NCBI RefSeq assembly: GCF_015704865.1
Contig: NZ_JADQTO010000001.1
Span: 62,001 to 126,000, forward strand
DNA length: 64,000 bases
From: Actinoplanes aureus
GTDB lineage: Bacteria; Actinomycetota; Actinomycetes; Mycobacteriales; Micromonosporaceae
Direction of reading: 5' to 3'
The notes beneath the pieces are model-generated. The model made no database searches, was not told the DNA's origin, and was given only the letters and a program-made list of their open reading frames with translations. This document shows, piece after piece, positions 1 through 64,000 of the stretch (its first letter is position 1; each line of letters starts with the position of its first letter). The translations under genes were made by a program, and so were the position numbers.

Positions 1-2
1 AC

Positions 3-497
3 CACGACCGGGTGGGCCTGCTCGTCGCGCTGGCGGTGCTGCCCACCGTCGGCCGTGCCCGGCACCACGACCCGACGCCGACCGAGGCCGGCGGGTGGGC
101 GCTGCGGGTCACCCAGATCGCCGTGATCTGCACGTACTTCCTGGCCGCCATCGCGAAGCTGCGCTTCGGCGGCCTGGAGTGGGTCACCAGCGGCGTGCTC
201 GCCCAGGCGATCATCCGGCGCGGCACCGAACTGGCCGACCTGATCGCCGGCGTACCTTACCTGCTCATCCTCGCCCAGTTCGGGATCATCGCGTTCGAAC
301 TGCTCAGCCCGCTGATCTTCGTGGTGCCGCCGCGCTGGCGGGGGTGGGTGGTGGCGTTCTTCTACTCGTTCCACCTGATCACGTTCTCGACCATCACGAT
401 CTCGTTCGCCCCGCACGTGGTGGCGCTGGCCAGCTTCCTCCCGCTGGAGAAGCTGCGGCTTCGCCGCCGCACCGTGGAGACCGCGCACGTCACCTGA
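3..497 (+). CDS. HTTM-type membrane protein, C-terminal part (5' end outside window)
   Basis: This is the 3' part of a gene that begins before the window. The reading frame is open to base 3, so the GTG at base 12 is probably an internal valine. The visible 164 residues contain about four hydrophobic helices and end in a basic tail. The spacing of helices and the polar residues inside them resemble HTTM proteins, the bacterial relatives of vitamin K-dependent gamma-carboxylase. The nearby DUF393 thiol oxidoreductase gene on the opposite strand supports this, because HTTM and DUF393 (DCC) proteins are often encoded together. The catalytic part is not in view, so activity cannot be judged. A DoxX-like protein is an alternative. 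Confidence 0.6.
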   Translation, partial: HDRVGLLVALAVLPTVGRARHHDPTPTEAGGWALRVTQIAVICTYFLAAIAKLRFGGLEWVTSGVLAQAIIRRGTELADLIAGVPYLLILAQFGIIAFELLSPLIFVVPPRWRGWVVAFFYSFHLITFSTITISFAPHVVALASFLPLEKLRLRRRTVETAHVT

Positions 498-541
498 CTT
501 TCCGGTACGCGCACCGTGAGCGACCTCTCCATGCCACTCAC

Positions 542-594
542 GGCCCAACCCCACTGCTGTCTCGAGGGGCGTGAGGCAGCACTGGCGTTGGGCT
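542..594. terminator. Imperfect hairpin between convergent genes
   Basis: The arms at 542-559 and 577-594 pair at about 15 of 18 positions around a 17-base loop. The hairpin lies between the convergent HTTM and DUF393 genes, so it could end transcription from both sides. There is no T-run. Confidence 0.4.
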
Positions 595-662
595 GCTTGG
601 CGCGCTTCGGCCTCGTGTCGTGCTGGATCGCGGTCGGGGCGGGACGGACCTCGCGCGTACCG

Positions 663-1055
663 CTACGGGTTTACTTGGCGGTTTTGCGGCACCGCGCAGG
701 CGGCGGTCCCGCCGGGCATGAGGTCGCGATGGTCGGCGACCCACTGATAGGCCGGCCAGGCGGCGGCGCGAATCGGCCGCAGGCCGAGAGCCGAGCCGGC
801 GACCGACCAGATGCGGCCGGCGTCGCGCAGCAGCAGGGCGATCGCGTCCGGCCCGGCGGCGGTGGTGCCGTCCCTGCCGACCCACTGGACCGCGGCCTCG
901 CACTGCTCGACGGTGAGGCCGAGGGCGGGCAGGTCGGCGAACTGCCACGGGATCACCGTGGCCCGGGTCGGGATGCGGCGCTCGATGAACTGGGCGCACG
1001 AGGTGCAGAAGGAGCAGTCGCCGTCGTAGACGAAGGTCGGCCGGTTGTTCGTCAC
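663..1055 (-). CDS. DUF393 (DCC family) thiol-disulfide oxidoreductase
   Basis: A 130-residue protein with the family signature YDGDCSFC near residue 10. This gives a thioredoxin-like CxxC-type site (C-S-F-C) and the DxxC motif that names the DCC family. The length matches the family, which is usually 110-150 residues. It starts at a GTG four bases after the stop of the upstream GNAT gene, so the two are probably co-transcribed. DCC proteins are thought to carry out thiol redox chemistry and often accompany HTTM membrane proteins, one of which lies next door on the other strand. The substrate is unknown. Confidence 0.8.
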   Translation of the reverse strand: MTNNRPTFVYDGDCSFCTSCAQFIERRIPTRATVIPWQFADLPALGLTVEQCEAAVQWVGRDGTTAAGPDAIALLLRDAGRIWSVAGSALGLRPIRAAAWPAYQWVADHRDLMPGGTAACAVPQNRQVNP

Positions 1056-1059
1056 GATC

Positions 1060-1623
1060 TCATTCTCCGTCGATCGCTACATGCATCCGCAGCTGGGGTA
1101 CGAGCAGGTCGTCCACGTCCAGCGCACGCCCCGCGCCGTCCGGCTCCCAGCCGGTCGAGCCGAGGAACTTGCGCATCACGTCGTCGGCTTCGTAGACCCA
1201 GGCCACCGCGGTGCGGAAGCCGTCGTCGCGCCAGTTGTCGACGGCGGCGGCCAGCAGCCGGCTGCCGTGCCCGCGCCGGCCCCACCGGGGTTCGATCAGC
1301 AGGTCGGTGACGGCCGCGACGTCGTCGGGAAGCGGCTGCTCCTCGGGGGCGAGGGCCAGCTCGTCGGCCGGCCCGGAGGCGGCGAACCCGACCACGTGCG
1401 AGGCGTTCTCGCCCTGCTCGACGGCGATCAGGACCCGGTGCCGCGCGGACGGCGCCGCGGTGATCGCCTCGGTCCAGCCGCGGGCGAGGTAGGCCTCGTC
1501 CAGATTGGCCAGCACGTGCGCCGGGAACATCCGCCGGTAGGCGGTACGCCAGGTGGTGAGCTGAATGCGAGCGATCTCCGGAGCGTCTTCGGGACGCGCG
1601 GGACGGACGAAGCCGAGAGCCAT
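1060..1623 (-). CDS. GNAT family N-acetyltransferase
   Basis: A 187-residue GNAT-fold acetyltransferase. The acetyl-CoA-binding motif A is visible as RWGRRGHGSRLL, at about residues 120-131, following a beta-strand (VTDLLIEP). The N-terminal segment FVRPARPEDAPEIARI is typical for the family. The ATG at 1623 was chosen because the family consensus begins there; the open frame upstream lacks similarity. The gene is divergent from the YcaQ-type glycosylase gene, and the two start codons are only 42 bases apart. It probably forms an operon with the DUF393 gene. The acceptor substrate cannot be told from the sequence. Confidence 0.85.
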   Translation of the reverse strand: MALGFVRPARPEDAPEIARIQLTTWRTAYRRMFPAHVLANLDEAYLARGWTEAITAAPSARHRVLIAVEQGENASHVVGFAASGPADELALAPEEQPLPDDVAAVTDLLIEPRWGRRGHGSRLLAAAVDNWRDDGFRTAVAWVYEADDVMRKFLGSTGWEPDGAGRALDVDDLLVPQLRMHVAIDGE

Positions 1624-1633
1624 GGCGGCAACT

Positions 1634-1656
1634 TTGTCATACCCCTCGCCTAATCT
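1634..1656 (+). promoter_or_regulatory. RecA-NDp/PafBC-like promoter of the ycaQ-type gene
   Basis: TTGTCATAC, eight bases, then TAATCT. This fits the RecA-NDp layout TTGTCR-N3-N8-TAnnnT of LexA-independent DNA-damage promoters in actinobacteria (PafBC regulon). The same TTGTCATACCC core and spacing recur before recA at 33150. The -10 hexamer ends 9 bases before the ATG at 1666, so the transcript would be nearly leaderless. This is inferred from the sequence only. Confidence 0.5.
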
Positions 1657-1665
1657 GCTTTCTCG

Positions 1666-2883
1666 ATGGCTGTTCCCGAATCCCTCTCCGTTTCCCAGGC
1701 CCGCCGGATCACGCTGGCGGCCCAGGGCTTCACCGATCCCAAGCCGGGCGGTGCCACCGATCTGCGCCACCTGCGCCGCGTGCTGCGCCGTCTCCATCTC
1801 ATCCAGATGGACTCGGTGAACGTGTTGCAGCGCGCTCACTTCATGCCGCTCTACAGCCGGTTGGGGCCCTACCCGGCCGGCCTGCTGGAGCGGGCCGCCT
1901 ATCGCCGGCCGCGCGAGCTGTTCGAGTTCTGGGGGCACGAGGCCTCGCTGATCCGGGCCGACCTCCAGCCGCTCTTCCGCTGGCGGATGGCGCGGGCGCA
2001 CGAGCTGGCCTGGGGCAACATGCGCCGGGTCGCCGTCGAGCAGCCGGAGCTGGTGGCCTGGGTGCTCGACGAGGTGCGCGAGCGGGGTCCGATCACCGCC
2101 GCCGAGGTCGAGCACGACGCCCCGCGGACCAAGGACCACTGGGGGTGGAACTGGTCGGTGGTGAAACAGGCGCTGGAGTGGCTCTTCTACACCGGTCAGG
2201 TGACCGCCGCCGAGCGGACCACCTCCTTCGCCCGGCGCTATGACGTGCCCGAGCGCGTGCTGCCGCCGGCGGTTCTGGCAGCGCCGACCCCGGAGCCGGC
2301 GGCGGCCTTCCGCGCGCTGGTGGAGCTCTCCGCCCAGGCCCTGGGCGTCGCCGCGGAGCCGGAGCTGCGCGACTACTTCCGGCTGCCGGTGCGCGAGTGC
2401 CGGGCGGCGCTCGCCGAGCTGGTCGAGGCGGGGGTGCTGCGCCCGGTCACGATCGCCGGCTGGAAGGCGCCGGCCTATCTGCATCACGAGGCCCGGCTGC
2501 CACGCCGGGTGAGCGCGGCGACGCTGGTCAGCCCGTTCGATCCGCTGATCTGGGAGCGGGCGCGCACCGAGCGGCTCTTCGACATGGCGTACCGGATCGA
2601 GATCTACGTGCCACAGCCCAAGCGGCTGTATGGGTATTACGTGCTGCCCTTCCTGCTCGGCGACCGGTTCGCCGCCCGGGTCGACCTCAAGGCCGAGCGC
2701 AAGACCGGTGTGCTCCAGGTTCCGGCCGCCTGGATCGAGCCGGGCGCCGATCCGGAGGCCACGGCCGACGCGCTCGCCGCCGAGCTGTTCCGGTTGGCCG
2801 GCTGGCTGGGGCTGGAGGCGGTGGCCGTCCCCGAGCGGGGTGACTTCGCCGGTCCGCTCGCCGCCGCGCTGAAGGCGGTCTGA
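1666..2883 (+). CDS. YcaQ/AlkX-type winged-helix DNA glycosylase (HTH_42, DUF1006)
   Basis: A 405-residue member of the HTH_42 (DUF1006) family, which includes Escherichia coli YcaQ (AlkX), an interstrand-crosslink DNA glycosylase, and Streptomyces AlkZ. These enzymes have tandem winged helices and use a Q-x-Q or Q-x-D catalytic motif. Here the motif is Q47-M48-D49 in HLIQMDSVN, the Q-x-D form of the YcaQ branch. Further family landmarks are the FWGHEAS segment near residue 85 and the FDPLIWERARTERLF segment in the C-terminal half. The full length matches homologues. The start is the ATG at 1666 just after a candidate damage-inducible promoter. The likely role is unhooking crosslinks or removing bulky alkyl bases; the exact lesion is unknown. 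Confidence 0.85.
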   Translation: MAVPESLSVSQARRITLAAQGFTDPKPGGATDLRHLRRVLRRLHLIQMDSVNVLQRAHFMPLYSRLGPYPAGLLERAAYRRPRELFEFWGHEASLIRADLQPLFRWRMARAHELAWGNMRRVAVEQPELVAWVLDEVRERGPITAAEVEHDAPRTKDHWGWNWSVVKQALEWLFYTGQVTAAERTTSFARRYDVPERVLPPAVLAAPTPEPAAAFRALVELSAQALGVAAEPELRDYFRLPVRECRAALAELVEAGVLRPVTIAGWKAPAYLHHEARLPRRVSAATLVSPFDPLIWERARTERLFDMAYRIEIYVPQPKRLYGYYVLPFLLGDRFAARVDLKAERKTGVLQVPAAWIEPGADPEATADALAAELFRLAGWLGLEAVAVPERGDFAGPLAAALKAV

Positions 2884-2928
2884 ACTGGCGGCATCGACGC
2901 CGGGTGGCGCCGGTGTACCGTGGCGCCC

Positions 2929-3498
2929 ATGAGCACCGCGACCCCCTCGCCGCCCGGCACCTGGGGCCAGCTGCCGCCGTGGCTCGCCGATCAGCCGGTT
3001 CAGGGACCCGCGGTGCCACCGGAGTGGCTCGCCCAGCACGCCTATCCGCAACCCGACCGGCTGACCCGGTTCGTCACGCGGATCGGCGCCCGCTCGCCGG
3101 TCTGGCTCGCCCCGCTGGCCGTGCTTGCCTGCATGGGCGCCGCAGCGGGATACACGCTGATCAGCGATCCGGTGGAGTCGGGTGCCGCCGCCGAGCCGAG
3201 CTGCATCCTGAAATACACGACCGGGTTCGTCTGTCCCGGCTGCGGGGGCACGCGCGCCGCGTGGTATTTGCTGCACGCCAACGTGCCGGCCGCCGCGCGC
3301 CATCACCTGCTGTTCGTCTTCGCGGTGCCGTTCCTGCTCTACATGTATGTGGCCTGGGCCGGGCGGGCCGCCTTCCGGTGGAAGCTTCCGCAACTCACGA
3401 TCAGTCCGGCCGTCATGATCGCATTCGTGGTGGCCTGGGGTGTCTGGAGTATCCTGCGCAACCTGCCCTGGGCGCCGTTCACCGCTTTCTACGTGTGA
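2929..3498 (+). CDS. DUF2752 membrane protein
   Basis: A 189-residue protein with a proline-rich cytoplasmic N-terminus of about 55 residues and then three to four membrane helices. The diagnostic DUF2752 motif is present: a cysteine, then CPGCGGTRAA, then a helix ending in HHLL. The function of DUF2752 is unknown; the cysteines suggest metal binding or thiol chemistry at the membrane face. The ATG at 2929 is preferred over the GTG at 2920. The gene ends 26 bases before dapA on the same strand, so some read-through into dapA is likely. Confidence 0.8.
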   Translation: MSTATPSPPGTWGQLPPWLADQPVQGPAVPPEWLAQHAYPQPDRLTRFVTRIGARSPVWLAPLAVLACMGAAAGYTLISDPVESGAAAEPSCILKYTTGFVCPGCGGTRAAWYLLHANVPAAARHHLLFVFAVPFLLYMYVAWAGRAAFRWKLPQLTISPAVMIAFVVAWGVWSILRNLPWAPFTAFYV

Positions 3499-3524
3499 CC
3501 GGGGCGTCCGATAGGTTGTCAGGT

Positions 3525-4418
3525 ATGACGCACGACCCGCGGCCGTTCGGACGGCTGCTGACCGCCATGGTGACTCCGTTCACCACCGACGGTTCCCTGG
3601 ACCTCGAGGGTGCGGCCCGGCTCGCCGCCCACCTCGTCGACGAGCAGCGCAACGACGCGCTCGTCATCAGCGGCACCACCGGTGAGTCCCCGACCACCAC
3701 CGACGCGGAGAAGGACGCACTGCTGCGGACCGTGGTCGAGGCTGTCGGTGGCCGGGCCCGGATCGTCGCGGGTGTGGGCACCAACAACACCGCACACACC
3801 ATCGAGCTGGCCCACGCCGCGGAGAAGGCGGGGGCGCACGGCCTGCTGGTCGTCACGCCGTACTACAACAAGCCACCCCAGGCCGGCGTCGAGCGGCACT
3901 TCAAGGCGGTCGCCGACGCGACCGGACTGCCGATCATGGTGTATGACATCCCGCACCGGGCCGGTACAGCGATCGCCACCGAGACCATGTGCCGGCTCGC
4001 CGAGCACGAGCGGATCGTCGCCGTCAAGGACGCCAAGGGCGACCTGATCGCCAGCTCGTGGGTCCTCGCCCGGACCGGCCTGGCCTACTACTCCGGTGAC
4101 GACGCGGCCACGCTGCCGCTGCTCGCCATCGGCGGGACCGGCCTGGTGGGCACGTCGACGCACTTCACCGGTGCGCTCGCCAAGGACATGATCGAGTCGT
4201 ACGAGCGGGGCGACACGACCGCCGCGCTGACCCTGCACCGCAGGGCGATGCCCCTGTTCACCGGCATCTTCCGGTCGCCGGGGACGATGCTGGTGAAGGC
4301 CGGGTTGAACGCGCTCGGTCTGCCGGCCGGGCCCGTCCGCTCGCCGCTGGTCGACGCGGGCGAAGAGGAATTGAACCAATTGCGCCAGGACGCCGCCGCG
4401 GCCGGCATCGTGCTCTGA
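3525..4418 (+). CDS. dapA: 4-hydroxy-tetrahydrodipicolinate synthase DapA
   Basis: A 297-residue cytosolic TIM-barrel enzyme that condenses pyruvate with aspartate semialdehyde, the first committed step to diaminopimelate and lysine. Visible landmarks are the GTTGESPTT phosphate/substrate loop near residue 47, the TPYYNKP motif with the catalytic tyrosines, and the Schiff-base lysine K168 in AVKDAKGD. The length is standard. The gene is followed after 13 bases by rnj, a dapA-rnj pairing common in actinobacteria and firmicutes. dapF, a later step of the same pathway, lies at 61.5 kb in this window. Confidence 0.97.
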   Translation: MTHDPRPFGRLLTAMVTPFTTDGSLDLEGAARLAAHLVDEQRNDALVISGTTGESPTTTDAEKDALLRTVVEAVGGRARIVAGVGTNNTAHTIELAHAAEKAGAHGLLVVTPYYNKPPQAGVERHFKAVADATGLPIMVYDIPHRAGTAIATETMCRLAEHERIVAVKDAKGDLIASSWVLARTGLAYYSGDDAATLPLLAIGGTGLVGTSTHFTGALAKDMIESYERGDTTAALTLHRRAMPLFTGIFRSPGTMLVKAGLNALGLPAGPVRSPLVDAGEEELNQLRQDAAAAGIVL

Positions 4419-4431
4419 CAGGAAGAGGCGA

Positions 4432-6120
4432 ATGAGTCAAGCTCACGTGGAGCTGGGTCCGCCACCACCGCTGCCGGAGGGCGCCCTGCGCGTCGTCCCG
4501 CTCGGCGGGCTCGGCGCCATCGGCCGCAACATGACCGTCTTCGAGTACGACGGGAAGCTACTGGTCGTCGACTGCGGGGTGCTCTTCCCCGACGTCGAGC
4601 AGCCGGGTGTCGACCTGATCCTGCCGGACTTCACACCGGTCCTGGACCGGCTGGAGGACATCCAGGCGATCGTGCTCACCCACGGTCACGAGGACCACAT
4701 CGGCGCGGTGCCCTATCTGCTGGCACACAAGCCGGACATCCCGCTTGTCGGGTCGGAGTTCACGCTGGCGCTGGTCGAGGCGAAACTGGCCGAGCGGCGG
4801 CTGGATCCGTACACACTGACCGTGCGGGAGGGGCAGACCGAGCGGCTCGGCCCGTTCGAGTGCGAGTTCTTCGCGGTCAACCACTCGATCCCCGACGCGC
4901 TGGCGGTCGCCGTGCGTACGCCGGCGGGTCTGGTGCTGCACACCGGCGACTTCAAGATGGATCAGGTGCCGCTGGACGGGCGGATCACCGACCTCGCGGG
5001 CTTCGCCCGGCTCGGCTCCGAGGGCGTCGATCTGCTGCTCTCCGACTCCACGAACGCCGAGGTGCCCGGTTTCGTCACGCCGGAGCGGGACATCGGCCCG
5101 GTGCTCAGCTCGATCTTCAGCAAGGCGCGCGGCCGGATCATCGTGGCCAGCTTCGCCTCACACGTGCACCGGGTGCAGCAGGTGATGGACGCCGCCTGGG
5201 AGTACGACCGGAAGGTCGCCCTGATCGGCCGCTCCATGGTCAGGAACATGGGCATCGCCCGTGACCTGGGATTGCTGCGCATCCCGGACGGCCTGCTGGT
5301 CGGTCTCGACGAGGCCACCCACCTGCCGCCGGACGAGATCGTCTTCATGTCCACCGGTTCGCAGGGCGAGCCGATGAGCGCCCTGGGCCGGATGTCCACC
5401 GGCGACCACCGGCACATCACCATCGAGTCCGGTGACACCGTGGTGCTGGCCAGTTCGCTGGTCCCGGGCAACGAGACCTCGGTCTACCGGGTGATCAACC
5501 AGCTCTCCCGGGCCGGTGCCACGGTGATCCACAAGGAGACCGCCAAGGTGCACGTCTCCGGTCACGCGCCCGCCGGCGAGCTGCTCTACCTGCTCAACGT
5601 GACCCGGCCGAGCAACCTGATGCCGGTGCACGGCGAGTGGCGGCACCTGCGCGCTCACGCCCAGCTGGGCATCGAGTCCGGGGTGGCCCCGGACCGGGTG
5701 GTGCTCTGCGAGGACGGCGACGTGGTGGACCTGGTCGAGGGTCACGCCCGCGTGGTCGGCCGGGTGAAGAGCCGGTACGTCTACGTGGACGGTCTCGCGG
5801 TCGGCGACGTCAGCGAGTCGCTGCTCACCGAGCGCCGGATCCTCGGCGACGGCGGGTTCATCGCCGCCACCGTGGTGATCGACTCGGTCACCGGCAAGGT
5901 GGTCGGCGAACCGGTCATCTCGGCGAAGGGCTTCTCCGAGGACCCGGAGGCGTTCAGCCCGGTCGTCCCGCTGCTGACCGCGGCGCTGCACCGGTCCGCC
6001 GAGGACGGCATCACCGACACGCACCAGTTGCAGCAGGTGGTGCGCCGTACGGTGGGCCGCTGGGTGAACGACGCGTACCGCCGCCGGCCGATGATCGTCC
6101 CCACGGTTGTAGAAGTTTGA
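4432..6120 (+). CDS. rnj: Ribonuclease J
   Basis: A 562-residue metallo-beta-lactamase/beta-CASP ribonuclease for mRNA decay and rRNA maturation, with 5'-exonuclease and endonuclease activity. The zinc-binding motif HGHEDH lies at about residues 84-89. The further histidine motifs NHSIPDA and HTGDFK follow, and the beta-CASP motif ending HVSGHAPAGE is present. The start ATG has a GGAAGAGG ribosome-binding site. The length matches RNase J. The gene is in an operon with dapA. RNase Y (rny), the other major degradative endonuclease, is also encoded in this window, so both decay enzymes are present in this organism. Confidence 0.97.
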   Translation: MSQAHVELGPPPPLPEGALRVVPLGGLGAIGRNMTVFEYDGKLLVVDCGVLFPDVEQPGVDLILPDFTPVLDRLEDIQAIVLTHGHEDHIGAVPYLLAHKPDIPLVGSEFTLALVEAKLAERRLDPYTLTVREGQTERLGPFECEFFAVNHSIPDALAVAVRTPAGLVLHTGDFKMDQVPLDGRITDLAGFARLGSEGVDLLLSDSTNAEVPGFVTPERDIGPVLSSIFSKARGRIIVASFASHVHRVQQVMDAAWEYDRKVALIGRSMVRNMGIARDLGLLRIPDGLLVGLDEATHLPPDEIVFMSTGSQGEPMSALGRMSTGDHRHITIESGDTVVLASSLVPGNETSVYRVINQLSRAGATVIHKETAKVHVSGHAPAGELLYLLNVTRPSNLMPVHGEWRHLRAHAQLGIESGVAPDRVVLCEDGDVVDLVEGHARVVGRVKSRYVYVDGLAVGDVSESLLTERRILGDGGFIAATVVIDSVTGKVVGEPVISAKGFSEDPEAFSPVVPLLTAALHRSAEDGITDTHQLQQVVRRTVGRWVNDAYRRRPMIVPTVVEV

Positions 6121-6207
6121 GGCCTTTTTCAACCATCTGAGAGTCAGCTGCGTACTCCCTGGCACGGTGCCGCCCCCACGGCACCCGTGGCGGAGGGAGT
6201 TCTCCAG

Positions 6208-7758
6208 ATGCAGCGCAGACCGATCGCCGTGGCGGCGGCGGTGTTGGCGGCGACCGGAGCGGCGGTGGCCTTCACCCTGCCGTCGCTCGCCGGGACCGAG
6301 TCCGACGGCTCGTCGTCGACCGTGGCCGCGGGTAAGGGCGGGGACATCGCCCCGCAGTTGCTCTCGGCGATGAAACGCGACCTGGGCCTCGACGGCGACC
6401 AGGCGCGGGCCCGGCTCGCGAAGGCGGAATGGGCCGGCGGGGTCTCGGCGACGCTCGCCGCGCAGACCGGCGAGGATTTCGGCGGCGCGTGGCTGGACGG
6501 CACCACGCTCAAGGTCGCGGTCACCGACCCGGGCGCGGCTGACGAGGTCAAGGCCGCCGGTGCGGTGCCGGTGCTGGTCAAGCGCAGTGAGGCGCAGCTC
6601 GACGCGGCGAAGACGAAGCTGGACGAGGCGAACTCCAGTCCGGACGACGTGACCGGCTGGTACGTGGACCCCGCCACCAACAAGGTGGTCGTGGTCGCGC
6701 AGCCGGGCGCCAAGTCGGACGCGCTGCGGTGGGCCCAGAACAACGGGCTCTCCGGCAACGCGGTGACCGTGAAGATCAGCGACGCGCAGCCGAAGCCGCT
6801 CTTCGACGTGCGTGGCGCGGACCCGTACTTCATCAACGTGGGCGGCGGGCAGGCCCGCTGTTCGATCGGCTTCTCGGTGGAGGGCGGCTTCGTCACCGCC
6901 GGGCACTGTGGTGCCGAGGGCGCGCAGACCACCGGCTTCAACAACGAGGCGCAGGGCACCGTGGAGTTCTCGGTGTTCCCCGGCGAGGCCGACATGGGCT
7001 TCGTCGCGGTGAACGGGGACTGGACCCCGCGCGCGGTGGTCAACGACTTCCGCGGCAACGAGCTTCCGGTGGCGGGTAACACCGAGGCACCGGTCGGTGC
7101 CGCGGTCTGCCGGTCCGGCTCCTCCACGGGCACGTTCTGCGGCACGATCCTGGCCAAGAACCAGACCGTCCGGTACCCGGAGGGCGCGGTCACCGGGCTC
7201 ACGCGTACCGATGTCTGTGCTGAGGGCGGTGACTCCGGCGGGCCGTGGCTCTCCGGCGACCAGGCCCAGGGCATGACGTCCGGCGGTTCGGGTGACTGCA
7301 CGGTCGGCGGCGAGACGTTCTTCCAGCCGCTCAACGAGGTCCTGGCCGCGCAGGACCTGACGCTGGTGACCAACGGCGAGGCTCCGGCTCCGCCGGCCGC
7401 GACCGAGCCGCCGGCCGAGAACGAGCCGCCGGCGGGGGAGACCTCGGCGTGCGCCGGCCTTCCGGTGCAGCGTGAGGGCTCGCTCGCGCGGGCCGGTGCG
7501 GCGCAGTCCCAGCCGAACGGTGGCGCGTACCGCGCCCGGGCCGGCACGCACACCGCCTGCCTGGACGCACCGGAGGGGGCGGACTTCGATCTGGCACTCC
7601 AGCGGCTCAACAGCAGGGGCCAGTTCCGTACGGTCGCCCAGGCCACCGGTGACGGCGACAAGACGCTGAGCTTCACCGGCCGGACCGGCACCTACCGCTA
7701 CGTCGTGGTGGCCTCCGCCGGCACCGGGGCCTACTCGCTGGGCTTCAACGTCTCCTAG
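6208..7758 (+). CDS. Secreted alpha-lytic-type serine protease (S1E) with C-terminal accessory domain
   Basis: A 516-residue exported protease precursor. Residues 1-30 form a signal peptide (basic start, hydrophobic core AAAVLAATGAAVAFTLP). Residues from about 40-190 look like the folding prodomain of alpha-lytic/streptogrisin proteases. The chymotrypsin-fold catalytic triad is visible: TAGHC (His), EADMGF (Asp) and GDSGGPW (Ser), with paired cysteines. A Pro/Glu-rich linker at about residues 393-413 leads to a beta-rich C-terminal domain of about 100 residues resembling a bacterial pre-peptidase (PPC) domain. The ATG at 6208 is preceded by GGAGGGAG. The gene stands alone between rnj and a strong terminator. 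Confidence 0.9.
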   Translation: MQRRPIAVAAAVLAATGAAVAFTLPSLAGTESDGSSSTVAAGKGGDIAPQLLSAMKRDLGLDGDQARARLAKAEWAGGVSATLAAQTGEDFGGAWLDGTTLKVAVTDPGAADEVKAAGAVPVLVKRSEAQLDAAKTKLDEANSSPDDVTGWYVDPATNKVVVVAQPGAKSDALRWAQNNGLSGNAVTVKISDAQPKPLFDVRGADPYFINVGGGQARCSIGFSVEGGFVTAGHCGAEGAQTTGFNNEAQGTVEFSVFPGEADMGFVAVNGDWTPRAVVNDFRGNELPVAGNTEAPVGAAVCRSGSSTGTFCGTILAKNQTVRYPEGAVTGLTRTDVCAEGGDSGGPWLSGDQAQGMTSGGSGDCTVGGETFFQPLNEVLAAQDLTLVTNGEAPAPPAATEPPAENEPPAGETSACAGLPVQREGSLARAGAAQSQPNGGAYRARAGTHTACLDAPEGADFDLALQRLNSRGQFRTVAQATGDGDKTLSFTGRTGTYRYVVVASAGTGAYSLGFNVS

Positions 7759-7767
7759 CGGCCGTCG

Positions 7768-7800
7768 GCGCGGCCGGGTGTGGAAGCCACCCGGCCGCGC
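7768..7800 (+). terminator. Strong hairpin after the serine protease gene
   Basis: Perfect 13-bp arms (7768-7780 and 7788-7800) flank a 7-base loop, nine bases after the protease stop codon. There is no T-run, as is usual for high-GC actinobacterial terminators. Confidence 0.8.
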
Positions 7801-7853
7801 CGCATGCCGGGCCCGGAACCTCCGCCCGGCCAGGTGCTGAGGCCCGGTTACGC

Positions 7854-7890
7854 GATCGGGGCTCTCGTGTACGTCACGAGGGCCCCGATC
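7854..7890 (-). terminator. Hairpin overlapping the 3' end of the YbjN gene
   Basis: Sixteen-base arms at 7854-7869 and 7875-7890 with one G-T type mismatch and a 5-base loop. The YbjN stop codon (7874-7876) lies in the loop/right arm, so the last codons of that gene form half of the stem. It probably ends minus-strand transcription and may also block read-through from the plus strand. Confidence 0.7.
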
Positions 7891-8338
7891 CGCCGCTCTT
7901 CAGCTCGCCCAGCGCCTCACCCATCCGGCAGCCGGTCGCGATCCCGCACAGCAGCACCTGGTCGAGCTGTTCCGGCGTCACGCCGTGCTCCCAGTCGGTG
8001 GTGACCTCGCCCACCACGACCGCGTTGCCCTCGTCGGTCACGTGCACGTACGCCTTCGGCCACAGCTGATCGCGGTTCCAGGTGTTGCAGAACTCGTAGA
8101 GCTTGGGCACGTCCTCCACCGAGAAGACGTGCTGCATCATCGCGCGAATCTGGAGGATCTCCCTCCGCTCGCCGAGCCGGAAGAAGTAGATGAGGTTGCC
8201 CTGGAAGTTGCCGGCGACGTCGTCGTCGGCATCGACGAAGTACGCGAAGCCCCGGGCATCCAGAGCAGCCTTGATCATGTCGTTGTCGAGAGGTTGCACC
8301 TGGTGATGGTATTCGCCCGGAAAGCGAGAAGCTGTCAC
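7874..8338 (-). CDS. YbjN domain-containing protein
   Basis: A 154-residue protein of the YbjN family, a fold related to type III secretion chaperones (bacterial sensory transduction regulator). Typical features are an N-terminal helix [15 protein letters not shown], the [12 protein letters not shown] strand region and the central [14 protein letters not shown] segment. It starts at a GTG at 8338 with an AGAAGG ribosome-binding site; the internal ATG at 8279 is a shorter alternative. Many actinobacteria carry several paralogues of unknown role. The gene is divergent from ftsK, with only 47 bases between the two starts, so the promoters must overlap or one gene is nearly leaderless. Confidence 0.8.
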
Positions 8339-8385
8339 GGTGCGCCTTCTCGGCGGATTGGGCTCGTCCGGCTACGGTGACATCC

Positions 8386-10869
8386 ATGGCGGGCCGCACT
8401 CCTCCGGCGAGCCGGGGCCGCGCCGCGTCCACGTCGCGCGGCGCCGCGGTCAACCGTGCCCGCCAACCGGCGCGGAAACCGGCCGCGCGCAAGCCCGCGG
8501 CGCGCCGCGCACCGGTCCGGCGCAAGAGCAACGCGGGAGCGACGGTCGGTCGTGGCCTCGGCGCGCTCTGGATGGGGCTGGCGCACAGCGTCGGCTGGGT
8601 CGCCCGCGGTGCCGGCCGGCAGGCCGCGAGCGCACGCAACATCGGACCCGAGCACCGGCGTGACGGCGCCGGGCTGCTGGTGCTGGGATTCGGCATCCTG
8701 ATCGCGGTCGCGCTCTGGGCCCGGGGTGCCGGGCCGGTCGGTCTCTGGCTGGCCGACGCGATCCGTCTCTTCCTCGGCAGTCTGGCCGTCTTCCTGCCGC
8801 TGCTGCTCTTCTACGGCGCGGTCCGGCTGATGCGGGAGCCGGTCGATCCGGACCACCAGGGGCGGCACCTGGTCGGCTGGTCGGCGATCATCGTGGCCAC
8901 CGCCGCCCTGCTGCACATCTCCGGGCGGCCGGCCGACGATCTCGCGTTGGACCAGGCCGGCGGCCTGCTCGGTTACGGCATCGGCGGGATGCTGGAGCGG
9001 GCGGTCACCGCGTGGGTGGCCGTACCGTTGCTGGTCCTGCTCTTCGTCTTCGGCCTGCTGGTGATCACCGCGACCCCGATCGCCAAGATCCCGGAGCGGC
9101 TCCTGCTCCTGCTCGATCTGGTGAGCGGCCGGTCCCGGGCCACCCGCCCGCCGGTCGAGGTTCTCCCGGAGGAGGGCGAGGAGGCGCCGGCGAAGCCGCG
9201 CCGCCCGGCCCGCCGCCGGCAGGGCGCACTCGCGGAGCCGGAGCCCGGTGCGGCCGAGCCGCCCGACGACTTCGACGAAGAGCTGATCCTGCACGACACC
9301 ATCGCGCTGCCGAAGGTGCCGGTGAGCCGGAAGAAGCCGGTGCCGCCCGAGCACTCGCCGCTGCCCACCCGGGCCGAGCAGCTGGAGATCTCGGCGGTCA
9401 AGGGCGACTACCGGCTGCCGCCGCCGAACCTGCTGAGCACCGGTGCTCCGGCGAAGGCGCGCAGCCGGGCCAACGACGACATCATGGCGGCGCTCAGCGG
9501 CGTCTTCGACCAGTTCAACGTGGATGCCGTGGTCACCGGGTTCACCCGCGGCCCGACCGTCACCCGCTACGAGGTCGAGATCGGCCCGGGCACCAAGGTG
9601 GAGCGGATCACCCAGCTGTCCCGCAACATCGCGTACGCGGTGAAGTCCCCGGACGTGCGGATCCTCAGCCCGATCCCGGGCAAGAGCGCGGTCGGCGTGG
9701 AGATCCCGAACACCGACCCGGAGAACGTGGCGCTCGGTGACGTGCTGCGGTCCCGCGCGGCGACCGCCGACCACCACCCGATGGTGGTCGCGCTCGGCAA
9801 GGACATCGAGGGCGGCTTCGTCGTCGCCAACCTGGCGAAGATGCCGCACATCCTGATCGCCGGCGCGACCGGTGCCGGCAAGTCGAGCTGCCTCAACTCG
9901 CTGCTGGTCAGCCTGCTCACCCGGGCCACGCCGGACGAGGTCCGGCTGCTGCTGGTCGACCCGAAGCGGGTGGAGATGACCGGGTACGAGGGGATCCCGC
10001 ACCTCGTCACGCCGATCGTCACCAACCCGAAGAAGGCCGCGGACGCCCTGGAGTGGGTGGTCCGCGAGATGGACATGCGCTACGACGACCTCGCCGCCAA
10101 CGGGGTGCGCCACGTCGACGACTTCAACCGCAAGGTTCGCAGCGGCGAGATCAAGGCGCCGCCGGGCAGCGAGCGGGAGATGAAGCCGTACCCGTACCTG
10201 TTGGTGATCGTCGACGAGCTGGCCGACCTGATGATGGTCGCCCCGCGCGACGTGGAGGACTCGGTCGTCCGGATCACCCAGCTGGCCCGGGCCGCCGGCA
10301 TCCACCTGGTGCTGGCCACCCAGCGCCCGTCGGTCGACGTGGTCACCGGCCTCATCAAGGCGAACGTGCCGTCCCGCCTGGCCTTCGCCACCAGCTCGCT
10401 GGCCGACTCCCGGGTCATCCTCGACCAGCCGGGCGCGGAGAAGCTGCTCGGCCGCGGTGACGGGCTCTTCCTGCCGATGGGCGCCTCGAAGCCGGTCCGC
10501 ATCCAGGGCGCCTGGGTGGACGAGAAAGAGATCGCCGCGGTCGTCAAGTTCTGCAAGGACCAGCGCGAGCCGGAGTTCCGCGAGGGCGTCACCGAGGCGC
10601 CGCCGAGCAAGAAGAAGGACATCGACGAGGACATCGGCGATGATCTCCAGCTGCTGATTCAGGCCATCGAGCTGGTGGTGACCAGCCAGTTCGGCTCCAC
10701 CTCGATGTTGCAGCGCAAGCTGCGGGTGGGTTTCGCCAAGGCGGGCCGGCTGATGGACCTGATGGAGACCCGCGGCATCGTCGGCCCGTCCGAGGGCTCC
10801 AAGGCCCGGGACGTGCTGGTCAAGCCGGACGAGCTGGAAGAAGCGCTGGCCGCTCTGCGGGTGGACTGA
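8386..10869 (+). CDS. ftsK: DNA translocase FtsK
   Basis: An 827-residue septal DNA pump that clears chromosome from the division or sporulation septum. The N-terminal 75 residues are very basic (Arg/Lys/Ala-rich), followed by about four membrane helices, then an acidic/proline linker. The RecA-type motor carries Walker A GATGAGKS at about residue 493 and Walker [11 protein letters not shown], with the LATQRPS motif. The C-terminal gamma winged helix (about 760-827), which reads polar KOPS sequences, is intact. The ATG at 8386 was chosen over the GTG at 8377. The length is typical for actinobacterial FtsK. The 3' end overlaps the convergent DUF3291 gene by 50 bases. Confidence 0.97.
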
Positions 10870-11302
10870 AGACCTGCCGGAAGGTGAACGCCTCCGCCGT
10901 CGGCCCGTCGGCGGCGAGGCGCTCCAGGCGGGACCGCCCCTCGGTGAAGGTGGGCCGGTGTCCGGCCGGGACCCACCACAGCACCAGCGACGTACGGCTG
11001 TCGTGCGGCTCGAACCACTCCCGGCGCCGGCGCAGGTAATCGAGGTGTTCGCTCTGGAACGCATAGGCCCGCAGGTGCTCGACCGACTCCCAGACCGACA
11101 GGGTGTAGATCGACAGCGGGTCGGCCGGGGCGGCGATGGTGCCGTCGCCGCCGTCACCGACCATCCGCCAGACGAAGCCGGGTGAGCGGTCGGCCAGCGC
11201 GTTCATCACGGCCAGGCCCTCGACGAACTCGGCGATCGAGGGGTCGTCCAGCGGGGCGCGGAGGCGGGCGAAGTTGATCTGTGCGAGGTGGAAACCGGTC
11301 AT
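10820..11302 (-). CDS. DUF3291 family protein
   Basis: A 160-residue protein of the DUF3291 family, with a dimeric ferredoxin-like fold related to antibiotic-biosynthesis monooxygenases. The start region [18 protein letters not shown], the [14 protein letters not shown] motif and the LWWVPAGH motif are family hallmarks. The ATG at 11302 is preferred because the family begins there. A TTG at 11338 that overlaps the stop of the upstream regulator could give a 12-residue longer, translationally coupled form. The gene is co-directional with and just downstream of the SufR-like regulator, so the pair is likely an operon. The function is unknown. Confidence 0.8.
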
Positions 11303-11334
11303 GTCGCTCAGCTCACCAGCCGGCCACTCTAAAG

Positions 11335-11973
11335 TCAATCACCTTTGTTTTTAGTGAGGCTGACGCAGCAGCGGCCCGGCGCCGGGTCCATCCGGGCGGT
11401 CCATCCGGAGTCCTCGGTCAGGCCTTCGATCAGCGCCAGGTTCATCCCGCAGACCAGTGCCGGGAATTGCTCGGCGAGCTGGTGGAACGGGCAGTTCCGC
11501 AGCTCGATCCGGTCGGAGCCGGCCGGCGAGTAACCCCGCTCGGCGAGCAGCCCGGCCGGATCCCGGCCGTCCGCGGGATGCTCCCGGCCCTGTTCGCGGG
11601 CCACCTCGAAGAGGGCCCGATCGGCGCCGATGCGCTCGACGGTCTCGGCCAGAAGCTCGGCGGCGGTGCGGTAGGCGCGCGGCGGCACGCTGACCGCGTG
11701 CTCCGCCGCGGAGATCCGGTACAGCTTGGCGGGACGGCCCGCGCCCGGACCGGTCCGGCCGGAGCGGCGGGCGTACGAGACCTCGAGCAGTCCCACGTCC
11801 ACCAGCTTGTCGAGGTGGAACGCGGCGAGCGTCCGGCCGACGCCGAGCACCTCGGCCACCTCGTCCCGCCCGACCGGACCGGCCGTCGCCTCCGCCACGA
11901 CCCGGTACGCGGCACGCCGCACCCCATCGGTGAGTGCGGACACCCGCGCGAGATCGTCCAGATCCTCAGTCAC
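11335..11973 (-). CDS. ArsR-like winged-helix regulator with C-terminal cysteines (SufR-like)
   Basis: A 212-residue regulator. Residues 10-75 form a winged-helix domain (GRDEVAEVLGVGRTLAAFHLDKLVD). The C-terminal half ends in a cysteine set: NCPFH, a second Cys 14 residues later, and a final CC pair about 27 residues on. SufR-type Fe-S-cluster-sensing repressors have a similar CPFH...C...C arrangement, so metal or Fe-S binding is likely, though direct control of suf genes is not suggested by the neighbours. It starts at GTG 11973, and its stop abuts the DUF3291 gene. It is divergent from rimO across 88 bases. Confidence 0.75.
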   Translation of the reverse strand: MTEDLDDLARVSALTDGVRRAAYRVVAEATAGPVGRDEVAEVLGVGRTLAAFHLDKLVDVGLLEVSYARRSGRTGPGAGRPAKLYRISAAEHAVSVPPRAYRTAAELLAETVERIGADRALFEVAREQGREHPADGRDPAGLLAERGYSPAGSDRIELRNCPFHQLAEQFPALVCGMNLALIEGLTEDSGWTARMDPAPGRCCVSLTKNKGD

Positions 11974-12061
11974 CCGGCAATCGTATTACCAACGCGACTT
12001 GGTGCTAGAGTCCGGCTGTCCGGAGGACGGCCGTTCCGCGGCTGCCCGGTAACCTGGGCGG

Positions 12062-13522
12062 GTGTCTGTAACGCCACCCAACCGCCGTGTCGCACTCCTC
12101 ACTCTGGGCTGCGCCCGTAACGAGGTCGACTCGGAAGAGCTCGCCGCCCGTCTCGATGCCGGTGGCTGGGAGGTGGGCACCGACGCCGAGAGCGCCGACG
12201 TCGTACTCGTCAACACCTGCGGCTTCGTCGAGAAAGCCAAGCAGGACTCGATCGACACCCTGCTCGCCGCCGCCGACACCGGGGCGAAGGTCGTCGCCGC
12301 CGGCTGCATGGCCGAGCGGTACGGCAAGGAGCTCGCCGAGAGCCTCCCCGAGGCGAACGCGGTGCTCGGCTTCGACGACTACACCGACATCGCCACCCGG
12401 CTCGACAAGGTGCTGGCCGGCGAGTCGCTCGACGCGCACACCCCGCGGGACCGGCGCGAGCTGCTGCCGATCACCCCGGTGCAGCGGCACACCGCCAAGG
12501 TGGTGGTGCCCGGCCACGCGACCGTCGACGAGCACACCCCCGCCCACCTGCGCAAGGTGCTGCGGCGCCGGCTGGACAACGGCCCGGTGGCGTCCCTGAA
12601 ACTGGCCAGCGGCTGCGACCGGCGCTGTGCCTTCTGCGCGATCCCGGCGTTCCGTGGCTCGTTCGTCTCCCGCGACCCGCAGGAGTTGCTCGCCGAGGCC
12701 GAGTGGCTGGCCAAGTCCGGCGTGCGCGAGCTGGTCCTGGTCAGCGAGAACAGCACGTCCTACGGCAAGGACCTGGGCGACCCCCGCCTGCTGGAGAAAC
12801 TGCTACCGCAGCTCGCCGGGATCGACGGCATCGTCCGGGTCCGGGCCAGCTATCTCCAGCCCGCCGAGACCCGGCCCGGCCTGGTCGAGGCGATCGCCAC
12901 CACGCCCGGCGTGGCGGCCTATTACGACCTGTCGTTCCAGCACTCCAGCGAGCCGGTGCTGCGCCGGATGCGCCGGTTCGGCTCGACCGAGCGCTTCCTC
13001 GAGCTGCTCGACTCGGCCCGCAAGCTGGCGCCCTGGGCCGGCGCCCGGAGCAACTTCATCGTCGGCTTCCCCGGCGAGACCAAGCAGGACGTGGACGAGC
13101 TGGTGCGCTTCCTGACCGAGGCCCGGCTCGACGCCATCGGCGTCTTCGACTACAGCGACGAGGACGGCACCGAGGCGGCCGGCCTGACCGGCAAGGTCAG
13201 CGAGGGCGCCATCAAGCGGCGGTACGACCGGGTGGTCGCGCTCGCCGAGGAGCTGTGCGCCCAGCGCGCCGAGGACCGGATCGGCAACACCGTCGAGGTG
13301 CTGATCGACACGGTCGACGGCGACGAGGTCGAGGGCCGCGCCGAGCACCAGGCGCCGGAGGTGGACGGCTCCACCACGCTTGTCGCCGGAGACCAGGGTG
13401 CCGACCTGACCGTCCTGCGCCCCGGCGACCTGGTGCGTGCGACCGTCATCGGCACCGAGGGCGTCGACCTGATCGCTGTGCCGGTGGAGATGATCTCGGC
13501 CGCCCCGGTGCCCGCGGCATGA
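12062..13522 (+). CDS. rimO: Ribosomal protein S12 methylthiotransferase RimO
   Basis: A 486-residue radical-SAM enzyme that adds a methylthio group to an aspartate of ribosomal protein S12. The N-terminal UPF0004 domain has its three cluster cysteines (LGCARNE, NTCGFVE, AGCMAE). The radical-SAM cluster motif CDRRCAFC is near residue 183, followed by a C-terminal TRAM domain. The CDRRC form and the LGCARN start separate it from the paralogue MiaB encoded at 42.9 kb. The GTG start at 12062 fits the family N-terminus. The stop overlaps the pgsA start (ATGA), so the two are translationally coupled. Confidence 0.96.
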
Positions 13523-14112
13523 CCAACGAGCCGGCTCCGGTGCCCGCGCCCCGCGTGGTGTCGCTGTACAACGCGGCGAACGCGTTGACGGTGATCCGGA
13601 TCGTGCTCGTCCCGGTGTTCCTGGCGTTCGTGGTCGTCTCCGAGATGACCGATCCGGACTGGCGGATCGCGGCCTGCCTGGCGTTCTGCGTGGCGTCGGC
13701 GACCGACTTCGTGGACGGCTGGATCGCCCGCCGGTGGCAGCTCGTCACGTCGTTCGGCAAGGTGGCCGACCCGATCGCGGACAAGGCGCTCACCGGCACG
13801 GCTCTGGTGCTGCTCTCGGCGTACGGTCAGCTGCCCTGGTGGGTGACCATCACCATCCTGGTCCGGGAGTGGGGGGTGACCGCCCTGCGGTTCTGGGTGA
13901 TCCGATACGGCATCATCCCGGCCTCACGGGGTGGCAAGCTCAAAACGGGTCTGCAGACCGCCGCGATCGCTTGGTATTTATGGCCGGTACCCGAATCAGC
14001 CGAGATTGTTGGGGTATGTCTCATGGGCGCCGCGCTGGTCGTCACGGTGGTCACCGGAGTCGACTACGTGATTCAGGCCCTGCGTCTGCGGAGGGCCGCG
14101 CGCAAGAGCTAG
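13519..14112 (+). CDS. pgsA: CDP-diacylglycerol-glycerol-3-phosphate 3-phosphatidyltransferase
   Basis: A 197-residue integral membrane CDP-alcohol phosphatidyltransferase, the first step of phosphatidylglycerol and cardiolipin synthesis. The signature D-x2-D-G-x-AR-x8-G-x3-D-x3-D is present as [11 protein letters not shown] then [10 protein letters not shown]. About five membrane helices are visible. The gene overlaps rimO by four bases. It sits in the conserved order ftsK-pgsA-cinA-clgR, matching the position of the pgsA3-type paralogue in mycobacteria, so a second pgsA elsewhere in the genome is possible. Confidence 0.93.
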
Positions 14113-14121
14113 GAGGCCTGG

Positions 14122-14613
14122 GTGGAGATGTCGGTGGCCGCTGCGGCGGCGGTGCATGTGCTCGTCGAGAGGCACGAGACGCTGGCGACGGCGGAGTCGC
14201 TGACCGGCGGTCTGGTCGCCGCGACCATCGTGGAGATTCCCGGCGTGAGCGCGGTCTTCCGGGGCGGGTTGGTGGTCTATGCCACCGAGCTCAAGGGGAC
14301 GCTCGCCGGCGTACCGGAGAAGTTGCTCGACGAGCGCGGCCCGGTCGACGCGGACGTGGCCGCCGCCCTCGCGGCCGGCGTCCGGGAGCGCTGCGGCGCG
14401 GACTGGGGAGTGGCCACCACCGGCGTCGCGGGTCCGGAACCCCAGGACGGCAAACCGGTCGGTCTGGTCTATGTGGCGGTGGCCGGTCCGTCCGGGACCG
14501 AGGTACGCGAGTTGCGTCTCACCGGCAATCGGGAGGCCATTCGCACCGAAAGTGTGACGGCCGTCCTGCAATTGCTCACCGACGCCCTCCGCACTTCACC
14601 CGCTCCGGTCTGA
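14122..14613 (+). CDS. CinA C-terminal domain protein (PncC-type nicotinamide-nucleotide amidase)
   Basis: A 163-residue stand-alone CinA C-terminal domain, as in E. coli PncC, which deamidates nicotinamide mononucleotide in NAD salvage. Landmarks are TAESLTGGLVAATIV near residue 25, the FRGGLVVYATELK segment and the TTGVAGPEPQDGKPVGLVYVA motif. An AGGAGG box lies five bases before the GTG at 14122; the ATG at 14128 is an alternative. It follows pgsA by nine bases and forms an operon with it. The N-terminal molybdopterin-like domain of full CinA is absent, which is normal at this locus in actinobacteria. Confidence 0.9.
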   Translation: MEMSVAAAAAVHVLVERHETLATAESLTGGLVAATIVEIPGVSAVFRGGLVVYATELKGTLAGVPEKLLDERGPVDADVAAALAAGVRERCGADWGVATTGVAGPEPQDGKPVGLVYVAVAGPSGTEVRELRLTGNREAIRTESVTAVLQLLTDALRTSPAPV

Positions 14614-14772
14614 GCTGGGAATTCATCCGGTCCCGGCATCGTTGTCCGATACCGCCGACGGCCGGTGGGCCCGGGAATTCGGCGGGGCGGGATGTCGGCA
14701 TGGCTCACGCCAGGTACGGTTGCGGGAAGCCTCCGGCGTATGCCGGCGGCCCTGCCCGCAGGAGGAGGTGCC

Positions 14773-15183
14773 ATGGTCCTGCTACGCCGCGTTATCGGCG
14801 ACGCACTTCGGGCGCGCCGGCAGGGACAGCACCGCACGCTGCGCGAGGTGTCGACCGCCGCGAACGTCAGCTTGGGGTATCTGTCCGAGATCGAGCGCGG
14901 ACAGAAAGAGGCTTCCAGCGAGCTGCTCGCAGCCATCTGCGACGCGCTCGGCGCCCGCCTCTCCGAGTTGCTCAGCGAGGTCAGCAACACGCTGGCGCTG
15001 GCGGAGAACATGGAGGGCGTGCTGGTCCCCGTCGACGAGGAGTCCGGGAAGACGGCCGAGCCGGCCCGCGCCATGGCGACGGACGGCAACATGTCCGTCT
15101 CGGTGCGCCAGGACTCGCCGTTGAAGGCCACGTTGCACGCGACCCGCAAAAAGCAGCAGCGGGACATCGTCTACGCCGCTTGA
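14773..15183 (+). CDS. clgR: ClgR-type XRE family transcriptional activator
   Basis: A 136-residue regulator with an XRE helix-turn-helix (about residues 18-65, [23 protein letters not shown]). ClgR activates clp protease and other proteostasis genes and, in mycobacteria, the adjacent pspA. The AGGAGGTG ribosome-binding site ten bases before ATG 14773 fixes the start; upstream in-frame starts lack such a signal. The protein ends in Tyr-Ala-Ala. In Streptomyces the C-terminal Ala-Ala marks ClgR for degradation by ClpP1P2, so the same feedback is likely. The location after pgsA-cinA and before pspA matches the conserved actinobacterial order. A strong TTCG-loop terminator follows. Confidence 0.9.
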
Positions 15184-15198
15184 TCATGAAATGTGTGA

Positions 15199-15230
15199 GC
15201 CGGGCCGTTCCCTTCGGGGGACGGCCCGGC
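15199..15230 (+). terminator. TTCG-loop terminator after clgR
   Basis: Fourteen-base arms (15199-15212 and 15217-15230, one G-T pair) close a TTCG tetraloop 16 bases after the clgR stop. It separates clgR from pspA, so pspA needs its own promoter here, unlike the clgR-pspA operon of mycobacteria. Confidence 0.85.
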
Positions 15231-15307
15231 CTGCTTACACGCGTGTCGCAGACCGGCTCAGGGGAGCGTAGCCTCGAAGCCAGGGGAGACCCTGAGATCC
15301 CCCGTAG

Positions 15308-15329
15308 GTCACGTGACGCCGCTGGCGTC
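15308..15329. promoter_or_regulatory. Overlapping palindromes upstream of pspA
   Basis: A perfect palindrome GTCACGTGAC (15308-15317) runs into a second inverted repeat, GACGCC-GCT-GGCGTC (15315-15329). They lie about 90-110 bases before pspA, in the clgR-pspA spacer after the clgR terminator. They could be operator sites for pspA control; the protein that binds is not known. Confidence 0.35.
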
Positions 15330-15417
15330 GGGCTGACACGATGGGTTTTCCGCGTCGCCGTCAAGTAACTCGAAACGGTGACGCGTCCGACGGAGCGACT
15401 TGAGGGGATACCGCGAG

Positions 15418-16278
15418 ATGGCGAATCCGTTCGTCAAGGGCTGGCATTACATGATGGCGCTCTTCGGCGCGAAAATCGACGAGTACGCCGACCCGAAGGT
15501 CCAGATCCAGCAGGCCATCGAGGACGCCCAGCGGCAGCATCAGGCGCTCGTGCAGCAAGCCGCCGCCGTGATCGGCAACCAGCGGCAGCTCGAGATGAAG
15601 CTGTCCCGGCAGATGTCCGAGGTCGAGAAGCTGCAGGGGATGGCCCGCCAGGCGCTGGTTCTGGCCGACCGGGCACGTGCCGCCGGTGACGAGGCCGAGG
15701 CGCAGAAATACGAGTCGACCGCGCAGACCCTGGCCACCCAGCTGGTGGCCGGCGAGCAGTCGATGGAGGATCTGAAGACCCTGCACGACCAGGCGCTCTC
15801 CGCCGCCGGGCAGGCGCGCAAGGCCGTCGAGAACAACGCGATGGTGCTTCAGCAGCGCATCGCCGAGCGGTCGCGTCTGCTCAGCCAGCTGGAGCAGGCC
15901 AAGATGCAGGAGACCGTGGCGAAGTCGCTGGAGTCCATGTCGCAGCTGGCGGCGCCGGGTAACACCCCGTCGCTGGACCAGGTGCGGGACAAGATCGAGC
16001 AGCGCTACGCGAACGCGATGGGTCGCGCCGAGCTGGCCTCCAACTCGGTCGAGGGCCGCATGCTCGAGGTGCAGAAGTCCAGTCTGGACATGGCCGGTTC
16101 GTCGCGCCTGGAGCAGATCCGGGCCAGCATGGCCGGCGAGAAGCTGGGCGGCACCGCGGCACAGCCGGCGGTCGAGCAGCCCAGCACGCCGGCCGCCGAC
16201 CCGGCCAGCGTGGCCCGCCTCGACGAGATCCGGGCCAGCATGAACCAGAAGCGCGGCGACACCACCGCCGCGGGCTGA
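15418..16278 (+). CDS. pspA: Phage shock protein A (PspA/IM30 family)
   Basis: A 286-residue peripheral membrane protein that protects the cell membrane under envelope stress (ESCRT-III-like). The sequence is almost entirely helical and coiled-coil from residue 25 to about 210, Gln/Glu/Lys/Ala-rich, with the typical start [16 protein letters not shown]. It is longer than proteobacterial PspA (about 220). The extra C-terminus holds two near-identical motifs, RLEQIRASM and RLDEIRASM, joined by a Pro/Ala linker. The ATG at 15418 follows GAGGGG. It is followed by pspM after 37 bases, matching the mycobacterial clgR-pspA-Rv2743c cluster. Confidence 0.93.
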
Positions 16279-16315
16279 CCGGCCGACCAGACAGCGACGA
16301 CGGGGAGGAGCGACG

Positions 16316-17080
16316 GTGGACGAGCGGACCAGGTACTTCCGACGGCTCAAGCGGCTGCGCGGTTCGGCGCGCCGGTGGAGTGTGCTCGGCGGTGGCCTGA
16401 CCGCGGCCGCTGCCGTCCTCACCCCGTACGCGGGGATCGGCATCGCGGACGCGGCGTGGGCGGCCGGTGCCGGCGCCTCGGCCGTGCTGGCCTGGTGGCG
16501 CTGGAGCGATCACCGGCAGCTCGCCGCGACCCCGGCGCCGCCGCCGGCGATCACCACGCCCGGCCTGGCCGGTGCGCTGGAGAGGTTCCCGGCCGGCCGG
16601 ACGGTCATCCACGAGGTGCGGCGCCAGCGCACCCGGTTCGCGCTTCGCGGCTCGGCGATCGCCGACTCCTGGGATCGGCTGGACCGGGCCTCGCAGACCA
16701 TGTCCGGGCTCGCCGGCCGGCTGACCGGTGCGGGCGAGACCGCGGCTCTGGAGGCGGCGACCGCCGAGACCTGGCTGCGTGATCTCGGCCAGCGGGCGGC
16801 GAGCGTGGAGCGCGCCATCCCGCTGGGCCAGCCCGGCCAGCGAGACGCGCTGGTCCAGTCGCACGCTGCCCTGGCCGAGCAGTTCGACGAGGGCGTCACC
16901 GCCTTCGAGAGCCTGGTCGCGGCGGCGGCCAGTTACGTCGCGGAGGACGGCCACCCGGTGGCCGACACCCGCCACCCGGCGTACTTCAGCTTGATCGAGG
17001 CGACCGACCGGCTCCGCGGCATCGCCGAGGGCCTGGCTGAGCTGCGTGACAGCACCACCCGCTTCCGCGCCGCCGGCTGA
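16316..17080 (+). CDS. pspM: PspM-like envelope stress membrane protein
   Basis: A 254-residue protein with a basic N-terminus (MDERTRYFRRLKRLR) and two adjacent hydrophobic helices (about residues 22-58) followed by a soluble helical domain. The topology and place directly after pspA match Rv2743c/PspM of Mycobacterium tuberculosis, the membrane partner in the actinobacterial Psp system. GGGGAGGAG precedes the GTG start. The gene ends two bases before the convergent nei-type gene. Assignment rests on position and overall character, because PspM is poorly conserved. Confidence 0.8.
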   Translation: MDERTRYFRRLKRLRGSARRWSVLGGGLTAAAAVLTPYAGIGIADAAWAAGAGASAVLAWWRWSDHRQLAATPAPPPAITTPGLAGALERFPAGRTVIHEVRRQRTRFALRGSAIADSWDRLDRASQTMSGLAGRLTGAGETAALEAATAETWLRDLGQRAASVERAIPLGQPGQRDALVQSHAALAEQFDEGVTAFESLVAAAASYVAEDGHPVADTRHPAYFSLIEATDRLRGIAEGLAELRDSTTRFRAAG

Positions 17081-17082
17081 CG

Positions 17083-17880
17083 TCAGCGCCCGGCCGGCTC
17101 GGGCTGGCACCGCGGACACCAGTAGGTGATCCGCTCGCCCTGGTCCGCCTTGCGGATCGCCGTGCCGCAGCGGCGGCACGGCTGGGCGCGGCGTCCGTAC
17201 ACATAACTGGTCTCGCCGCGCCGCAGTGACCCGGTGGTGGTCTGCGTCCACCGGCCCCGGTTGGAGGCGACCAGCTTCTGCGCGAGTTCCACAATGGCCG
17301 TCAGGTCGGGCACGTCGGCGACCGGCGTCCACGGCCACAGGCCGCGCAGGAACAGCGTCTCGGCCTTGTAGAGGTTGCCGACCCCGGCCAGGTTCCGCTG
17401 GTCCAGCAGCGCCTCCGCGATGCTCGCCGACGGTTGGGCGGCGATCCGGCGGACCGCCTCCGCCGGATCCCAGTCCGCGCCCAGCAGATCCGGGCCGAGA
17501 TGGCCGACCAGCCGCTCCTCCTCCGCGGTCGGGACCAGCGTGACCTCGTGCAGGTGGTAGCCGACCGCCACCGAGCGCCCGGTGCGCAGCACCACCCGGA
17601 TCAGGTGGGCCGGGCGGGCGGTCCAGCGTTCGCCGGGGGCGTAGGCCCGCCAGGCCCCCTCCATCCGCAGGTGCGAGTGAAGGGTGTGCGACGGCCGTCC
17701 GTCCCGGGTGAGGCGGAGCAGCAGGTGCTTACCGCGGCTCGCCGACTCGGCCACCGTCCAGCCGGCCAGGTCGGTGGTGGCCAGCCGCGGAACCCGGAAG
17801 TCGGAGCCGGTCAGCACCTCGCCGGTGAGTGCCTTCTCCAGCACGCGGGCGGTGTTCCAGACGGTATCCCCTTCCGGCAT
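17083..17880 (-). CDS. Fpg/Nei family DNA glycosylase (endonuclease VIII type)
   Basis: A 265-residue bifunctional base-excision glycosylase/AP lyase for oxidised bases. It has the catalytic N-terminal Pro-Glu (M-P-E-G-D), the conserved lysine in SRGKHLLL, the NLYKAE part of the helix-2-turn-helix, and a C-terminal zinc finger C-x2-C-x16-C-x2-C. It resembles the Nei2-type enzymes of actinobacteria more than Fpg. The ATG at 17880 is fixed by the need for Pro at position 2. It is convergent with pspM. Confidence 0.92.
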   Translation of the reverse strand: MPEGDTVWNTARVLEKALTGEVLTGSDFRVPRLATTDLAGWTVAESASRGKHLLLRLTRDGRPSHTLHSHLRMEGAWRAYAPGERWTARPAHLIRVVLRTGRSVAVGYHLHEVTLVPTAEEERLVGHLGPDLLGADWDPAEAVRRIAAQPSASIAEALLDQRNLAGVGNLYKAETLFLRGLWPWTPVADVPDLTAIVELAQKLVASNRGRWTQTTTGSLRRGETSYVYGRRAQPCRRCGTAIRKADQGERITYWCPRCQPEPAGR

Positions 17881-17976
17881 GCCACCATCCTGCCCCTAAT
17901 CGCCGAGTCCGGCAGGTGTGCCGGCTCTTCGGAAAAGCGCGTGACCCGCGTGCCGGTCGGCTGACATCCTGCGCGC

Positions 17977-18714
17977 ATGGAACTGGACATCGCTCCGGTC
18001 GGTGACCGGTGGAAGCTCTTCGACGAACTCGAGGGCCTCTGGCCGGAATTCATGACCAAGGACCCCACCTCATCCCTCTACTACCGCCACTACCAAAAGC
18101 TCTGGCCCGAGTTCGTGCTGCTGGCGGTGGACCGGGCGAGCGGACAGGCGGTGGCCAAGGCGCACTCGGTGCCGATCTCCTTCGACGGCGACATCGCCGA
18201 CGGCCTGCCCGAGACCGGTTGGGAGTGGGCCATCCGGACCGCCATTCACGACCGGTTCGCCGGGGTCTCACCGACCATCGTGTCGGCTCTGGAGATCTCG
18301 ATCCGCCCCGATCTGCGCGGCGGCGGCATCTCCGGCAAGATGCTTGCCGCGATGCGCGACAACACGGCCCGGCTGGGCTTCACCGATCTGGTCGCGCCGG
18401 TCCGGCCGAGTGCCAAGACAGCTCAGATCACCAAACCCATCGATGCGTACGCCTACGAGACGCGCGATGACGGCTTGCCGGTGGATCCGTGGCTCCGAGT
18501 GCATGTGCGGGCCGGCGGGCGGATCGTCAACGTGGCGCACCAGAGCATGGCGTTCGGCGGCACGTTGGAGCAGTGGCGTTCCTGGACCGGTTTGCCTTTC
18601 GACGAGACCGGGCCGGTGGAAGTGCCGGGGGCGCTGTCTCCGGTGTTGTGCGATGTGGCGCAGAACAATGCGGTTTATGTCGAGCCGAACGTCTGGATCC
18701 ATCACCGGATCTGA
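17977..18714 (+). CDS. GNAT-fold acyltransferase-like protein
   Basis: A 245-residue protein with a GNAT-type core. The strand VSALEISIRPDLRGGGISGKML (about residues 103-124) contains the acyl-CoA-binding R-G-G-G-I-S pattern, followed by a helix and the strand GFTDLVAPVRPS. Both ends are longer than in simple GNATs. Homologues are common, uncharacterised actinobacterial proteins. The gene stands alone between the divergent nei gene (96 bases away) and a 267-base spacer that contains no gene. The substrate is unknown. Confidence 0.65.
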   Translation: MELDIAPVGDRWKLFDELEGLWPEFMTKDPTSSLYYRHYQKLWPEFVLLAVDRASGQAVAKAHSVPISFDGDIADGLPETGWEWAIRTAIHDRFAGVSPTIVSALEISIRPDLRGGGISGKMLAAMRDNTARLGFTDLVAPVRPSAKTAQITKPIDAYAYETRDDGLPVDPWLRVHVRAGGRIVNVAHQSMAFGGTLEQWRSWTGLPFDETGPVEVPGALSPVLCDVAQNNAVYVEPNVWIHHRI

Positions 18715-18925
18715 TTTATTTGTTAAGTCGGTCGAGCGTGCCTTCGCATTTGTCGGGTGATCCCTCGATTCTCATGCCCCCCGAAGGACTTCGTCATCCT
18801 GGACTTTTCATCGCCGTCTGGATATGGCAGTTAGAAGAGCGGGTGCCCAGGCGGATGCGGTTTCGGTTGGGCTTGCGCAAAGCGGAATAGGTCATCTGAT
18901 GTGCGCCGGCCGGAGCCGCAAATGC

Positions 18926-19022
18926 GTTAGCGTGGCGCGTTTCGGGCCACGTCGCCGGAGCGAACCGAGTCGTGTCCCGGGTTAGCGTGCCGCGATTCGG
19001 ACCACGTCGCCGGGGCGGACCG
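18926..19022. repeat. Imperfect direct repeat of the 3' end of the SAM hydrolase gene
   Basis: Two 42-base copies (18926-18967 and 18981-19022) differ at only a handful of bases. The second is the genuine 3' end of the SAM hydrolase gene. The first is a displaced copy lying just beyond its stop codon, carrying the last 13 codons and a stop. This looks like a short tandem duplication that was later interrupted. Confidence 0.75.
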
Positions 19023-19770
19023 AAAGGACGACGACAGCGCGGCCGTTGTTCACCGCGATCGCCACTCGATCGGCGGAATCCGCGAAAACCAGAAGCTCAC
19101 CCGCATTGACGTCAGCAAATGTAGCTCCGCGTCGGGCCCGGACGTTGCCGTTGACCAGAAGCTCCGGGCCGAGGCCGGTCAGCATCGAACCCTCCGCGGC
19201 CAGTTGGACATTTCCGAACCGGTCCACGGTGAGCACCTCGGCCTCGATCCAGCCGTCGCCGACGGTCACCGCCGGGTCGGGAAGGCGTACCAAAGTGGTT
19301 GAATCGACCGGTGGCCCCGCCTCCGCGGCTGCCGCGCCGGCGGCGAGCCAGGCCGCGGCCGGAGCGAACACGTCGCGCCCGTGGAAGGTGCGGGACACGT
19401 CGCCGAGCAGCCAATCCTTGTTGCTCAGCTGGTAGGCGGACTCGACGCCCCCCAGCGCCTCCGCGGCCCAGATCAGCAGGCCGTTGTCGGGGCCGACCAG
19501 AAGGCCGTTAGGGGTAGTCAGCACCACGCCGCGCCGGGCCGTGCCCACGCCCGGATCCACCACCGCGAGATGCACCGACGTCGGCAGGTGCGGGGCGGTC
19601 TGCGCCAGCACGGCGGCACCCCGCGAGACGTCGGCCGGCGGCACATGATGAGTGACGTCGATCACTCGAACCTCGGGCGCGACACGTGCGATCGACCCGT
19701 GGCAGGCGGCGACGAAACCGTCGAACGTACCGTAATCGGTGGTGAAACTGATCCATCCATAACCGGCCAT
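18982..19770 (-). CDS. S-adenosyl-L-methionine hydrolase (adenosine-forming), DUF62 family
   Basis: A 262-residue member of the SAM hydroxide adenosyltransferase family (related to fluorinase and chlorinase), which splits SAM into adenosine and methionine. Landmarks are TTDYGTFDGFVA at the start, DPGVGTARRGVV, the PDNGLL segment and SRTFHGRDVFAP with the Arg/His of the Asp-Arg-His set used to activate water. The 20-odd-residue loop diagnostic of fluorinases was not seen, so hydrolysis rather than halogenation is expected. The ATG at 19770 fits the family start; the frame is open to 19863. It is divergent from the oxidoreductase gene over 73 bases. Confidence 0.9.
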   Translation of the reverse strand: MAGYGWISFTTDYGTFDGFVAACHGSIARVAPEVRVIDVTHHVPPADVSRGAAVLAQTAPHLPTSVHLAVVDPGVGTARRGVVLTTPNGLLVGPDNGLLIWAAEALGGVESAYQLSNKDWLLGDVSRTFHGRDVFAPAAAWLAAGAAAAEAGPPVDSTTLVRLPDPAVTVGDGWIEAEVLTVDRFGNVQLAAEGSMLTGLGPELLVNGNVRARRGATFADVNAGELLVFADSADRVAIAVNNGRAVVVLSVRPGDVVRIAAR

Positions 19771-19843
19771 GGTGGCCAACGTTACTGCCTGTTGTTGACG
19801 GATGTGGGACGGGCACGCCGCGGCGGCATGGCAGGGTTGATCC

Positions 19844-20770
19844 ATGCGTCTCGTGATCTTCACTGAACCTCAGCAGGGCGCCGGCCACGACGATCTGCTG
19901 CGGCTGGCCAAGGCCGCCGAGGACGGCGGATACGACGGGTTCTTCCGCTCCGACCACTACCTCAAAATGGGCGACGTGTCCGGTCAGCCCGGACCGAGCG
20001 ACGCCTGGATCACACTGGCGGCGCTGGCCGTCCAGACGTCCCGGATCCGGCTCGGCACGCTGGTCAGCTCGGCCACGTTCCGCCTGCCAGGTCCGCTGGC
20101 CATCGCGGTGGCCCAGGTCGACGCGATGAGCGGCGGCCGCATCGAGTTCGGCCTCGGCGGCGGCTGGTTCGAGACGGAGCACACGGCGTACGGCATCCCG
20201 TTCCCCGCCCTAGGCGAACGCTTCGACCGCCTCGAGGAACAACTCGAGATCATCACCGGCCTGTGGGCGACCCCCGCCGGCTCCACCTACGACTTCACCG
20301 GCAAGCACTACCAGCTCACCGACTCCCCGGCGCTGCCGAAGCCGGTGCAGTCCCCGCTGCCGGTCATCATCGGCGGCCACGGCAAGAAGCGCACACCCGC
20401 CCTGGCCGCCCGCTACGCCGCCGAGTTCAACGTCCCCTTCTCCAAGATCGAAGACATCCCCGCCCAGTTCGACCGGGTCCGCGCCGCCTCCACCGCGATC
20501 GGCCGCACCGAGCCTCCCGCCTTCTCCGCCGCGGCGGTGCTCTGCGTAGGCCGCGACGACGCCGAAATCCGGCGCCGCGCCGCGGCCATCGGCCGCGAAC
20601 CCGAGGAGATGCGAGCCAGCGGCGGCATCGTCGGCACGCCGGCCGAGGCCGTCGAAACCATCACCCGGTACGCCGAGGCCGGCGCGTCCCGCCTCTTCCT
20701 CCAGGTGCTGGATCTGAGCGATCTCGATCATGTCGAATTGGTTGCTTCTGAGGTCGCGTCGCAGCTCTGA
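19844..20770 (+). CDS. LLM class F420-dependent oxidoreductase
   Basis: A 308-residue luciferase-like (LLM) TIM-barrel oxidoreductase, probably using coenzyme F420. Typical features are the FRSDHY motif near residue 34, TLAALAVQTSRIRLGTLV, GRIEFGLGGGWFETEH and the PVIIGGHGKKR segment that contacts the cofactor. Actinobacteria have dozens of such paralogues and the substrate cannot be inferred. The start ATG gives the standard MRLVIFTEPQ N-terminus. A perfect hairpin follows. Confidence 0.88.
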   Translation: MRLVIFTEPQQGAGHDDLLRLAKAAEDGGYDGFFRSDHYLKMGDVSGQPGPSDAWITLAALAVQTSRIRLGTLVSSATFRLPGPLAIAVAQVDAMSGGRIEFGLGGGWFETEHTAYGIPFPALGERFDRLEEQLEIITGLWATPAGSTYDFTGKHYQLTDSPALPKPVQSPLPVIIGGHGKKRTPALAARYAAEFNVPFSKIEDIPAQFDRVRAASTAIGRTEPPAFSAAAVLCVGRDDAEIRRRAAAIGREPEEMRASGGIVGTPAEAVETITRYAEAGASRLFLQVLDLSDLDHVELVASEVASQL

Positions 20771-20806
20771 GCTCCATCCGGGCCCAGGGTGGCAAGGTTT
20801 GTTCCT

Positions 20807-20836
20807 GACGGTGACCGCCACATGGCGGTCACCGTC
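20807..20836 (+). terminator. Perfect hairpin after the LLM oxidoreductase gene
   Basis: Perfect 14-base arms (20807-20820 and 20823-20836) with a two-base centre lie 37 bases after the stop, followed by a short T-rich stretch. Confidence 0.8.
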
Positions 20837-20839
20837 TGC

Positions 20840-21430
20840 CTTTCGCCGCATCCGGCACGTGGTTGCGGCGCGCTGCCCTCCGAGTACGGTTTCCACGTTC
20901 CGCACGGCGTTGCGTGCTCGCGCTGGACCGCGTCCGTGCTCGCGCCGTGTTCTGTGCTTGTGCCGCGTTTCGTGCTTGTGCCGCGTTTGGTTGCTGGGTG
21001 CTGCCCTGCGCACTCGGTGTCTGCCTTCGGCGTGCCGCGCTGCATTTCCTGCCCGCGCTGCACCGCGTTCCGTGCTTGTGCCGCGTTGCGTGCTCCGCGT
21101 TCGGTTTCCGTGCGCTCCACGGCGCACTCGGTGTCTGCTTTTCGTGCCGCACGGTATCCCTGCCCTGCGCTTTACCGCGTTCCGTGTCCCGCGCCGCGTC
21201 CCGAGCTCCGCTTCCGGTTGCTGCGTGCTGCCCCCACTCCTGCGCACCGCACTCAGCGTGCCGACTCCGCGTCCCGCGCTCCGCACCCGCATTCCACGAG
21301 TTGCACCCCGCACTCCGTGCCCGCGCGCCGCACCCACAGAACCCGCATTTGCGCCCGCACTCCGCCTGTCCCACTCGCCGCGCCCCGCATGCGCTAACGC
21401 TGGGGTCTGTGGCGATGGTGTGCCTGATGC
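20840..21430. repeat. Non-coding region of degenerate short GC-rich repeats
   Basis: No convincing gene lies between the oxidoreductase and lhr. The DNA is built of related words. GTGCTTGTGCCGCGTT occurs at 20954, 20972 and 21072, and GCGCACTCGGTGTCTGC at 21008 and 21122. Variants of CCGCGTTCCGTGC fill the rest. The open frames seen here are long on both strands in several phases and have biased, repetitive composition unlike proteins, so they are taken as by-products of base composition. Confidence 0.7.
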
Positions 21431-21556
21431 GTTCGCCGGCGCCGCCGTGAATTCAGCATCCGCTGGCGCTGGCGCTGGCGTGCCGGCCGCCCCTGGCGAC
21501 GGCCTGCGTCAAGCATCGCTGGCGTCCCTGTTCCGGCTTCGTCCCTGCCGCACCTC

Positions 21557-24500
21557 CTATGCGCGGAGGCGCAGTCCTCTGGGCGTGGTCCGGAAGCCGG
21601 CGGCCGTCAACGCGTCCCGCAACGGTGAGGCATGAACCGATTCGCCATCCGCACGTTCCACCGACATCGCCCCGAGTGCTCCGGAACGCACCGCTCCGGC
21701 CAGGCCTTGGGCTGCCTTCGTCAACGCCTCGGTCTCGTCCGTGAACGACAGCAGTGTCCGGCCGCCCCGCTCCACGTAAAGCACCACCTCGCCACCGACC
21801 AGCACGACCAGGGCCCCGGCCTTGCGGCCCGCCCGATGTCCGGCTTTCGCGGTCGGCTCGCCGTCGCCGCTGTCCACGACCCGTTCCGGCCACGGCAGCG
21901 CGGCACCGTACGGATTCGCCGGGTCGGTAGCGGCCAGCACCACCGAGCTTCCGGCGCGCTTCGCCAATTCCGCCGGCTCGGCGAGAGCCCGCAGGCGGTC
22001 CACCGCACCGGGGACCGCGAATTGTGCCGCCCCCAATCCCTCCACGAAGTAGCCGCGCCGGGCCGCGCCGCGTTCCTCCAGCGCTGCCAGCACCGGGTAG
22101 ACCGCCGCGAACCCGCCGGTCACCCCCTCGGCAATGGCCGCTCCCCTGGTCACCACGCCATGCCGTTCCAGCAGCAGATCCGCGACCGCGGCCGCCCGCC
22201 GGGTCGGATCGAGATCCCGGTCCGGTAGGCGTGACCAGCGTCCCGCCATGTTCAGCGGACCGGTGCGAGAAGGCATCTGCGCCCGGCCCGGTCGCCGGTA
22301 CCGGGTGCGAGCCGGCGCCGCCTTGGCCCGATGAGCGCCGCTTCCGCCCAGTAGCGCCCGCAGCGGTGCGAACGTGTCGTTGGTCAGATGACCGGCCCAG
22401 ACCAGATCCCAAACGGCAGCGGCGAGCTCGGTGTCGTCGGTCGATCCGACCCGGTCGGAGAGCGATCGGAAGAAGAGCGCCTGCCCGTCGCCGAGCGAGT
22501 CCAGGATCGTCTGATGCAGCGGCGTCGCCGCGAACTCCTCGTCGGGTGGAGGCAGCAGCAGTGGCGCGCTGTCCGCGTACGCCAGCGTCACCCAGCCATC
22601 CCCGCCGGTGATCGATCCGGAGCCGGCCCACAGCACCTCACCGCTGCCGCACAGCTCGTCGAGCAGCGGCGAGGCATAGTCGGCGACCCGTGCGGGCAGA
22701 ATCAGCCGCTCCCACGCCGAGGCCGGGACCGCAACCCCCTGCACCTGCTCGATCGCGGCGGCGACGGCGTCCACACCACGTGTGTTGCCACCGACCTGCT
22801 GCCATCGGGGCAGGAACGCGGCCAGTACCGCGGGCGGCACTGGCTCGATCTCGCGACGCAGCGCGGCCAGGGAGCGGCGCCGCAACATGCGCAGTACCTC
22901 GGCGTCGCACCACTCGGTGCCGGCGCCGCCGGGGGAGAACTCGCCGGAGCTGACCCGGCCGGTCGCGCTCAGCCGTTTGAGTGCCTGCTCCACCACGAAC
23001 ACACCCAGTCCGAACCGGGCCGCGCAGGTGGCCGCCGCAAACGGGCCGTGCGTCCGCGCATACCGCGCCACCAGGTCGCCGAGCGGATCGGCCACCGGCT
23101 CCATGTAAGCCTCGGGAATCCCGACCGGCAGAGCCACGCCGAGCGCGTCCCGATAGCGTCCCGCGTCCTCGACGCCGATCCAGCGCTCCTGCCCGGCGAT
23201 CCGGATCCGGACCGCTCGCCGGGCCATCTCCAGAGCGACCACCCACTCCTCGGGCGCACCCCGCTCGGCCAGCTCGGCACTTGAGAGATCGCCGAGGAGG
23301 CGGAGCAGCTCGGCTGCGTCCTCCGCGTCGCGGGGGGTGCGCTGCGCCGTACGCCATTGCAACTGCGCCTCGGTGTCCGCGACGACCTGCGGATCGAGCA
23401 GCTCCCGCAGATCGACGCGGCCGAGCAGTTCCCCGAGCAGGGTGGAGTCGAGGGCGAGGGCGGCGGCGCGCCGCTCGGCCAGCGGGGCGTCCCCCTCGTA
23501 CAGGAAGGCACCGACGTAGCCGAAGAGCAGCGATCGGGCGAACGGGGACGGCCGCGAGGTCTCCGCCTCGACCAGCCGGATCTTGCGGCCGGAGATCTCC
23601 CGCATCATGCCCACCAGGCCGGGCACGTCGAAGACGTCCTGGAGGCACTCGCGGGCTGCCTCCAGCGTCACCGGGAAGTCGGCGAACTCCCGAGCCACGT
23701 CGAGCAACTGCGCCGACCGCTGCCTCTGCTGCCAGAGCGGTTGCCGACGCCGAGGGTCCCGCCGGGGGAGCAGCAGCGACCGAGCCGCACACTCCCGGAA
23801 CCTGGCCGCGAACAGTGCGGACGTGCCGACCGACTCCTCCACCAGCTGGGCGATCTCCTCCGGGTCGAAGGTGATCAGGTCCGCGCCGGGTGGCTCCTCC
23901 GCGGTGTCCGGAAGCCGGATCACGATGCCGTCGTCGGAGGGCATGACCTGACCGTCCACCCCGTACCGCTCGGCCAGGCGGCGGCCGACCGCCAGTGCCC
24001 ACGGCGCGTTCACCCGCGCTCCCAGCACGCAGTGCACGGTCATCCGCCAGTCGCCGAGCTCGTCGCGGAAGCGTTCCACCACGACGGTCCGGTCGTCCGG
24101 CAGGTGGCGAGTGGCCTCTCGTTGTTCCCGCAGGTAGGACACCAGGTTGTCGGCGGCCCACTCATCCAGCCCCGAGTCGCGCAACGTCGCCGTGGCTCTC
24201 TCGTCCCCGGCCCTGGTCAGGGAGCGCAGCCGGGCGCCGATGGCCCGGCCGAGCTCGATCGGACGTCCGGGGGAGTCGCCCTTCCAGAACGGCATCCGGG
24301 CCGGCGCACCGGGAGCGGGGGAGACCAGGACCCGGTCCGGGGTGATGTCCTCGATCCGCCAGGACGTGGAGCCCAGGAGGAAAACGTCGCCGACGCGAGA
24401 CTCGTACACCATCTCCTCGTCCAGCTCGCCCACCCGCGAAGCCCGCTCGGAACCGGCCAGAAAGACCCCGAAGGTTCCGCGGTCCGGAATGGTGCCGCCG

Positions 24501-26263
24501 CTGGTCACGGCGAGGCGCTGCGCGCCGGGCCGGCCGGTGAGCTGGTCAGTGTCCCGGTCCCAGACAAGACGCGGCCGGAGCTCGGCGAAGGCGGTCGACG
24601 GGTACCGGCCGGAGAGCATGTCGAGCACCGCGTGCAGCGCTGAGTCGGGCAGCTCGGCGAACGGAGCGGCCCGGCGCACCAGCGCGGCGAGCTCGTCGAC
24701 GTGCCAGACGTCGAGCGCGACCATCGCGACGATCTGTTGAGCCAGCACGTCGAGCGGGTTGCGGGGATAGCGCAGCTCCTCGATCGCGCCATCGCTCATC
24801 CGCTCCGCGACGACCGCGCAGGAGACCAGATCGCCACGATGCTTGGGAAAGACCACCCCCCGCGACACCGCACCCACCTGGTGCCCGGCCCGGCCGATGC
24901 GTTGCAGGCCGGCAGCGACCGAGGGTGGTGCTTCGATCTGCACCACCAGGTCGACAGCGCCCATGTCGATGCCGAGCTCCAGGCTCGAGGTGGCGACCAC
25001 GGCCGGAAGCCGGCCGGATTTCAGCGCCTCCTCGATCTGCTTGCGCTCCTCGCGCGAGACGCTGCCGTGGTGGGCGCGGGCGACGACCGGCGGCGCGCCC
25101 TTGGTGCCTCCGGCCTGTGCCATGATCTCGGCCGGCATCCGGGCGAACGCCTGTGACGGTTGTCCGGCCCTCGTCGATCTGGCGCTGACCGTTGCCGCCG
25201 CCTGTCCGACGGCGACCTGCCCGAAGCTCGTCAGACCGTCTGCCTGGTCCGCGTCTGCCTGATCCGCGTCTGCCTGTTCGCTGCTCGACTGCTCTGCGTT
25301 CGCCGCGGCTGCGGCCCGCTCAGCGGCTGCTAGCTCGCCACGCTCGGCGGCGAGCTCGTTGAGCCGGGCGCAGAGCCGCTCGGAGCCGCGCCGCGAGTTG
25401 GTGAACACGATCGTCGACCGATGACCCTCGATCAGGTCGAGGACCCGCTCCTCGACCGCCGGCCAGATCGACGGCGTGTGCCGACCTCCCCCCGGGTCGC
25501 CGTCCGGCTCCGGCACCTCGTCGAGGCGAGTCATGTCCTCCACCGGAACCTCGACGGAGACCTCGATCGTCTTGGCACTGCGTGGCTGGACGATCTCCAC
25601 GTCCTGCGCGCCACCGAGGAACCGTGCGGTCTCGTCGATCGGCCGGACCGTCGCGGAAAGGCCGATCCGCTGCGCCGGGCGCTCCAGCAGCGCGTCCAGC
25701 CGCTCGAGGGAGAGAGCCAGATGCGCGCCGCGCTTGGTGGCCGCGACCGCGTGCACCTCGTCCACGATCACCGTCTGGACCCCGCGGAGCGAATCCCGGG
25801 CCGCGGAGGTGAGCAGCAGGAACAGTGACTCCGGTGTGGTGATCAGGATGTCCGGTGGCGTACGCGCGAAGCCACGCCGTTCCTCCGCCGGAGTGTCTCC
25901 GGTCCGCATCCCGACGGTGATCTCCGGTGGGGGTAGTCCCAGGCGCCCGGCGGCCTGCCGGATACCGGTCAGCGGAGCCCGCAGATTGCGCTCCACGTCG
26001 ACCGCGAGCGCCTTCAGCGGGCTCACGTAGAGCACCCTGCATCGCTGCCGGACCTGCTCGGGAACCGGCTCACGGGCGAGCCGGTCGAGCGACCACAGGA
26101 ACGCGGCCAGTGTCTTGCCGGAACCCGTCGGTGCCACCACCAGCGCGTTCCGCCCCGCTCCGATCGCACCCCACGCGCCGGTCTGGGCAGCGGTGGGCGC
26201 GGCGAAGGCGGCCGTGAACCACTCCCTGGTGGCCGGTCCGAACTTCTCGAGCACCTCTCGCAT
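21557..26263 (-). CDS. lhr: Large ATP-dependent helicase Lhr
   Basis: A 1568-residue superfamily 2 helicase of the Lhr family, a 3'-5' DNA/RNA-DNA translocase linked to DNA repair in mycobacteria. Residues 1-450 hold two RecA domains: motif I APTGSGKTLA, motif II VDEVHAV, motif III LSATVRP and motif VI QRIGRAGH. A winged helix and the Lhr core follow, and the large C-terminal domain (residues about 850-1568) is full length. The ATG at 26263 is nine bases after GGGAGG; an ATG at 26272 directly abuts that box and is less likely. A repetitive Gln/Ala/Asp insert lies between the RecA domains. Confidence 0.95.
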   Translation of the reverse strand: MREVLEKFGPATREWFTAAFAAPTAAQTGAWGAIGAGRNALVVAPTGSGKTLAAFLWSLDRLAREPVPEQVRQRCRVLYVSPLKALAVDVERNLRAPLTGIRQAAGRLGLPPPEITVGMRTGDTPAEERRGFARTPPDILITTPESLFLLLTSAARDSLRGVQTVIVDEVHAVAATKRGAHLALSLERLDALLERPAQRIGLSATVRPIDETARFLGGAQDVEIVQPRSAKTIEVSVEVPVEDMTRLDEVPEPDGDPGGGRHTPSIWPAVEERVLDLIEGHRSTIVFTNSRRGSERLCARLNELAAERGELAAAERAAAAANAEQSSSEQADADQADADQADGLTSFGQVAVGQAAATVSARSTRAGQPSQAFARMPAEIMAQAGGTKGAPPVVARAHHGSVSREERKQIEEALKSGRLPAVVATSSLELGIDMGAVDLVVQIEAPPSVAAGLQRIGRAGHQVGAVSRGVVFPKHRGDLVSCAVVAERMSDGAIEELRYPRNPLDVLAQQIVAMVALDVWHVDELAALVRRAAPFAELPDSALHAVLDMLSGRYPSTAFAELRPRLVWDRDTDQLTGRPGAQRLAVTSGGTIPDRGTFGVFLAGSERASRVGELDEEMVYESRVGDVFLLGSTSWRIEDITPDRVLVSPAPGAPARMPFWKGDSPGRPIELGRAIGARLRSLTRAGDERATATLRDSGLDEWAADNLVSYLREQREATRHLPDDRTVVVERFRDELGDWRMTVHCVLGARVNAPWALAVGRRLAERYGVDGQVMPSDDGIVIRLPDTAEEPPGADLITFDPEEIAQLVEESVGTSALFAARFRECAARSLLLPRRDPRRRQPLWQQRQRSAQLLDVAREFADFPVTLEAARECLQDVFDVPGLVGMMREISGRKIRLVEAETSRPSPFARSLLFGYVGAFLYEGDAPLAERRAAALALDSTLLGELLGRVDLRELLDPQVVADTEAQLQWRTAQRTPRDAEDAAELLRLLGDLSSAELAERGAPEEWVVALEMARRAVRIRIAGQERWIGVEDAGRYRDALGVALPVGIPEAYMEPVADPLGDLVARYARTHGPFAAATCAARFGLGVFVVEQALKRLSATGRVSSGEFSPGGAGTEWCDAEVLRMLRRRSLAALRREIEPVPPAVLAAFLPRWQQVGGNTRGVDAVAAAIEQVQGVAVPASAWERLILPARVADYASPLLDELCGSGEVLWAGSGSITGGDGWVTLAYADSAPLLLPPPDEEFAATPLHQTILDSLGDGQALFFRSLSDRVGSTDDTELAAAVWDLVWAGHLTNDTFAPLRALLGGSGAHRAKAAPARTRYRRPGRAQMPSRTGPLNMAGRWSRLPDRDLDPTRRAAAVADLLLERHGVVTRGAAIAEGVTGGFAAVYPVLAALEERGAARRGYFVEGLGAAQFAVPGAVDRLRALAEPAELAKRAGSSVVLAATDPANPYGAALPWPERVVDSGDGEPTAKAGHRAGRKAGALVVLVGGEVVLYVERGGRTLLSFTDETEALTKAAQGLAGAVRSGALGAMSVERADGESVHASPLRDALTAAGFRTTPRGLRLRA
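25239..25283 (-). repeat. 15-bp tandem repeat inside lhr
   Basis: Three copies of a 15-base unit (25239-25253, 25254-25268, 25269-25283, the last diverged) encode repeats of Gln-Ala-Asp-Ala-Asp in the linker between the two RecA domains of Lhr. The period keeps the reading frame. It looks like a recent in-frame expansion in a flexible loop. Confidence 0.75.
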
Positions 26264-26270
26264 GCCGTAC

Positions 26271-26293
26271 ATCCTCCCTCGGGGGTACGACAG
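26271..26293 (-). promoter_or_regulatory. Weak PafBC/RecA-NDp-like box before lhr
   Basis: On the minus strand CTGTCGTACCCC matches the upstream half of the box found before recA and the YcaQ-type gene. At the -10 position (N8 later) GAGGAT replaces TAnnnT and overlaps the ribosome-binding site. It is therefore a partial match only. Confidence 0.25.
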
Positions 26294-26497
26294 AAATCGG
26301 CGGCTCGGTTCCCCGTACTCCCGCTTTGTGTTTTGCGTGAGGGCGCGCTGAGCGCGACCGTGCCGGCTTCCCCGGGGGTACGCGAGATCGAATCGTTCTC
26401 GCATCCCACCGTGCCGCACGCGGTGACCGGGTGATCGTCGTTCCATGGGCGGTCTGTGGCTGATTATCCTGATACCCGACGTGATGGGTGGGTGCCG

Positions 26498-28705
26498 ATG
26501 GCGGTCAGGCAGATGCTCGTTGCTGGTCGGTACCGTCTTCTGGAGCCGGTCGGCGCCGGCGGAATGGGACGCGTCTGGCTGTCCCGCGATGAGATGCTGG
26601 ACCGTGACGTCGCGATCAAGGAGATCGTCCCGCCGGACTGGATGACCGAGGCGGAGAAGGATCGGCTGCGTGACCGGACGCTTCGTGAGGCCCGTAGCGC
26701 GGCCCGGCTGAACCATCCCCACGTGGTCCGGATCTACGACGTGGTGCACGACGACGGCCAGTCGTGGATCGTCATGGAGTACGTTCCGTCGCGCTCGCTC
26801 CACCAGGTCCTCCAGCAGGAAGGGCCGTACGATCCGGCCGGCGCCGCCCGCATCGGGCTCGCCGTGCTGGACGCGCTGGACGCGGCACACCGGGCCGGGG
26901 TGCTGCACCGCGACGTGAAACCGCACAACGTGCTGATCGGCACGGACGGCCGGGTGGTCCTGACCGACTTCGGGCTGGCCACGTTCGTCGACGACGGCAC
27001 GGTCACCGCGCCCGGGCTGATCGTCGGGTCGCCGCAGTACGTCTCTCCGGAGCGGGCCCGGGATGGCGCTTCTACGGTGGAATCGGACCTGTGGTCGCTC
27101 GGTGCCACGGTCTATGCGGCGGTCGAGGGCCGTTCGCCGTACGCCCGCGAGACCGCCATGGCGACGCTCGCCGCCCTCGCCACCGAACCGCCCGACCCGC
27201 CGGTACGCGCCGGTCCGCTCACAGCCGTCCTCGACGGACTCCTGCGGTACGACCCGGTCGACCGCCTGACCGCGGCCGAGGTGGAGAGCCGCCTGCGCCT
27301 CATCGTCGCCATCGACCACCGGGAGATTCCGCTGGTCCCAGGCCAGCGCGGGGTCCGGCATCACCGCCCGGAGGAGGCACGCAAGTCTGCGGACGGAGCC
27401 GCATCCGAGTATCGCGTCCATTCGACGGAGCGCGATGTGGGCGATCGTGACCGCGTGCCGGATGCCGCAGGGACCGCTGGACAGATCCCTCCGCAGTCGG
27501 GCGACGCCTTTGACGCGCACCGGCGCGATGCGAACGCCGGAGCGGACGTCGACGGCCACCCGGAACCGGCGATCGATGAGCCCGGAGCCGGTGACCTCTC
27601 GAAAGCCGACCCCGACAGCGGACCATGCGCGGAGTCTGGAGTGCCCGCCTGTCCCGGCAGCCCGCCGAGTCCGGCCGACGAGACCAGTGTCGCCGGCCAA
27701 CCGGAGGCCCCTGACCCATTCGCGGTCGCTGCCGACGACGCGACGACCACACCGTTGCACCAGGGCGGTCAGGCGCTGGTACGCCTGGCACCACAGACGC
27801 CTCCCATCCTGGCCGGCCAGATCACGGGACGGGTGACGTCCCCGAAGGGCCGTCCGCGGCTGCGCCCGGTCCGCGCCCGATCCGCCGTGGTCGCCTGCGT
27901 CGCGGTCGTGCTGGTGGGCGGCGGCGTCTCGATGGGCTATCTGGCGCAGAACAGCGGGCCCCGCCCGCACGTGGTGCTTCCGCCCGTTTCCACTACGCAG
28001 TCCGAGCCCGTGCGAGCCCCGGCGACGCCGTCCGGGCGTTCGCCCGCCGCGTCCGCCCAGCCCGGCGGCACGTCCGCTTCGGCGCCCGGCCCGTCGCCCG
28101 GGGCCTTGCCGACCACCGCGGTTGCCGGTCGGGGCGGATTCTCCCCGGTCGTCTGCGACGCGCCGCCTTCGTCGCGCGCCCGGGTCACCCCGAAGAAGGG
28201 CGCAGCCCGGGGAGTCAACGGCTTGAAGTTGCTCGCCGGATGGTCCTACTTCACCGACGGCTCGGGGTTTCACCTCGCGGTTCCGGACGGCTGGACCTAC
28301 CAGCGGATCGGCACCACGTATTGCTTTCGTGAGCCCCGAGGCTCCGTGGTGATGAGTCTCGATCCGGGCCGTGACGCGGATGCCGATCCGCTCCAGGCCT
28401 GCCATGCCGAGGACCTCCGTCTCAAGAGCGAAGCAGTCGTGTCCGGGTACGCGCTGATCTCCATCGACTCGGCGCCTTTGCTCCACCGAGCGGCCGACTG
28501 GGAGTACCGCTATCAGGGAGCGGACGGCGAGCCGAGGCGGGTGAGCACTCGCTGGTTCGCTGTCAACGGCAGGGCGTACGCCCTCGGCTGGGCCGCGCCC
28601 GAAAGGGTGTGGCCGGAGCACCTGAGCAAGATCCAGATGGTCCGGAGCACCTTCTACACGGACCGTTCCGGCCGTACCCCGACCGCCGACTCCGGCCGAG
28701 GCTGA
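26498..28705 (+). CDS. Transmembrane serine/threonine protein kinase
   Basis: A 735-residue Hanks-type kinase. The catalytic domain spans about residues 10-270: glycine loop GAGGMG, the VAIK lysine, HRDVKPHN catalytic loop, DFG, and the SPQYVSPE activation-segment end. A long charged linker of about 190 residues follows. A single membrane helix lies near residue 465 (SAVVACVAVVLVGGGVSMGYLA region), and there is a Pro/Ser/Thr-rich stalk and an extracellular domain of about 165 residues without PASTA repeats. GTG 26456 is an upstream alternative start. The gene is divergent from lhr. The signal sensed is unknown; the outer domain resembles no family I recognise. Confidence 0.92.
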   Translation: MAVRQMLVAGRYRLLEPVGAGGMGRVWLSRDEMLDRDVAIKEIVPPDWMTEAEKDRLRDRTLREARSAARLNHPHVVRIYDVVHDDGQSWIVMEYVPSRSLHQVLQQEGPYDPAGAARIGLAVLDALDAAHRAGVLHRDVKPHNVLIGTDGRVVLTDFGLATFVDDGTVTAPGLIVGSPQYVSPERARDGASTVESDLWSLGATVYAAVEGRSPYARETAMATLAALATEPPDPPVRAGPLTAVLDGLLRYDPVDRLTAAEVESRLRLIVAIDHREIPLVPGQRGVRHHRPEEARKSADGAASEYRVHSTERDVGDRDRVPDAAGTAGQIPPQSGDAFDAHRRDANAGADVDGHPEPAIDEPGAGDLSKADPDSGPCAESGVPACPGSPPSPADETSVAGQPEAPDPFAVAADDATTTPLHQGGQALVRLAPQTPPILAGQITGRVTSPKGRPRLRPVRARSAVVACVAVVLVGGGVSMGYLAQNSGPRPHVVLPPVSTTQSEPVRAPATPSGRSPAASAQPGGTSASAPGPSPGALPTTAVAGRGGFSPVVCDAPPSSRARVTPKKGAARGVNGLKLLAGWSYFTDGSGFHLAVPDGWTYQRIGTTYCFREPRGSVVMSLDPGRDADADPLQACHAEDLRLKSEAVVSGYALISIDSAPLLHRAADWEYRYQGADGEPRRVSTRWFAVNGRAYALGWAAPERVWPEHLSKIQMVRSTFYTDRSGRTPTADSGRG

Positions 28706-28707
28706 GT

Positions 28708-28723
28708 CCGCCGAAATCGGCGG
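28708..28723. terminator. Small hairpin between convergent kinase and lysE genes
   Basis: CCGCCG-AAAT-CGGCGG lies three bases after the kinase stop, in the 58-base gap between convergent genes. Confidence 0.5.
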
Positions 28724-28763
28724 CCGGCGAGCTCCACCAGGCGCTGAGCGGCCGTTCGAGTCG

Positions 28764-29414
28764 TCAGCCGGCGCTCGCCGTGGCGAGCTTGACGCCGAAA
28801 CCGACGAAGAGTGCCCCCACTCCCGTGGTTGCGGCCGCCGCGAGTCTCCGGCGTTCCCGGAACTGCCCGGCGAGGAACCGGCCGCCGAAGATCAGCGCCG
28901 TCAGGTAGAGCACGCTGAAGAACTGCACGACCGCGCCGAGGATCAGGAACGACAACGCCGGATGTGGATAGCCCGGCTCGACGAACTGGATGAAGAACGA
29001 CACGAAGAAGAGGATCGCCTTGGGATTGAGCAGGCTGATCACAGCGGCGCGCCGGAATGGGCGACGCAGCGAGGCCAGCTCACTCGCGTCGATCGGCACT
29101 GTCTCCGAGCGGTGCCGCCACCGCTTCCAGGCACTGCGGATGATGTTGACGCCAACCCAGGACAGGTACGCGGCGCCCGCGTATTTCAGGACGAGGAAGA
29201 GCGGGGGATAGGTGCCCAGCAGGGAGGCCACCCCGGTCGCCGAGAGGATCATGAGCACCGTGTCGCCGATGAAGACGCCGAACGCCGCCTGATACCCCGC
29301 TCGCACGCCCCGCCGTGCCCCGACCGACAACACGAAGATGGAGTTGGGGCCGGGCAACAGGATGATTGCCACCACACCGAGCACGTAGGTCCAGAAGTCG
29401 GTGATGCCTAGCAC
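28764..29414 (-). CDS. LysE family amino-acid exporter (LeuE-like)
   Basis: A 216-residue inner-membrane exporter with about six hydrophobic segments. The family motif LLPGPNSIFVLSVGARRGVRAG lies near residues 19-40, with the later LNPKAILFFVSFF motif. LeuE-type members export leucine and related neutral amino acids, while others export threonine or lysine. The substrate is not determinable here. It begins at GTG 29414 with GGGGAGG just upstream, 13 bases after the PNPOx-GNAT gene, so both are probably one transcript controlled from the MocR divergent promoter. Confidence 0.88.
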   Translation of the reverse strand: MLGITDFWTYVLGVVAIILLPGPNSIFVLSVGARRGVRAGYQAAFGVFIGDTVLMILSATGVASLLGTYPPLFLVLKYAGAAYLSWVGVNIIRSAWKRWRHRSETVPIDASELASLRRPFRRAAVISLLNPKAILFFVSFFIQFVEPGYPHPALSFLILGAVVQFFSVLYLTALIFGGRFLAGQFRERRRLAAAATTGVGALFVGFGVKLATASAG

Positions 29415-29427
29415 AAGTCCTCCCCCA

Positions 29428-30666
29428 TCACTCGGCGGCCAGTCGGTCGCGAAGTCGGCGGGCTGCTGCCGGCCACTCGTCGACCGTCATCGCGAACAGT
29501 ACGGTGTCGCGCCAGGTGCCATCCGGCCGCGGCCGCTGGCGACGGATCAGCCCGTCGCGGCTGGCGCCCAGCCGGGCGATCGCCTGCTGGGAGCGTTCGT
29601 TGCGAATGTCCGTGTACCAGAAGACCCGCTCGGCGCCGAGCACATCGAACGCCCGCTCCAGCAGCATCAGTTTCGCCTCGGTGTTGACGCCGGTGCGCCA
29701 CCACTTCCGGCCGACCAGCGTGTGCCCGATCCCGAGCGACCGGTAGCCGGTGTCGATGTCGTGATAACTCGTCATGCCGACGACCGTCCCGGTCACCGGG
29801 TCGATCTGTGCCCAGCCCGCCCGGTGGCCGAGCCACTGCCCCCGCAGCACATCGGCGATGTCCCGGGCCATCTCCTCCGGCGTCTGCGGCCGTGGCGTGG
29901 GGATGTGCCGCCAGACTTCTTCATCGTCCAGGGCCTCGAACAGGCCTTCCGCGTGACCTGGGGCGAGCGGCTCCAGCCGCACGTGCCGGCCTTCCATCAC
30001 GACCGGTGTCTGCCACTCCGAAGGATGCCCGGGCAGGTAGGCCGGGGGCGCGGCGGCCACACCCGGCTCGGTGAGCGGTGGTCCCGCCACCGTCCGCAAT
30101 GGCAGCACGCCGGCCCAGTAGGGAAGATCCAGGTCATCCGGATCGTCCATCACACCGCCGCCGCGCGCCCGCACCGAGACCTCCGCGAGTGGCAGCGCCA
30201 GCACGCTGGTCTGGGCCAGCTCCTGCCGGGTCGGCGGTCTGCTGTCCCCGGGCCGGCCCACGCCGACCTTCGCCACCAGGGCCGCCAGCACCCTGCGTTT
30301 CTCCCTCTCCTCGACGACCGGCCGGGCGACTCCGAGCGCCACCACGGAGCGGTAGTTGGCGCTGTGGTGGAACTGCGATCGCCCGTACACCAAGCCGTCG
30401 AGCAGGGTGGCTGTTACGCAGACCGGAATGCCGTCCCCGCGAGCCGCGAGACCCATCCGGCCCCCGGTGGAACCGTGCAGGTAGAGGGTGTCGCCCACCC
30501 GGACGTGCAGGTTCGGCAAGACGCGTGGCTCACCGTCCACGACGAAGCCCACCGCACAGTCGAACGCCTCGTCGAGAATCGCGTGGGCCGTCTCCCGCTC
30601 GTAGTGCATCCGGCTCCGGGTGCGCGTGGCGGTCGTGCGCTCGGTAGGGGGATAGAGGTCGGTCAT
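29428..30666 (-). CDS. Fusion of pyridoxamine 5'-phosphate oxidase-like and GNAT acetyltransferase domains
   Basis: A 412-residue two-domain protein. Residues 1-215 form a split-barrel FMN-binding PNPOx-like domain (AHAILDEAFDCAVGFVVDGEP, LYLHGSTGGRM, QFHHSANYRSVVALG). Residues 220-412 are a RimJ/RimL-type GNAT domain (VRLEPLAPGHAEGLFEAL, SLGIGHTLVGRKWWRTGVN). This fusion occurs in other actinobacteria. It is divergent from a MocR-type regulator whose PLP-binding domain suggests sensing of a B6 vitamer or amino acid. The two starts are 60 bases apart with a palindromic operator between them. Confidence 0.9.
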   Translation of the reverse strand: MTDLYPPTERTTATRTRSRMHYERETAHAILDEAFDCAVGFVVDGEPRVLPNLHVRVGDTLYLHGSTGGRMGLAARGDGIPVCVTATLLDGLVYGRSQFHHSANYRSVVALGVARPVVEEREKRRVLAALVAKVGVGRPGDSRPPTRQELAQTSVLALPLAEVSVRARGGGVMDDPDDLDLPYWAGVLPLRTVAGPPLTEPGVAAAPPAYLPGHPSEWQTPVVMEGRHVRLEPLAPGHAEGLFEALDDEEVWRHIPTPRPQTPEEMARDIADVLRGQWLGHRAGWAQIDPVTGTVVGMTSYHDIDTGYRSLGIGHTLVGRKWWRTGVNTEAKLMLLERAFDVLGAERVFWYTDIRNERSQQAIARLGASRDGLIRRQRPRPDGTWRDTVLFAMTVDEWPAAARRLRDRLAAE

Positions 30667-30702
30667 CGTGGCCTCCGAGGGGTGATCGTCTTGCGCACGG
30701 CA

Positions 30703-30716
30703 CTGTACTAGTACAG
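30703..30716. promoter_or_regulatory. Perfect palindromic operator in the MocR divergent promoter
   Basis: CTGTACTAGTACAG is a perfect 14-bp palindrome centred in the 60-base spacer between the PNPOx-GNAT gene and the mocR-type gene, ten bases before the regulator's GTG. Its position suggests that the MocR protein binds here to control both directions. Confidence 0.65.
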
Positions 30717-30726
30717 AATCGCATCT

Positions 30727-32073
30727 GTGTCAGGACAGTATCAGGTCACCGGCGAGAACGCCGCCGAGATTTCCGCGAGCATCGAGTCGGGCATCATGCG
30801 AGGCGACTGGGTGACCGGCGCGGCGCTTCCCTCGGTGCGCGTGCTCGCCAGCGCCCTACATGTCAGTCCGGCCACGGTCGCCAAGGCGTATCAGGAGCTC
30901 CGGCAGCGTGGTGTGATCGAGACCGAGGGCCGGCGAGGCACCCGGGTGCGTGCCCGTCCCGCTGTGGCCGTGCCGCGCTCCGGATCGCGACTCCCGGTGC
31001 CGGCCGGGCTGCGGGATCTCTCCACGGGCGAGCCCGACGTGCGGTTGCTGCCCCCGCTGGGCCCGCTGTTAGCGGCGGTGGCGGCCGAGACCGGCCCGCC
31101 ACAGGGGTACGCCACCGCCGTCACCATGCCGGAGCTGGTCGATGCGGCCCGTCCACGCCTCCTCGAGCAGGGCATTCCGGTGGAGGACGCCGCGTTCGCC
31201 GTGACCGCCGGCGCCCTCGACTCCATCGAGCGGGTGCTGACCGCTCACCTCCGTCCGGGAGACGCGGTCGCCGTCGAGGACCCCGGCTGGGCGGGTGTGA
31301 TCGATCTGATCGCCGCTCTGGGACTGCGGGCGTTCCCGTTCGCCGTGGACGAGGAGGGGCCGGTGCCGGAGGCGCTCGCGGCCGCGCTCCAGTCCGGTGT
31401 GCGGGCTGTCGTCATAACGGTGCGCGCGCAGAACCCGACCGGTGCCGCGGTCACCGCGGAGCGCGCCACCCGGCTGCGGGAGTTGCTCACCGGTCATCCC
31501 GGGGTGGTTGTCATCGAGGACGACCACGCCGCCGAGCTGGCCGAGCTGCCGCCGCACTGCGTGGGGCCGGTCACGTCTTCGTGGGCGTTCGTCCGCTCAG
31601 CCTCGAAACCCTTCGGGCCGGATCTGCGCATCGCGGTGCTGGCCGGTGACGAGACGACCGTCGCCCGGGTGGTGGGCCGGATGCGCATCGGGATGGGCTG
31701 GGTCTCCACCACGCTGCAACGGCTGCTTCTGAAGCTCTGGCAGGATCCCGACGTCACCGCTCGGATCGCGAATGCCGCCGAGGCGTATGCACGTCGCCGC
31801 CGTGGTCTCCAGGACGCCATCCGGGCGCACGGCCTGGTCGCCTTCGGCGACAGCGGCATCAACGTCTGGGTTCCGGTGCCCGACGAGACACTGGCGGTCA
31901 CGGCGATGCGCGACGCCGGCTATGCGGTGGCGCCCGGTGCCCTTTTCCGGGTTCGTTCCGAGCCGGGGATCCGCATCACCGTCAGCTCACTGAACGAAGA
32001 GGACATACCGCCCCTTGCGCGGGCGGTCGCTGCTGCCGTCCGCCCCTCGGCCACCGCCGCGCCGATGCGGTGA
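30727..32073 (+). CDS. MocR-type regulator (GntR helix-turn-helix plus aminotransferase-like domain)
   Basis: A 448-residue MocR/GabR/PdxR-family protein. Residues 10-75 are a GntR winged helix (LPSVRVLASALHVSPATVAKAYQEL). The rest is a class I aminotransferase fold that binds PLP as an effector: QNPTGAAVT, the IEDDHAAEL aspartate, and the Schiff-base lysine in SASKPFGPDLR. It starts at GTG 30727. It probably regulates the divergent PNPOx-GNAT-lysE operon through the palindrome at 30703 in response to PLP or an amino acid-PLP adduct. Confidence 0.9.
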   Translation: MSGQYQVTGENAAEISASIESGIMRGDWVTGAALPSVRVLASALHVSPATVAKAYQELRQRGVIETEGRRGTRVRARPAVAVPRSGSRLPVPAGLRDLSTGEPDVRLLPPLGPLLAAVAAETGPPQGYATAVTMPELVDAARPRLLEQGIPVEDAAFAVTAGALDSIERVLTAHLRPGDAVAVEDPGWAGVIDLIAALGLRAFPFAVDEEGPVPEALAAALQSGVRAVVITVRAQNPTGAAVTAERATRLRELLTGHPGVVVIEDDHAAELAELPPHCVGPVTSSWAFVRSASKPFGPDLRIAVLAGDETTVARVVGRMRIGMGWVSTTLQRLLLKLWQDPDVTARIANAAEAYARRRRGLQDAIRAHGLVAFGDSGINVWVPVPDETLAVTAMRDAGYAVAPGALFRVRSEPGIRITVSSLNEEDIPPLARAVAAAVRPSATAAPMR

Positions 32074-32142
32074 CGGGAACGGGTCCATCAGGAGGGTGAG
32101 GCCGGTCGGCATGGTGATGGACCGTACGGGTAGAACGGAGGA

Positions 32143-32805
32143 ATGCCGAGGACCGAGGCGCCAGTCGGAGCGCAGCAGTGGGTGCCCCAGCAGTCGCGGA
32201 GCATCGACGACCTCAAGTCGGCCGCCGCTGACTGCCGGGGTTGTGAGCTTTATCAGGACGCGACGCAGACCGTGTTCGGACGTGGGGCACCGCACGCGAA
32301 GATCGTCTTCGTGGGTGAACAGCCCGGTGACGTCGAGGACCAGCGTGGTCTGCCGTTCGTGGGGCCGGCCGGCCGGTTGCTGCGCGAGGCGGTTGACGAT
32401 GCCGGCATCGATCCCGCCGACCTCTACATCACCAACGCGGTCAAGCACTTCCGCTTCGAGTTGCGAGGCCGCCGGCGCATCCACCAGAACCCCGGACCGG
32501 CGCACATCACGGCCTGCCGGCCCTGGCTGGTTGCGGAGTTCTCCCTATTGAAGCCGAAGTTGGTGGTCATCCTCGGTGCGACCGCGGGGCGGGCGCTGCT
32601 CGGCCCCTCGTTCCGGGTCACCAAGTCGCGGGGGCAGCTGATGCCCTGGCCCGCGTCGGCGGCGCACCCGGAGGACTTCCCCGTGGCGGAGATCCAGGCG
32701 CTGGCCACCATCCATCCGTCGGCGGTCCTTCGGGCGGACGATCGCGACGCCGCGTACCAGGGACTTGTTGATGATCTGCGGGTGGCGGCCGCCGCGCTCG
32801 CCTGA
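32143..32805 (+). CDS. udgX: UdgX-type uracil-DNA glycosylase
   Basis: A 220-residue uracil-DNA glycosylase of the UdgX branch. Motif A GEQPGDVEDQ is near residue 58. The specific R-loop is present as RGRRRIHQ, with H114 at the position of the histidine that forms a covalent bond to the abasic site in mycobacterial UdgX. The C-terminal HPSAVLRA motif is also present. Cysteines C31, C34 and C125 fit an iron-sulfur cluster; the fourth ligand is not evident. Suicide capture of uracil sites is the expected activity. The gene is just upstream of DUF3046-recA. An ACGGAGG box precedes the ATG closely. Confidence 0.88.
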   Translation: MPRTEAPVGAQQWVPQQSRSIDDLKSAAADCRGCELYQDATQTVFGRGAPHAKIVFVGEQPGDVEDQRGLPFVGPAGRLLREAVDDAGIDPADLYITNAVKHFRFELRGRRRIHQNPGPAHITACRPWLVAEFSLLKPKLVVILGATAGRALLGPSFRVTKSRGQLMPWPASAAHPEDFPVAEIQALATIHPSAVLRADDRDAAYQGLVDDLRVAAAALA

Positions 32806-32839
32806 AAGCTGCCCATGTCAGCCTGGGTAGGCTCGTGCT

Positions 32840-33040
32840 GTGCGGCTGACTGACTTCTGGGACCGTCTCGAGCAGACGTTCGGATCCGCCTATGCCCGCA
32901 GCATTGCGGCGGATTACACCTTTACGGACCTGAGTGGGCGGACCATCAACCAGTCCATCGCTCAGGGTGTTGATACCGCTACCATCTGGCGCGCGGTGGT
33001 GGCGGCGTACCCCGATCGGGTGCCCGCGCGCCTGCGTTGA
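32840..33040 (+). CDS. DUF3046 family small protein
   Basis: A 66-residue protein typical of DUF3046, starting [19 protein letters not shown] and ending with an R-A-V-V-A-A-Y-P pattern. It is found directly upstream of recA throughout actinobacteria; its function is unknown. It begins at GTG 32840. It lies 34 bases after udgX and 196 bases before recA, and is followed by the recA control region. Confidence 0.88.
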
Positions 33041-33080
33041 GCCGCTTTTCGTACGCTTGTTCTGGCGTGTCGCTCGATCG

Positions 33081-33096
33081 TCGTACAGGTGTTCGG
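33081..33096. promoter_or_regulatory. LexA-type SOS box upstream of recA
   Basis: TCGTACAGGTGTTCGG matches the actinobacterial/Gram-positive SOS box TCGAACnnnnGTTCGA at most positions, differing at the fourth and last bases. It lies about 140 bases before the recA start. Confidence 0.65.
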
Positions 33097-33149
33097 CTAT
33101 TGTCCACAGCGGCTTGGCCATCCACAGCTCACGGTGGGGCGGAAGATTT

Positions 33150-33172
33150 TTGTCATACCCACCGCATACCGT
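33150..33172 (+). promoter_or_regulatory. RecA-NDp/PafBC-like promoter of recA
   Basis: TTGTCATAC, eight bases, then TACCGT fits the TTGTCR-N3-N8-TAnnnT layout of the LexA-independent recA promoter of mycobacteria, except that the usual GTG after TTGTCR is TAC. The same variant occurs at 1634. Confidence 0.55.
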
Positions 33173-33236
33173 GTCGGCCGTGGTGAACAAGAGCTCTTCG
33201 ACGAAGACCGCGAAGTCGAATACAGGGGTGGCGGCA

Positions 33237-34283
<1,047 letters not shown>

Positions 34284-34297
34284 TCCGGTAGGCCGCG

Positions 34298-35059
34298 ATG
34301 GCTGGACGACGCGGTGCACGGTCCGGGCGGGGATGGGATGCCATCCCGCCCCGGGCCGAGACCGACGGGCCGGTGGATGGCGGTTCCGGGGGATTCCGCC
34401 GTGACGGTGGGCGGCGCTTCGGGGCAGCGGGGCGCCGCCGCACGTCAGACGACGGCGCTGGGCCAGAGTCCGATTTCGGGGCGTTCTCGCAAAGCGATGA
34501 GGGGCGGCCGTCCAAGCCGCCGCAGAGTGAGGCCGAGACGGCCCGCGAGATCTGCCTGCGCCAGCTCGCTGTGCGCCCGCGTACGCGGGCGGAGCTGGCG
34601 AAGGTCCTTGCGCGAAAACAGATCTCCGAGGAGGTGATCGCCGAGGTCCTCGACCGCTACGACGAGGTCGGCATCATCGATGACGCGGCCTTCGCCCGAG
34701 CTTGGGTGTCCAGCCGGCACCACGGCCGCGGGCTGGCCCGTCGTGCGCTCGCCAACGAGCTGCGCCAGCGCGGCGTGGATCCGGAAGTGGCCGGCGAGGC
34801 ACTGGAGTCCCTCGATGAGGACGCCGAGGCTGCGGCCGCGCGGGCCCTGGTAGATCGCAAGCTCCGCAGCGCCAGCGGTGCGCCGGATGCGGTGTTCCGC
34901 CGTCTAGTCGCCATGCTGGCTCGCAAGGGCTACCCGGCCGGAGTCGCCATCCGTGCTGTGAAGGACGCGCTGGCCGCACGCGACGCTGAGGCGGCGGAGT
35001 TCGCCGATGCCATCGATGCGGACGCTCTGGCCGACCAGGCCGGCGACTCCCCGATCTGA
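34298..35059 (+). CDS. recX: Regulatory protein RecX
   Basis: A 253-residue RecA modulator. The conserved RecX domain begins about residue 80 (AREICLRQLAVRPRTRAELAKVL) and contains the three-helix repeats DDAAFARAWVSSR and RALANELRQRGVD. The first 78 residues are a Gly/Arg/Asp-rich, probably disordered extension found in actinobacterial RecX. It is in an operon with recA. A GC-rich dyad follows at 35079-35095, and then a 2.2 kb gap without genes. Confidence 0.93.
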   Translation: MAGRRGARSGRGWDAIPPRAETDGPVDGGSGGFRRDGGRRFGAAGRRRTSDDGAGPESDFGAFSQSDEGRPSKPPQSEAETAREICLRQLAVRPRTRAELAKVLARKQISEEVIAEVLDRYDEVGIIDDAAFARAWVSSRHHGRGLARRALANELRQRGVDPEVAGEALESLDEDAEAAAARALVDRKLRSASGAPDAVFRRLVAMLARKGYPAGVAIRAVKDALAARDAEAAEFADAIDADALADQAGDSPI

Positions 35060-35252
35060 GGAAGTCCGGCGGCCGGCACCGGCCTCGGAGGCCGGGCTCG
35101 AACTCTGGGCTGAGCGCCGGAAGCCTTGGGGGCCGAAGGTCGCCCGTGAGGAGGCTACTGGCCGCCTTTCCGTCCAGCGCTGCCCGCCTTCACCAGCCAC
35201 GCGGTGACCAGCGGAGCGGGCAACCGGCGGCACGGTAGCCCAGCAGCCGGCC

Positions 35253-35530
35253 CAGCCAGCGGGCCGCTGGCCGGTTTCGGACCCCGCGCATCACGGGGAT
35301 TCGCGTTATTGGTCTGGGAGCGCAGGGCGCAGGGTGGCCGTTGGTTGGCTTCGGGTCCCGGCGTATCGCAAAGCTCCACGTTATTGGTCAGGGAGCGCAG
35401 GGCGCAGGGCGGCCGTTGGTTGGCTTCGGGTCCCGGCGTATCGCAAAGCTCCACGCTGTTGGTCAGGGAGCGCAGGGCGCCAGGAGGCCGCTGGTTGCTC
35501 CGGGACCCAGCGCATCGCAGGGCTCCACGT
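35253..35530. repeat. 75-bp tandem repeat array
   Basis: Two nearly identical 75-base units start at 35311 and 35386, with a diverged third at 35461 and a more decayed one before 35311. The period is 25 codons, so long open frames exist on both strands with 25-residue repeats. There is no start signal or family match, and the array is treated as non-coding. Confidence 0.8.
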
Positions 35531-36509
35531 AGCCGCCTGAAGGCAGGGCGCAGAAGGTCCTGGCCGACTGGGATCCGGCGCTTGGGTCCAAGCCTTGGTT
35601 CAGCACAGCTAGCCCGAGCCAGCAGAGCCTCATCAGGTCGCTGGCCGGCTCGGATACGACGCTTCGTGATCCAACCAGGGCGCAAGACCCAGGAGCGGCT
35701 GGCCGGCTCGGCCCAAGGCCACCCGTGTGGTCCACGCAACTGGCCCCGAGTGCGCGCCAGGAGACCGCGCGGCAACCACCAGCACGCCCTCCGGCGAAAG
35801 GCGATTTGCCCATCTCGCAGAGATGGGCAACTGCGGCGGCCGAAGCGAAACCCACCCCGAACCCGAGCCATCACCCCTACGTAAAACCCGATATAGTCCC
35901 GATGTGAAGATCTTTCCCCTTGTGATCTTTTGGTGGGATCCTCCGTGATGTCCTGCTGACTCAGTCACTCCGGTCACTCTCCGTGCCGCGAAGCCGAGCC
36001 GTCGCCGACCGGCGCAGAGCGGGCGGCTCCGGTGAGTACGGAGGTCTAGGTGGCATCGCACGGTACGTCGGAAATATCCCGGCACGATCGTAAGCTGGGC
36101 GTAAGCACGTCTGTGCCGTACGTCCTATCCGCTGCCGAATCATGAGTCCTTGACCGAAGCGGTGCTTGCGACCTAGCCTCGCGTTACACAAGGTTTGTTC
36201 GACCATCGCAAGCAACAGGCACAACATAGATCGCATTACATTACGGCATCACTTGGACGGTTCCGCCGCCCAGGCTGATACCTCCGTCAGCCGCTGACCG
36301 CGCGGCAGGCGGCGCGACATACCGGCGGTCGACCCCACAACTCCACAAACTCCGATCCGAGCAGCGAGCGGCCGGCTCGCTGGCCGGAGGCAGTCGCAAC
36401 CGATCGTTGCGGATGAATGCTAGCCGGGCGACGAGCTCGACCGTTCAGCGTCATTCCGCGCTTGAGGAAGCGATGCTTACCGGCCGGCGGACCCGACCGC
36501 GGCGGCAAG

Positions 36510-36870
36510 GCGCCGCAGGCGAACGGCAACGGGCAACCGGCAACGCTGGTAACTGGCAGCGGGTAGCAGGCAACGCAGGCGACCGGCAATGCGGGTGGCA
36601 GGCAATGCACGCAACCGGCAACGCGGGCAACCGGCAACGCCGGCAGCGGGTAGCAGGCAACCGGCAACGCGGGTGGCAGGCAACGCAGGCAACGCAGGCA
36701 ACCGGCAATGCGGTGGCAGGCGACTGGCAAACGCGGGCAACCGGCAACGCCGGCAGCAGGTGGCAGGCAACGCAGGCGACCGGCAACGCAGGCGACCGGC
36801 AACGCTGGTAACTGGCAGCGCAGCCGGTGGCAGGCAACGCAGGCAACCGGCAACGCGGGTGACAAAGCAA
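36510..36870. repeat. Minisatellite of 9-bp units
   Basis: A run of 9-base words GGCAACGCA, GGCAACCGG, GGCGACCGG and GGCAATGCG, mixed with GGTGGCAGG and GGTAGCAGG spacers, extends for about 360 bases. The period is a multiple of three, which opens long spurious frames on both strands. No protein family is apparent. Confidence 0.8.
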
Positions 36871-37257
36871 CGCGAGCCACCACCAGCGATCCGCAGTCTG
36901 CCAAAGCCGGCACCCCGGCAACCCGAGAACGACGGGCCACCCAAGGCCCATCGAGGCGCCGCATCAGGGTCCGACGCGCGGGCAGCTTCAGCCGCGCCGA
37001 CTACCGGCCACCGCTCGAGCAGGCCGGCCCCTGCGGGCGTGCCCCAGGTGACGGGCTGAGCGGACCGCGCCCGGAAGGAAGCGGAAGTCGGAGAGCGCCA
37101 GCCTCGCAAGGCGGAGACTGGAAGCTCGGGGACGCCGAACGCGGAGCGTGTGAGCCCGGGGTCCGGTGCCGCCTGCGGTCATCTGCCTTGGTCGGGCATC
37201 CCGCAGAGAGGCCGCGCGCGTGCACATCGCGCCGGCAGCGAAGGGAGACGCGGCGAG

Positions 37258-38982
37258 ATGGACCCCCTGGTCTGGGTGCTCGTGGTTGCGACCATCGTGC
37301 TCGCCGTGTCGGTGATAGCCGGGATCGTCTTCGGGGCGCGGGCGCTGCGTAACCTCAACGCCGATCGGCAGAACGCCCAGGAACGGCAGGAGCAGGCGGT
37401 CGGCGACGCGCAGGCGAAGGTCGCCGACGCGAACGCGAAGGCGGCTTCGGTACGGGCGGAGGCCGCCGCCGCCAAGGCCGAGGCCAGTGCCGCCCGGGCC
37501 GAGGCCCGCCGCGTTCTGGAGGCGGCGCACGGCGAGGCCGACACGATCCTCGAGCACGCTCACCGCCAGGCGGAGACCGACGCCGAGCAGCTACGCACCG
37601 CCGCCCGGCGATCCGGTGAGCGGGAGATCGCGCTGCTCAACGCCACGGTGAAGGAGCAGGCCGCCGAGGTGGAGCGCCGGGCCGCCCGGATCGACGAGCG
37701 GGAGCGGCTGCACGCCGAGGAGGTGGAGCGCCTGGTGGAGCGGGAGCGCCGCCTGGCCGCCCTGGAGTCCGACCTCGGCAAGCGGGAAGCGGCGCTGGCC
37801 GGGCGTGAGAAAGAGCTGACGAGAGCCGACGAGGTGAAGCGCCGCGAGCTGGAGCGGATCGCCGGGCTCACCGCGGAGACGGCGAAGAGCGAGCTGATCG
37901 AGTCGATCGAGGGTCAGGCGAAGCGCGAGGCGGCGATCCTGATCCGGGACATCGAGACCGAGGCGAAGGGCACGGCCGACACCCGGGCCCGGCACATCGT
38001 GGTCGACGCGATTCAGCGGATCGCCAGCGAGCAGACCGCGGAGAGCGTGGTCAGCGTCCTGCATCTGCCGAGCGATGAGATGAAGGGCCGGATCATCGGC
38101 CGGGAGGGCCGCAACATCCGGGCCTTCGAGTCCACCACCGGCGTGAACCTGATCATCGACGACACCCCGGAGGCGGTGCTGCTGTCCTGCTTCGATCCGG
38201 TACGCCGTGAGGTCGGCCGCCTGACGCTGGAGAAGCTGGTGCTGGACGGCCGGATTCACCCGCACCGGATCGAGGAGGTCTTCGACAGTGCCCGCAACGA
38301 GGTGGAGCGCCTCTGTGACCGGGCCGCCGAGGAGGCGCTCGTCGACGTCGGCATCACCAACATCCACCCGGAGCTGGTGAAGTTGCTGGGCCGCCTCCGG
38401 TACCGCACCAGCTACGGCCAGAACGTGCTGAAGCATCTGGTCGAGACGGCGCACATCGCCGGGATCATGGCGGCCGAGCTGGGTCTGGACGTGCCGACCA
38501 TGAAGCGGTCCGCTTTCCTGCACGACATCGGCAAGGCGCTCACCCACGAGGTGGAGGGCAGCCACGCCCTGATCGGTGCCGATCTGGCTCGTAAATACGG
38601 CGAGCACGACGACGTGGTGCACGCTATCGAAGCGCATCACAACGAGGTGCCGCCGCAGACCATCGAGGCGGTGCTGACCCAGGCCGCGGACGCCTGTTCC
38701 GGCGGCCGGCCGGGTGCGCGGCGGGAGAGCCTGGAGGCGTACGTCAAGCGTCTGGAGCGGATCGAGGAGATCGCCGGCGGCAAGGTCGGCGTCGAGAAGG
38801 TCTTCGCGATGCAGGCCGGCCGCGAGATCCGGGTGATGGTGCGGCCGGACGACATCGACGACATCGGCGCCGCGGTGCTCGCCCGGGATGTGGCGAAGCA
38901 GATCGAGGAGGAACTGACCTATCCGGGCCAGATCCGCGTCACGGTCGTACGAGAGTCCCGTGTGACGGAGCTGGCCCGGTAA
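37258..38982 (+). CDS. rny: Ribonuclease Y
   Basis: A 574-residue membrane-anchored endoribonuclease of the mRNA degradosome. An N-terminal membrane helix (about residues 5-27) is followed by a 190-residue coiled coil rich in Ala/Glu/Arg. A KH domain (MKGRIIGREGRNIRAFE, near 275) and an HD domain (AFLHDIGKALTHE then AHHNEVPP) follow. Start ATG 37258 has AAGGGAG upstream. The length is slightly above the Bacillus enzyme. The stop directly abuts that of the convergent gluD. RNase J is encoded 33 kb away in this window, so the organism has both enzymes. Confidence 0.97.
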   Translation: MDPLVWVLVVATIVLAVSVIAGIVFGARALRNLNADRQNAQERQEQAVGDAQAKVADANAKAASVRAEAAAAKAEASAARAEARRVLEAAHGEADTILEHAHRQAETDAEQLRTAARRSGEREIALLNATVKEQAAEVERRAARIDERERLHAEEVERLVERERRLAALESDLGKREAALAGREKELTRADEVKRRELERIAGLTAETAKSELIESIEGQAKREAAILIRDIETEAKGTADTRARHIVVDAIQRIASEQTAESVVSVLHLPSDEMKGRIIGREGRNIRAFESTTGVNLIIDDTPEAVLLSCFDPVRREVGRLTLEKLVLDGRIHPHRIEEVFDSARNEVERLCDRAAEEALVDVGITNIHPELVKLLGRLRYRTSYGQNVLKHLVETAHIAGIMAAELGLDVPTMKRSAFLHDIGKALTHEVEGSHALIGADLARKYGEHDDVVHAIEAHHNEVPPQTIEAVLTQAADACSGGRPGARRESLEAYVKRLERIEEIAGGKVGVEKVFAMQAGREIRVMVRPDDIDDIGAAVLARDVAKQIEEELTYPGQIRVTVVRESRVTELAR

Positions 38983-39840
38983 TCAGATCTGACGGGTGGC
39001 GTCGGTCAGCGGCACCGGCTCCACGGCCTTGCTCTTCGGCAGCCGGGTCATCCGCCGTTGCAGCCACCAGGCCAGGACCGACAGCATGCCGCAGAGGGTG
39101 ATGTAGATGGCCGCGATGACCAGGTAAGACGGCACGTACGGCAGCCCGAAGGCCAGCCGGCCACCGATCGTCTTGCCGACCGTGAGCAGTTCCGGGTACG
39201 TGATGATGAAGCCCAGGGCGGTGTCCTTGAGCAGCACCACGAGCTGGCTGACGATGGCCGGCAGCATGGCCCGGAACGCCTGCGGCAGCAGGATCAGCCG
39301 CAGCACCTGGTTCTTCCGCATGCCGATGGCGTAGGCGGCCTCGGACTGCCCCTTCGCCACCGCGTTGATCCCGGCGCGGAAGATCTCCGCCAGCACCGAG
39401 CCGTTGTACAGCGTGAGGCCGATGATCAGCGCCCACATCTTGTCGATCGACCAGCCGTACTGCAGGGGCACGTAGTAGCCGAAGAAGATCAGGATTAGCA
39501 GCGGGATCGCCCGGAACAGCTCGACCACGGTGGTCGAGGGAGCCCGGAGGAGAGTGCGATCACTGAGCCGTCCGGCGGCGAAGACGGCGCCGAAGAGCAG
39601 CGCGAGCACCGCCGCGATGCCGGCCGCCTTCAGCGTGAACCAGAGGCCCTCGAGCAGTTCCCTCTGCACGGCCTTGAACTTGAACTGCTCCCAGCGGCGG
39701 GCCTCGAACTGGCCGGTCTCCCAGAACCGGTAGACCACGAAGGCGAGCAATCCGAGGATCGCCACGGTGGCCAGCACGCCGATCAGCGCGTTGCGGCGGC
39801 GCCCACGGGGGCCGGGCAGGTCGTACAACGCCGAACTCAT
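38983..39840 (-). CDS. gluD: Glutamate-type ABC transporter permease GluD
   Basis: A 285-residue polar amino-acid permease of the HisMQ family, with a cytoplasmic N-terminus, one early helix and about five more. The EAA loop is visible as GQSEAAYAIGMRKNQVLRLILLPQAFR. It is the last gene of gluABCD. The ATG at 39840 overlaps the gluC stop (ATGA). It is longer than GluC because of an extra N-terminal helix, the usual pattern of Corynebacterium GluD. Confidence 0.92.
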   Translation of the reverse strand: MSSALYDLPGPRGRRRNALIGVLATVAILGLLAFVVYRFWETGQFEARRWEQFKFKAVQRELLEGLWFTLKAAGIAAVLALLFGAVFAAGRLSDRTLLRAPSTTVVELFRAIPLLILIFFGYYVPLQYGWSIDKMWALIIGLTLYNGSVLAEIFRAGINAVAKGQSEAAYAIGMRKNQVLRLILLPQAFRAMLPAIVSQLVVLLKDTALGFIITYPELLTVGKTIGGRLAFGLPYVPSYLVIAAIYITLCGMLSVLAWWLQRRMTRLPKSKAVEPVPLTDATRQI

Positions 39841-40493
39841 CGCGACACCGCCCACTTACGCTCGAGGGACCGCTGCAGTAGCACCAGGGGTGTGATCAGG
39901 ATCAGGAAGCCGATCGTGATCCAGATCAGCACGATGAACTGAGGCTCACCGCGCTCAGACATGTACGCCGGAATCGCACCGGCCTCCAGCACCGAGAACC
40001 CGGCCGCGATCGTGGTGTTCTTCAGCATGGCGATCATGACGCTCATCAGCGGCGGCACCATGGCCCGGACCGCCTGCGGCAGGATGACCTGGCCGAGCAC
40101 CTGGTCGAAGGTCATGCCGATCGCCCGAGCCGCCTCGGCCTGCCCGGGGGCCACCGTGTTCACGCCCGAGCGGACCACCTCGCAGACGAACGCCGCGGTG
40201 TAGACGGTGAGGGCGATGCACGCGCTCGGGAAGTAGTCGATGTTGACGTCGAGCTTCGGGACGGCGAAAACCAGAAACGCGAAGACCAGCGTCAGCGGTG
40301 TGTTGCGCACGATGTTGACGTAGGTGGCACCGAACCAGCGCAGCGCCGGGATCGGTGAGACCCGGAACGCGCCGAGCAGCGTGCCGAGCACCAGGCTGCC
40401 GACCGCGCTGTACAGGAACAGCTGCACCGTGTTGCTGAAGCCGTCGGCGAACAGGCTCCAGTTGTCCGTCAGTACGCGAAGGAATTCCGTCAT
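39837..40493 (-). CDS. gluC: Glutamate-type ABC transporter permease GluC
   Basis: A 218-residue permease with about five membrane helices and the EAA loop GQAEAARAIGMTFDQVLGQVILPQAVR. It pairs with GluD to form the channel. The gene lies 69 bases after gluB, and that gap contains a strong hairpin. It overlaps gluD by four bases. Confidence 0.92.
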   Translation of the reverse strand: MTEFLRVLTDNWSLFADGFSNTVQLFLYSAVGSLVLGTLLGAFRVSPIPALRWFGATYVNIVRNTPLTLVFAFLVFAVPKLDVNIDYFPSACIALTVYTAAFVCEVVRSGVNTVAPGQAEAARAIGMTFDQVLGQVILPQAVRAMVPPLMSVMIAMLKNTTIAAGFSVLEAGAIPAYMSERGEPQFIVLIWITIGFLILITPLVLLQRSLERKWAVSR

Positions 40494-40511
40494 GCCCCGT
40501 CCTTTAAATCA

Positions 40512-40551
40512 CCGGCCGGCGCCGGGTGGCGAACCACCCGACGCCGGCCGG
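40512..40551 (-). terminator. Stem-loop between gluB and gluC
   Basis: Eighteen-base arms (40512-40529, 40534-40551, one mismatch) close a loop that reads TTCG on the transcribed strand. In binding-protein operons such stems act as partial terminators or protect the upstream message, giving more GluB than permease. Confidence 0.8.
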
Positions 40552-40562
40552 CGCGGCGTTGA

Positions 40563-41498
40563 TCAGTAGCGCTCGAGGGTCGGCGGGCTGGCCGGCGAAC
40601 CCGACTTGCCCAGCGTGCCGTCGTAGATCTTCTGCCAGGTGCCGTCCTTGAACGCGGCCTCCAGCTGGTCGTTCACGTAGTCGCGGAAGGCCTTGTCGTC
40701 CTTGGGCAGGCCGATGCCGTACTTCTCCGTGCTGAACGGCTGGCCGACCACCTTCAGGTCGTCCGGGCTCTGCGCGGCGTAGCCCTTGAGGATCGCGTCG
40801 TCCGTGGTGACCGCGTCGACCTTCTTGTCAAGCAGCTGCGAGACGCACTCGGAGTAGGTCTTGAACTCGACGATGTTCTCCGGCTCGGTGAGCGCCTCGT
40901 CGCGAACCCGCTGGATCGGCGTGGAGCCGGTCGCGGAGCAGACCTTCTTGCCCTTCAGGGTGTCCTTGCCGGTGATCGCCGACTCGTCCTTGCGGACCAG
41001 CAGGTCCTGGCCGGCCACGAAGTACGGGCCCGCGAACGAGACGTCGGCCTTGCGCTTGTCGGTGATCGAGTAGGTGCCGACGTAGTAGTCGATCTCCCCA
41101 CCCTTGATCGCCGTCTCCCGGTTGGCGGACGGGATCTCCTTGTACTCGATCTTCGCCGGGTCGACGCCGAGCTTCGACGCGAGGTACTGCGCCGTCTCGA
41201 TGTCGAACCCGCAGCGGGTGCCCGCGGTGTCCTTGTAGCCCAGGTTCGGCTGGTCGAACTTGACGCCGACCACCACCTTGCCAGCGGACTTGATCTTGTC
41301 AAAGGTGGGGCTGCCGGTGACGGCCGCCGCCGTGTCCGCAGTGAAGGTGGTGCCCGACGTCGAGCAGGTGTCCGAGGCCGGCGCGGCGCCGCTGCCGTTG
41401 CCGGCGCCGCTCGGAGTCGGGGTCCCCTCCTCGCCACAGGCGGTCAGGGTGAACGCGAAGGCCGCCGCGGCGACCACCGCTACCCGCTTCATACGCAT
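40563..41498 (-). CDS. gluB: Glutamate-type ABC transporter substrate-binding lipoprotein GluB
   Basis: A 311-residue lipoprotein. The signal peptide ends in the lipobox LTAC, followed by a Gly/Pro/Ser linker, then a family 3 solute-binding domain (KVVVGVKFDQPNLGYKD, RCGFDIETAQYLASKLG, DYYVGTYSITDKRK). The ATG at 41498 has AGGAG seven bases before it; a TTG at 41504 is less likely. Corynebacterium GluB binds glutamate; close relatives also bind aspartate or glutamine. Confidence 0.92.
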   Translation of the reverse strand: MRMKRVAVVAAAAFAFTLTACGEEGTPTPSGAGNGSGAAPASDTCSTSGTTFTADTAAAVTGSPTFDKIKSAGKVVVGVKFDQPNLGYKDTAGTRCGFDIETAQYLASKLGVDPAKIEYKEIPSANRETAIKGGEIDYYVGTYSITDKRKADVSFAGPYFVAGQDLLVRKDESAITGKDTLKGKKVCSATGSTPIQRVRDEALTEPENIVEFKTYSECVSQLLDKKVDAVTTDDAILKGYAAQSPDDLKVVGQPFSTEKYGIGLPKDDKAFRDYVNDQLEAAFKDGTWQKIYDGTLGKSGSPASPPTLERY

Positions 41499-41536
41499 GC
41501 TCAATCTCCTCTTGTAGTGACAGGAAAGGGCAACGG

Positions 41537-42289
41537 TCAGTGCGTCAAGATCTTGGACAGGAAGTCCCGCGCCCGTTCCGTCTTCGGATTCGCGAAGAAT
41601 TCGGCCGGCGCGGCCTCTTCGACCAGTTGTCCATCTGCCATGAATACGACACGGTTGGCCGCATGTCGGGCGAAACCCATCTCATGGGTGACCACGACCA
41701 TGGTCATGCCCTCGGCGGCCAGCGAGGTCATCACGTCCAGCACCTCGCCGACCATCTCCGGGTCGAGTGCGCTGGTGGGCTCGTCGAAGAGCAGTGCCTT
41801 GGGCTGCATGGCGAGCGCGCGAGCGATCGCGACCCGCTGCTGCTGTCCACCGGAGAGCTGGGCCGGGTACTTGTCGGCCTGGCTGGCGATGCCGACCCGC
41901 TCGAGCAGGCCCATGGCGCGGTCCCGGACCGCCGCCGGCTTCTCCTTGCGCACCTTGACCGGGCCCAGCATGACGTTCTGCAGGATGGTCTTGTGCGCGA
42001 ACAGGTTGAAGGACTGGAAAACCATGCCGACCTCGCTGCGCAGGCGGGCCAGGGCCCGGCCCTCCGCGGGCAGCGGTTGTCCGTCGAAGGTGATCGTGCC
42101 CGAGTCGATAGGCTCCAGCCGGTTGATGGCGCGGCACAGCGTGGACTTGCCGGACCCGGAGGGTCCGATCACGACCACCACCTCACCGCGTGCGACAGAC
42201 AGATTCACGTCCTGTAGCACATGCAGTGGGCCGAACCACTTGTTGACCTTCTCAAGGACGATGAGAGCCTCGTCTGCCACCCGGTCCAT
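41537..42289 (-). CDS. gluA: Glutamate-type ABC transporter ATPase GluA
   Basis: A 250-residue polar amino-acid ABC ATPase: Walker [11 protein letters not shown]-loop [10 protein letters not shown], signature LSGGQQQR, Walker [14 protein letters not shown] and the H-loop VVVTHEMGF. It is the first gene of gluABCD on the minus strand. The 119-base gap to the divergent plus-strand gene holds the promoter region. Confidence 0.94.
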
Positions 42290-42408
42290 CCGCTCGGTTG
42301 TCGGTTCACTCGAATGGACACACCTTATGGGGCGGTCAGTATCGGATCGTGTCGAGAATGGTCACGGAGCGGTAACACAGCAGGTGCGCGGCGGATGAGG
42401 TGGACAGC

Positions 42409-42846
42409 ATGATGGGTATGGCGGCAGACGGCCTCTGGAATTGGAGTGTGGCCGCGCGGATCGACCCCGACCTGATAAGGGGCGCGCTGGCCGGTGCGCT
42501 GGAGCAACCTGTGCACGATCTGGTTCCCGGCGACACGCTGCTCTGCGACGTCTATCACGTCCGTGGCGACTTTCCGACAGTCGTCGACGTCTACCTCGCG
42601 CCTTCCGAGGTCGCCGAGGAGACCATCGCGAGCGCCGTCGCGGTCCGGCTGCGTGCCGCGGTCCTGCTTCCCGACGACACCCTCGACCCGTCGCGGTACG
42701 TGCTGGCGGAGCCGGACGGGACCCTGCGACCGGTGCACGTCGACGAACGGGAGACCGACGACGGCCCGGAACGGCGGGTGCTGCATCCCTGCGACGGCCG
42801 CGACCCCAGATGTAGCCGGACGCCGGAGCGGCCCGCCGCCGCGTAA
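42409..42846 (+). CDS. Hypothetical protein next to miaB
   Basis: A 145-residue protein I do not recognise. Codon bias is normal for the genome. The middle has an alternating hydrophobic pattern (TLLCDVYHVRGDFPTVVDVYL) followed by a helix and a second strand region, suggesting a small alpha-beta fold; there is no signal peptide or membrane helix. The start is uncertain: ATG 42409 is preferred, with ATG 42412, ATG 42418 and GTG 42400 possible. It lies 21 bases before miaB on the same strand and is probably co-transcribed with it. Confidence 0.6.
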   Translation: MMGMAADGLWNWSVAARIDPDLIRGALAGALEQPVHDLVPGDTLLCDVYHVRGDFPTVVDVYLAPSEVAEETIASAVAVRLRAAVLLPDDTLDPSRYVLAEPDGTLRPVHVDERETDDGPERRVLHPCDGRDPRCSRTPERPAAA

Positions 42847-42867
42847 CGGGTAGCCTGGTCAATTGCC

Positions 42868-44352
42868 ATGACTACCGAGATGCAGGGTGGCCCGCGCACC
42901 TATGACGTGCGCACGTACGGCTGCCAGATGAACGTGCACGACAGCGAGCGGATCTCCGGCCTGATGGAGGACGCCGGCTACGTGCGCGCCGCCGACGCCG
43001 ACGCGGCGGACGTCGTGGTCTTCAACACCTGCGCGGTACGCGAGAACGCCGACAACCGCCTCTACGGCAACCTCGGCCACCTGCGCCCGACGAAGCTGAA
43101 GAACCCGGGCATGCAGATCGCGGTCGGCGGTTGCCTCGCGCAGAAGGACAAGGGCGACATCGTCAAGAAGGCGCCCTGGGTCGACGTGGTCTTCGGCACC
43201 CACAACATCGGCTCGCTGCCGGCGATGCTGGAACGCGCCCGGCACAACGAGGAGGCGCAGGTCGAGATCCTCGAGTCGCTCGAGGTCTTCCCCTCCACGC
43301 TGCCGACCAAGCGCGAGTCGACGTACGCGGGCTGGGTTTCCATCTCTGTCGGTTGTAACAACACGTGCACGTTCTGCATCGTCCCGAGCCTGCGCGGCAA
43401 GGAGAAGGACCGCCGCCCCGGCGACATCCTCGCCGAGGTCCGCGCGCTGGTCGCCGAGGGCGTCCTCGAGGTGACCCTGCTCGGCCAGAACGTGAATTCC
43501 TACGGCGTCGAGTTCGGCGACCGGCTCGCCTTCGGCAAGCTGCTGCGCGCCTGCGGCGAGGTGGAGGGCCTGGAGCGGGTCCGGTTCACCAGCCCGCACC
43601 CGAAGGACTTCACCGACGACGTGATCGCGGCGATGGCCGAGACGCCGAACGTCTGCCACTCGCTGCACATGCCCCTGCAGTCCGGCTCCGACCGGGTGCT
43701 GAAGGCGATGCGCCGCAGCTACCGCCAGGAGAAGTACCTGGGGATCATCGAGAAGGTCCGGGCCGCGATGCCGGACGCCGCGATCACCACCGACATCATC
43801 GTCGGCTTCCCCGGCGAGACCGAGGAGGACTTCGAGCAGACCCTCGAGGTGGTCCGTCAGGCCCGCTTCTCCAGCGCCTTCACCTTCCAGTACTCCAAGC
43901 GTCCCGGCACGCCTGCCGCCACCATGGAGGAGCAGGTGCCCAAGGCGGTCGTGCAGGACCGCTACAACCGCCTCATCGCCACCCTCGAAGAGATCACCTG
44001 GGACGAGAACAAGAAGCTCGTCGGCGAGAAGGTCGAGGTTCTGGTCGCGGTCGGCGAGGGCCGCAAGGACGAGCGCACCGGCCGGATGAGCGGCCGCGCC
44101 CGCGACGGCCGACTCGTGCATTTCGCCACCGGCGGCATCGCGCCGCGCCCCGGCGACATCGTCGAGACCGTGATCACCTACGCGGCGCCGCACCACCTCA
44201 ACGCCGACGGCGACCCGCTCAGCCACCGCCGCACGCGCGCCGGCGACGCGTTCGAAGCCGGCCGCACACCCAAGCTCAAGGGCGTCTCCCTGGGCCTGCC
44301 CTCGATCGGCGTGCCGGCTCCGCTGCCGCCCGCCGAGGGCTGCGCCCTCTGA
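42868..44352 (+). CDS. miaB: tRNA-2-methylthio-N6-dimethylallyladenosine synthase MiaB
   Basis: A 494-residue radical-SAM methylthiotransferase acting on i6A37 of tRNAs, the modification begun by MiaA (encoded at 60.6 kb). The UPF0004 domain cysteines are in [17 protein letters not shown] and GGCLAQ, and the radical-SAM motif is CNNTCTFC near residue 170. A TRAM domain and a 45-residue actinobacterial tail follow. In related genomes miaB and miaA lie a few genes apart; here about 15 kb of other genes separates miaB from the DUF349-miaA block. Confidence 0.97.
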
Positions 44353-44480
44353 TTCAAGCCCCGCGGTGGTCCGGGTCCGCTCATCGCTGACGCCTTTTTT
44401 GAGGTACGCGCCACCACAGTCCCGCCGAGCCACGCGATCATCCGCCCGCGCACGGCCGCAGCGCGGGGTTCGCGCGAGGC

Positions 44481-45359
44481 TCAGACCGACCGGGCGGCGG
44501 CCCGGAGATGGTCCAGCAGCGCCGTGGTGCCCGGTGGGTCGGGTGGCTCGCCGAGCACCGCGACCCACACCCGGCGCCCGGGTCCGGACAGCGGCGTCAC
44601 CCGGACGCGCGGGTCGCGATGTGCCGCCAGGGCGAGCGCCGGCAGCGTGGTCACGCCCAGCCCGGCGGCGACCAGAGCCTGCACCGCCACGTAGTCGTCG
44701 GTGGTGAACCGGATGTCCGGCGTGAAGCCCTCCGCCGCGCAGGCACTCAGCAACCGGCTCCGGCAGCGTTCGCAGCCGCCGATCCACGGACGGTCCCGAT
44801 GGTCGGCGAGTCGGTCGCCCGGCCAGTCCGCGGGCGCCACCAGATAAGTCGGCTCGTCGATCAGCGGTTCCCGCCGCAGCCCGTCCAGGTCCGGCGTGGC
44901 CTCGCCCGGGTGGCTGAAGAGCAGCGCGACGTCGGCGTCACCGCTGCGCAGCAGCCGGACCGCCGCGGGCGGCTCGGCCTCGGTGAAGCGCAGGTCGACG
45001 CCGGGATGCGCGGCGGCGAACCCGGCCGCGGCGACCGGCACGAAGGTGCCCAGCGCGGACGGGAAGGCGGCCAGCCGGACCCGGCCACTGCGCAGCCCGG
45101 TGTGCGCGGCCAGTTCCGCCTCGGCGGCCGCGAGCCGTCCGAGGATCTCCTCGGCCCGGTCGGCGAGCATCCGGCCGGCCTCGGTCAGCCGCACACCGCG
45201 GCCGACCCGCTGGAGCAGCCGGCTGCCGGTCTCCGCCTCCAGGCGGGCCAGGTGGTGGCTCACCGACGGCTGCGCGTAGTGCAGAGCCTGCGCCGCGGCG
45301 GTCACCGTGCCGTGGCGGGCGACCGCGACAAGCACTTGGAGCCGGGTGACGTCGAGCAT
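44481..45359 (-). CDS. LysR family transcriptional regulator
   Basis: A 292-residue LysR-type regulator: winged helix at residues 1-60 (LQVLVAVARHGTVTAAAQALHYAQPSVSHHLARLE region) and a periplasmic-binding-like effector domain after residue 90. A C-x2-C pair (GGCERCRSR) sits in the effector domain. It is divergent from the threonine dehydratase-like gene with an 84-base spacer that contains an inverted repeat, so it very likely controls that gene. Confidence 0.9.
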   Translation of the reverse strand: MLDVTRLQVLVAVARHGTVTAAAQALHYAQPSVSHHLARLEAETGSRLLQRVGRGVRLTEAGRMLADRAEEILGRLAAAEAELAAHTGLRSGRVRLAAFPSALGTFVPVAAAGFAAAHPGVDLRFTEAEPPAAVRLLRSGDADVALLFSHPGEATPDLDGLRREPLIDEPTYLVAPADWPGDRLADHRDRPWIGGCERCRSRLLSACAAEGFTPDIRFTTDDYVAVQALVAAGLGVTTLPALALAAHRDPRVRVTPLSGPGRRVWVAVLGEPPDPPGTTALLDHLRAAARSV

Positions 45360-45397
45360 TCGGCCAACATATCAATGCTGTCTATAGATCAGCGAGA

Positions 45398-45418
45398 ACA
45401 TAGGCATTGGACCTATGT
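45398..45418. promoter_or_regulatory. Inverted repeat between lysR and dehydratase genes
   Basis: ACATAGG-CATTGGA-CCTATGT has perfect 7-base arms and contains a T-N11-A core, the shape of a LysR-type binding site. It lies 26 bases before the dehydratase ATG. An AT-rich ATCAATGCTGTCTATAGAT segment next to it (about 45371-45389) may be a second site. Confidence 0.5.
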
Positions 45419-45443
45419 GACGGTCGCACCGGACGATCGCAGC

Positions 45444-46388
45444 ATGATTGACGACATCCGCGCCGCCCGTGAACTGCTCAGCCGGCATCTGCCGCCCACC
45501 CCGATGTGGTCGTATCCGCTCGTGGACCGGGCGGCCGGGACGTCGGTGCTGGTCAAGCACGAGAACACGCAACCGGTCGGCGCCTTCAAGGTGCGCGGCG
45601 GCCTCACTCTGCTGGCCGGCATGAGTGCCGCGGAGCGCGAGCGCGGCACGGTCACCTGGTCGACCGGCAATCACGCGCAGTCGCTCGCGTACGCGGGTCA
45701 TGTCTTCGGGGTCAAATGCACGGTGGTGATGCCCGGCGGCACGCCGGCGGGCAAGGCGGAGGCGGTCGAGGCGTGGGGCGCGCGAGCGGTCCGCATCGGC
45801 GACTCCCTGGAGGACGCCGAGAGGTACGCGCGACAGCACGCCGAGGAGACCGGCGCCCGCCTGATCAGTCCCGGCGACACGCCGGAACTCCTCGCCGGAG
45901 TCGGCACCGTCTACCTGGAGATCCTCGAGGCCCGTCCGGACCTGGACGCGATCGTCGTGCCGGTGGGCAGCGGGACCGGCGCCGCCGCCGCGTGCCTGGT
46001 CGCCGCCGAGGTGGCGCCGCACTGCGCCGTGATCGCCGTCCAGTCATCGGCCTCGCCCGCCGCCCACGACTCCTGGCGCGCCGGGGAGATCGTCGAACGC
46101 CCCAACCGCACCGCCGTCGCCGGTCTCGCCACCGGCCGCGGCTTCGCCCTGCCGCAGGGCGTGCTGCGCGACCGGCTGGCCGACTTCCTCCTGGTCTCCG
46201 ACGGCCAGATCGCCGAGGCCCGCCGCTTGCTGGCCACCGCCGCACACACGCTGGCCGAGGGCGCCGGAGCCGCCGCCCTGGCCGGCGTCCTCAGCCGCCC
46301 GGAGCTCTTCACCGGCCGTCGGGTCGCCGTCGTCTGCACCGGAGGCAACGCGGACCCGGCCGAGCTCGCCACGCTCTCCGGTCCGTGA
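45444..46388 (+). CDS. Threonine/serine dehydratase-like PLP enzyme
   Basis: A 314-residue fold-type II PLP enzyme of the threonine dehydratase/serine racemase group. The Schiff-base lysine is in GAFKVRGG near residue 50, with STGNHAQS (substrate loop) and GSGTGAAA (phosphate-binding glycine loop). There is no C-terminal ACT regulatory domain, so it is a catabolic or racemase-type rather than biosynthetic IlvA. The adjacent LysR gene is its likely regulator. The exact amino acid substrate is unknown. Confidence 0.88.
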   Translation: MIDDIRAARELLSRHLPPTPMWSYPLVDRAAGTSVLVKHENTQPVGAFKVRGGLTLLAGMSAAERERGTVTWSTGNHAQSLAYAGHVFGVKCTVVMPGGTPAGKAEAVEAWGARAVRIGDSLEDAERYARQHAEETGARLISPGDTPELLAGVGTVYLEILEARPDLDAIVVPVGSGTGAAAACLVAAEVAPHCAVIAVQSSASPAAHDSWRAGEIVERPNRTAVAGLATGRGFALPQGVLRDRLADFLLVSDGQIAEARRLLATAAHTLAEGAGAAALAGVLSRPELFTGRRVAVVCTGGNADPAELATLSGP

Positions 46389-46479
46389 CTCGACAGCGCA
46401 GAATGGACGGTGCGTAGCCGCTCAGGCGACGTCGTGTAACACTGTGGGCGATTCGGAGCCGTGTTGCCGAGAGGTGTCG

Positions 46480-48270
46480 ATGGCCACCTTCCCCCGTACC
46501 CCCCTGTCTTTCCGGGATGAGCAGAGCCAGACCGCGGTGACCGCCACCCGGGCGGTCTTCGCCCTGATCGGGGTGCTGGCGCTGGTCCTGGGCTTCTTCG
46601 GGCTGGATCAGTACCTGGCCCGGGGTGACGATCCGGCCGCCCGCGACCCGCTCAACCTCATGTACGGCACGCTCCAGCTGTTCGTCCTCGGTGCCGATCC
46701 GCTGGAGGGCGGCACCGACTTCCCGCCGGCCCTCCAGATCGCCCGGTTCGCGGCACCCATCGTGACGCTGTACGCGGTCGTCGAAGCGGCCCGGCTGCTG
46801 CTCTCCTCGGAGCTGCGCCGGCTGCGTGCCCGCCGTTCGAGCGGGCACGTGGTGGTCTGTGGCGACACCTCGGTGGCGCGGACCCTCGCACACCGGCTGC
46901 ACCTGAGCGGCCGCCGCGTCGTGGTGGTACGAACCCAGCCGATCGGCCCCCTGGAACTGCGCCGCCGCAGCCTGCTCGGGGTGCAGGGCGACGGCCGCGA
47001 CCCGGACGTGCTGCGCGGTGCCGGCGTCGCCCGGGCCGCCGTGCTCTACGCCTGCGCGGACACCAGCGCCGCGAACCTCGCGATCGCGGCGGCCGCCGCC
47101 CGGGTGGCCTCCTCGCGCAGCGACATCGCCCTCTACGCCCAGATCCACGAGCCGGAGTGGGCATTGACCCTGCAGGCTCGCCGCCTGGGTGTGCCGCACA
47201 CGCCGGGGCAGCGCCTGGACTTCTTCCATCTCGATCAGCTCGCCGTCCACGTGCTGCTCGACCAGCAGCCGCTGCCGGTCCGGCCGGACGAGGTCACGCG
47301 GCTGCTGGTCGCCGGCGACTCGTCGCTGGCACAGGTGCTGCTGCTGGAGATCGCCCGCCATTGGCGACTGCGCCGATCCGAACCGCACCAGCGGGTGGAC
47401 GTGGACATCGTGGCCACGGACGCCGCCCGGAATCTCGGCGAACTGACCCACCGGCACGAGGTGATCCTGGACGGCTGCCGCCCGGTGCCGTACGAATCCT
47501 CCTTGCACGAGTTGCTGGAGGAGGGCGACCTGGGCCGCTACGACCGGGCCTTCCTGTGCTTCTCCGACGACCGGGAAGGGCTGGAACTGGCCCTGCGCGA
47601 GCACCGGCTCTGGCGCCGGGTGAGCGGTGACATCGTCGTGGTGGTGGACGCGCTCGCCTCGATCACCGAGGCGTTCAGCCGCCACCACCGGGAGCAGCCG
47701 CTGCTCGACCCGATCGACGGCCGGGTCAAGCTGTTCTCCGCGGTGGCCGCCGGCTGCGATCCGGCGCTGATCGCCGACGACCTGTCCGAGCGGCTGGGCC
47801 GCCTGATCCACGAGCGTTTCGTCGAGGGCTGTCTGCGCCGCGGCGAGAAACTGGGTAGCACACCCGCCCTGCGTCCGTGGGTGGACCTCGACGAGGAGCT
47901 GCGGCGATCGAACCGCCGGCAGGCCGACGACATCGGGGTCAAGCTGCACATGGTCGGCTGTGCCGTGGTGCCCGCCGACGGCAGCGCCGACGACTTCCGT
48001 TTCGCGCCGGACGAGGTCGAGCTGCTGGCCCAGCGCGAGCAGGAGCGGTGGGCGCGCGCGGCCCGAGCCGACGGGTGGGTGCACGGTCCGGAGCGGGACC
48101 GGGCTCGACGCCGATCTCCGGATCTGGTGGACTGGCAGGATCTGGGACCGGAGGGACGTGCCAAATGTCGCTCCGCAGTTCTGGAGATACCGCACATTTT
48201 GGCCGACGCCGGGTTTCGGGTGGTGCGGTTGACGGAAACTGGAGCAGATCGGGTGTTCGACCCGGCATGA
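46480..48270 (+). CDS. Two-TM protein with tandem TrkA-N (RCK-like) domains and C-terminal RyR domain
   Basis: A 596-residue protein. Two membrane helices lie at about residues 24-42 and 89-108 with a short re-entrant-like segment between them (LMYGTLQLFVLG). From residue 122 comes a Rossmann TrkA-N domain (HVVVCGDTSVARTLAHRL), and a second Rossmann unit starts near residue 273 (RLLVAGDSSLAQVLLLEIA). The C-terminal 110 residues contain the RyR-type pattern ELLAQREQERWARAARADGW then a helix ending RAKCRSAVLEIP. The layout suggests a ligand-gated membrane protein or channel sensing a nucleotide. The ATG at 46480 has GAGAGG upstream; GTG 46444 is an alternative. The SLOG-like gene follows after 19 bases. 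Confidence 0.8.
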   Translation: MATFPRTPLSFRDEQSQTAVTATRAVFALIGVLALVLGFFGLDQYLARGDDPAARDPLNLMYGTLQLFVLGADPLEGGTDFPPALQIARFAAPIVTLYAVVEAARLLLSSELRRLRARRSSGHVVVCGDTSVARTLAHRLHLSGRRVVVVRTQPIGPLELRRRSLLGVQGDGRDPDVLRGAGVARAAVLYACADTSAANLAIAAAAARVASSRSDIALYAQIHEPEWALTLQARRLGVPHTPGQRLDFFHLDQLAVHVLLDQQPLPVRPDEVTRLLVAGDSSLAQVLLLEIARHWRLRRSEPHQRVDVDIVATDAARNLGELTHRHEVILDGCRPVPYESSLHELLEEGDLGRYDRAFLCFSDDREGLELALREHRLWRRVSGDIVVVVDALASITEAFSRHHREQPLLDPIDGRVKLFSAVAAGCDPALIADDLSERLGRLIHERFVEGCLRRGEKLGSTPALRPWVDLDEELRRSNRRQADDIGVKLHMVGCAVVPADGSADDFRFAPDEVELLAQREQERWARAARADGWVHGPERDRARRRSPDLVDWQDLGPEGRAKCRSAVLEIPHILADAGFRVVRLTETGADRVFDPA

Positions 48271-48289
48271 CGAGGGCGGGAGGACTGGG

Positions 48290-48757
48290 ATGACGACCAT
48301 CGGAGTCACCGGGCACATCCGCCTGACGCCGGCCGCCAGCAAGCTGATCTACCAGGAGCTCGTGCGTTACCTGATGAGGTTCCCCCGGGTGCACGGGATC
48401 ACCTGTCTCGCCGACGGCGCCGACCAGCTATTCGCCCGCGCGATCCGGGCCTGCCACGGCACCTTCGACGTGGTGCTGCCCGGAGCGGCCACCCCGCCGG
48501 CCCGCCTGTTGACCCAGGCCGGCCGGGTGTCCCGGGTCGAGGTGCCCGGCCCGCCCGAGGCGGCGTACGAGGCGGCCAGCCGCGAGGTGGTCGACCGCAG
48601 CGACATCCTGGTCGCGGTCTGGGACGGCGACCCGGCCGGCGGGCGCGGCGGCACGGCCGAGACGGTCGAGTGGGCCCGGGCGCGAGGCAAGACGGTCGTG
48701 CAGCTCTGGCCCGCGGGTGCCCGCCGGATGCCGCCGGTCACCGTGCCGGTGGGCTGA
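48290..48757 (+). CDS. SLOG (DprA/LOG-like Rossmann) domain protein
   Basis: A 155-residue stand-alone Rossmannoid protein. The start TTIGVTGHIRLTPAA, the GITCLADGADQLFARA segment and the late DILVAVWDGDPAGGRGGTAETVEWAR segment form the nucleotide-binding pattern of SLOG/LOG-like domains. SLOG proteins bind or process nucleotide-derived ligands and are often linked to RyR domains in predicted conflict systems. It forms a two-gene operon with the RyR protein. Its 3' end overlaps the convergent SCO2521-family gene by 20 bases. Confidence 0.78.
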   Translation: MTTIGVTGHIRLTPAASKLIYQELVRYLMRFPRVHGITCLADGADQLFARAIRACHGTFDVVLPGAATPPARLLTQAGRVSRVEVPGPPEAAYEAASREVVDRSDILVAVWDGDPAGGRGGTAETVEWARARGKTVVQLWPAGARRMPPVTVPVG

Positions 48758-49703
48758 CCGGCCGCGTCGGACGGCGTCCGTCAGCCGCCTGCAACAGATC
48801 CAGCGTCTCGACCGTGATCTGGTCGCGGATGCGGGCCACCGCGGCCTCCCACTGCCGGGTGAAGCCGGGACGCTGGTCCAGCGCCTCCCATACCGGCAGC
48901 AGCTGCTCGGGCACGTGCGCGGCCGGCATCCAGAGATGCAGGAGATGCTCCAGCAGCGGTTGCAGCCGGCTCACCCGATCGGTACGGCTGCGGTCGTGGG
49001 CGAGCGTCGCGTCCAGGACGGACAGCACCGTGGTCAGCAGCCAGTCGTGCAGGGCCAGGTCCTCGCAGAGCGCGACCACAGCCGTCAGGTCCGCGGTGGG
49101 CACGCGAAGTTCCATAGTGCGGAGTTCATCCGAGACGAGCGTGAAGACACCGTCCGGTTCGCTCAGGCTTTTGTCCAGCACGGCGGTCCACCGCAGCCGG
49201 AGACGCGATGTTCGCAGCGGCGGTGCGTGGTCGACCAGCCGTGACCGTTGCACGGTGTCCACCATCCGGGTGGTGATCGCGCTGAGCTCCAGGGTCTTCG
49301 CGGTCCGGGCGCCGCTGAGCACGCCGAGCGCGACGTCCTTCGAGTCCAGTTTGCCGATCGCCTCCAGCTGTCCCGGGCTGGCCAGGTAGTGCGACCAGGG
49401 CAGCCGTACGGTGTTGCGGGCCGGCGCCACCTGGGCGTACGCGGAGCCCTGAATGACGTGCCCACCGACGACGACGACCCGGGCCAGCACGGTGCCGATG
49501 CCCCGGGTGTGCCGCCCGGAGACGGCCGGCAGGAGGCAGTCCACGCCTTCCTGCTGGTCCTGCGAGCAGGTGCGCCCGATGGGGCGCTCCACCGTCTGGA
49601 TCCGCTCGTCCACCGCGGTGGCGACCAGCTGCTCGGTTCCTCGCCGGGACAGCGCGGCGGAGTTCTGCAGAAGCCCGGTCTGCACCTCGCCGAAAGCCAA
49701 CAT
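48738..49703 (-). CDS. SCO2521 family protein
   Basis: A 321-residue protein resembling the Streptomyces SCO2521 family, known only as part of a conserved SCO2521-2524 gene set. No catalytic motif, signal peptide or membrane helix is visible. The N-terminal half is beta-rich with an AFGEVQTGLLQNSAAL start, and the C-terminal 120 residues are helical. GGAGG sits four bases before ATG 49703, which also fits the family start; ATG 49733 would add ten residues. Unlike the other family genes it is separated from SCO2522-2524 by two plus-strand genes. The function is unknown. Confidence 0.7.
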   Translation of the reverse strand: MLAFGEVQTGLLQNSAALSRRGTEQLVATAVDERIQTVERPIGRTCSQDQQEGVDCLLPAVSGRHTRGIGTVLARVVVVGGHVIQGSAYAQVAPARNTVRLPWSHYLASPGQLEAIGKLDSKDVALGVLSGARTAKTLELSAITTRMVDTVQRSRLVDHAPPLRTSRLRLRWTAVLDKSLSEPDGVFTLVSDELRTMELRVPTADLTAVVALCEDLALHDWLLTTVLSVLDATLAHDRSRTDRVSRLQPLLEHLLHLWMPAAHVPEQLLPVWEALDQRPGFTRQWEAAVARIRDQITVETLDLLQAADGRRPTRPVSPPAR

Positions 49704-49885
49704 GAGTCCTCCGCGGACGTTTCCTGGATCCATCGTGACGCTCCGGTTCGAGGCCGGGCAAACAGCGGCGTGCCGAGCTCGCGCCGGAAGGATATGCGCT
49801 TGTCACGCCTGCTCGTCTCAGGTGCGGCCGGGCGCCGAAATTTCGGTCCGTGCGACGCCGCCGAGTAAGCCATTAGTGTCGGGGG

Positions 49886-50851
49886 GTGACCGTTACCAAC
49901 GTCGATGCCATCGTGGTGGGTGCGGGCGTCTGCGGTTTGACGAGCGCCCTCTGTCTGGCCCGGCGTGGGTTGTCGGTGCGGATCGTGGCGCGGCGGCTCC
50001 CGCCGGACACCAGCTCCTGCGCGGCGGGGGCGATGTGGGGCCCCTTTCTGGTCGGTCACCCGGATGCCGGGCGGTGGGCGAGGGAGAGCCTGGAGGTCTT
50101 CCGTGAGCTCGCGGGCAGGCGCGCCGCCGGGGTCCGGATGGTACGCGGTGTCGAGGCGGCACGGGAGGTCGCGGTTCCGCATCCCTGGCTCTTCTACACC
50201 CGGGACCTGGAGGTCTGCGACGAGAGCGCGTGGCCGGGCTATCGCAGCGCCTGGCGTTACACCACGGCGGTGGTGGACATGCTCGCCTACTCGGACCATC
50301 TGATGGCGGAGCTGCGCGCCGCGGGCGTGGCGGTGGAGCAGCGTGAGATCGCCTCGCTGCGTGCACTGGTGGGCAGTGCCCCGGTCGTCGTCAACTGCAG
50401 CGGCTCCGGCGCCCGCCGGCTGGCCGCGGATCCGGCCCTGATCCCGGTGCGCGGTGTGGTGGTGGTCGTCGGCAACCCCGGGATCGACACCTTCTTCGCC
50501 GAGGAGGGAGCGGGCCCGGAGCTCACCTACTTCATCCCGCACGGTGACACGGTGGTGCTGGGCAGCACCCTGGAGACGCCGGGCGGGGCACCCGTGCCGG
50601 AAACCGTGGCGGTGGAGCGCATCCGGGAGCGCTGCGCGGAGATCGAGCCGCTGCTCCGGGACGCTCCGGTGATCGGCGTCCGGGCCGGTTACCGCCCGGT
50701 GCGCGACGAGATCCGGCTCGAGGTGACCAGCCTGGACGGCCAGCTCATCGTGCACAACTACGGCCACGGTGGTGGCGGGGTCAGCGTCTCCTGGGGCTGC
50801 GCACACGACGTGGCGTCCATGGTGGAGGCTTGCCTGTCCCGGATATATTGA
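49886..50851 (+). CDS. FAD-dependent D-amino-acid oxidase-like protein
   Basis: A 321-residue DAO-family flavoprotein: the dinucleotide-binding motif VVGAGVCGLTSAL at the N-terminus, the AAGAMWGPF segment, the NCSGSGARRLA motif, the PVRGVVVVV segment and the C-terminal HNYGHGGGGVSVSWG motif. All are typical of D-amino-acid oxidases and D-aspartate oxidases. It starts at GTG 49886, is divergent from the SCO2521-family gene, and is followed after 77 bases by the STAND NTPase on the same strand, so the two may share a transcript. It might belong to the surrounding system or be an unrelated passenger. Confidence 0.85.
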   Translation: MTVTNVDAIVVGAGVCGLTSALCLARRGLSVRIVARRLPPDTSSCAAGAMWGPFLVGHPDAGRWARESLEVFRELAGRRAAGVRMVRGVEAAREVAVPHPWLFYTRDLEVCDESAWPGYRSAWRYTTAVVDMLAYSDHLMAELRAAGVAVEQREIASLRALVGSAPVVVNCSGSGARRLAADPALIPVRGVVVVVGNPGIDTFFAEEGAGPELTYFIPHGDTVVLGSTLETPGGAPVPETVAVERIRERCAEIEPLLRDAPVIGVRAGYRPVRDEIRLEVTSLDGQLIVHNYGHGGGGVSVSWGCAHDVASMVEACLSRIY

Positions 50852-50928
50852 CCGCTACGCAGCGCTGCCGGGGAGCGTCGCCGAGTGATCGCCGCTGCCT
50901 GCTCCGGCTGTGGCGAGGGGAGAAATGC

Positions 50929-53900
50929 TTGACCGAGGCCTACATCTCCGCCACGTTCGAGGATCTGAGGGAGTGCCGCCAGGCGGTCCGCAGTGCGCTC
51001 GAGCTGTTCGGCCTGCCGTTCCGGACGATGGAGAAGTATTCCGCCGGTAAGTCCACCCCTCTGGCACGCTGCCTCGCCGATGTCGAGTCGTGCGACATCT
51101 ACATCGGCATCTTCGCCTGGCAGTATGGCGACACCCCGCCCAACCAGTCGAAGTCCTTCACCCACCTGGAGTACGAGCACGCCGTCGCCAGGGGTAAGGA
51201 CTGTCTCATCTTCCTGCACAACCAGGACGCGCCATGGCCGGTCAGGTTCGTCGACCGCGGCCCGAAATCGGTACACGTCGACGCGCTGCGAAAGGTGTTG
51301 CAGACCCAGCACCTGTGCGACTTCTTCGACTCGCCCAGCGACCTCGCCCTGCTGGTCTACGGCGCGGTCCACAAGCTGCTGGAGGAGCGTGCCCGGGAGG
51401 AGACCCCGGTGCCCGCCGTTGCCCAGGTGGCCGGCCTGAGCCCGGCGGCGACCGAGCACTACTTCGAGCGCCTCCGCCAGCAGTACGGCGGGCTCGACCT
51501 GCTCAATCTCTCCCCCCAGCAGTACCTCGGCACGCAGTTGCTGGACGTCTTCGTGGAGCCGCGTGCGCGTGACGACCAGCCACCGCCCGCACTCGATCCC
51601 AGTCCGCGCGGTGCGGCCGACGCCAAGCGCTACGACCGGTCGGCCCTGCCGAAGTCCTGGCCCGGGCAGCCGGTTCTCGACGTGGTGTGCGACCGGCAAC
51701 GCCTGGTGCTGATCGGTGACCCGGGCGCCGGCAAGTCAGCCGTCGTGCGTTACCTCGCCCTCCGCCTCGCCCGCGCGCACGCCGACGAACGGCTCGCTGT
51801 CCTCGCCGATCACCTGCCGATCCTGGTCGAGCTGCGGTCGTACGCCGGGGCCGTCGCCGCCGGCCAGTGCCGCAACTTCCGGGAGTACCTGGCGTACCGC
51901 GCGGCCACCGACGGCTATGAGGAGGAGCCCGACGGCCTGCGCCTGCACCTGGCCCGCGGTGACCCGGCGGTGGTGATCTTCGACGGCCTCGACGAGATCT
52001 TCGACCGGCGCATCCGGGAGGAGACGGCCGGGCAGATAGCGGCCTTCGCCGAGAGCTTCCCCAATGCCCGGGTCGTGGTGACCACTCGCCCCGCGGAGTA
52101 CAACCGGGTTGCCTTGGCCGCGGCCGGCTTCGCCCACTACACCCTGCAGCGGTTCGCACCGGAACAGGCCGCGGACTTCCTGGGCCGCTGGTTCCAGGCG
52201 GTGTCCGAGACCGACGCCACGGTCCGGCGCGAGGTCGTCCTCGGCACCATCCGCCGGTCGCCGGAGCTCACCGAGCTGGCCGGCAATCCGATGCTGCTCA
52301 GCATCCTCGCCGTGCTCGGGCGGCATCGCATGCTGCCGAAACAGCGGTGGCGGCTCTACAAGGAAGCCGCCGTCACGCTGGTGCACAGCTGGGATGACAG
52401 CCGGATGGTGAACACGGACGCCGGGTCGCAACTCCTCGACGCCGACGAGAAGCACAATCTGCTGCGCTCATTGGCGTTCGACATGATGTCCGGCCGGCTG
52501 GGACCCCACGGTGATCATGTGAGCGGCGACGAGCTCCGGCAGATCTTCGCCCAGCACCTGGTGCGGCAGGGTTCGAGCTGGACCGAGGCGAAGGCGTCCG
52601 CCAAGCAGACCATCGAGCAGCTCCAGAAGCGTAGCTTCGTGCTGGGCCGGGCCGGTCGCGCCGACTACCGCTTCGTGCACCGGACGTTCCTGGAGTTCTA
52701 CTGTGCCTGGGCGATCGTCGAGAGGTTCAAACGGCACGAGGCGCGCGAGGAGATCAAGTCCCTGTTCCGCGACAGGTGGGCGGATCCGGGATGGCGGGAG
52801 ACACTCCGGCTGGTCGCCGGCCAGGTGTCGGTGCCGCTCGCGGCCGAGCTCGTCGAGTTGCTCGTCACCGAGATCAATCCGGACTGGCACCGGGATCCTC
52901 CGCCCGACCCGCCGTGGAACGTGGTGCTGGCCGTGCAGTGCCTGGCCGGGATTCACCCGATCGAGGACGCCGGGCCGGCCGCCGGCCTGGTGTTGCGTCA
53001 GGTCAGCCTGGTTCTGGAGCACTGCGCCAGGACGCCGGCCGAGTCCCGTTCGGCCTACTCGGATCTGCTGGTCGACGAGCTGATCCCGGCGGTCGAGGCG
53101 GTCGGATCGAGCTGGCCGGAGAGCGAGACCTACCTGGACTGGTATCGGCGGGTGGGAGTGCGGATCGTCAGCGACCAGCTATCGGCATCCACGTCCCGGG
53201 CGATCGACACCGCCGCGCTCGCCGAGACCCCTGCGGTCTCCGCGGCCCGGATCGCGGCGATCCTCGCGAAGCCGGGGGAACGCCTGGTCGAGACGTTCGA
53301 GTCCCAGCTCGACGATGCCGCCGACGTCCGGATCCTCTGTGCCGCGGTGGCCGGCCTCGGCGAGCTGGCGCAGCAGGCAGTCCGGCATGAGGCGACCGAG
53401 CGGGGCCGGCCGGCGCTGGAGCCGCTGTTGCGCATCGCCCGTGGTGCCGAACAAGCGGTTGTCCGCCTCGCTTCGGTGCAGGCCCTGGCACCCCTGGCCG
53501 CGGTCTATCCCGAGTCACGCGACGTGCTCTTCGAGGCGGCGAGCACCGATGCCTTCTCCACGGTCCGGCTCTCGGCCGTACAGATTCTCGGTGAGCGTCT
53601 GAGCGGTGAGCCGGGTGTCGTGGAGGTCCTGCTCCATTCCCTGCGTAACGATCATCATGCGGTGGTACGCGCCGGCGTGGTACGGGTTCTGGCGCGGAGC
53701 CGGCAGCTCTCGGGCGAGGTGGTGGAGGCCTTGATGGAGGCCTGCCGCCGTGACCCGGCATCGGAGGTGGTGGAGGCGGCCGCCGGGGTGTTGCTGCCCC
53801 GCGCCGAGACCGATGGCGAGGCCCGTGAGGTGCTGCTGGCCCGGATGGGTAGCGACCCTGTCGCCGGTGTCCGCCGGACCGCGGTCGGCCTGCTCGGGCG

Positions 53901-55107
53901 CAGCGGCTCCGAGGGCGCCCTGCTCGAGCGGATCCGCGATGACACGCACGGACTGGTGGTCCGGGATGCGGCCGTCGCCCTCGCAGCCCGTGGTCAGCGG
54001 CCGCGGGAGCGATCGTGGGAGGCGCTGAGGGCCCGCCTCGCCGCCGAACCGGACGAGGTGATGCGGCGCGCCGTGGTTCGTACGCTCAGCAGCGCCTACG
54101 GGTCCCATCCCCGCCTGGAAGCCGCCCTGACGACGGCGGCCCGCGACACCGAGCCGTCCGTCCGGCTGGCCGCGGTGCAGGGGCTGGCCGACCTACCGGA
54201 GACCACGTCCCGGCGGCGCCTGCTGGTCCGTGTCGCCGGCACGGACGCGACACCGTCGGTCCGTCAGGCCGCTGTCGAAGCGCTCGGCTCGGACCGCGAC
54301 GAGACCGTCACCAAGGCGCTGGTCGAAGTCGCCGAGAACGACCGGGACACGGAGATCAGGACGGCTGCTCTGCGCGGCCTCTGCGGCCGGCCCCTGGACG
54401 CCGCGACGGGCGGCGCACTGGTGCCGCTCACCGGCGACGGCCACCACCCGCAGATACGTCTGGCAGCGCTCCAGGTGCTGATCGGATTCTGCCCGGCCGG
54501 GGTCGATCTAGCCGGGGTGCTGCTGGATCGGATCTCCCATGACAGCGTGGGTGAGGTTTTCGCCGCCGCCGCGGCCGCCGCGGTCGGCGATACCACCACC
54601 GCGGCCCCGCTCTGGACCGTGATCGCGGAACGTGCCACCAGTGACCCCAAGCCGGAGATCCGCGCGGCTGCGGTGGGGCTCCTCGGTTCCGGCGCCGATC
54701 CGAAGACCGCCGCCGAGGTGTTCCGGGATCGGGTCCGGCGCGACGCCGATCCGTCAGTGGTCGCCGCGGCGGCGGCCGCGGCCGCCGACCTCCAGGAGGA
54801 CGACCTGCGCGACGAACTGCTGGCCCGGCTCTCCAGCGGGGAGCCGGCGATCCGGCAGGTCGTGATCCGGGCCCTGGCCGGCTGGCTCACCGACGACACG
54901 GTGCGCCGGGAGGTGCTGACGCAGGCCCGGGACGCGGAGCAGCACGAGGTGCGGCGGGCGGCGGTGGAGATCCTTGAGCCGGTCGCCCACCTGGGCGACG
55001 TTCAGGACGTCCTGATCACCTGCACCGCGGATGAGGACTTCGCGGTCAGCAGCACCGCGCAGAACCTGCTCCGTCTCAACGACCGGTGGCGGGAGCCCAA
55101 TCGTTGA
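50929..55107 (+). CDS. DUF4062-NACHT-HEAT repeat STAND NTPase
   Basis: A 1392-residue three-part protein. Residues 1-150 form a DUF4062 domain (AYISATFEDLRECR, then FTHLEYEHAVARGKDCL). Residues about 255-640 are a NACHT-type P-loop NTPase: Walker A GDPGAGKS at 263-270, Walker B VVIFDGLDEIFD near 348 and the arginine motif VVVTTRP near 382. Residues about 760-1380 are a long HEAT-repeat array. NACHT STAND proteins of this design act as immune or signalling switches, and several bacterial ones defend against phage. A TTG start at 50929 is chosen because GAGGGGAG lies six bases before it and the DUF4062 domain begins there; an upstream TTG at 50830 lacks support. The 3' end overlaps the convergent SCO2522-family gene by 32 bases. 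Confidence 0.88.
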   Translation: MTEAYISATFEDLRECRQAVRSALELFGLPFRTMEKYSAGKSTPLARCLADVESCDIYIGIFAWQYGDTPPNQSKSFTHLEYEHAVARGKDCLIFLHNQDAPWPVRFVDRGPKSVHVDALRKVLQTQHLCDFFDSPSDLALLVYGAVHKLLEERAREETPVPAVAQVAGLSPAATEHYFERLRQQYGGLDLLNLSPQQYLGTQLLDVFVEPRARDDQPPPALDPSPRGAADAKRYDRSALPKSWPGQPVLDVVCDRQRLVLIGDPGAGKSAVVRYLALRLARAHADERLAVLADHLPILVELRSYAGAVAAGQCRNFREYLAYRAATDGYEEEPDGLRLHLARGDPAVVIFDGLDEIFDRRIREETAGQIAAFAESFPNARVVVTTRPAEYNRVALAAAGFAHYTLQRFAPEQAADFLGRWFQAVSETDATVRREVVLGTIRRSPELTELAGNPMLLSILAVLGRHRMLPKQRWRLYKEAAVTLVHSWDDSRMVNTDAGSQLLDADEKHNLLRSLAFDMMSGRLGPHGDHVSGDELRQIFAQHLVRQGSSWTEAKASAKQTIEQLQKRSFVLGRAGRADYRFVHRTFLEFYCAWAIVERFKRHEAREEIKSLFRDRWADPGWRETLRLVAGQVSVPLAAELVELLVTEINPDWHRDPPPDPPWNVVLAVQCLAGIHPIEDAGPAAGLVLRQVSLVLEHCARTPAESRSAYSDLLVDELIPAVEAVGSSWPESETYLDWYRRVGVRIVSDQLSASTSRAIDTAALAETPAVSAARIAAILAKPGERLVETFESQLDDAADVRILCAAVAGLGELAQQAVRHEATERGRPALEPLLRIARGAEQAVVRLASVQALAPLAAVYPESRDVLFEAASTDAFSTVRLSAVQILGERLSGEPGVVEVLLHSLRNDHHAVVRAGVVRVLARSRQLSGEVVEALMEACRRDPASEVVEAAAGVLLPRAETDGEAREVLLARMGSDPVAGVRRTAVGLLGRSGSEGALLERIRDDTHGLVVRDAAVALAARGQRPRERSWEALRARLAAEPDEVMRRAVVRTLSSAYGSHPRLEAALTTAARDTEPSVRLAAVQGLADLPETTSRRRLLVRVAGTDATPSVRQAAVEALGSDRDETVTKALVEVAENDRDTEIRTAALRGLCGRPLDAATGGALVPLTGDGHHPQIRLAALQVLIGFCPAGVDLAGVLLDRISHDSVGEVFAAAAAAAVGDTTTAAPLWTVIAERATSDPKPEIRAAAVGLLGSGADPKTAAEVFRDRVRRDADPSVVAAAAAAAADLQEDDLRDELLARLSSGEPAIRQVVIRALAGWLTDDTVRREVLTQARDAEQHEVRRAAVEILEPVAHLGDVQDVLITCTADEDFAVSSTAQNLLRLNDRWREPNR

Positions 55108-56053
55108 TGAAGGCGTAATCGATGCGATCGAGGATCTCCGGCGGGAGCTGGATGCTCTCGGCGCGAGCCCGGGCGTTGAGGTCCGCCGTGATGAGCGCGT
55201 CGACCTCGACCTGTTGCAGCACCGTCCGGGCGGCCATCTCGACCTCCATGAAACGGGTCGGGAGGATCGAGAAGCTGCGGTACGCGCAGAACGGGTTCGG
55301 GGTGTCGGTCAGCTTGATCACCGGCGGCAGATCGGACCAGGCGCTCGGGTAATCGCCCCGCACCTTCACCGGCTTGGTGAGCTGCTTGTCCTCCGGCCGG
55401 AGGACACCCAACCGGAGGAGCTGCCACACCGAGGCCAGGAACGAGCACGACCACAGGTCGTCCTTGATCTGCACGTCCATGAAGATGGAGTGCCGGTTGG
55501 CGGCGGTCTGTTCGGGGCCGTGCCACGTACCGTCCGCCATGGCCGGCACCACTGTGGGGTCGAAGGACCGGCGACCGTTCGCCAGCCAGCCGGATTTCTC
55601 GAGCGGCGGCCGGCTCCCGTTGGCGCCGGGCAGCGGCTCCGGAACGATGCTGTCGAAGACCTGCTGCGCCAGCTTGGTCGCCCCGAACTCGGCGCAGCTC
55701 GACTCACGGGCGATGTAGTCGATCTCCAGCCCGCTCTTGGCGGCCGCGTCGACCACTTTCTTGATGATCACCCGGGGATCGTCGAGCCGGCTGAAGTAGT
55801 CGTCGATCAGAAAGCACGTGCTGATGCGCGACGACGTGCTGCCCCAGCGGCCCATCGACTTGGTGGCCTTGACCCAGTGGGAGACGCTCCGGAAGTACTC
55901 GGCGAGCCGGCTCTCACTCTCCGGGTCCTGCAGGTCCTCCATGTAGAGGTGGCCCAGCTCGAGCGAGACGTGCGAGAGCCCGACGGAAGGAGCGGTCCGT
56001 TCGGCCGCCTTCTCCCGGTAGACCACGCGTTGGCGGTGCGGGGCTACCGTCAT
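55076..56053 (-). CDS. SCO2522 family protein
   Basis: A 325-residue soluble protein matching the SCO2522 family by character and context. It contains acidic motifs such as TCFLIDDYFSRLDDPR (about 80-95), an IDYIARESSCAE segment and a C-terminal YAFINDW stretch. The DD-Y-F pattern suggests a Rossmann-like or nuclease-like core, but no family with known activity is recognised. Its ATG overlaps the stop of the SCO2523-family gene (ATGA), so it is translationally coupled to it. It is the last gene of a three-gene minus-strand operon. Confidence 0.72.
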   Translation of the reverse strand: MTVAPHRQRVVYREKAAERTAPSVGLSHVSLELGHLYMEDLQDPESESRLAEYFRSVSHWVKATKSMGRWGSTSSRISTCFLIDDYFSRLDDPRVIIKKVVDAAAKSGLEIDYIARESSCAEFGATKLAQQVFDSIVPEPLPGANGSRPPLEKSGWLANGRRSFDPTVVPAMADGTWHGPEQTAANRHSIFMDVQIKDDLWSCSFLASVWQLLRLGVLRPEDKQLTKPVKVRGDYPSAWSDLPPVIKLTDTPNPFCAYRSFSILPTRFMEVEMAARTVLQQVEVDALITADLNARARAESIQLPPEILDRIDYAFINDWAPATGR

Positions 56054-56967
56054 AGGGTCTCCCAAGCAGAGTCGTCGACGAGGCGCCTCGCCAACGAATC
56101 GAAGGCGTTTCGCGTCTCCTGGTTCGCGACGCCGGCCACCACGTCCTTGTCAGTGATCAACTGTTCCTGCCATTGCAGCATGGGATCCAGAGGAACGGTC
56201 CCTAATACTAAATTTTTGCCGACTTGGTGGTCTCCCGCCAGCCGGGTGAGTCGCCTATTGCACTCGTCGAGCCAAACGCCCTGCTTAGCGGTGAGGCCAC
56301 TCTGTGCCGAAGGTGCCGGATCGATCACCGCGGTGCGGACGTATCGAAGATTGCTGGCGAACTCCTGCCGGTCGTGACCCAGGGTCTGTGCGGAGGCGAG
56401 GAGGCCGTGCGGCCCGTTGACGAGGCCGCCCGCCGCCACCACGTGCTGCCTGGTCCACCGGTGGAAGACCAGCCAGCGACTCATGATGTTGCGCATCTCC
56501 GGCCTGGCGGTCACCTTCAGAACCGTTTCGACGGCGATGTTCCGCCCGGCGCTGAGGTCGACCATGCAGAGGCTGAACTCCTCGTTGAGCCGGAGGAACA
56601 GCTTGAGACACTGCTCCTCCAAGCCGCCCCGCCTCGGGAAGTCGCCGCTGCCGACGTCACCCGGGAGCAGGACGAGACGGCCGGTGTTGGCCTGCCCCTC
56701 ACGGATGGCGCGCCGGTCGGTCGACGTCCAGATGTCGATGCGCTCCGGCTCCTCCACCTCCTTGAGCAGGAAGCGGTAGAGGCCGGACCCGCTCTGGGTG
56801 CCGTTCTCAGCCTTCTCGATGCCGAAGATGGCGCCCGCTGTCGGCGAGCCGAAGTCGAAGTCGAGGTAGCAGACGTCGTTGCCCTGCAGAGCGCTGCGAT
56901 ACAGCAGGTTGCTGCTGGTCACCGATCGGCCGGTACCGCCCTTGTCGGACGCGGCGAAGACGAACAT
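56050..56967 (-). CDS. SCO2523 family variant P-loop protein (ParA/MinD-like)
   Basis: A 305-residue ParA/MipZ-like P-loop protein. The N-terminus FVFAASDKGGTGRSVTSSNL has a deviant Walker A in which the usual KGGxGKT/S lysine is replaced by arginine (KGGTGRS); the signature first lysine is kept. The Walker A' strand CYLDFDFGSPT follows. The CMVDLSAGRN strand is at the Walker B position. Such proteins often act at membranes or in positioning; whether this one hydrolyses ATP is doubtful. It shares one base with the SCO2524-family stop (TGATG) and is coupled to both neighbours. Confidence 0.8.
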   Translation of the reverse strand: MFVFAASDKGGTGRSVTSSNLLYRSALQGNDVCYLDFDFGSPTAGAIFGIEKAENGTQSGSGLYRFLLKEVEEPERIDIWTSTDRRAIREGQANTGRLVLLPGDVGSGDFPRRGGLEEQCLKLFLRLNEEFSLCMVDLSAGRNIAVETVLKVTARPEMRNIMSRWLVFHRWTRQHVVAAGGLVNGPHGLLASAQTLGHDRQEFASNLRYVRTAVIDPAPSAQSGLTAKQGVWLDECNRRLTRLAGDHQVGKNLVLGTVPLDPMLQWQEQLITDKDVVAGVANQETRNAFDSLARRLVDDSAWETL

Positions 56968-58883
56968 CAGATCGCCGTACTCTCGTTCTGGCGGACGGCG
57001 TCGAGGCCGTCGAGCTCCAGCAGGATCCAGCTCACCAGGGCGGTCGCCGATCCCGGCCGGGTACGAGCGATGGATCGCGCCCGGTCGAGTTTGGCCCGGA
57101 TCTCGGTCAAGACGTCCATCACCTCGAGGCTGGCATCGGCGGAACCCCTCATGAGCTCCATGTCGTACAGGTGCTCGGCCTCGAACAGCAGGTCGAAGGC
57201 GTGGATCACGAGCCGGTCGTTGACGAGCGGTTCCTCGCTCAGCAGGTTAGCCGTGCTGACCAGGCCCGCCACCACCCGTTCGGTGTAGTACCACGACGGT
57301 TGCTCGTACCCGGGGAGCTCTTCGAACACGTTGGACGGCTGGTCCCACAGTCTGCGGTGGCTCGTGCCGGACAGCCGGCGGCGGGAGAGATGGTCCCACA
57401 CCCCGTCCGCCAGGCGCAGCAGGCGCGCGCGCTCCTCCACGTCGCTCAGCAGGCCGGCGATGGCGACCGAGCGCTGGAGCAGCAGAGAGGCGAACTCCCC
57501 GACGTACCACACCGATTTCGTCTTGTCCGGTGAGTCGTCGGCGCTGCCCTCCAGGACGACCTCCAGGCCGGGATGGTGCAGCCGCAGGCCCGAGTCGCCC
57601 GGGCGGTGCCGGCGGGTCACCCGGCCCTCGTTCGACAGGTCGGCCAGCACGGCGCCGATCCGGGCCAGGCGGGTGTCCGCACCGCGTCGCCGGACCAGGT
57701 CCTTCACCACGATCGAGGTCACCAGGAGGCTGTAGTACTCGCTGCGGAGCCCGTCGGTGGTCTGCCATGGTGGGTCCTCCAGCGGCCACTTCGGCCCGCC
57801 GCTGAACGTCGCCACCGTCGCCCAGTAGGTGAGGGTGAGATCCCAGCGCAGCTGGAGCGCACGCGACAGGCGCTGCTGCTCCTCGTTGAGCAGACCCAGC
57901 ACACGGGTCCGCTCGGAGAAGAGGTCCTCGATCGCGTCGACCGCCACCACGGTGAAGTAGAGGTACGGCTTGTTCTCCGCGATGCCCTCCGGCTGCGGGC
58001 CGATGTCCTCGATCTCCTCCGGCGGCGCTGCGGCCGGTACCTCTCCGGTGGCCGGCTCGCCCCCTCCGACCGGCTTGTACTCCAGCGCGACCTCGGGCGC
58101 TTCCTTGACGATGCCCCACGACCAACCGCACTCGAAGAGCGCGTTGGCGCCCTCGAGCGCCTGCGTCTGCCCCGATCCGATCAGGACCTCGCCGAAGGAC
58201 GCGATCGTCTCCTGCAACGCCGTACGGAATTGGTTGACGACCGTCTTGGACGGCGCCTGGCTCTTGTTGATGGTGCGGAGCAGGACCTGCCCGGGATCGT
58301 CGTCCGCCTCGAAGACGTGCGTGGAGAAGCTCCGGAGCAGGCCGACCATGGCCGCGGTGAGCCGGGTGCTGGCGAGTCTTTCCAGCTCCCGCAACTCGCG
58401 GCGCAGATTCATCCGGGTGACGGACTGCCGGAAGATGCGGACGAAACCGATGGTGGCCAGCGACAGCGTCACCGAGATCGCGAACGAGTCCACGATGTCG
58501 CGACCCAGCTGCTCGTCGGTCAGCTTGCCGCCCTCGTCGGACTTGTAGTAACTGCCGCCGGAGAAGATCGGGCGGCCGTCGTTCTTCTCGTCGACGTACC
58601 GGGTGAAGTAGTCGGTGGCGATCCGGACCAGGTTGAGCGGGATGCTCTTCTCGTCGCCGAGCGGCCGGAGTGCCTCGAGCATGGCGTCGGCCGTGGCGTT
58701 CGGCCGGTCCAGCGCGAACGGTGTCACCTGTGTGGCCGGGAGCAGGATGCAGAGCAGCTGCTCGGCGTCACTGATGGAGTTGGATCCGTCGCGGCCACCC
58801 CAATGCCATCGACCGTCGCGCCACGAGCTCAGAACCGTCGCTTTCCAGGTCTCCAGCAGATGCTGTCGCGGTTCGATCCTCAC
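56967..58883 (-). CDS. SCO2524 family protein
   Basis: A 638-residue, mostly helical protein matching the SCO2524 family by size and position; it is the first gene of the SCO2524-SCO2523-SCO2522 operon. One hydrophobic stretch (about residues 134-150, FAISVTLSLATIGFVRIF) might touch the membrane. A Glu/Pro-rich loop (about 270-300) divides two helical halves. No catalytic motif is apparent. It starts at GTG 58883 with only a weak ribosome-binding site. The promoter should lie in the 58884-59130 stretch, which has no gene. Confidence 0.7.
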   Translation of the reverse strand: MRIEPRQHLLETWKATVLSSWRDGRWHWGGRDGSNSISDAEQLLCILLPATQVTPFALDRPNATADAMLEALRPLGDEKSIPLNLVRIATDYFTRYVDEKNDGRPIFSGGSYYKSDEGGKLTDEQLGRDIVDSFAISVTLSLATIGFVRIFRQSVTRMNLRRELRELERLASTRLTAAMVGLLRSFSTHVFEADDDPGQVLLRTINKSQAPSKTVVNQFRTALQETIASFGEVLIGSGQTQALEGANALFECGWSWGIVKEAPEVALEYKPVGGGEPATGEVPAAAPPEEIEDIGPQPEGIAENKPYLYFTVVAVDAIEDLFSERTRVLGLLNEEQQRLSRALQLRWDLTLTYWATVATFSGGPKWPLEDPPWQTTDGLRSEYYSLLVTSIVVKDLVRRRGADTRLARIGAVLADLSNEGRVTRRHRPGDSGLRLHHPGLEVVLEGSADDSPDKTKSVWYVGEFASLLLQRSVAIAGLLSDVEERARLLRLADGVWDHLSRRRLSGTSHRRLWDQPSNVFEELPGYEQPSWYYTERVVAGLVSTANLLSEEPLVNDRLVIHAFDLLFEAEHLYDMELMRGSADASLEVMDVLTEIRAKLDRARSIARTRPGSATALVSWILLELDGLDAVRQNESTAI

Positions 58884-59140
58884 CGGTGCACACCACCATC
58901 TCCGCAGACGGGCCCAAAGGCGACAGATGCCCGCGGCTCACCGGCTGCACCGAGGGGGCCTCGGCCGCCCGGCGTGCCGCGGAGCCGGACCGGCGTACAT
59001 CTGGTTCGGTCGATAGCCGCTCGGTCCGCGCTGACTCCCTCATGATGTCGCACCCGTCAAGCTATCAACCGCGCAGGCGCTCCAAAGTAGCGCTACGAGC
59101 GGGGCTAAGTCGATCCGACCCTCCAATGAAGAACGAAAAG

Positions 59141-59175
59141 AGCGGGGCGACGGACCACTGGTCCGGCGCCCCGCT
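59141..59175 (-). terminator. Terminator after the DUF349 gene
   Basis: Seventeen-base arms (59141-59157 and 59159-59175, one mismatch) form a long stem, and on the minus strand it is followed by a T-rich stretch (CTTTTCG). It ends the DUF349 transcript and marks the border of the upstream island. Confidence 0.8.
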
Positions 59176-59193
59176 CCTCCGATCGTGTTGTAC

Positions 59194-60402
59194 TCAGTTC
59201 GCCTGTTCGGCCAGCGCCAGGAACTGCTTCTTGGAGGCCAGTGCCTGCTCAGCCTCCTTGATCCGCCGAGCGTCGCCGGCGGCCTGTGCCCGGGCCAGCC
59301 GCTGCTCGGCCTCGGCGACCTGGTCGCGCATCTGGCGCAGCAGCGGGTTGTCCTGCGGGCTGGTCTTGCGCCAGGCCGAGTCCATCGCCACCCGGATCCG
59401 CTCCTCCGCGGCCCGCCAGCGGCGGTCCAGCGAGGCGGCCGCCTCGCGCGGCACCCGGCCGGCGTCGTGCCAGGCGGCCTGGGCGTCGCGGAGCCGGTTC
59501 TGCGCGCCACGCGGGTCGGCGTCGACGTCGACGGCCTCGATCTCGGCCAGGATGGCCTGCTTCTTCTCCAGGTTGCCCTGGTACTCCGCGTCACGGGCGG
59601 AGAAGACCTCGCTGCGCCGGGTGAAGAAGGCGTCCTGAGCGGCCCGGAAGCGTTCCCAGAGGCGCTGCTCGGCTTCCTTGGCGGCGCGCGGAGCCGCCTT
59701 CCACTCGGCCATCAGCTCCTTGAGCCGGTTCGCCGTGGTGGACCACTCGGTCGAGTCGGAGAGACCCTCCGCCTCCTTGACCAGCTCTTCCTTGGCCGTC
59801 TGGGCCTGCTTGCGCTGCCCGTCGAGGGTGGCGAAGTGTGCACCGCGGCGGCGGGTGAAACCGTCCCGGGCGGCGGCGAACCGCTTCCACAGCTCACCGT
59901 CGGTCTTCTTGTCGACGCCGCGGATGGTCTTCCACTCGTCGAGGATCTCCTTGAGCCGGTCGCCGGCCGACTTCCAGCCGGTCGCCTCGGCGGCGATCTT
60001 CTCCGCCTCCTCGACCAGGGCGGTCTTGCGCGCCAGCGCCTCGGTACGGGCCACCTCACGGGCCGCCCGAGCCTCCCCGGCCTTCTCCTCGGCCAGGCCG
60101 GCGAGCCGCTCCAGCCGGGCGGCGAGACCGTCGATGTCACCCACCACGTGGGCCTCGTCGAGCTGGGTGCGGAGCCGTTTGACGCTGCTCAGCGAGTGCG
60201 AGGCGTCTGCCGCGCCGGACTTGAGGCGAGCCTCGACGAGGTCGACCTCGGTCACCAGGTCGTCGAAGCGCCGGGCGAAGTGAGCCAGCCCTTCCTCTGG
60301 CGTGCCCGCCTGCCAGGAGCCGACCACCCGGTCGCCCTCGGCGGTCTTCACGTACACGGTGCCGTCGGCATCCACGCGCCCGAAGGCCGTCCAGTCGTTC
60401 AT
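59194..60402 (-). CDS. DUF349 domain-containing protein
   Basis: A 402-residue protein with about four DUF349 helical repeats (each with a W-K-S/A-A-G-x-R-L-K-E-type pattern, for example GWKSAGDRLKEILDEWKTI and EWSTTANRLKELMAEWKAA), highly charged and coiled. An N-terminal 60-residue beta segment contains DADGTVYVKTAEGDRVVGSWQAG. DUF349 proteins are conserved next to miaA in actinobacteria; the function is unclear. It is divergent from miaA across 180 bases. Confidence 0.9.
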   Translation of the reverse strand: MNDWTAFGRVDADGTVYVKTAEGDRVVGSWQAGTPEEGLAHFARRFDDLVTEVDLVEARLKSGAADASHSLSSVKRLRTQLDEAHVVGDIDGLAARLERLAGLAEEKAGEARAAREVARTEALARKTALVEEAEKIAAEATGWKSAGDRLKEILDEWKTIRGVDKKTDGELWKRFAAARDGFTRRRGAHFATLDGQRKQAQTAKEELVKEAEGLSDSTEWSTTANRLKELMAEWKAAPRAAKEAEQRLWERFRAAQDAFFTRRSEVFSARDAEYQGNLEKKQAILAEIEAVDVDADPRGAQNRLRDAQAAWHDAGRVPREAAASLDRRWRAAEERIRVAMDSAWRKTSPQDNPLLRQMRDQVAEAEQRLARAQAAGDARRIKEAEQALASKKQFLALAEQAN

Positions 60403-60582
60403 GAGCTCATCCTCGTTCTCCCGGCGTCATCGGACCCGGACGGGCCCGTGGCCACCGCCATAGCGCAGTCGAATGCCAATCTTCCCACCGGCATTCTTTC
60501 TCGCGCATTGTCACAGGTCCAACCCGGTTAGGGGAAAGCTCCCGCCGACGACCGTGACACAACGGTGTCCTACGGTTGATCG

Positions 60583-61488
60583 GTGCCGTTCCGGTCAGAC
60601 TCCCGCGTGATCACCGTCGTCGGCCCGACGGCGGCCGGCAAGTCCGCGCTGAGCGTCGCCCTGGCCCACGAGTTGGGCGGCGAGGTGGTCAACGCCGACT
60701 CGATGCAGCTCTACCGCGGGATGGACATCGGCACGGCCAAGTTGAGTGTCGAGGAGCGCGAGGGCGTACCGCATCATCTCCTCGACATCTGGGACGTGAC
60801 CGAGCCGGCGGCGGTCGCGGAGTACCAGCGGCTGGCCCGGGCGGCGATCGACGACATCCTCGGCCGGGGGCGGGTGCCGCTGCTGGTCGGCGGCTCCGGT
60901 CTCTACGTGCGGGCGGTGCTGGAGGACTTCGAGTTCCCGGGCACCGACCCGGCGGTCCGGGCGCGGCTGGAGGACGAGCTGGCCGTGGCCGGCCCGGCGG
61001 CCCTGCACGACCGCCTGCGTGAGCGGGACCCGGTCGCCGCGGCGAAGATCCTGACCTCCAACGGCCGCCGGATCGTCCGCGCGCTGGAGGTGATCGAGCT
61101 GACCGGTCAGCCGTTCACCGCCGCCCTGCCGGACCCGGTACCGGTCTATGACGCGGTGCGGATCGGCGTCGACCGGGACACCACCGACCTGGACGAGCGG
61201 ATCGCGCTGCGGGTGGACCTGATGTGGGCGGCGGGCCTGATCGACGAGGTCCGCGGTCTGGACGGCATCCGCGAGGGGCGGACCGCCTCCCGGGCTCTCG
61301 GTTACCAGCAGGCGCTCGCGCAGATCGACGGCCTGCTCACCGAGGCCCAGGCCAAGGAGGACACGGTCCGCGGCACTCGCCGGTTCGTCCGGCGGCAGCG
61401 GTCGTGGTTCCGGCGGGACCCGTCCGTCACCTGGCTGGACGGCGCCACCACGACGCTCCTGGCGGACGCTCTTACGCTTGCGCGATGA
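60583..61488 (+). CDS. miaA: tRNA dimethylallyltransferase MiaA
   Basis: A 301-residue enzyme that adds the dimethylallyl group to A37 of tRNAs, giving the substrate for MiaB. The P-loop is [11 protein letters not shown] near residue 14; [15 protein letters not shown] and the [10 protein letters not shown] motif follow; the C-terminal [14 protein letters not shown] motif contacts tRNA. It begins at GTG 60583. The stop overlaps the dapF start (ATGA). Confidence 0.97.
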
Positions 61489-62327
61489 TTGGCGGCGTGC
61501 GTTTTACCAAGGGCCATGGAACCGGCAACGACTTCGTCATCCTTCCCGACCCCGACGGTGAGCTGGAGCTGACGGCCGAGCGCGTGGCCGCGCTCTGCGA
61601 CCGGCACCGGGGCATCGGCGGCGACGGCGTGCTCCGGGTGGTGCGCAGCGCCAAGCACCCCGAGGCGGCCGGGCAGGCCGGCGAGGCCGAGTGGTTCATG
61701 GACTACTGGAACAGCGACGGCTCGTTCGCCGAGATGTGCGGCAACGGCGTCCGCGTCTTCGTCCGCTATCTGATGAGCAACGACCTCGCCACGCCCGGCC
61801 CTGCGGGCCTGCCGGTGGCAACCCGGGCCGGGATCATGGTCGCGCAGGTCAATGACGGCTCGATCCGGGTGCGCATGACAACCCCGCGGGTGTACGCCGG
61901 AAGCACCGCCACCATAGGAGCCCTGACCGTTCCCGGGGTCGCGGTGGACTGCGGGAACCCGCATCTGGTCTGCAACCTGCACGACGGGGTGCGGCTGGCC
62001 GTCCTGGACCTGACCAGACCACCCGGCCACGACCCCGCGGTCTTCCCGGGCGGGGTGAACGTCGAGTTCGTCGAGCCCGCCGAGCCGGTCGACGGTGTGG
62101 ACGGGCACGTCCGGATGCGCGTGCACGAGCGTGGCTCCGGCGAGACCCTGTCCTGCGGCACCGGGGCCTTGGCGGTCGGCGCGGTGGCGCTGCGCGACGC
62201 GGGCCTGACGACCGGCTCGATCGCCGTGGACCTGCCCGGCGGCCGGCTGATCGTGACCCACGACGACGACGGGGTCTGGTGGCTGGAGGGCCCCGCCGTG
62301 CTCGTCGCCACCGGCGAGGTGCTCTGA
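61485..62327 (+). CDS. dapF: Diaminopimelate epimerase DapF
   Basis: A 280-residue cofactor-independent racemase converting LL- to meso-diaminopimelate for peptidoglycan and lysine. The two catalytic cysteines are in EMCGNGVR and LSCGTGA. The N-terminal [10 protein letters not shown] and the central NPHLV motif are standard. It is translationally coupled to miaA upstream and to the GDPD gene downstream (TGATG). Confidence 0.97.
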
Positions 62328-63058
62328 TGCTGCACCGCGTCGCCCACCGCGGCTACTCCACGGTGGCGCCGGAGAACACGCTGCCCGCCTTCGACGCCGC
62401 GGTGCGGGCGGGTGCCACCCTGGTCGAGTTCGACGTGCGGGTGACCCGGGACGGCGTACCCGTGGTGATCCACGACCGGACGGTCAACCGCACCACCTCC
62501 GGCACCGGCCGGGTCTGGGACCTGACCTACGACGAGATCGCGGCGCTGGACGCCGGCTCCTGGTTCGGCGCCGGGTTCACCGGTCTGCGGGTGCCGACGC
62601 TGGCCGAGACCCTGGACCTGCTGGCCGCCGGAACGGCCGAGCTGCTCGTCGAGATCAAGCCGCCGGCCACGCTCGACGAGGTGAAGACGATCGTCGCCCA
62701 GCTCGCCGAGCGAGACCTGCTGGCGCGCTCGGTCATCCAGAGCTTCGACGCCGACGTGCTCCGCAAGGTCCGCGGCCTGGTCCCGGACGTACGCCTCGGG
62801 CTGCTGCTGTTCCGCTTCGACGCGGAGACCGTCGCGACCTGTCGTGAGCTGGACGTCGCCTACTGCAACCCGGACCTCGAGGACGTGCTGTCCCACCCGG
62901 AGACGATGGCCGGCCTAGCCGAGGCCGGCGTCCAGGTGATGCCCTGGACGCCGAACGACATGGCGCGGTGGCGTCCCCTGGTGGACGCCGGGGTGGCCGG
63001 CTTGATCACCGACCACGTCGGCGAACTCACCGGCTGGGTCAACGCCGGCTCGGTCTGA
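62327..63058 (+). CDS. Glycerophosphodiester phosphodiesterase
   Basis: A 243-residue GDPD with a TIM-barrel fold. The signature HRGYSTVAPENT is at residues 7-18, followed by VEFDVRVTRDGVPVVIHD with the metal ligands. The C-terminal QVMPWTPND motif is present. There is no signal peptide, so it is cytosolic and probably recycles glycerophosphodiesters from phospholipids to glycerol-3-phosphate. The ATG overlaps the dapF stop by one base. Confidence 0.93.
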   Translation: MLHRVAHRGYSTVAPENTLPAFDAAVRAGATLVEFDVRVTRDGVPVVIHDRTVNRTTSGTGRVWDLTYDEIAALDAGSWFGAGFTGLRVPTLAETLDLLAAGTAELLVEIKPPATLDEVKTIVAQLAERDLLARSVIQSFDADVLRKVRGLVPDVRLGLLLFRFDAETVATCRELDVAYCNPDLEDVLSHPETMAGLAEAGVQVMPWTPNDMARWRPLVDAGVAGLITDHVGELTGWVNAGSV

Positions 63059-63109
63059 ACCCGCTCGGTCATACAACGCCGTGGTCAAGGTTCGCTCGCC
63101 GGTCACTCT

Positions 63110-63411
63110 CTTTCTTCGGTACGCGTGACCGGCGTCTTGCCGAAGCCGACGCGTGCCGCCCTGCCCGACGCGAGCCAGGCTTTCCGTCCCGGCCGCAGCG
63201 CGACCGCCGGGAAACACCAGTCCGTCCCGCTGCGGGCGGGCCGGGCGCGGTTTTGCTCTGGTTGCTTGCCAGCGCCCGGTCGCCGTAACCGCCAGGTGAT
63301 GCTGTTTCCCGGCGGTCGCGCTGGGGCGGCGAGGCAAAGCCGGGCTCGCGCCGGGAGAGCGGGGACAGGGTCGGCTTGGGCGGGACGCCGGTCACGCGTA
63401 CCCCGAAAAAG
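63110..63411. repeat. Long inverted repeat between convergent genes
   Basis: Arms of about 107 bases (63110-63216 and 63303-63411) are roughly 80% complementary and flank an 86-base spacer. Perfect blocks include 17 bases (TACGCGTGACCGGCGTC) near the outer end and 20 bases at the inner end. No gene is present. It could fold into a giant hairpin that stops transcription from both sides, or be a MITE-like element. Confidence 0.8.
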
Positions 63412-63438
63412 CGCAACCGGCAGGCAGAGATCCGCGGT

Positions 63439-64000
63439 CTAGAAGGCGTCGGGAGCCTGGTCCAGTTCCGAATCCGGCGCCGCCGACGGGTTCGTCGGCG
63501 CCGGCGTCCCCTTGACCACTGCCCGGATCGCGGCGGCCACGGCCGGCGTCACCCGCGCGTCGAAGACGCTCGGAATGATCACCGTCGGGTTGAGCTTGTC
63601 CTCGCCCACCACGTCCGCGATGGCCCGGGCCGCGGCTAGGGCCATCTCCTCGGTGAACTCCTCGGCGCTGACGTCGAGCATGCCGCGGAACACACCGGGA
63701 AAGGCCAGCACGTTGTTGATCTGGTTGGGCTGGTCGGATCGGCCGGTCGCCACCACGGCGGCGTGCTTGCGGGCCTCGCGCGGGTCCACCTCGGGGTCCG
63801 GGTTCGCCAGCGCGAACACGATCGACTTCTCCGCCATCCGGGCGATGTCGTCGCCGGTGAGCAGGTTCGGCGCGCTGACCCCGATGAAGACGTCGGCACC
63901 GGCGATCGCTCCGGGCAGGTCACCGGAGTAGTTGGCCTTATTGGTGTGGTCGGCCAGCCACTGCCAGGTCTCCGTCATGTCCGGCATCCCGCGGTGCAGG
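63439..64000 (-). CDS. NAD(P)-dependent malic enzyme, C-terminal part (5' end outside window)
   Basis: This is the NAD(P)-binding C-terminal domain of malic enzyme (oxidative decarboxylation of malate to pyruvate). Landmarks are the ADVFIGVSAPNLLT strand, FALANPDPEV, AVVATGRSDQPNQINNVLAFPG and AEEFTEEMALAAARAIAD. The frame is open to base 64000, so the ATG at 63987 is internal. The C-terminus is extended by a Pro/Ala/Asp-rich tail. It is convergent with the GDPD gene across the inverted repeat. Confidence 0.93.
   Translation of the reverse strand, partial: LHRGMPDMTETWQWLADHTNKANYSGDLPGAIAGADVFIGVSAPNLLTGDDIARMAEKSIVFALANPDPEVDPREARKHAAVVATGRSDQPNQINNVLAFPGVFRGMLDVSAEEFTEEMALAAARAIADVVGEDKLNPTVIIPSVFDARVTPAVAAAIRAVVKGTPAPTNPSAAPDSELDQAPDAF

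Follow-up and report, generated by a model that had tools for sequence, protein, structure and literature searches.

What does a gene for a STAND NTPase do among genes of the SCO2521–SCO2524 families? The locus lies in a stretch of 64,000 nucleotides of Actinoplanes aureus (the window), where an initial annotation had described minus-strand SCO2524, SCO2523 and SCO2522 genes which, with SCO2521, flank two plus-strand genes, for a D-amino-acid-oxidase-like flavoprotein (DAO) and a DUF4062-NACHT-HEAT STAND protein. Open reading frames, NCBIfam and Pfam reproduced this six-gene layout to the base.

48738..49733, minus strand: SCO2521 family protein, 331 aa (321 aa with the start at 49703, which the gene caller favours)
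49886..50851, plus strand: DAO, 321 aa; Pfam PF01266, E 2.5e-37
50929..55107, plus strand: DUF4062-NACHT-HEAT STAND protein, 1392 aa, TTG start; domains from Pfam
55076..56053 (or ..56065), minus strand: SCO2522 family protein; predicted model resembling class I aminoacyl-tRNA synthetase catalytic folds
56050..56967, minus strand: SCO2523 family ParA/MinD-like protein; NF040564, E 3.4e-138; variant P-loop KGGTGRS
56967..58883, minus strand: SCO2524 family protein; predicted model an (alpha/alpha) toroid
55076..55107: 32 bases shared by the converging 3' ends of the NACHT and SCO2522 genes, from open reading frame coordinates

SCO2524 and SCO2523 overlap by one base, and SCO2523 and SCO2522 by four if SCO2522 starts at 56053. 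Of 22 convergent NACHT-SCO2522 pairs measured, six share this tail-to-tail overlap of 32 bases (the window and loci L065, L069, L087, L088 and L090). All four SCO2521–SCO2524 proteins passed their NCBIfam equivalog cut-offs, with 379 bits for SCO2521 (cut-off 150; NF040565, E 1.6e-113), 374 for SCO2522 (200), 460 for SCO2523 (200) and 865 for SCO2524 (300). The cassette occupies a variable interval from DUF349 to miaB, and its flanks, which include miaA, dapF and miaB (Pfam), look like core metabolism rather than a defence island. PADLOC gave no match naming a system among the eight proteins scanned; its matches to the STAND protein were HEAT-ARM_XIII (E 4.6e-22, repeats only), OloA (E 5e-5) and PtuA (E 0.0076).

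Co-inheritance of the NACHT gene and the SCO252x core

The NACHT gene is no chance neighbour of the SCO252x core; the two are co-inherited. In 200 Micromonosporaceae genomes, every one of the 31 homologues with DUF4062 retained and frames of 1396–1640 codons lies within 10 kb of an SCO2524 gene, while one of two with shorter frames and none of four with longer frames were found beside SCO2524. The switch accompanies SCO2524 in 11 genera and was retained while cassette order and orientation shifted. Patristic distances, compared in 30 of the 31 loci (L100, which has a NACHT fragment, was left out), correlate at r = 0.948 for both SCO2524-NACHT and SCO2522-NACHT, values that none of 1000 permutations matched; pairs of core genes gave 0.887–0.925. 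Monophyly of the window's genus is rejected by the SCO2524 and NACHT trees alike (p-AU 8e-67 and 2e-38), and both pair L103, from this genus, with L231, from another, at a support of 100; the NACHT tree carries long-branch warnings, chiefly for L147 and L148. This agreement of distances, together with the shared rejection of genus monophyly, suggests that the cassette travels as one piece. The tie of the STAND gene to the SCO252x set, first proposed from their arrangement, is thus borne out by position, distances and shared tree signal.

Hitch-hiking, in which an independent STAND defence gene landed once in an accessory hotspot by the core and was kept there by linkage with no common function, is an unlikely account of this pattern. 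A single landing would suffice for the one-clade origin described below, and the variable DUF349-miaB interval is consistent with such a hotspot, but the gene was kept across 11 genera through changes of order and orientation and through apparent joint transfers, and none of the 31 copies with frames of 1396–1640 codons stands alone.

Distribution of the switch-bearing subtype

SCO2524 occurs in 162 of 330 Micromonosporaceae genomes. Removing proteins shorter than 550 aa and duplicates gave 143 SCO2524 rows, and removing those with less than 8 kb downstream or lacking SCO2523 or SCO2522 gave 124 complete loci, a set that takes in the best 80 of 295 loci. These 80 named loci are biased towards window-like SCO2524 and served for trees and architecture; no frequencies were taken from them. 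In one SCO2524 clade (FastTree support 85, midpoint root) the switch is present in 31 of 35 rows and absent from four; losses are undercounted here, as L112 and L118, two fragmentary window-like SCO2524 loci without the switch, were excluded from the tree on length. By parsimony on the midpoint-rooted tree, the NACHT gene was present in the ancestor of this clade. The NACHT and DAO genes do lie between SCO252x genes, as the initial annotation stated in calling the locus split by nested genes, but those words imply that the STAND gene entered an already established SCO252x operon of the clade at a late stage, which is not favoured. Of the two, the DAO gene, which separates the NACHT gene from SCO2521, varies more.

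The initial annotation would have been refuted by absence of the STAND and DAO genes from nearly all other SCO2521–SCO2524 loci together with independent phylogeny and insertion scars, and this was borne out only in part. Among 51 genomes of the window's genus with SCO2524, a DAO was found at SCO2524 loci in 42, but the NACHT gene was present in 11 and absent from 40, so that the STAND gene is a subtype marker and not a rule. The core can do without the switch.

The 124 complete loci comprise 31 with the switch and 76 with a DUF6879 protein, and none has both. This exclusion has a raw Fisher p of 2.7e-17, but the NACHT state changes three times on the tree, leaving one informative independent pair, which is not significant; with so few independent events we do not lean on the mutual exclusion, and we reject it as strong independent evidence. 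The DUF6879 label comes from one Pfam-scanned member (L104) and the profile of its cluster, and the protein looks membrane-anchored from segments judged by eye. Three long proteins encoded near other SCO2524 loci proved to be ordinary, namely a DEAH-box helicase (L232), a Lon protease (L222) and a UPF0182 protein (L208). Searches for SCO2524 in viral contigs gave 13 pattern matches and no relative, and in plasmids no match.

The STAND protein as a candidate NAD-depleting switch

Pfam assigns to the STAND protein DUF4062 (E 9e-20), NACHT (PF05729, E 3.8e-10) and, in nine C-terminal stretches, HEAT_2 (E 6.5e-49). Glu81 of DUF4062, Walker A (GK[ST]) and Walker B (DGLDE) do not vary in any of the 30 orthologues compared; Glu81, equated by eye from TIR domains, may be the published DUF4062 catalytic glutamate. 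By analogy with characterised DUF4062 domains, the switch probably destroys cellular NAD. In two pairs from the window's clade, dN/dS is higher in HEAT (0.33–0.41) than in NACHT (0.21–0.23), as it is in three other pairs, one of them narrowly (0.12 versus 0.11). The DUF4062-NACHT linker (0.37–0.38) is about as fast as HEAT, and rate alone is therefore no marker of HEAT as the sensor.

Two longer-frame homologues were scanned with Pfam, one with fused nSTAND5 and TIR (L252) and the other with a fused caspase (L255); the TIR call in L254 was made by eye, and L253 is grouped with them solely by its similar extra length. Given these fusions, the switch core without an SCO252x partner carries an effector in cis. 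One might ask whether core proteins such as SCO2524 bind the STAND switch and keep it off, in the manner of an antitoxin. Genes for nSTAND1-WD40 or AAA-WD40 proteins do adjoin or overlap three solo SCO2524 paralogues (gaps of 2, -4 and -23). We nevertheless regard this arrangement as very improbable, because the core occurs without any STAND gene in most genomes of the genus and because in genome G462 (locus L250) the NACHT gene is still full length although SCO2524 and SCO2523 are broken.

Core proteins and the DAO

The literature search returned no function for SCO2521–SCO2524, which are mentioned in terms of operon and regulon only, in keeping with the initial description of these families as uncharacterised; nor did it return any report of defence, NADase activity or interactions for the proteins of this cassette. 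The synthetase-like fold of the SCO2522 model is not matched by the corresponding motifs, since a HIGH-like pattern occurs in one of 136 distinct sequences and a KMSKS-like pattern in none; its common ExGH, which resembles a HIGH motif, was rejected as one on this pattern test, and aligned ranges put ExGH on the first strand. For SCO2524, Foldseek gave no match under E 0.001. A PDB profile search found no useful relative of SCO2521, SCO2522, SCO2524 or the DUF6879 protein, the best weak matches being one helical match to DUF6879 (E 0.0066) and three to SCO2524 (E at least 0.12), and SCO2521 has no Pfam match. In SCO2523, KGGTGRS stands at the expected position in most homologues. The DAO has the family features of D-amino-acid oxidases: these enzymes head its PDB matches (1an9, E 4e-41), and it aligns with the pig enzyme around YIIP, VRLE and HNYGHGG, which we take to be active-site stretches of that enzyme.

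A fifth gene, for the methyltransferase SCO2525, often accompanies the set (28 of the 51 genomes of the genus with SCO2524) and had no match in the window's locus row. It is reported as necessary for normal growth of S. coelicolor in a 2004 paper, as cited in a passage of PMC11472566. Such a role in growth or morphogenesis fits housekeeping as well as conflict and counts against a pure defence reading. It would also suit a guard arrangement, in which the SCO252x core is biosynthetic or developmental, with no immune role, and the STAND protein monitors what the core makes or the complex it forms, and is set off when phage or stress disturbs this. Most genomes of the genus have the core without an adjacent STAND gene, two of the core folds appear enzymatic in predicted models, and a dedicated guard would be expected to be inherited as tightly with the core as this gene is. 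Other STAND types beside SCO2524 paralogues that lack the remaining core (L111, L113 and L114) are left unexplained, however, and we consider a guard conceivable but rather doubtful.

Comparison with known systems

DUF4062 domains are described in parts of a preprint as TIR-like NADases, some of them antiphage, including Swarozyc (PMC13174449). The same passages place DUF4062 beside NACHT in the human proteins TEP1, NWD1, NWD2 and NPHP3, of which only TEP1 hydrolysed NAD+, so that NADase activity of the STAND protein is not to be assumed. The window's protein resembles the DUF4062 NADases in having a DUF4062 with a conserved glutamate, and the TEP1-type proteins in its adjoining NACHT ATPase (PMC13174449). 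It differs from the TEP1/NWD1 type in having HEAT instead of WD40 repeats and in its strict genomic pairing with SCO252x genes. To our knowledge, antiphage bNACHT proteins are encoded by single genes or small sets with no SCO252x-type core. Like these NLR-related proteins (PMC12169576), the window's protein has a central NACHT linking sensing to response.

The four core families, all above NCBIfam cut-offs, are shared with the S. coelicolor SCO2521–SCO2526 operon (PMC11472566, in part); unlike that operon, the window's cassette has no SCO2525. Five of six named Streptomyces loci have a DUF6879 gene after SCO2521, the sixth (L195) ending at a contig edge, and none has a labelled STAND gene. The cassette also resembles NTP-dependent conflict systems of multicellular bacteria, multi-gene sets with an NTPase and variable outputs, whose effectors include MinD/ParA-like domains according to passages of PMC7159879. 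Unlike these, it lacks the MoxR-vWA-VMAP trio among the window genes scanned, with no MoxR or vWA gene among 16 proteins scanned with Pfam. The text of PMC7159879 names neither DUF4062 nor DUF6879, and its passages contain no SCO252x ('SCO' as a word start).

A proposed core with exchangeable outputs

The four-gene set and its switch suggest a conserved, unstudied alarm or defence module. With about even confidence, we propose a signalling or conflict cassette that joins a co-inherited, conserved core (SCO2524, SCO2523, SCO2522 and SCO2521, often with SCO2525) to an exchangeable output, which would be a DUF6879 protein in most other loci and the DUF4062-NACHT-HEAT STAND switch in the present subtype. 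The HEAT repeats would detect a trigger or the state of a core protein, NTP-dependent oligomerisation of NACHT would activate the TIR-like DUF4062, and hydrolysis of NAD+ by DUF4062 would arrest or kill the cell. More tentatively, the core could be enzymatic, given its synthetase-like fold, (alpha/alpha) toroid, methyltransferase and D-amino-acid oxidase, and might make or modify something that the output monitors for its level or integrity.

A more specific version, which we hold as speculative and on balance doubtful, is that SCO2521–SCO2525 make up a module of enzymes which produces a messenger or carries out a modification; any of several interchangeable output proteins would respond to its product or complex, giving a modular alarm with an amino-acid-derived signal. 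Its parts would be the class-I-synthetase-like SCO2522, the toroid SCO2524, the methyltransferase SCO2525, the variant ParA SCO2523 and often a D-amino-acid oxidase, and its outputs DUF6879, the DUF4062-NACHT-HEAT NADase switch, phosphoesterase-NACHT-WD40, nSTAND1-WD40 and caspase-like AAA-WD40 proteins.

Many filamentous actinomycetes carry SCO2524 and its partners, and the strict pairing of these genes with a likely NAD-depleting switch provides a concrete handle on the set. Domain-swapped relatives, with a fused TIR, a fused caspase or SCO252x in trans, make the partner's role directly testable. If the messenger reading were true, an amino-acid-derived signal would set this alarm apart from systems that use nucleotide signals.

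Locus structure and background

The six genes at window 48738-58883 agree exactly with their placement in the initial annotation, and their family assignments are secure, resting on profile matches and, for the D-amino-acid-oxidase-like flavoprotein (DAO), on PDB relatives. SCO2524 and SCO2523 overlap by 1 base, and SCO2523 and SCO2522 by 4 bases. The STAND gene, encoding a 1392-residue DUF4062-NACHT-HEAT protein (hereafter NACHT), is convergent to SCO2524-2523-2522 and overlaps SCO2522 stop-to-stop by 32 bases; of 22 convergent pairs measured, six show this overlap, that of the window among them. On the plus strand (window 46480-48757), the genes for a RyR-TrkA protein and for a small one of 155 residues, SLOG-like by eye, end against SCO2521. 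The window, part of a 10.7 Mb genome, also encodes a 2000-residue Lhr-family helicase (21557-27559, minus strand).

In the literature excerpts available, sco2521-sco2526 form an operon within the HupS regulon and SCO2525 is a putative methyltransferase required for normal growth (PMC11472566), elsewhere described as morphogenetic (PMC6344877) and cited for mutagenesis effects (PMC3017869). Functional statements on SCO2521-2526 found in these excerpts were limited to the operon and its regulon and to the role of SCO2525.

Distribution of SCO2524 and its neighbours

SCO2524 (NF040567) is present in 51 of the 67 genomes of the genus, in 162 of 330 genomes and 30 of 44 genera of Micromonosporaceae, and in 7/396 genomes of a phylum-wide sample, the window's own genome counted. 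In the 51 genomes of the genus, neighbours were counted around any SCO2524 copy, over a range of about 9.5 kb on the downstream and 6 kb on the upstream side. Core genes comprised SCO2523 (51 genomes), SCO2522 (50), SCO2521 (48) and SCO2525 (28), accompanied by DAO (42), DUF6879 (33) and NACHT (11). Rarer STAND types were phosphoesterase-NACHT-WD40 (three), nSTAND1-WD40 (two) and an AAA-WD40 type, caspase-like by eye (one). Across 27 other genera, each represented by its first sampled genome, DUF6879 was found in 15, DAO in 17, NACHT in seven and phosphoesterase-NACHT in one. DAO is therefore a regular member of SCO2524 loci in Micromonosporaceae, and the STAND gene is the mark of one subtype. 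The initial annotation had set a STAND switch at the centre of the SCO2521-2524 gene set; this association holds, but for that subtype only.

Gene orders and a likely exchange of DUF6879 for a STAND gene

In Streptomyces, Kitasatospora and some others, SCO2525-2524-2523-2522-2521-DUF6879 all run in the same direction, and this arrangement is likely to be ancestral. The most frequent one is SCO2525> 2524> 2523> 2522> <DUF6879 <2521 DAO> (30 rows, including some named/unnamed duplicates). The NACHT subtype takes the form 2524> 2523> 2522> <NACHT 2521>, with <DAO between NACHT and SCO2521 in the window and in two genomes of other genera (G470 and G560); further forms are 2522> <2521 NACHT> and 2522> <2521 DAO> NACHT>.

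NACHT was present in 31 and DUF6879 in 76 of 124 distinct complete loci; the two never occurred together, and 17 loci had neither. With four phosphoesterase-NACHT loci added, a STAND gene was present in 35 of the 124, none of which had DUF6879. Although striking by eye, this exclusion is statistically weak, because the NACHT state needs just three changes on the SCO2524 tree. The swap is also not entirely clean: Catellatospora loci L180 and L181 have DUF6879 plus a 1239-1248-residue protein past DAO, and a domain scan of the L180 member (17097-20843) identified WD40 repeats along with a KAP-type P-loop domain. Neither DUF6879 nor NACHT was found at the SCO2524 loci of Nocardia, Frankia and Amycolatopsis, where a 259-274-residue protein adjoins SCO2521 on the opposite strand; the one sequence inspected (L199) has apparent C-terminal membrane segments. 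In Microtetraspora and kin, a different, 398-residue protein, FAD-dependent-oxidase-like by eye, adjoins the DUF6879 gene (L164 15585-16781).

Possible other STAND partners of SCO2524

Other STAND types are suggestive as partners of SCO2524. A STAND gene precedes three of the six solo SCO2524 genes (no other core genes) of at least 546 residues. In L111 (12986-19367) it is a 1527-residue AAA-WD40 gene (gap -23), labelled caspase-like by eye, the Pfam listing giving AAA and WD40 parts only. In L113 and L114 it is nSTAND1-WD40 (gaps 2 and -4), identified by domain scan in L114 and assigned by the same cluster in L113 and in L115 (genome G063), where a third copy lies beside broken SCO2524 remains. 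L109, L116 and L117 are not preceded by one; the nearest SCO2524 relatives of L109 carry a phosphoesterase-NACHT gene. A phosphoesterase-NACHT-pentapeptide-WD40 gene is divergent to SCO2524 in L102, L106, L107 and L221, all without DUF6879, L102 and L107 being assigned to this type by clustering. The WD40 part has a Pfam match in L106 and L221 (among 25 families listed), and NCBIfam matches cover the other three parts in L106, all under the curated cut-offs.

Co-inheritance of the STAND gene and the core

The locus is a genuine cassette, its STAND gene and core being inherited together. A search of 200 family genomes with the first 693 residues of the STAND protein (E up to 1e-60) matched 46 genomes, with 55 matches overall, which were sorted by coordinates. 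Matches that keep DUF4062 were near SCO2524 in 31/31 cases when the frame had 1396-1640 codons, in 0/4 when it was longer and in 1/2 when it was shorter; of those lacking DUF4062, 1/18 was near SCO2524. In the genus, ten near-full-length matches and a fragment in G002 were all at SCO2524 loci, and the remaining ten matches lay away from them.

Over 30 loci, patristic distances of SCO2524 correlated with those of NACHT at 0.948, higher than with the three core genes compared (SCO2522 0.887, SCO2521 0.897, SCO2523 0.925). This agreement is not simply species descent, because in both trees monophyly of the ten window-genus rows was rejected, L103 (window genus) paired with L231 (another genus), and two Dactylosporangium vinaceum cassettes, L147 and L148, were non-sister (p-AU 0.001 and 1.6e-8), the last two being long branches on which the tree tool gave a warning. 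Joint transfer was judged solely from these cases. In L250 (G462), SCO2524 and SCO2523 are apparently broken, the NACHT gene is full length, and SCO2521 and SCO2522 are apparently whole. DUF4062-NACHT-HEAT paralogues unlinked to SCO2524, with fused nSTAND5-TIR or caspase domains, were also observed (L252 5658-11774, L255 7891-13158).

Chromosomal site and interpretation

DUF349 and miaB flank the cassette. All 67 genomes of the genus have a MiaA match and, by coordinate comparison, SCO2524 was near it in ten. The interval was compared in seven relatives, all without SCO2524 there: it spans 78 bases in G045; in G066, G040, G034 and G027 it is 2.1 to 3.4 kb long and includes a PALP gene; and the RyR-TrkA and small-protein pair seen beside SCO2521 in the window occupies it in G039 and, together with DAO, in G036. 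It is a variable site amid core genes. The DAO-family gene of G036 (L268), at the site without SCO2524, has 43% identity to that of the window. No SCO2524 copies were found in viral and plasmid sequences.

The proposal of an undescribed NTP-dependent system remains the best reading of the cassette, though its STAND part is limited to one subtype; such a system is putative, with defence as a candidate role.
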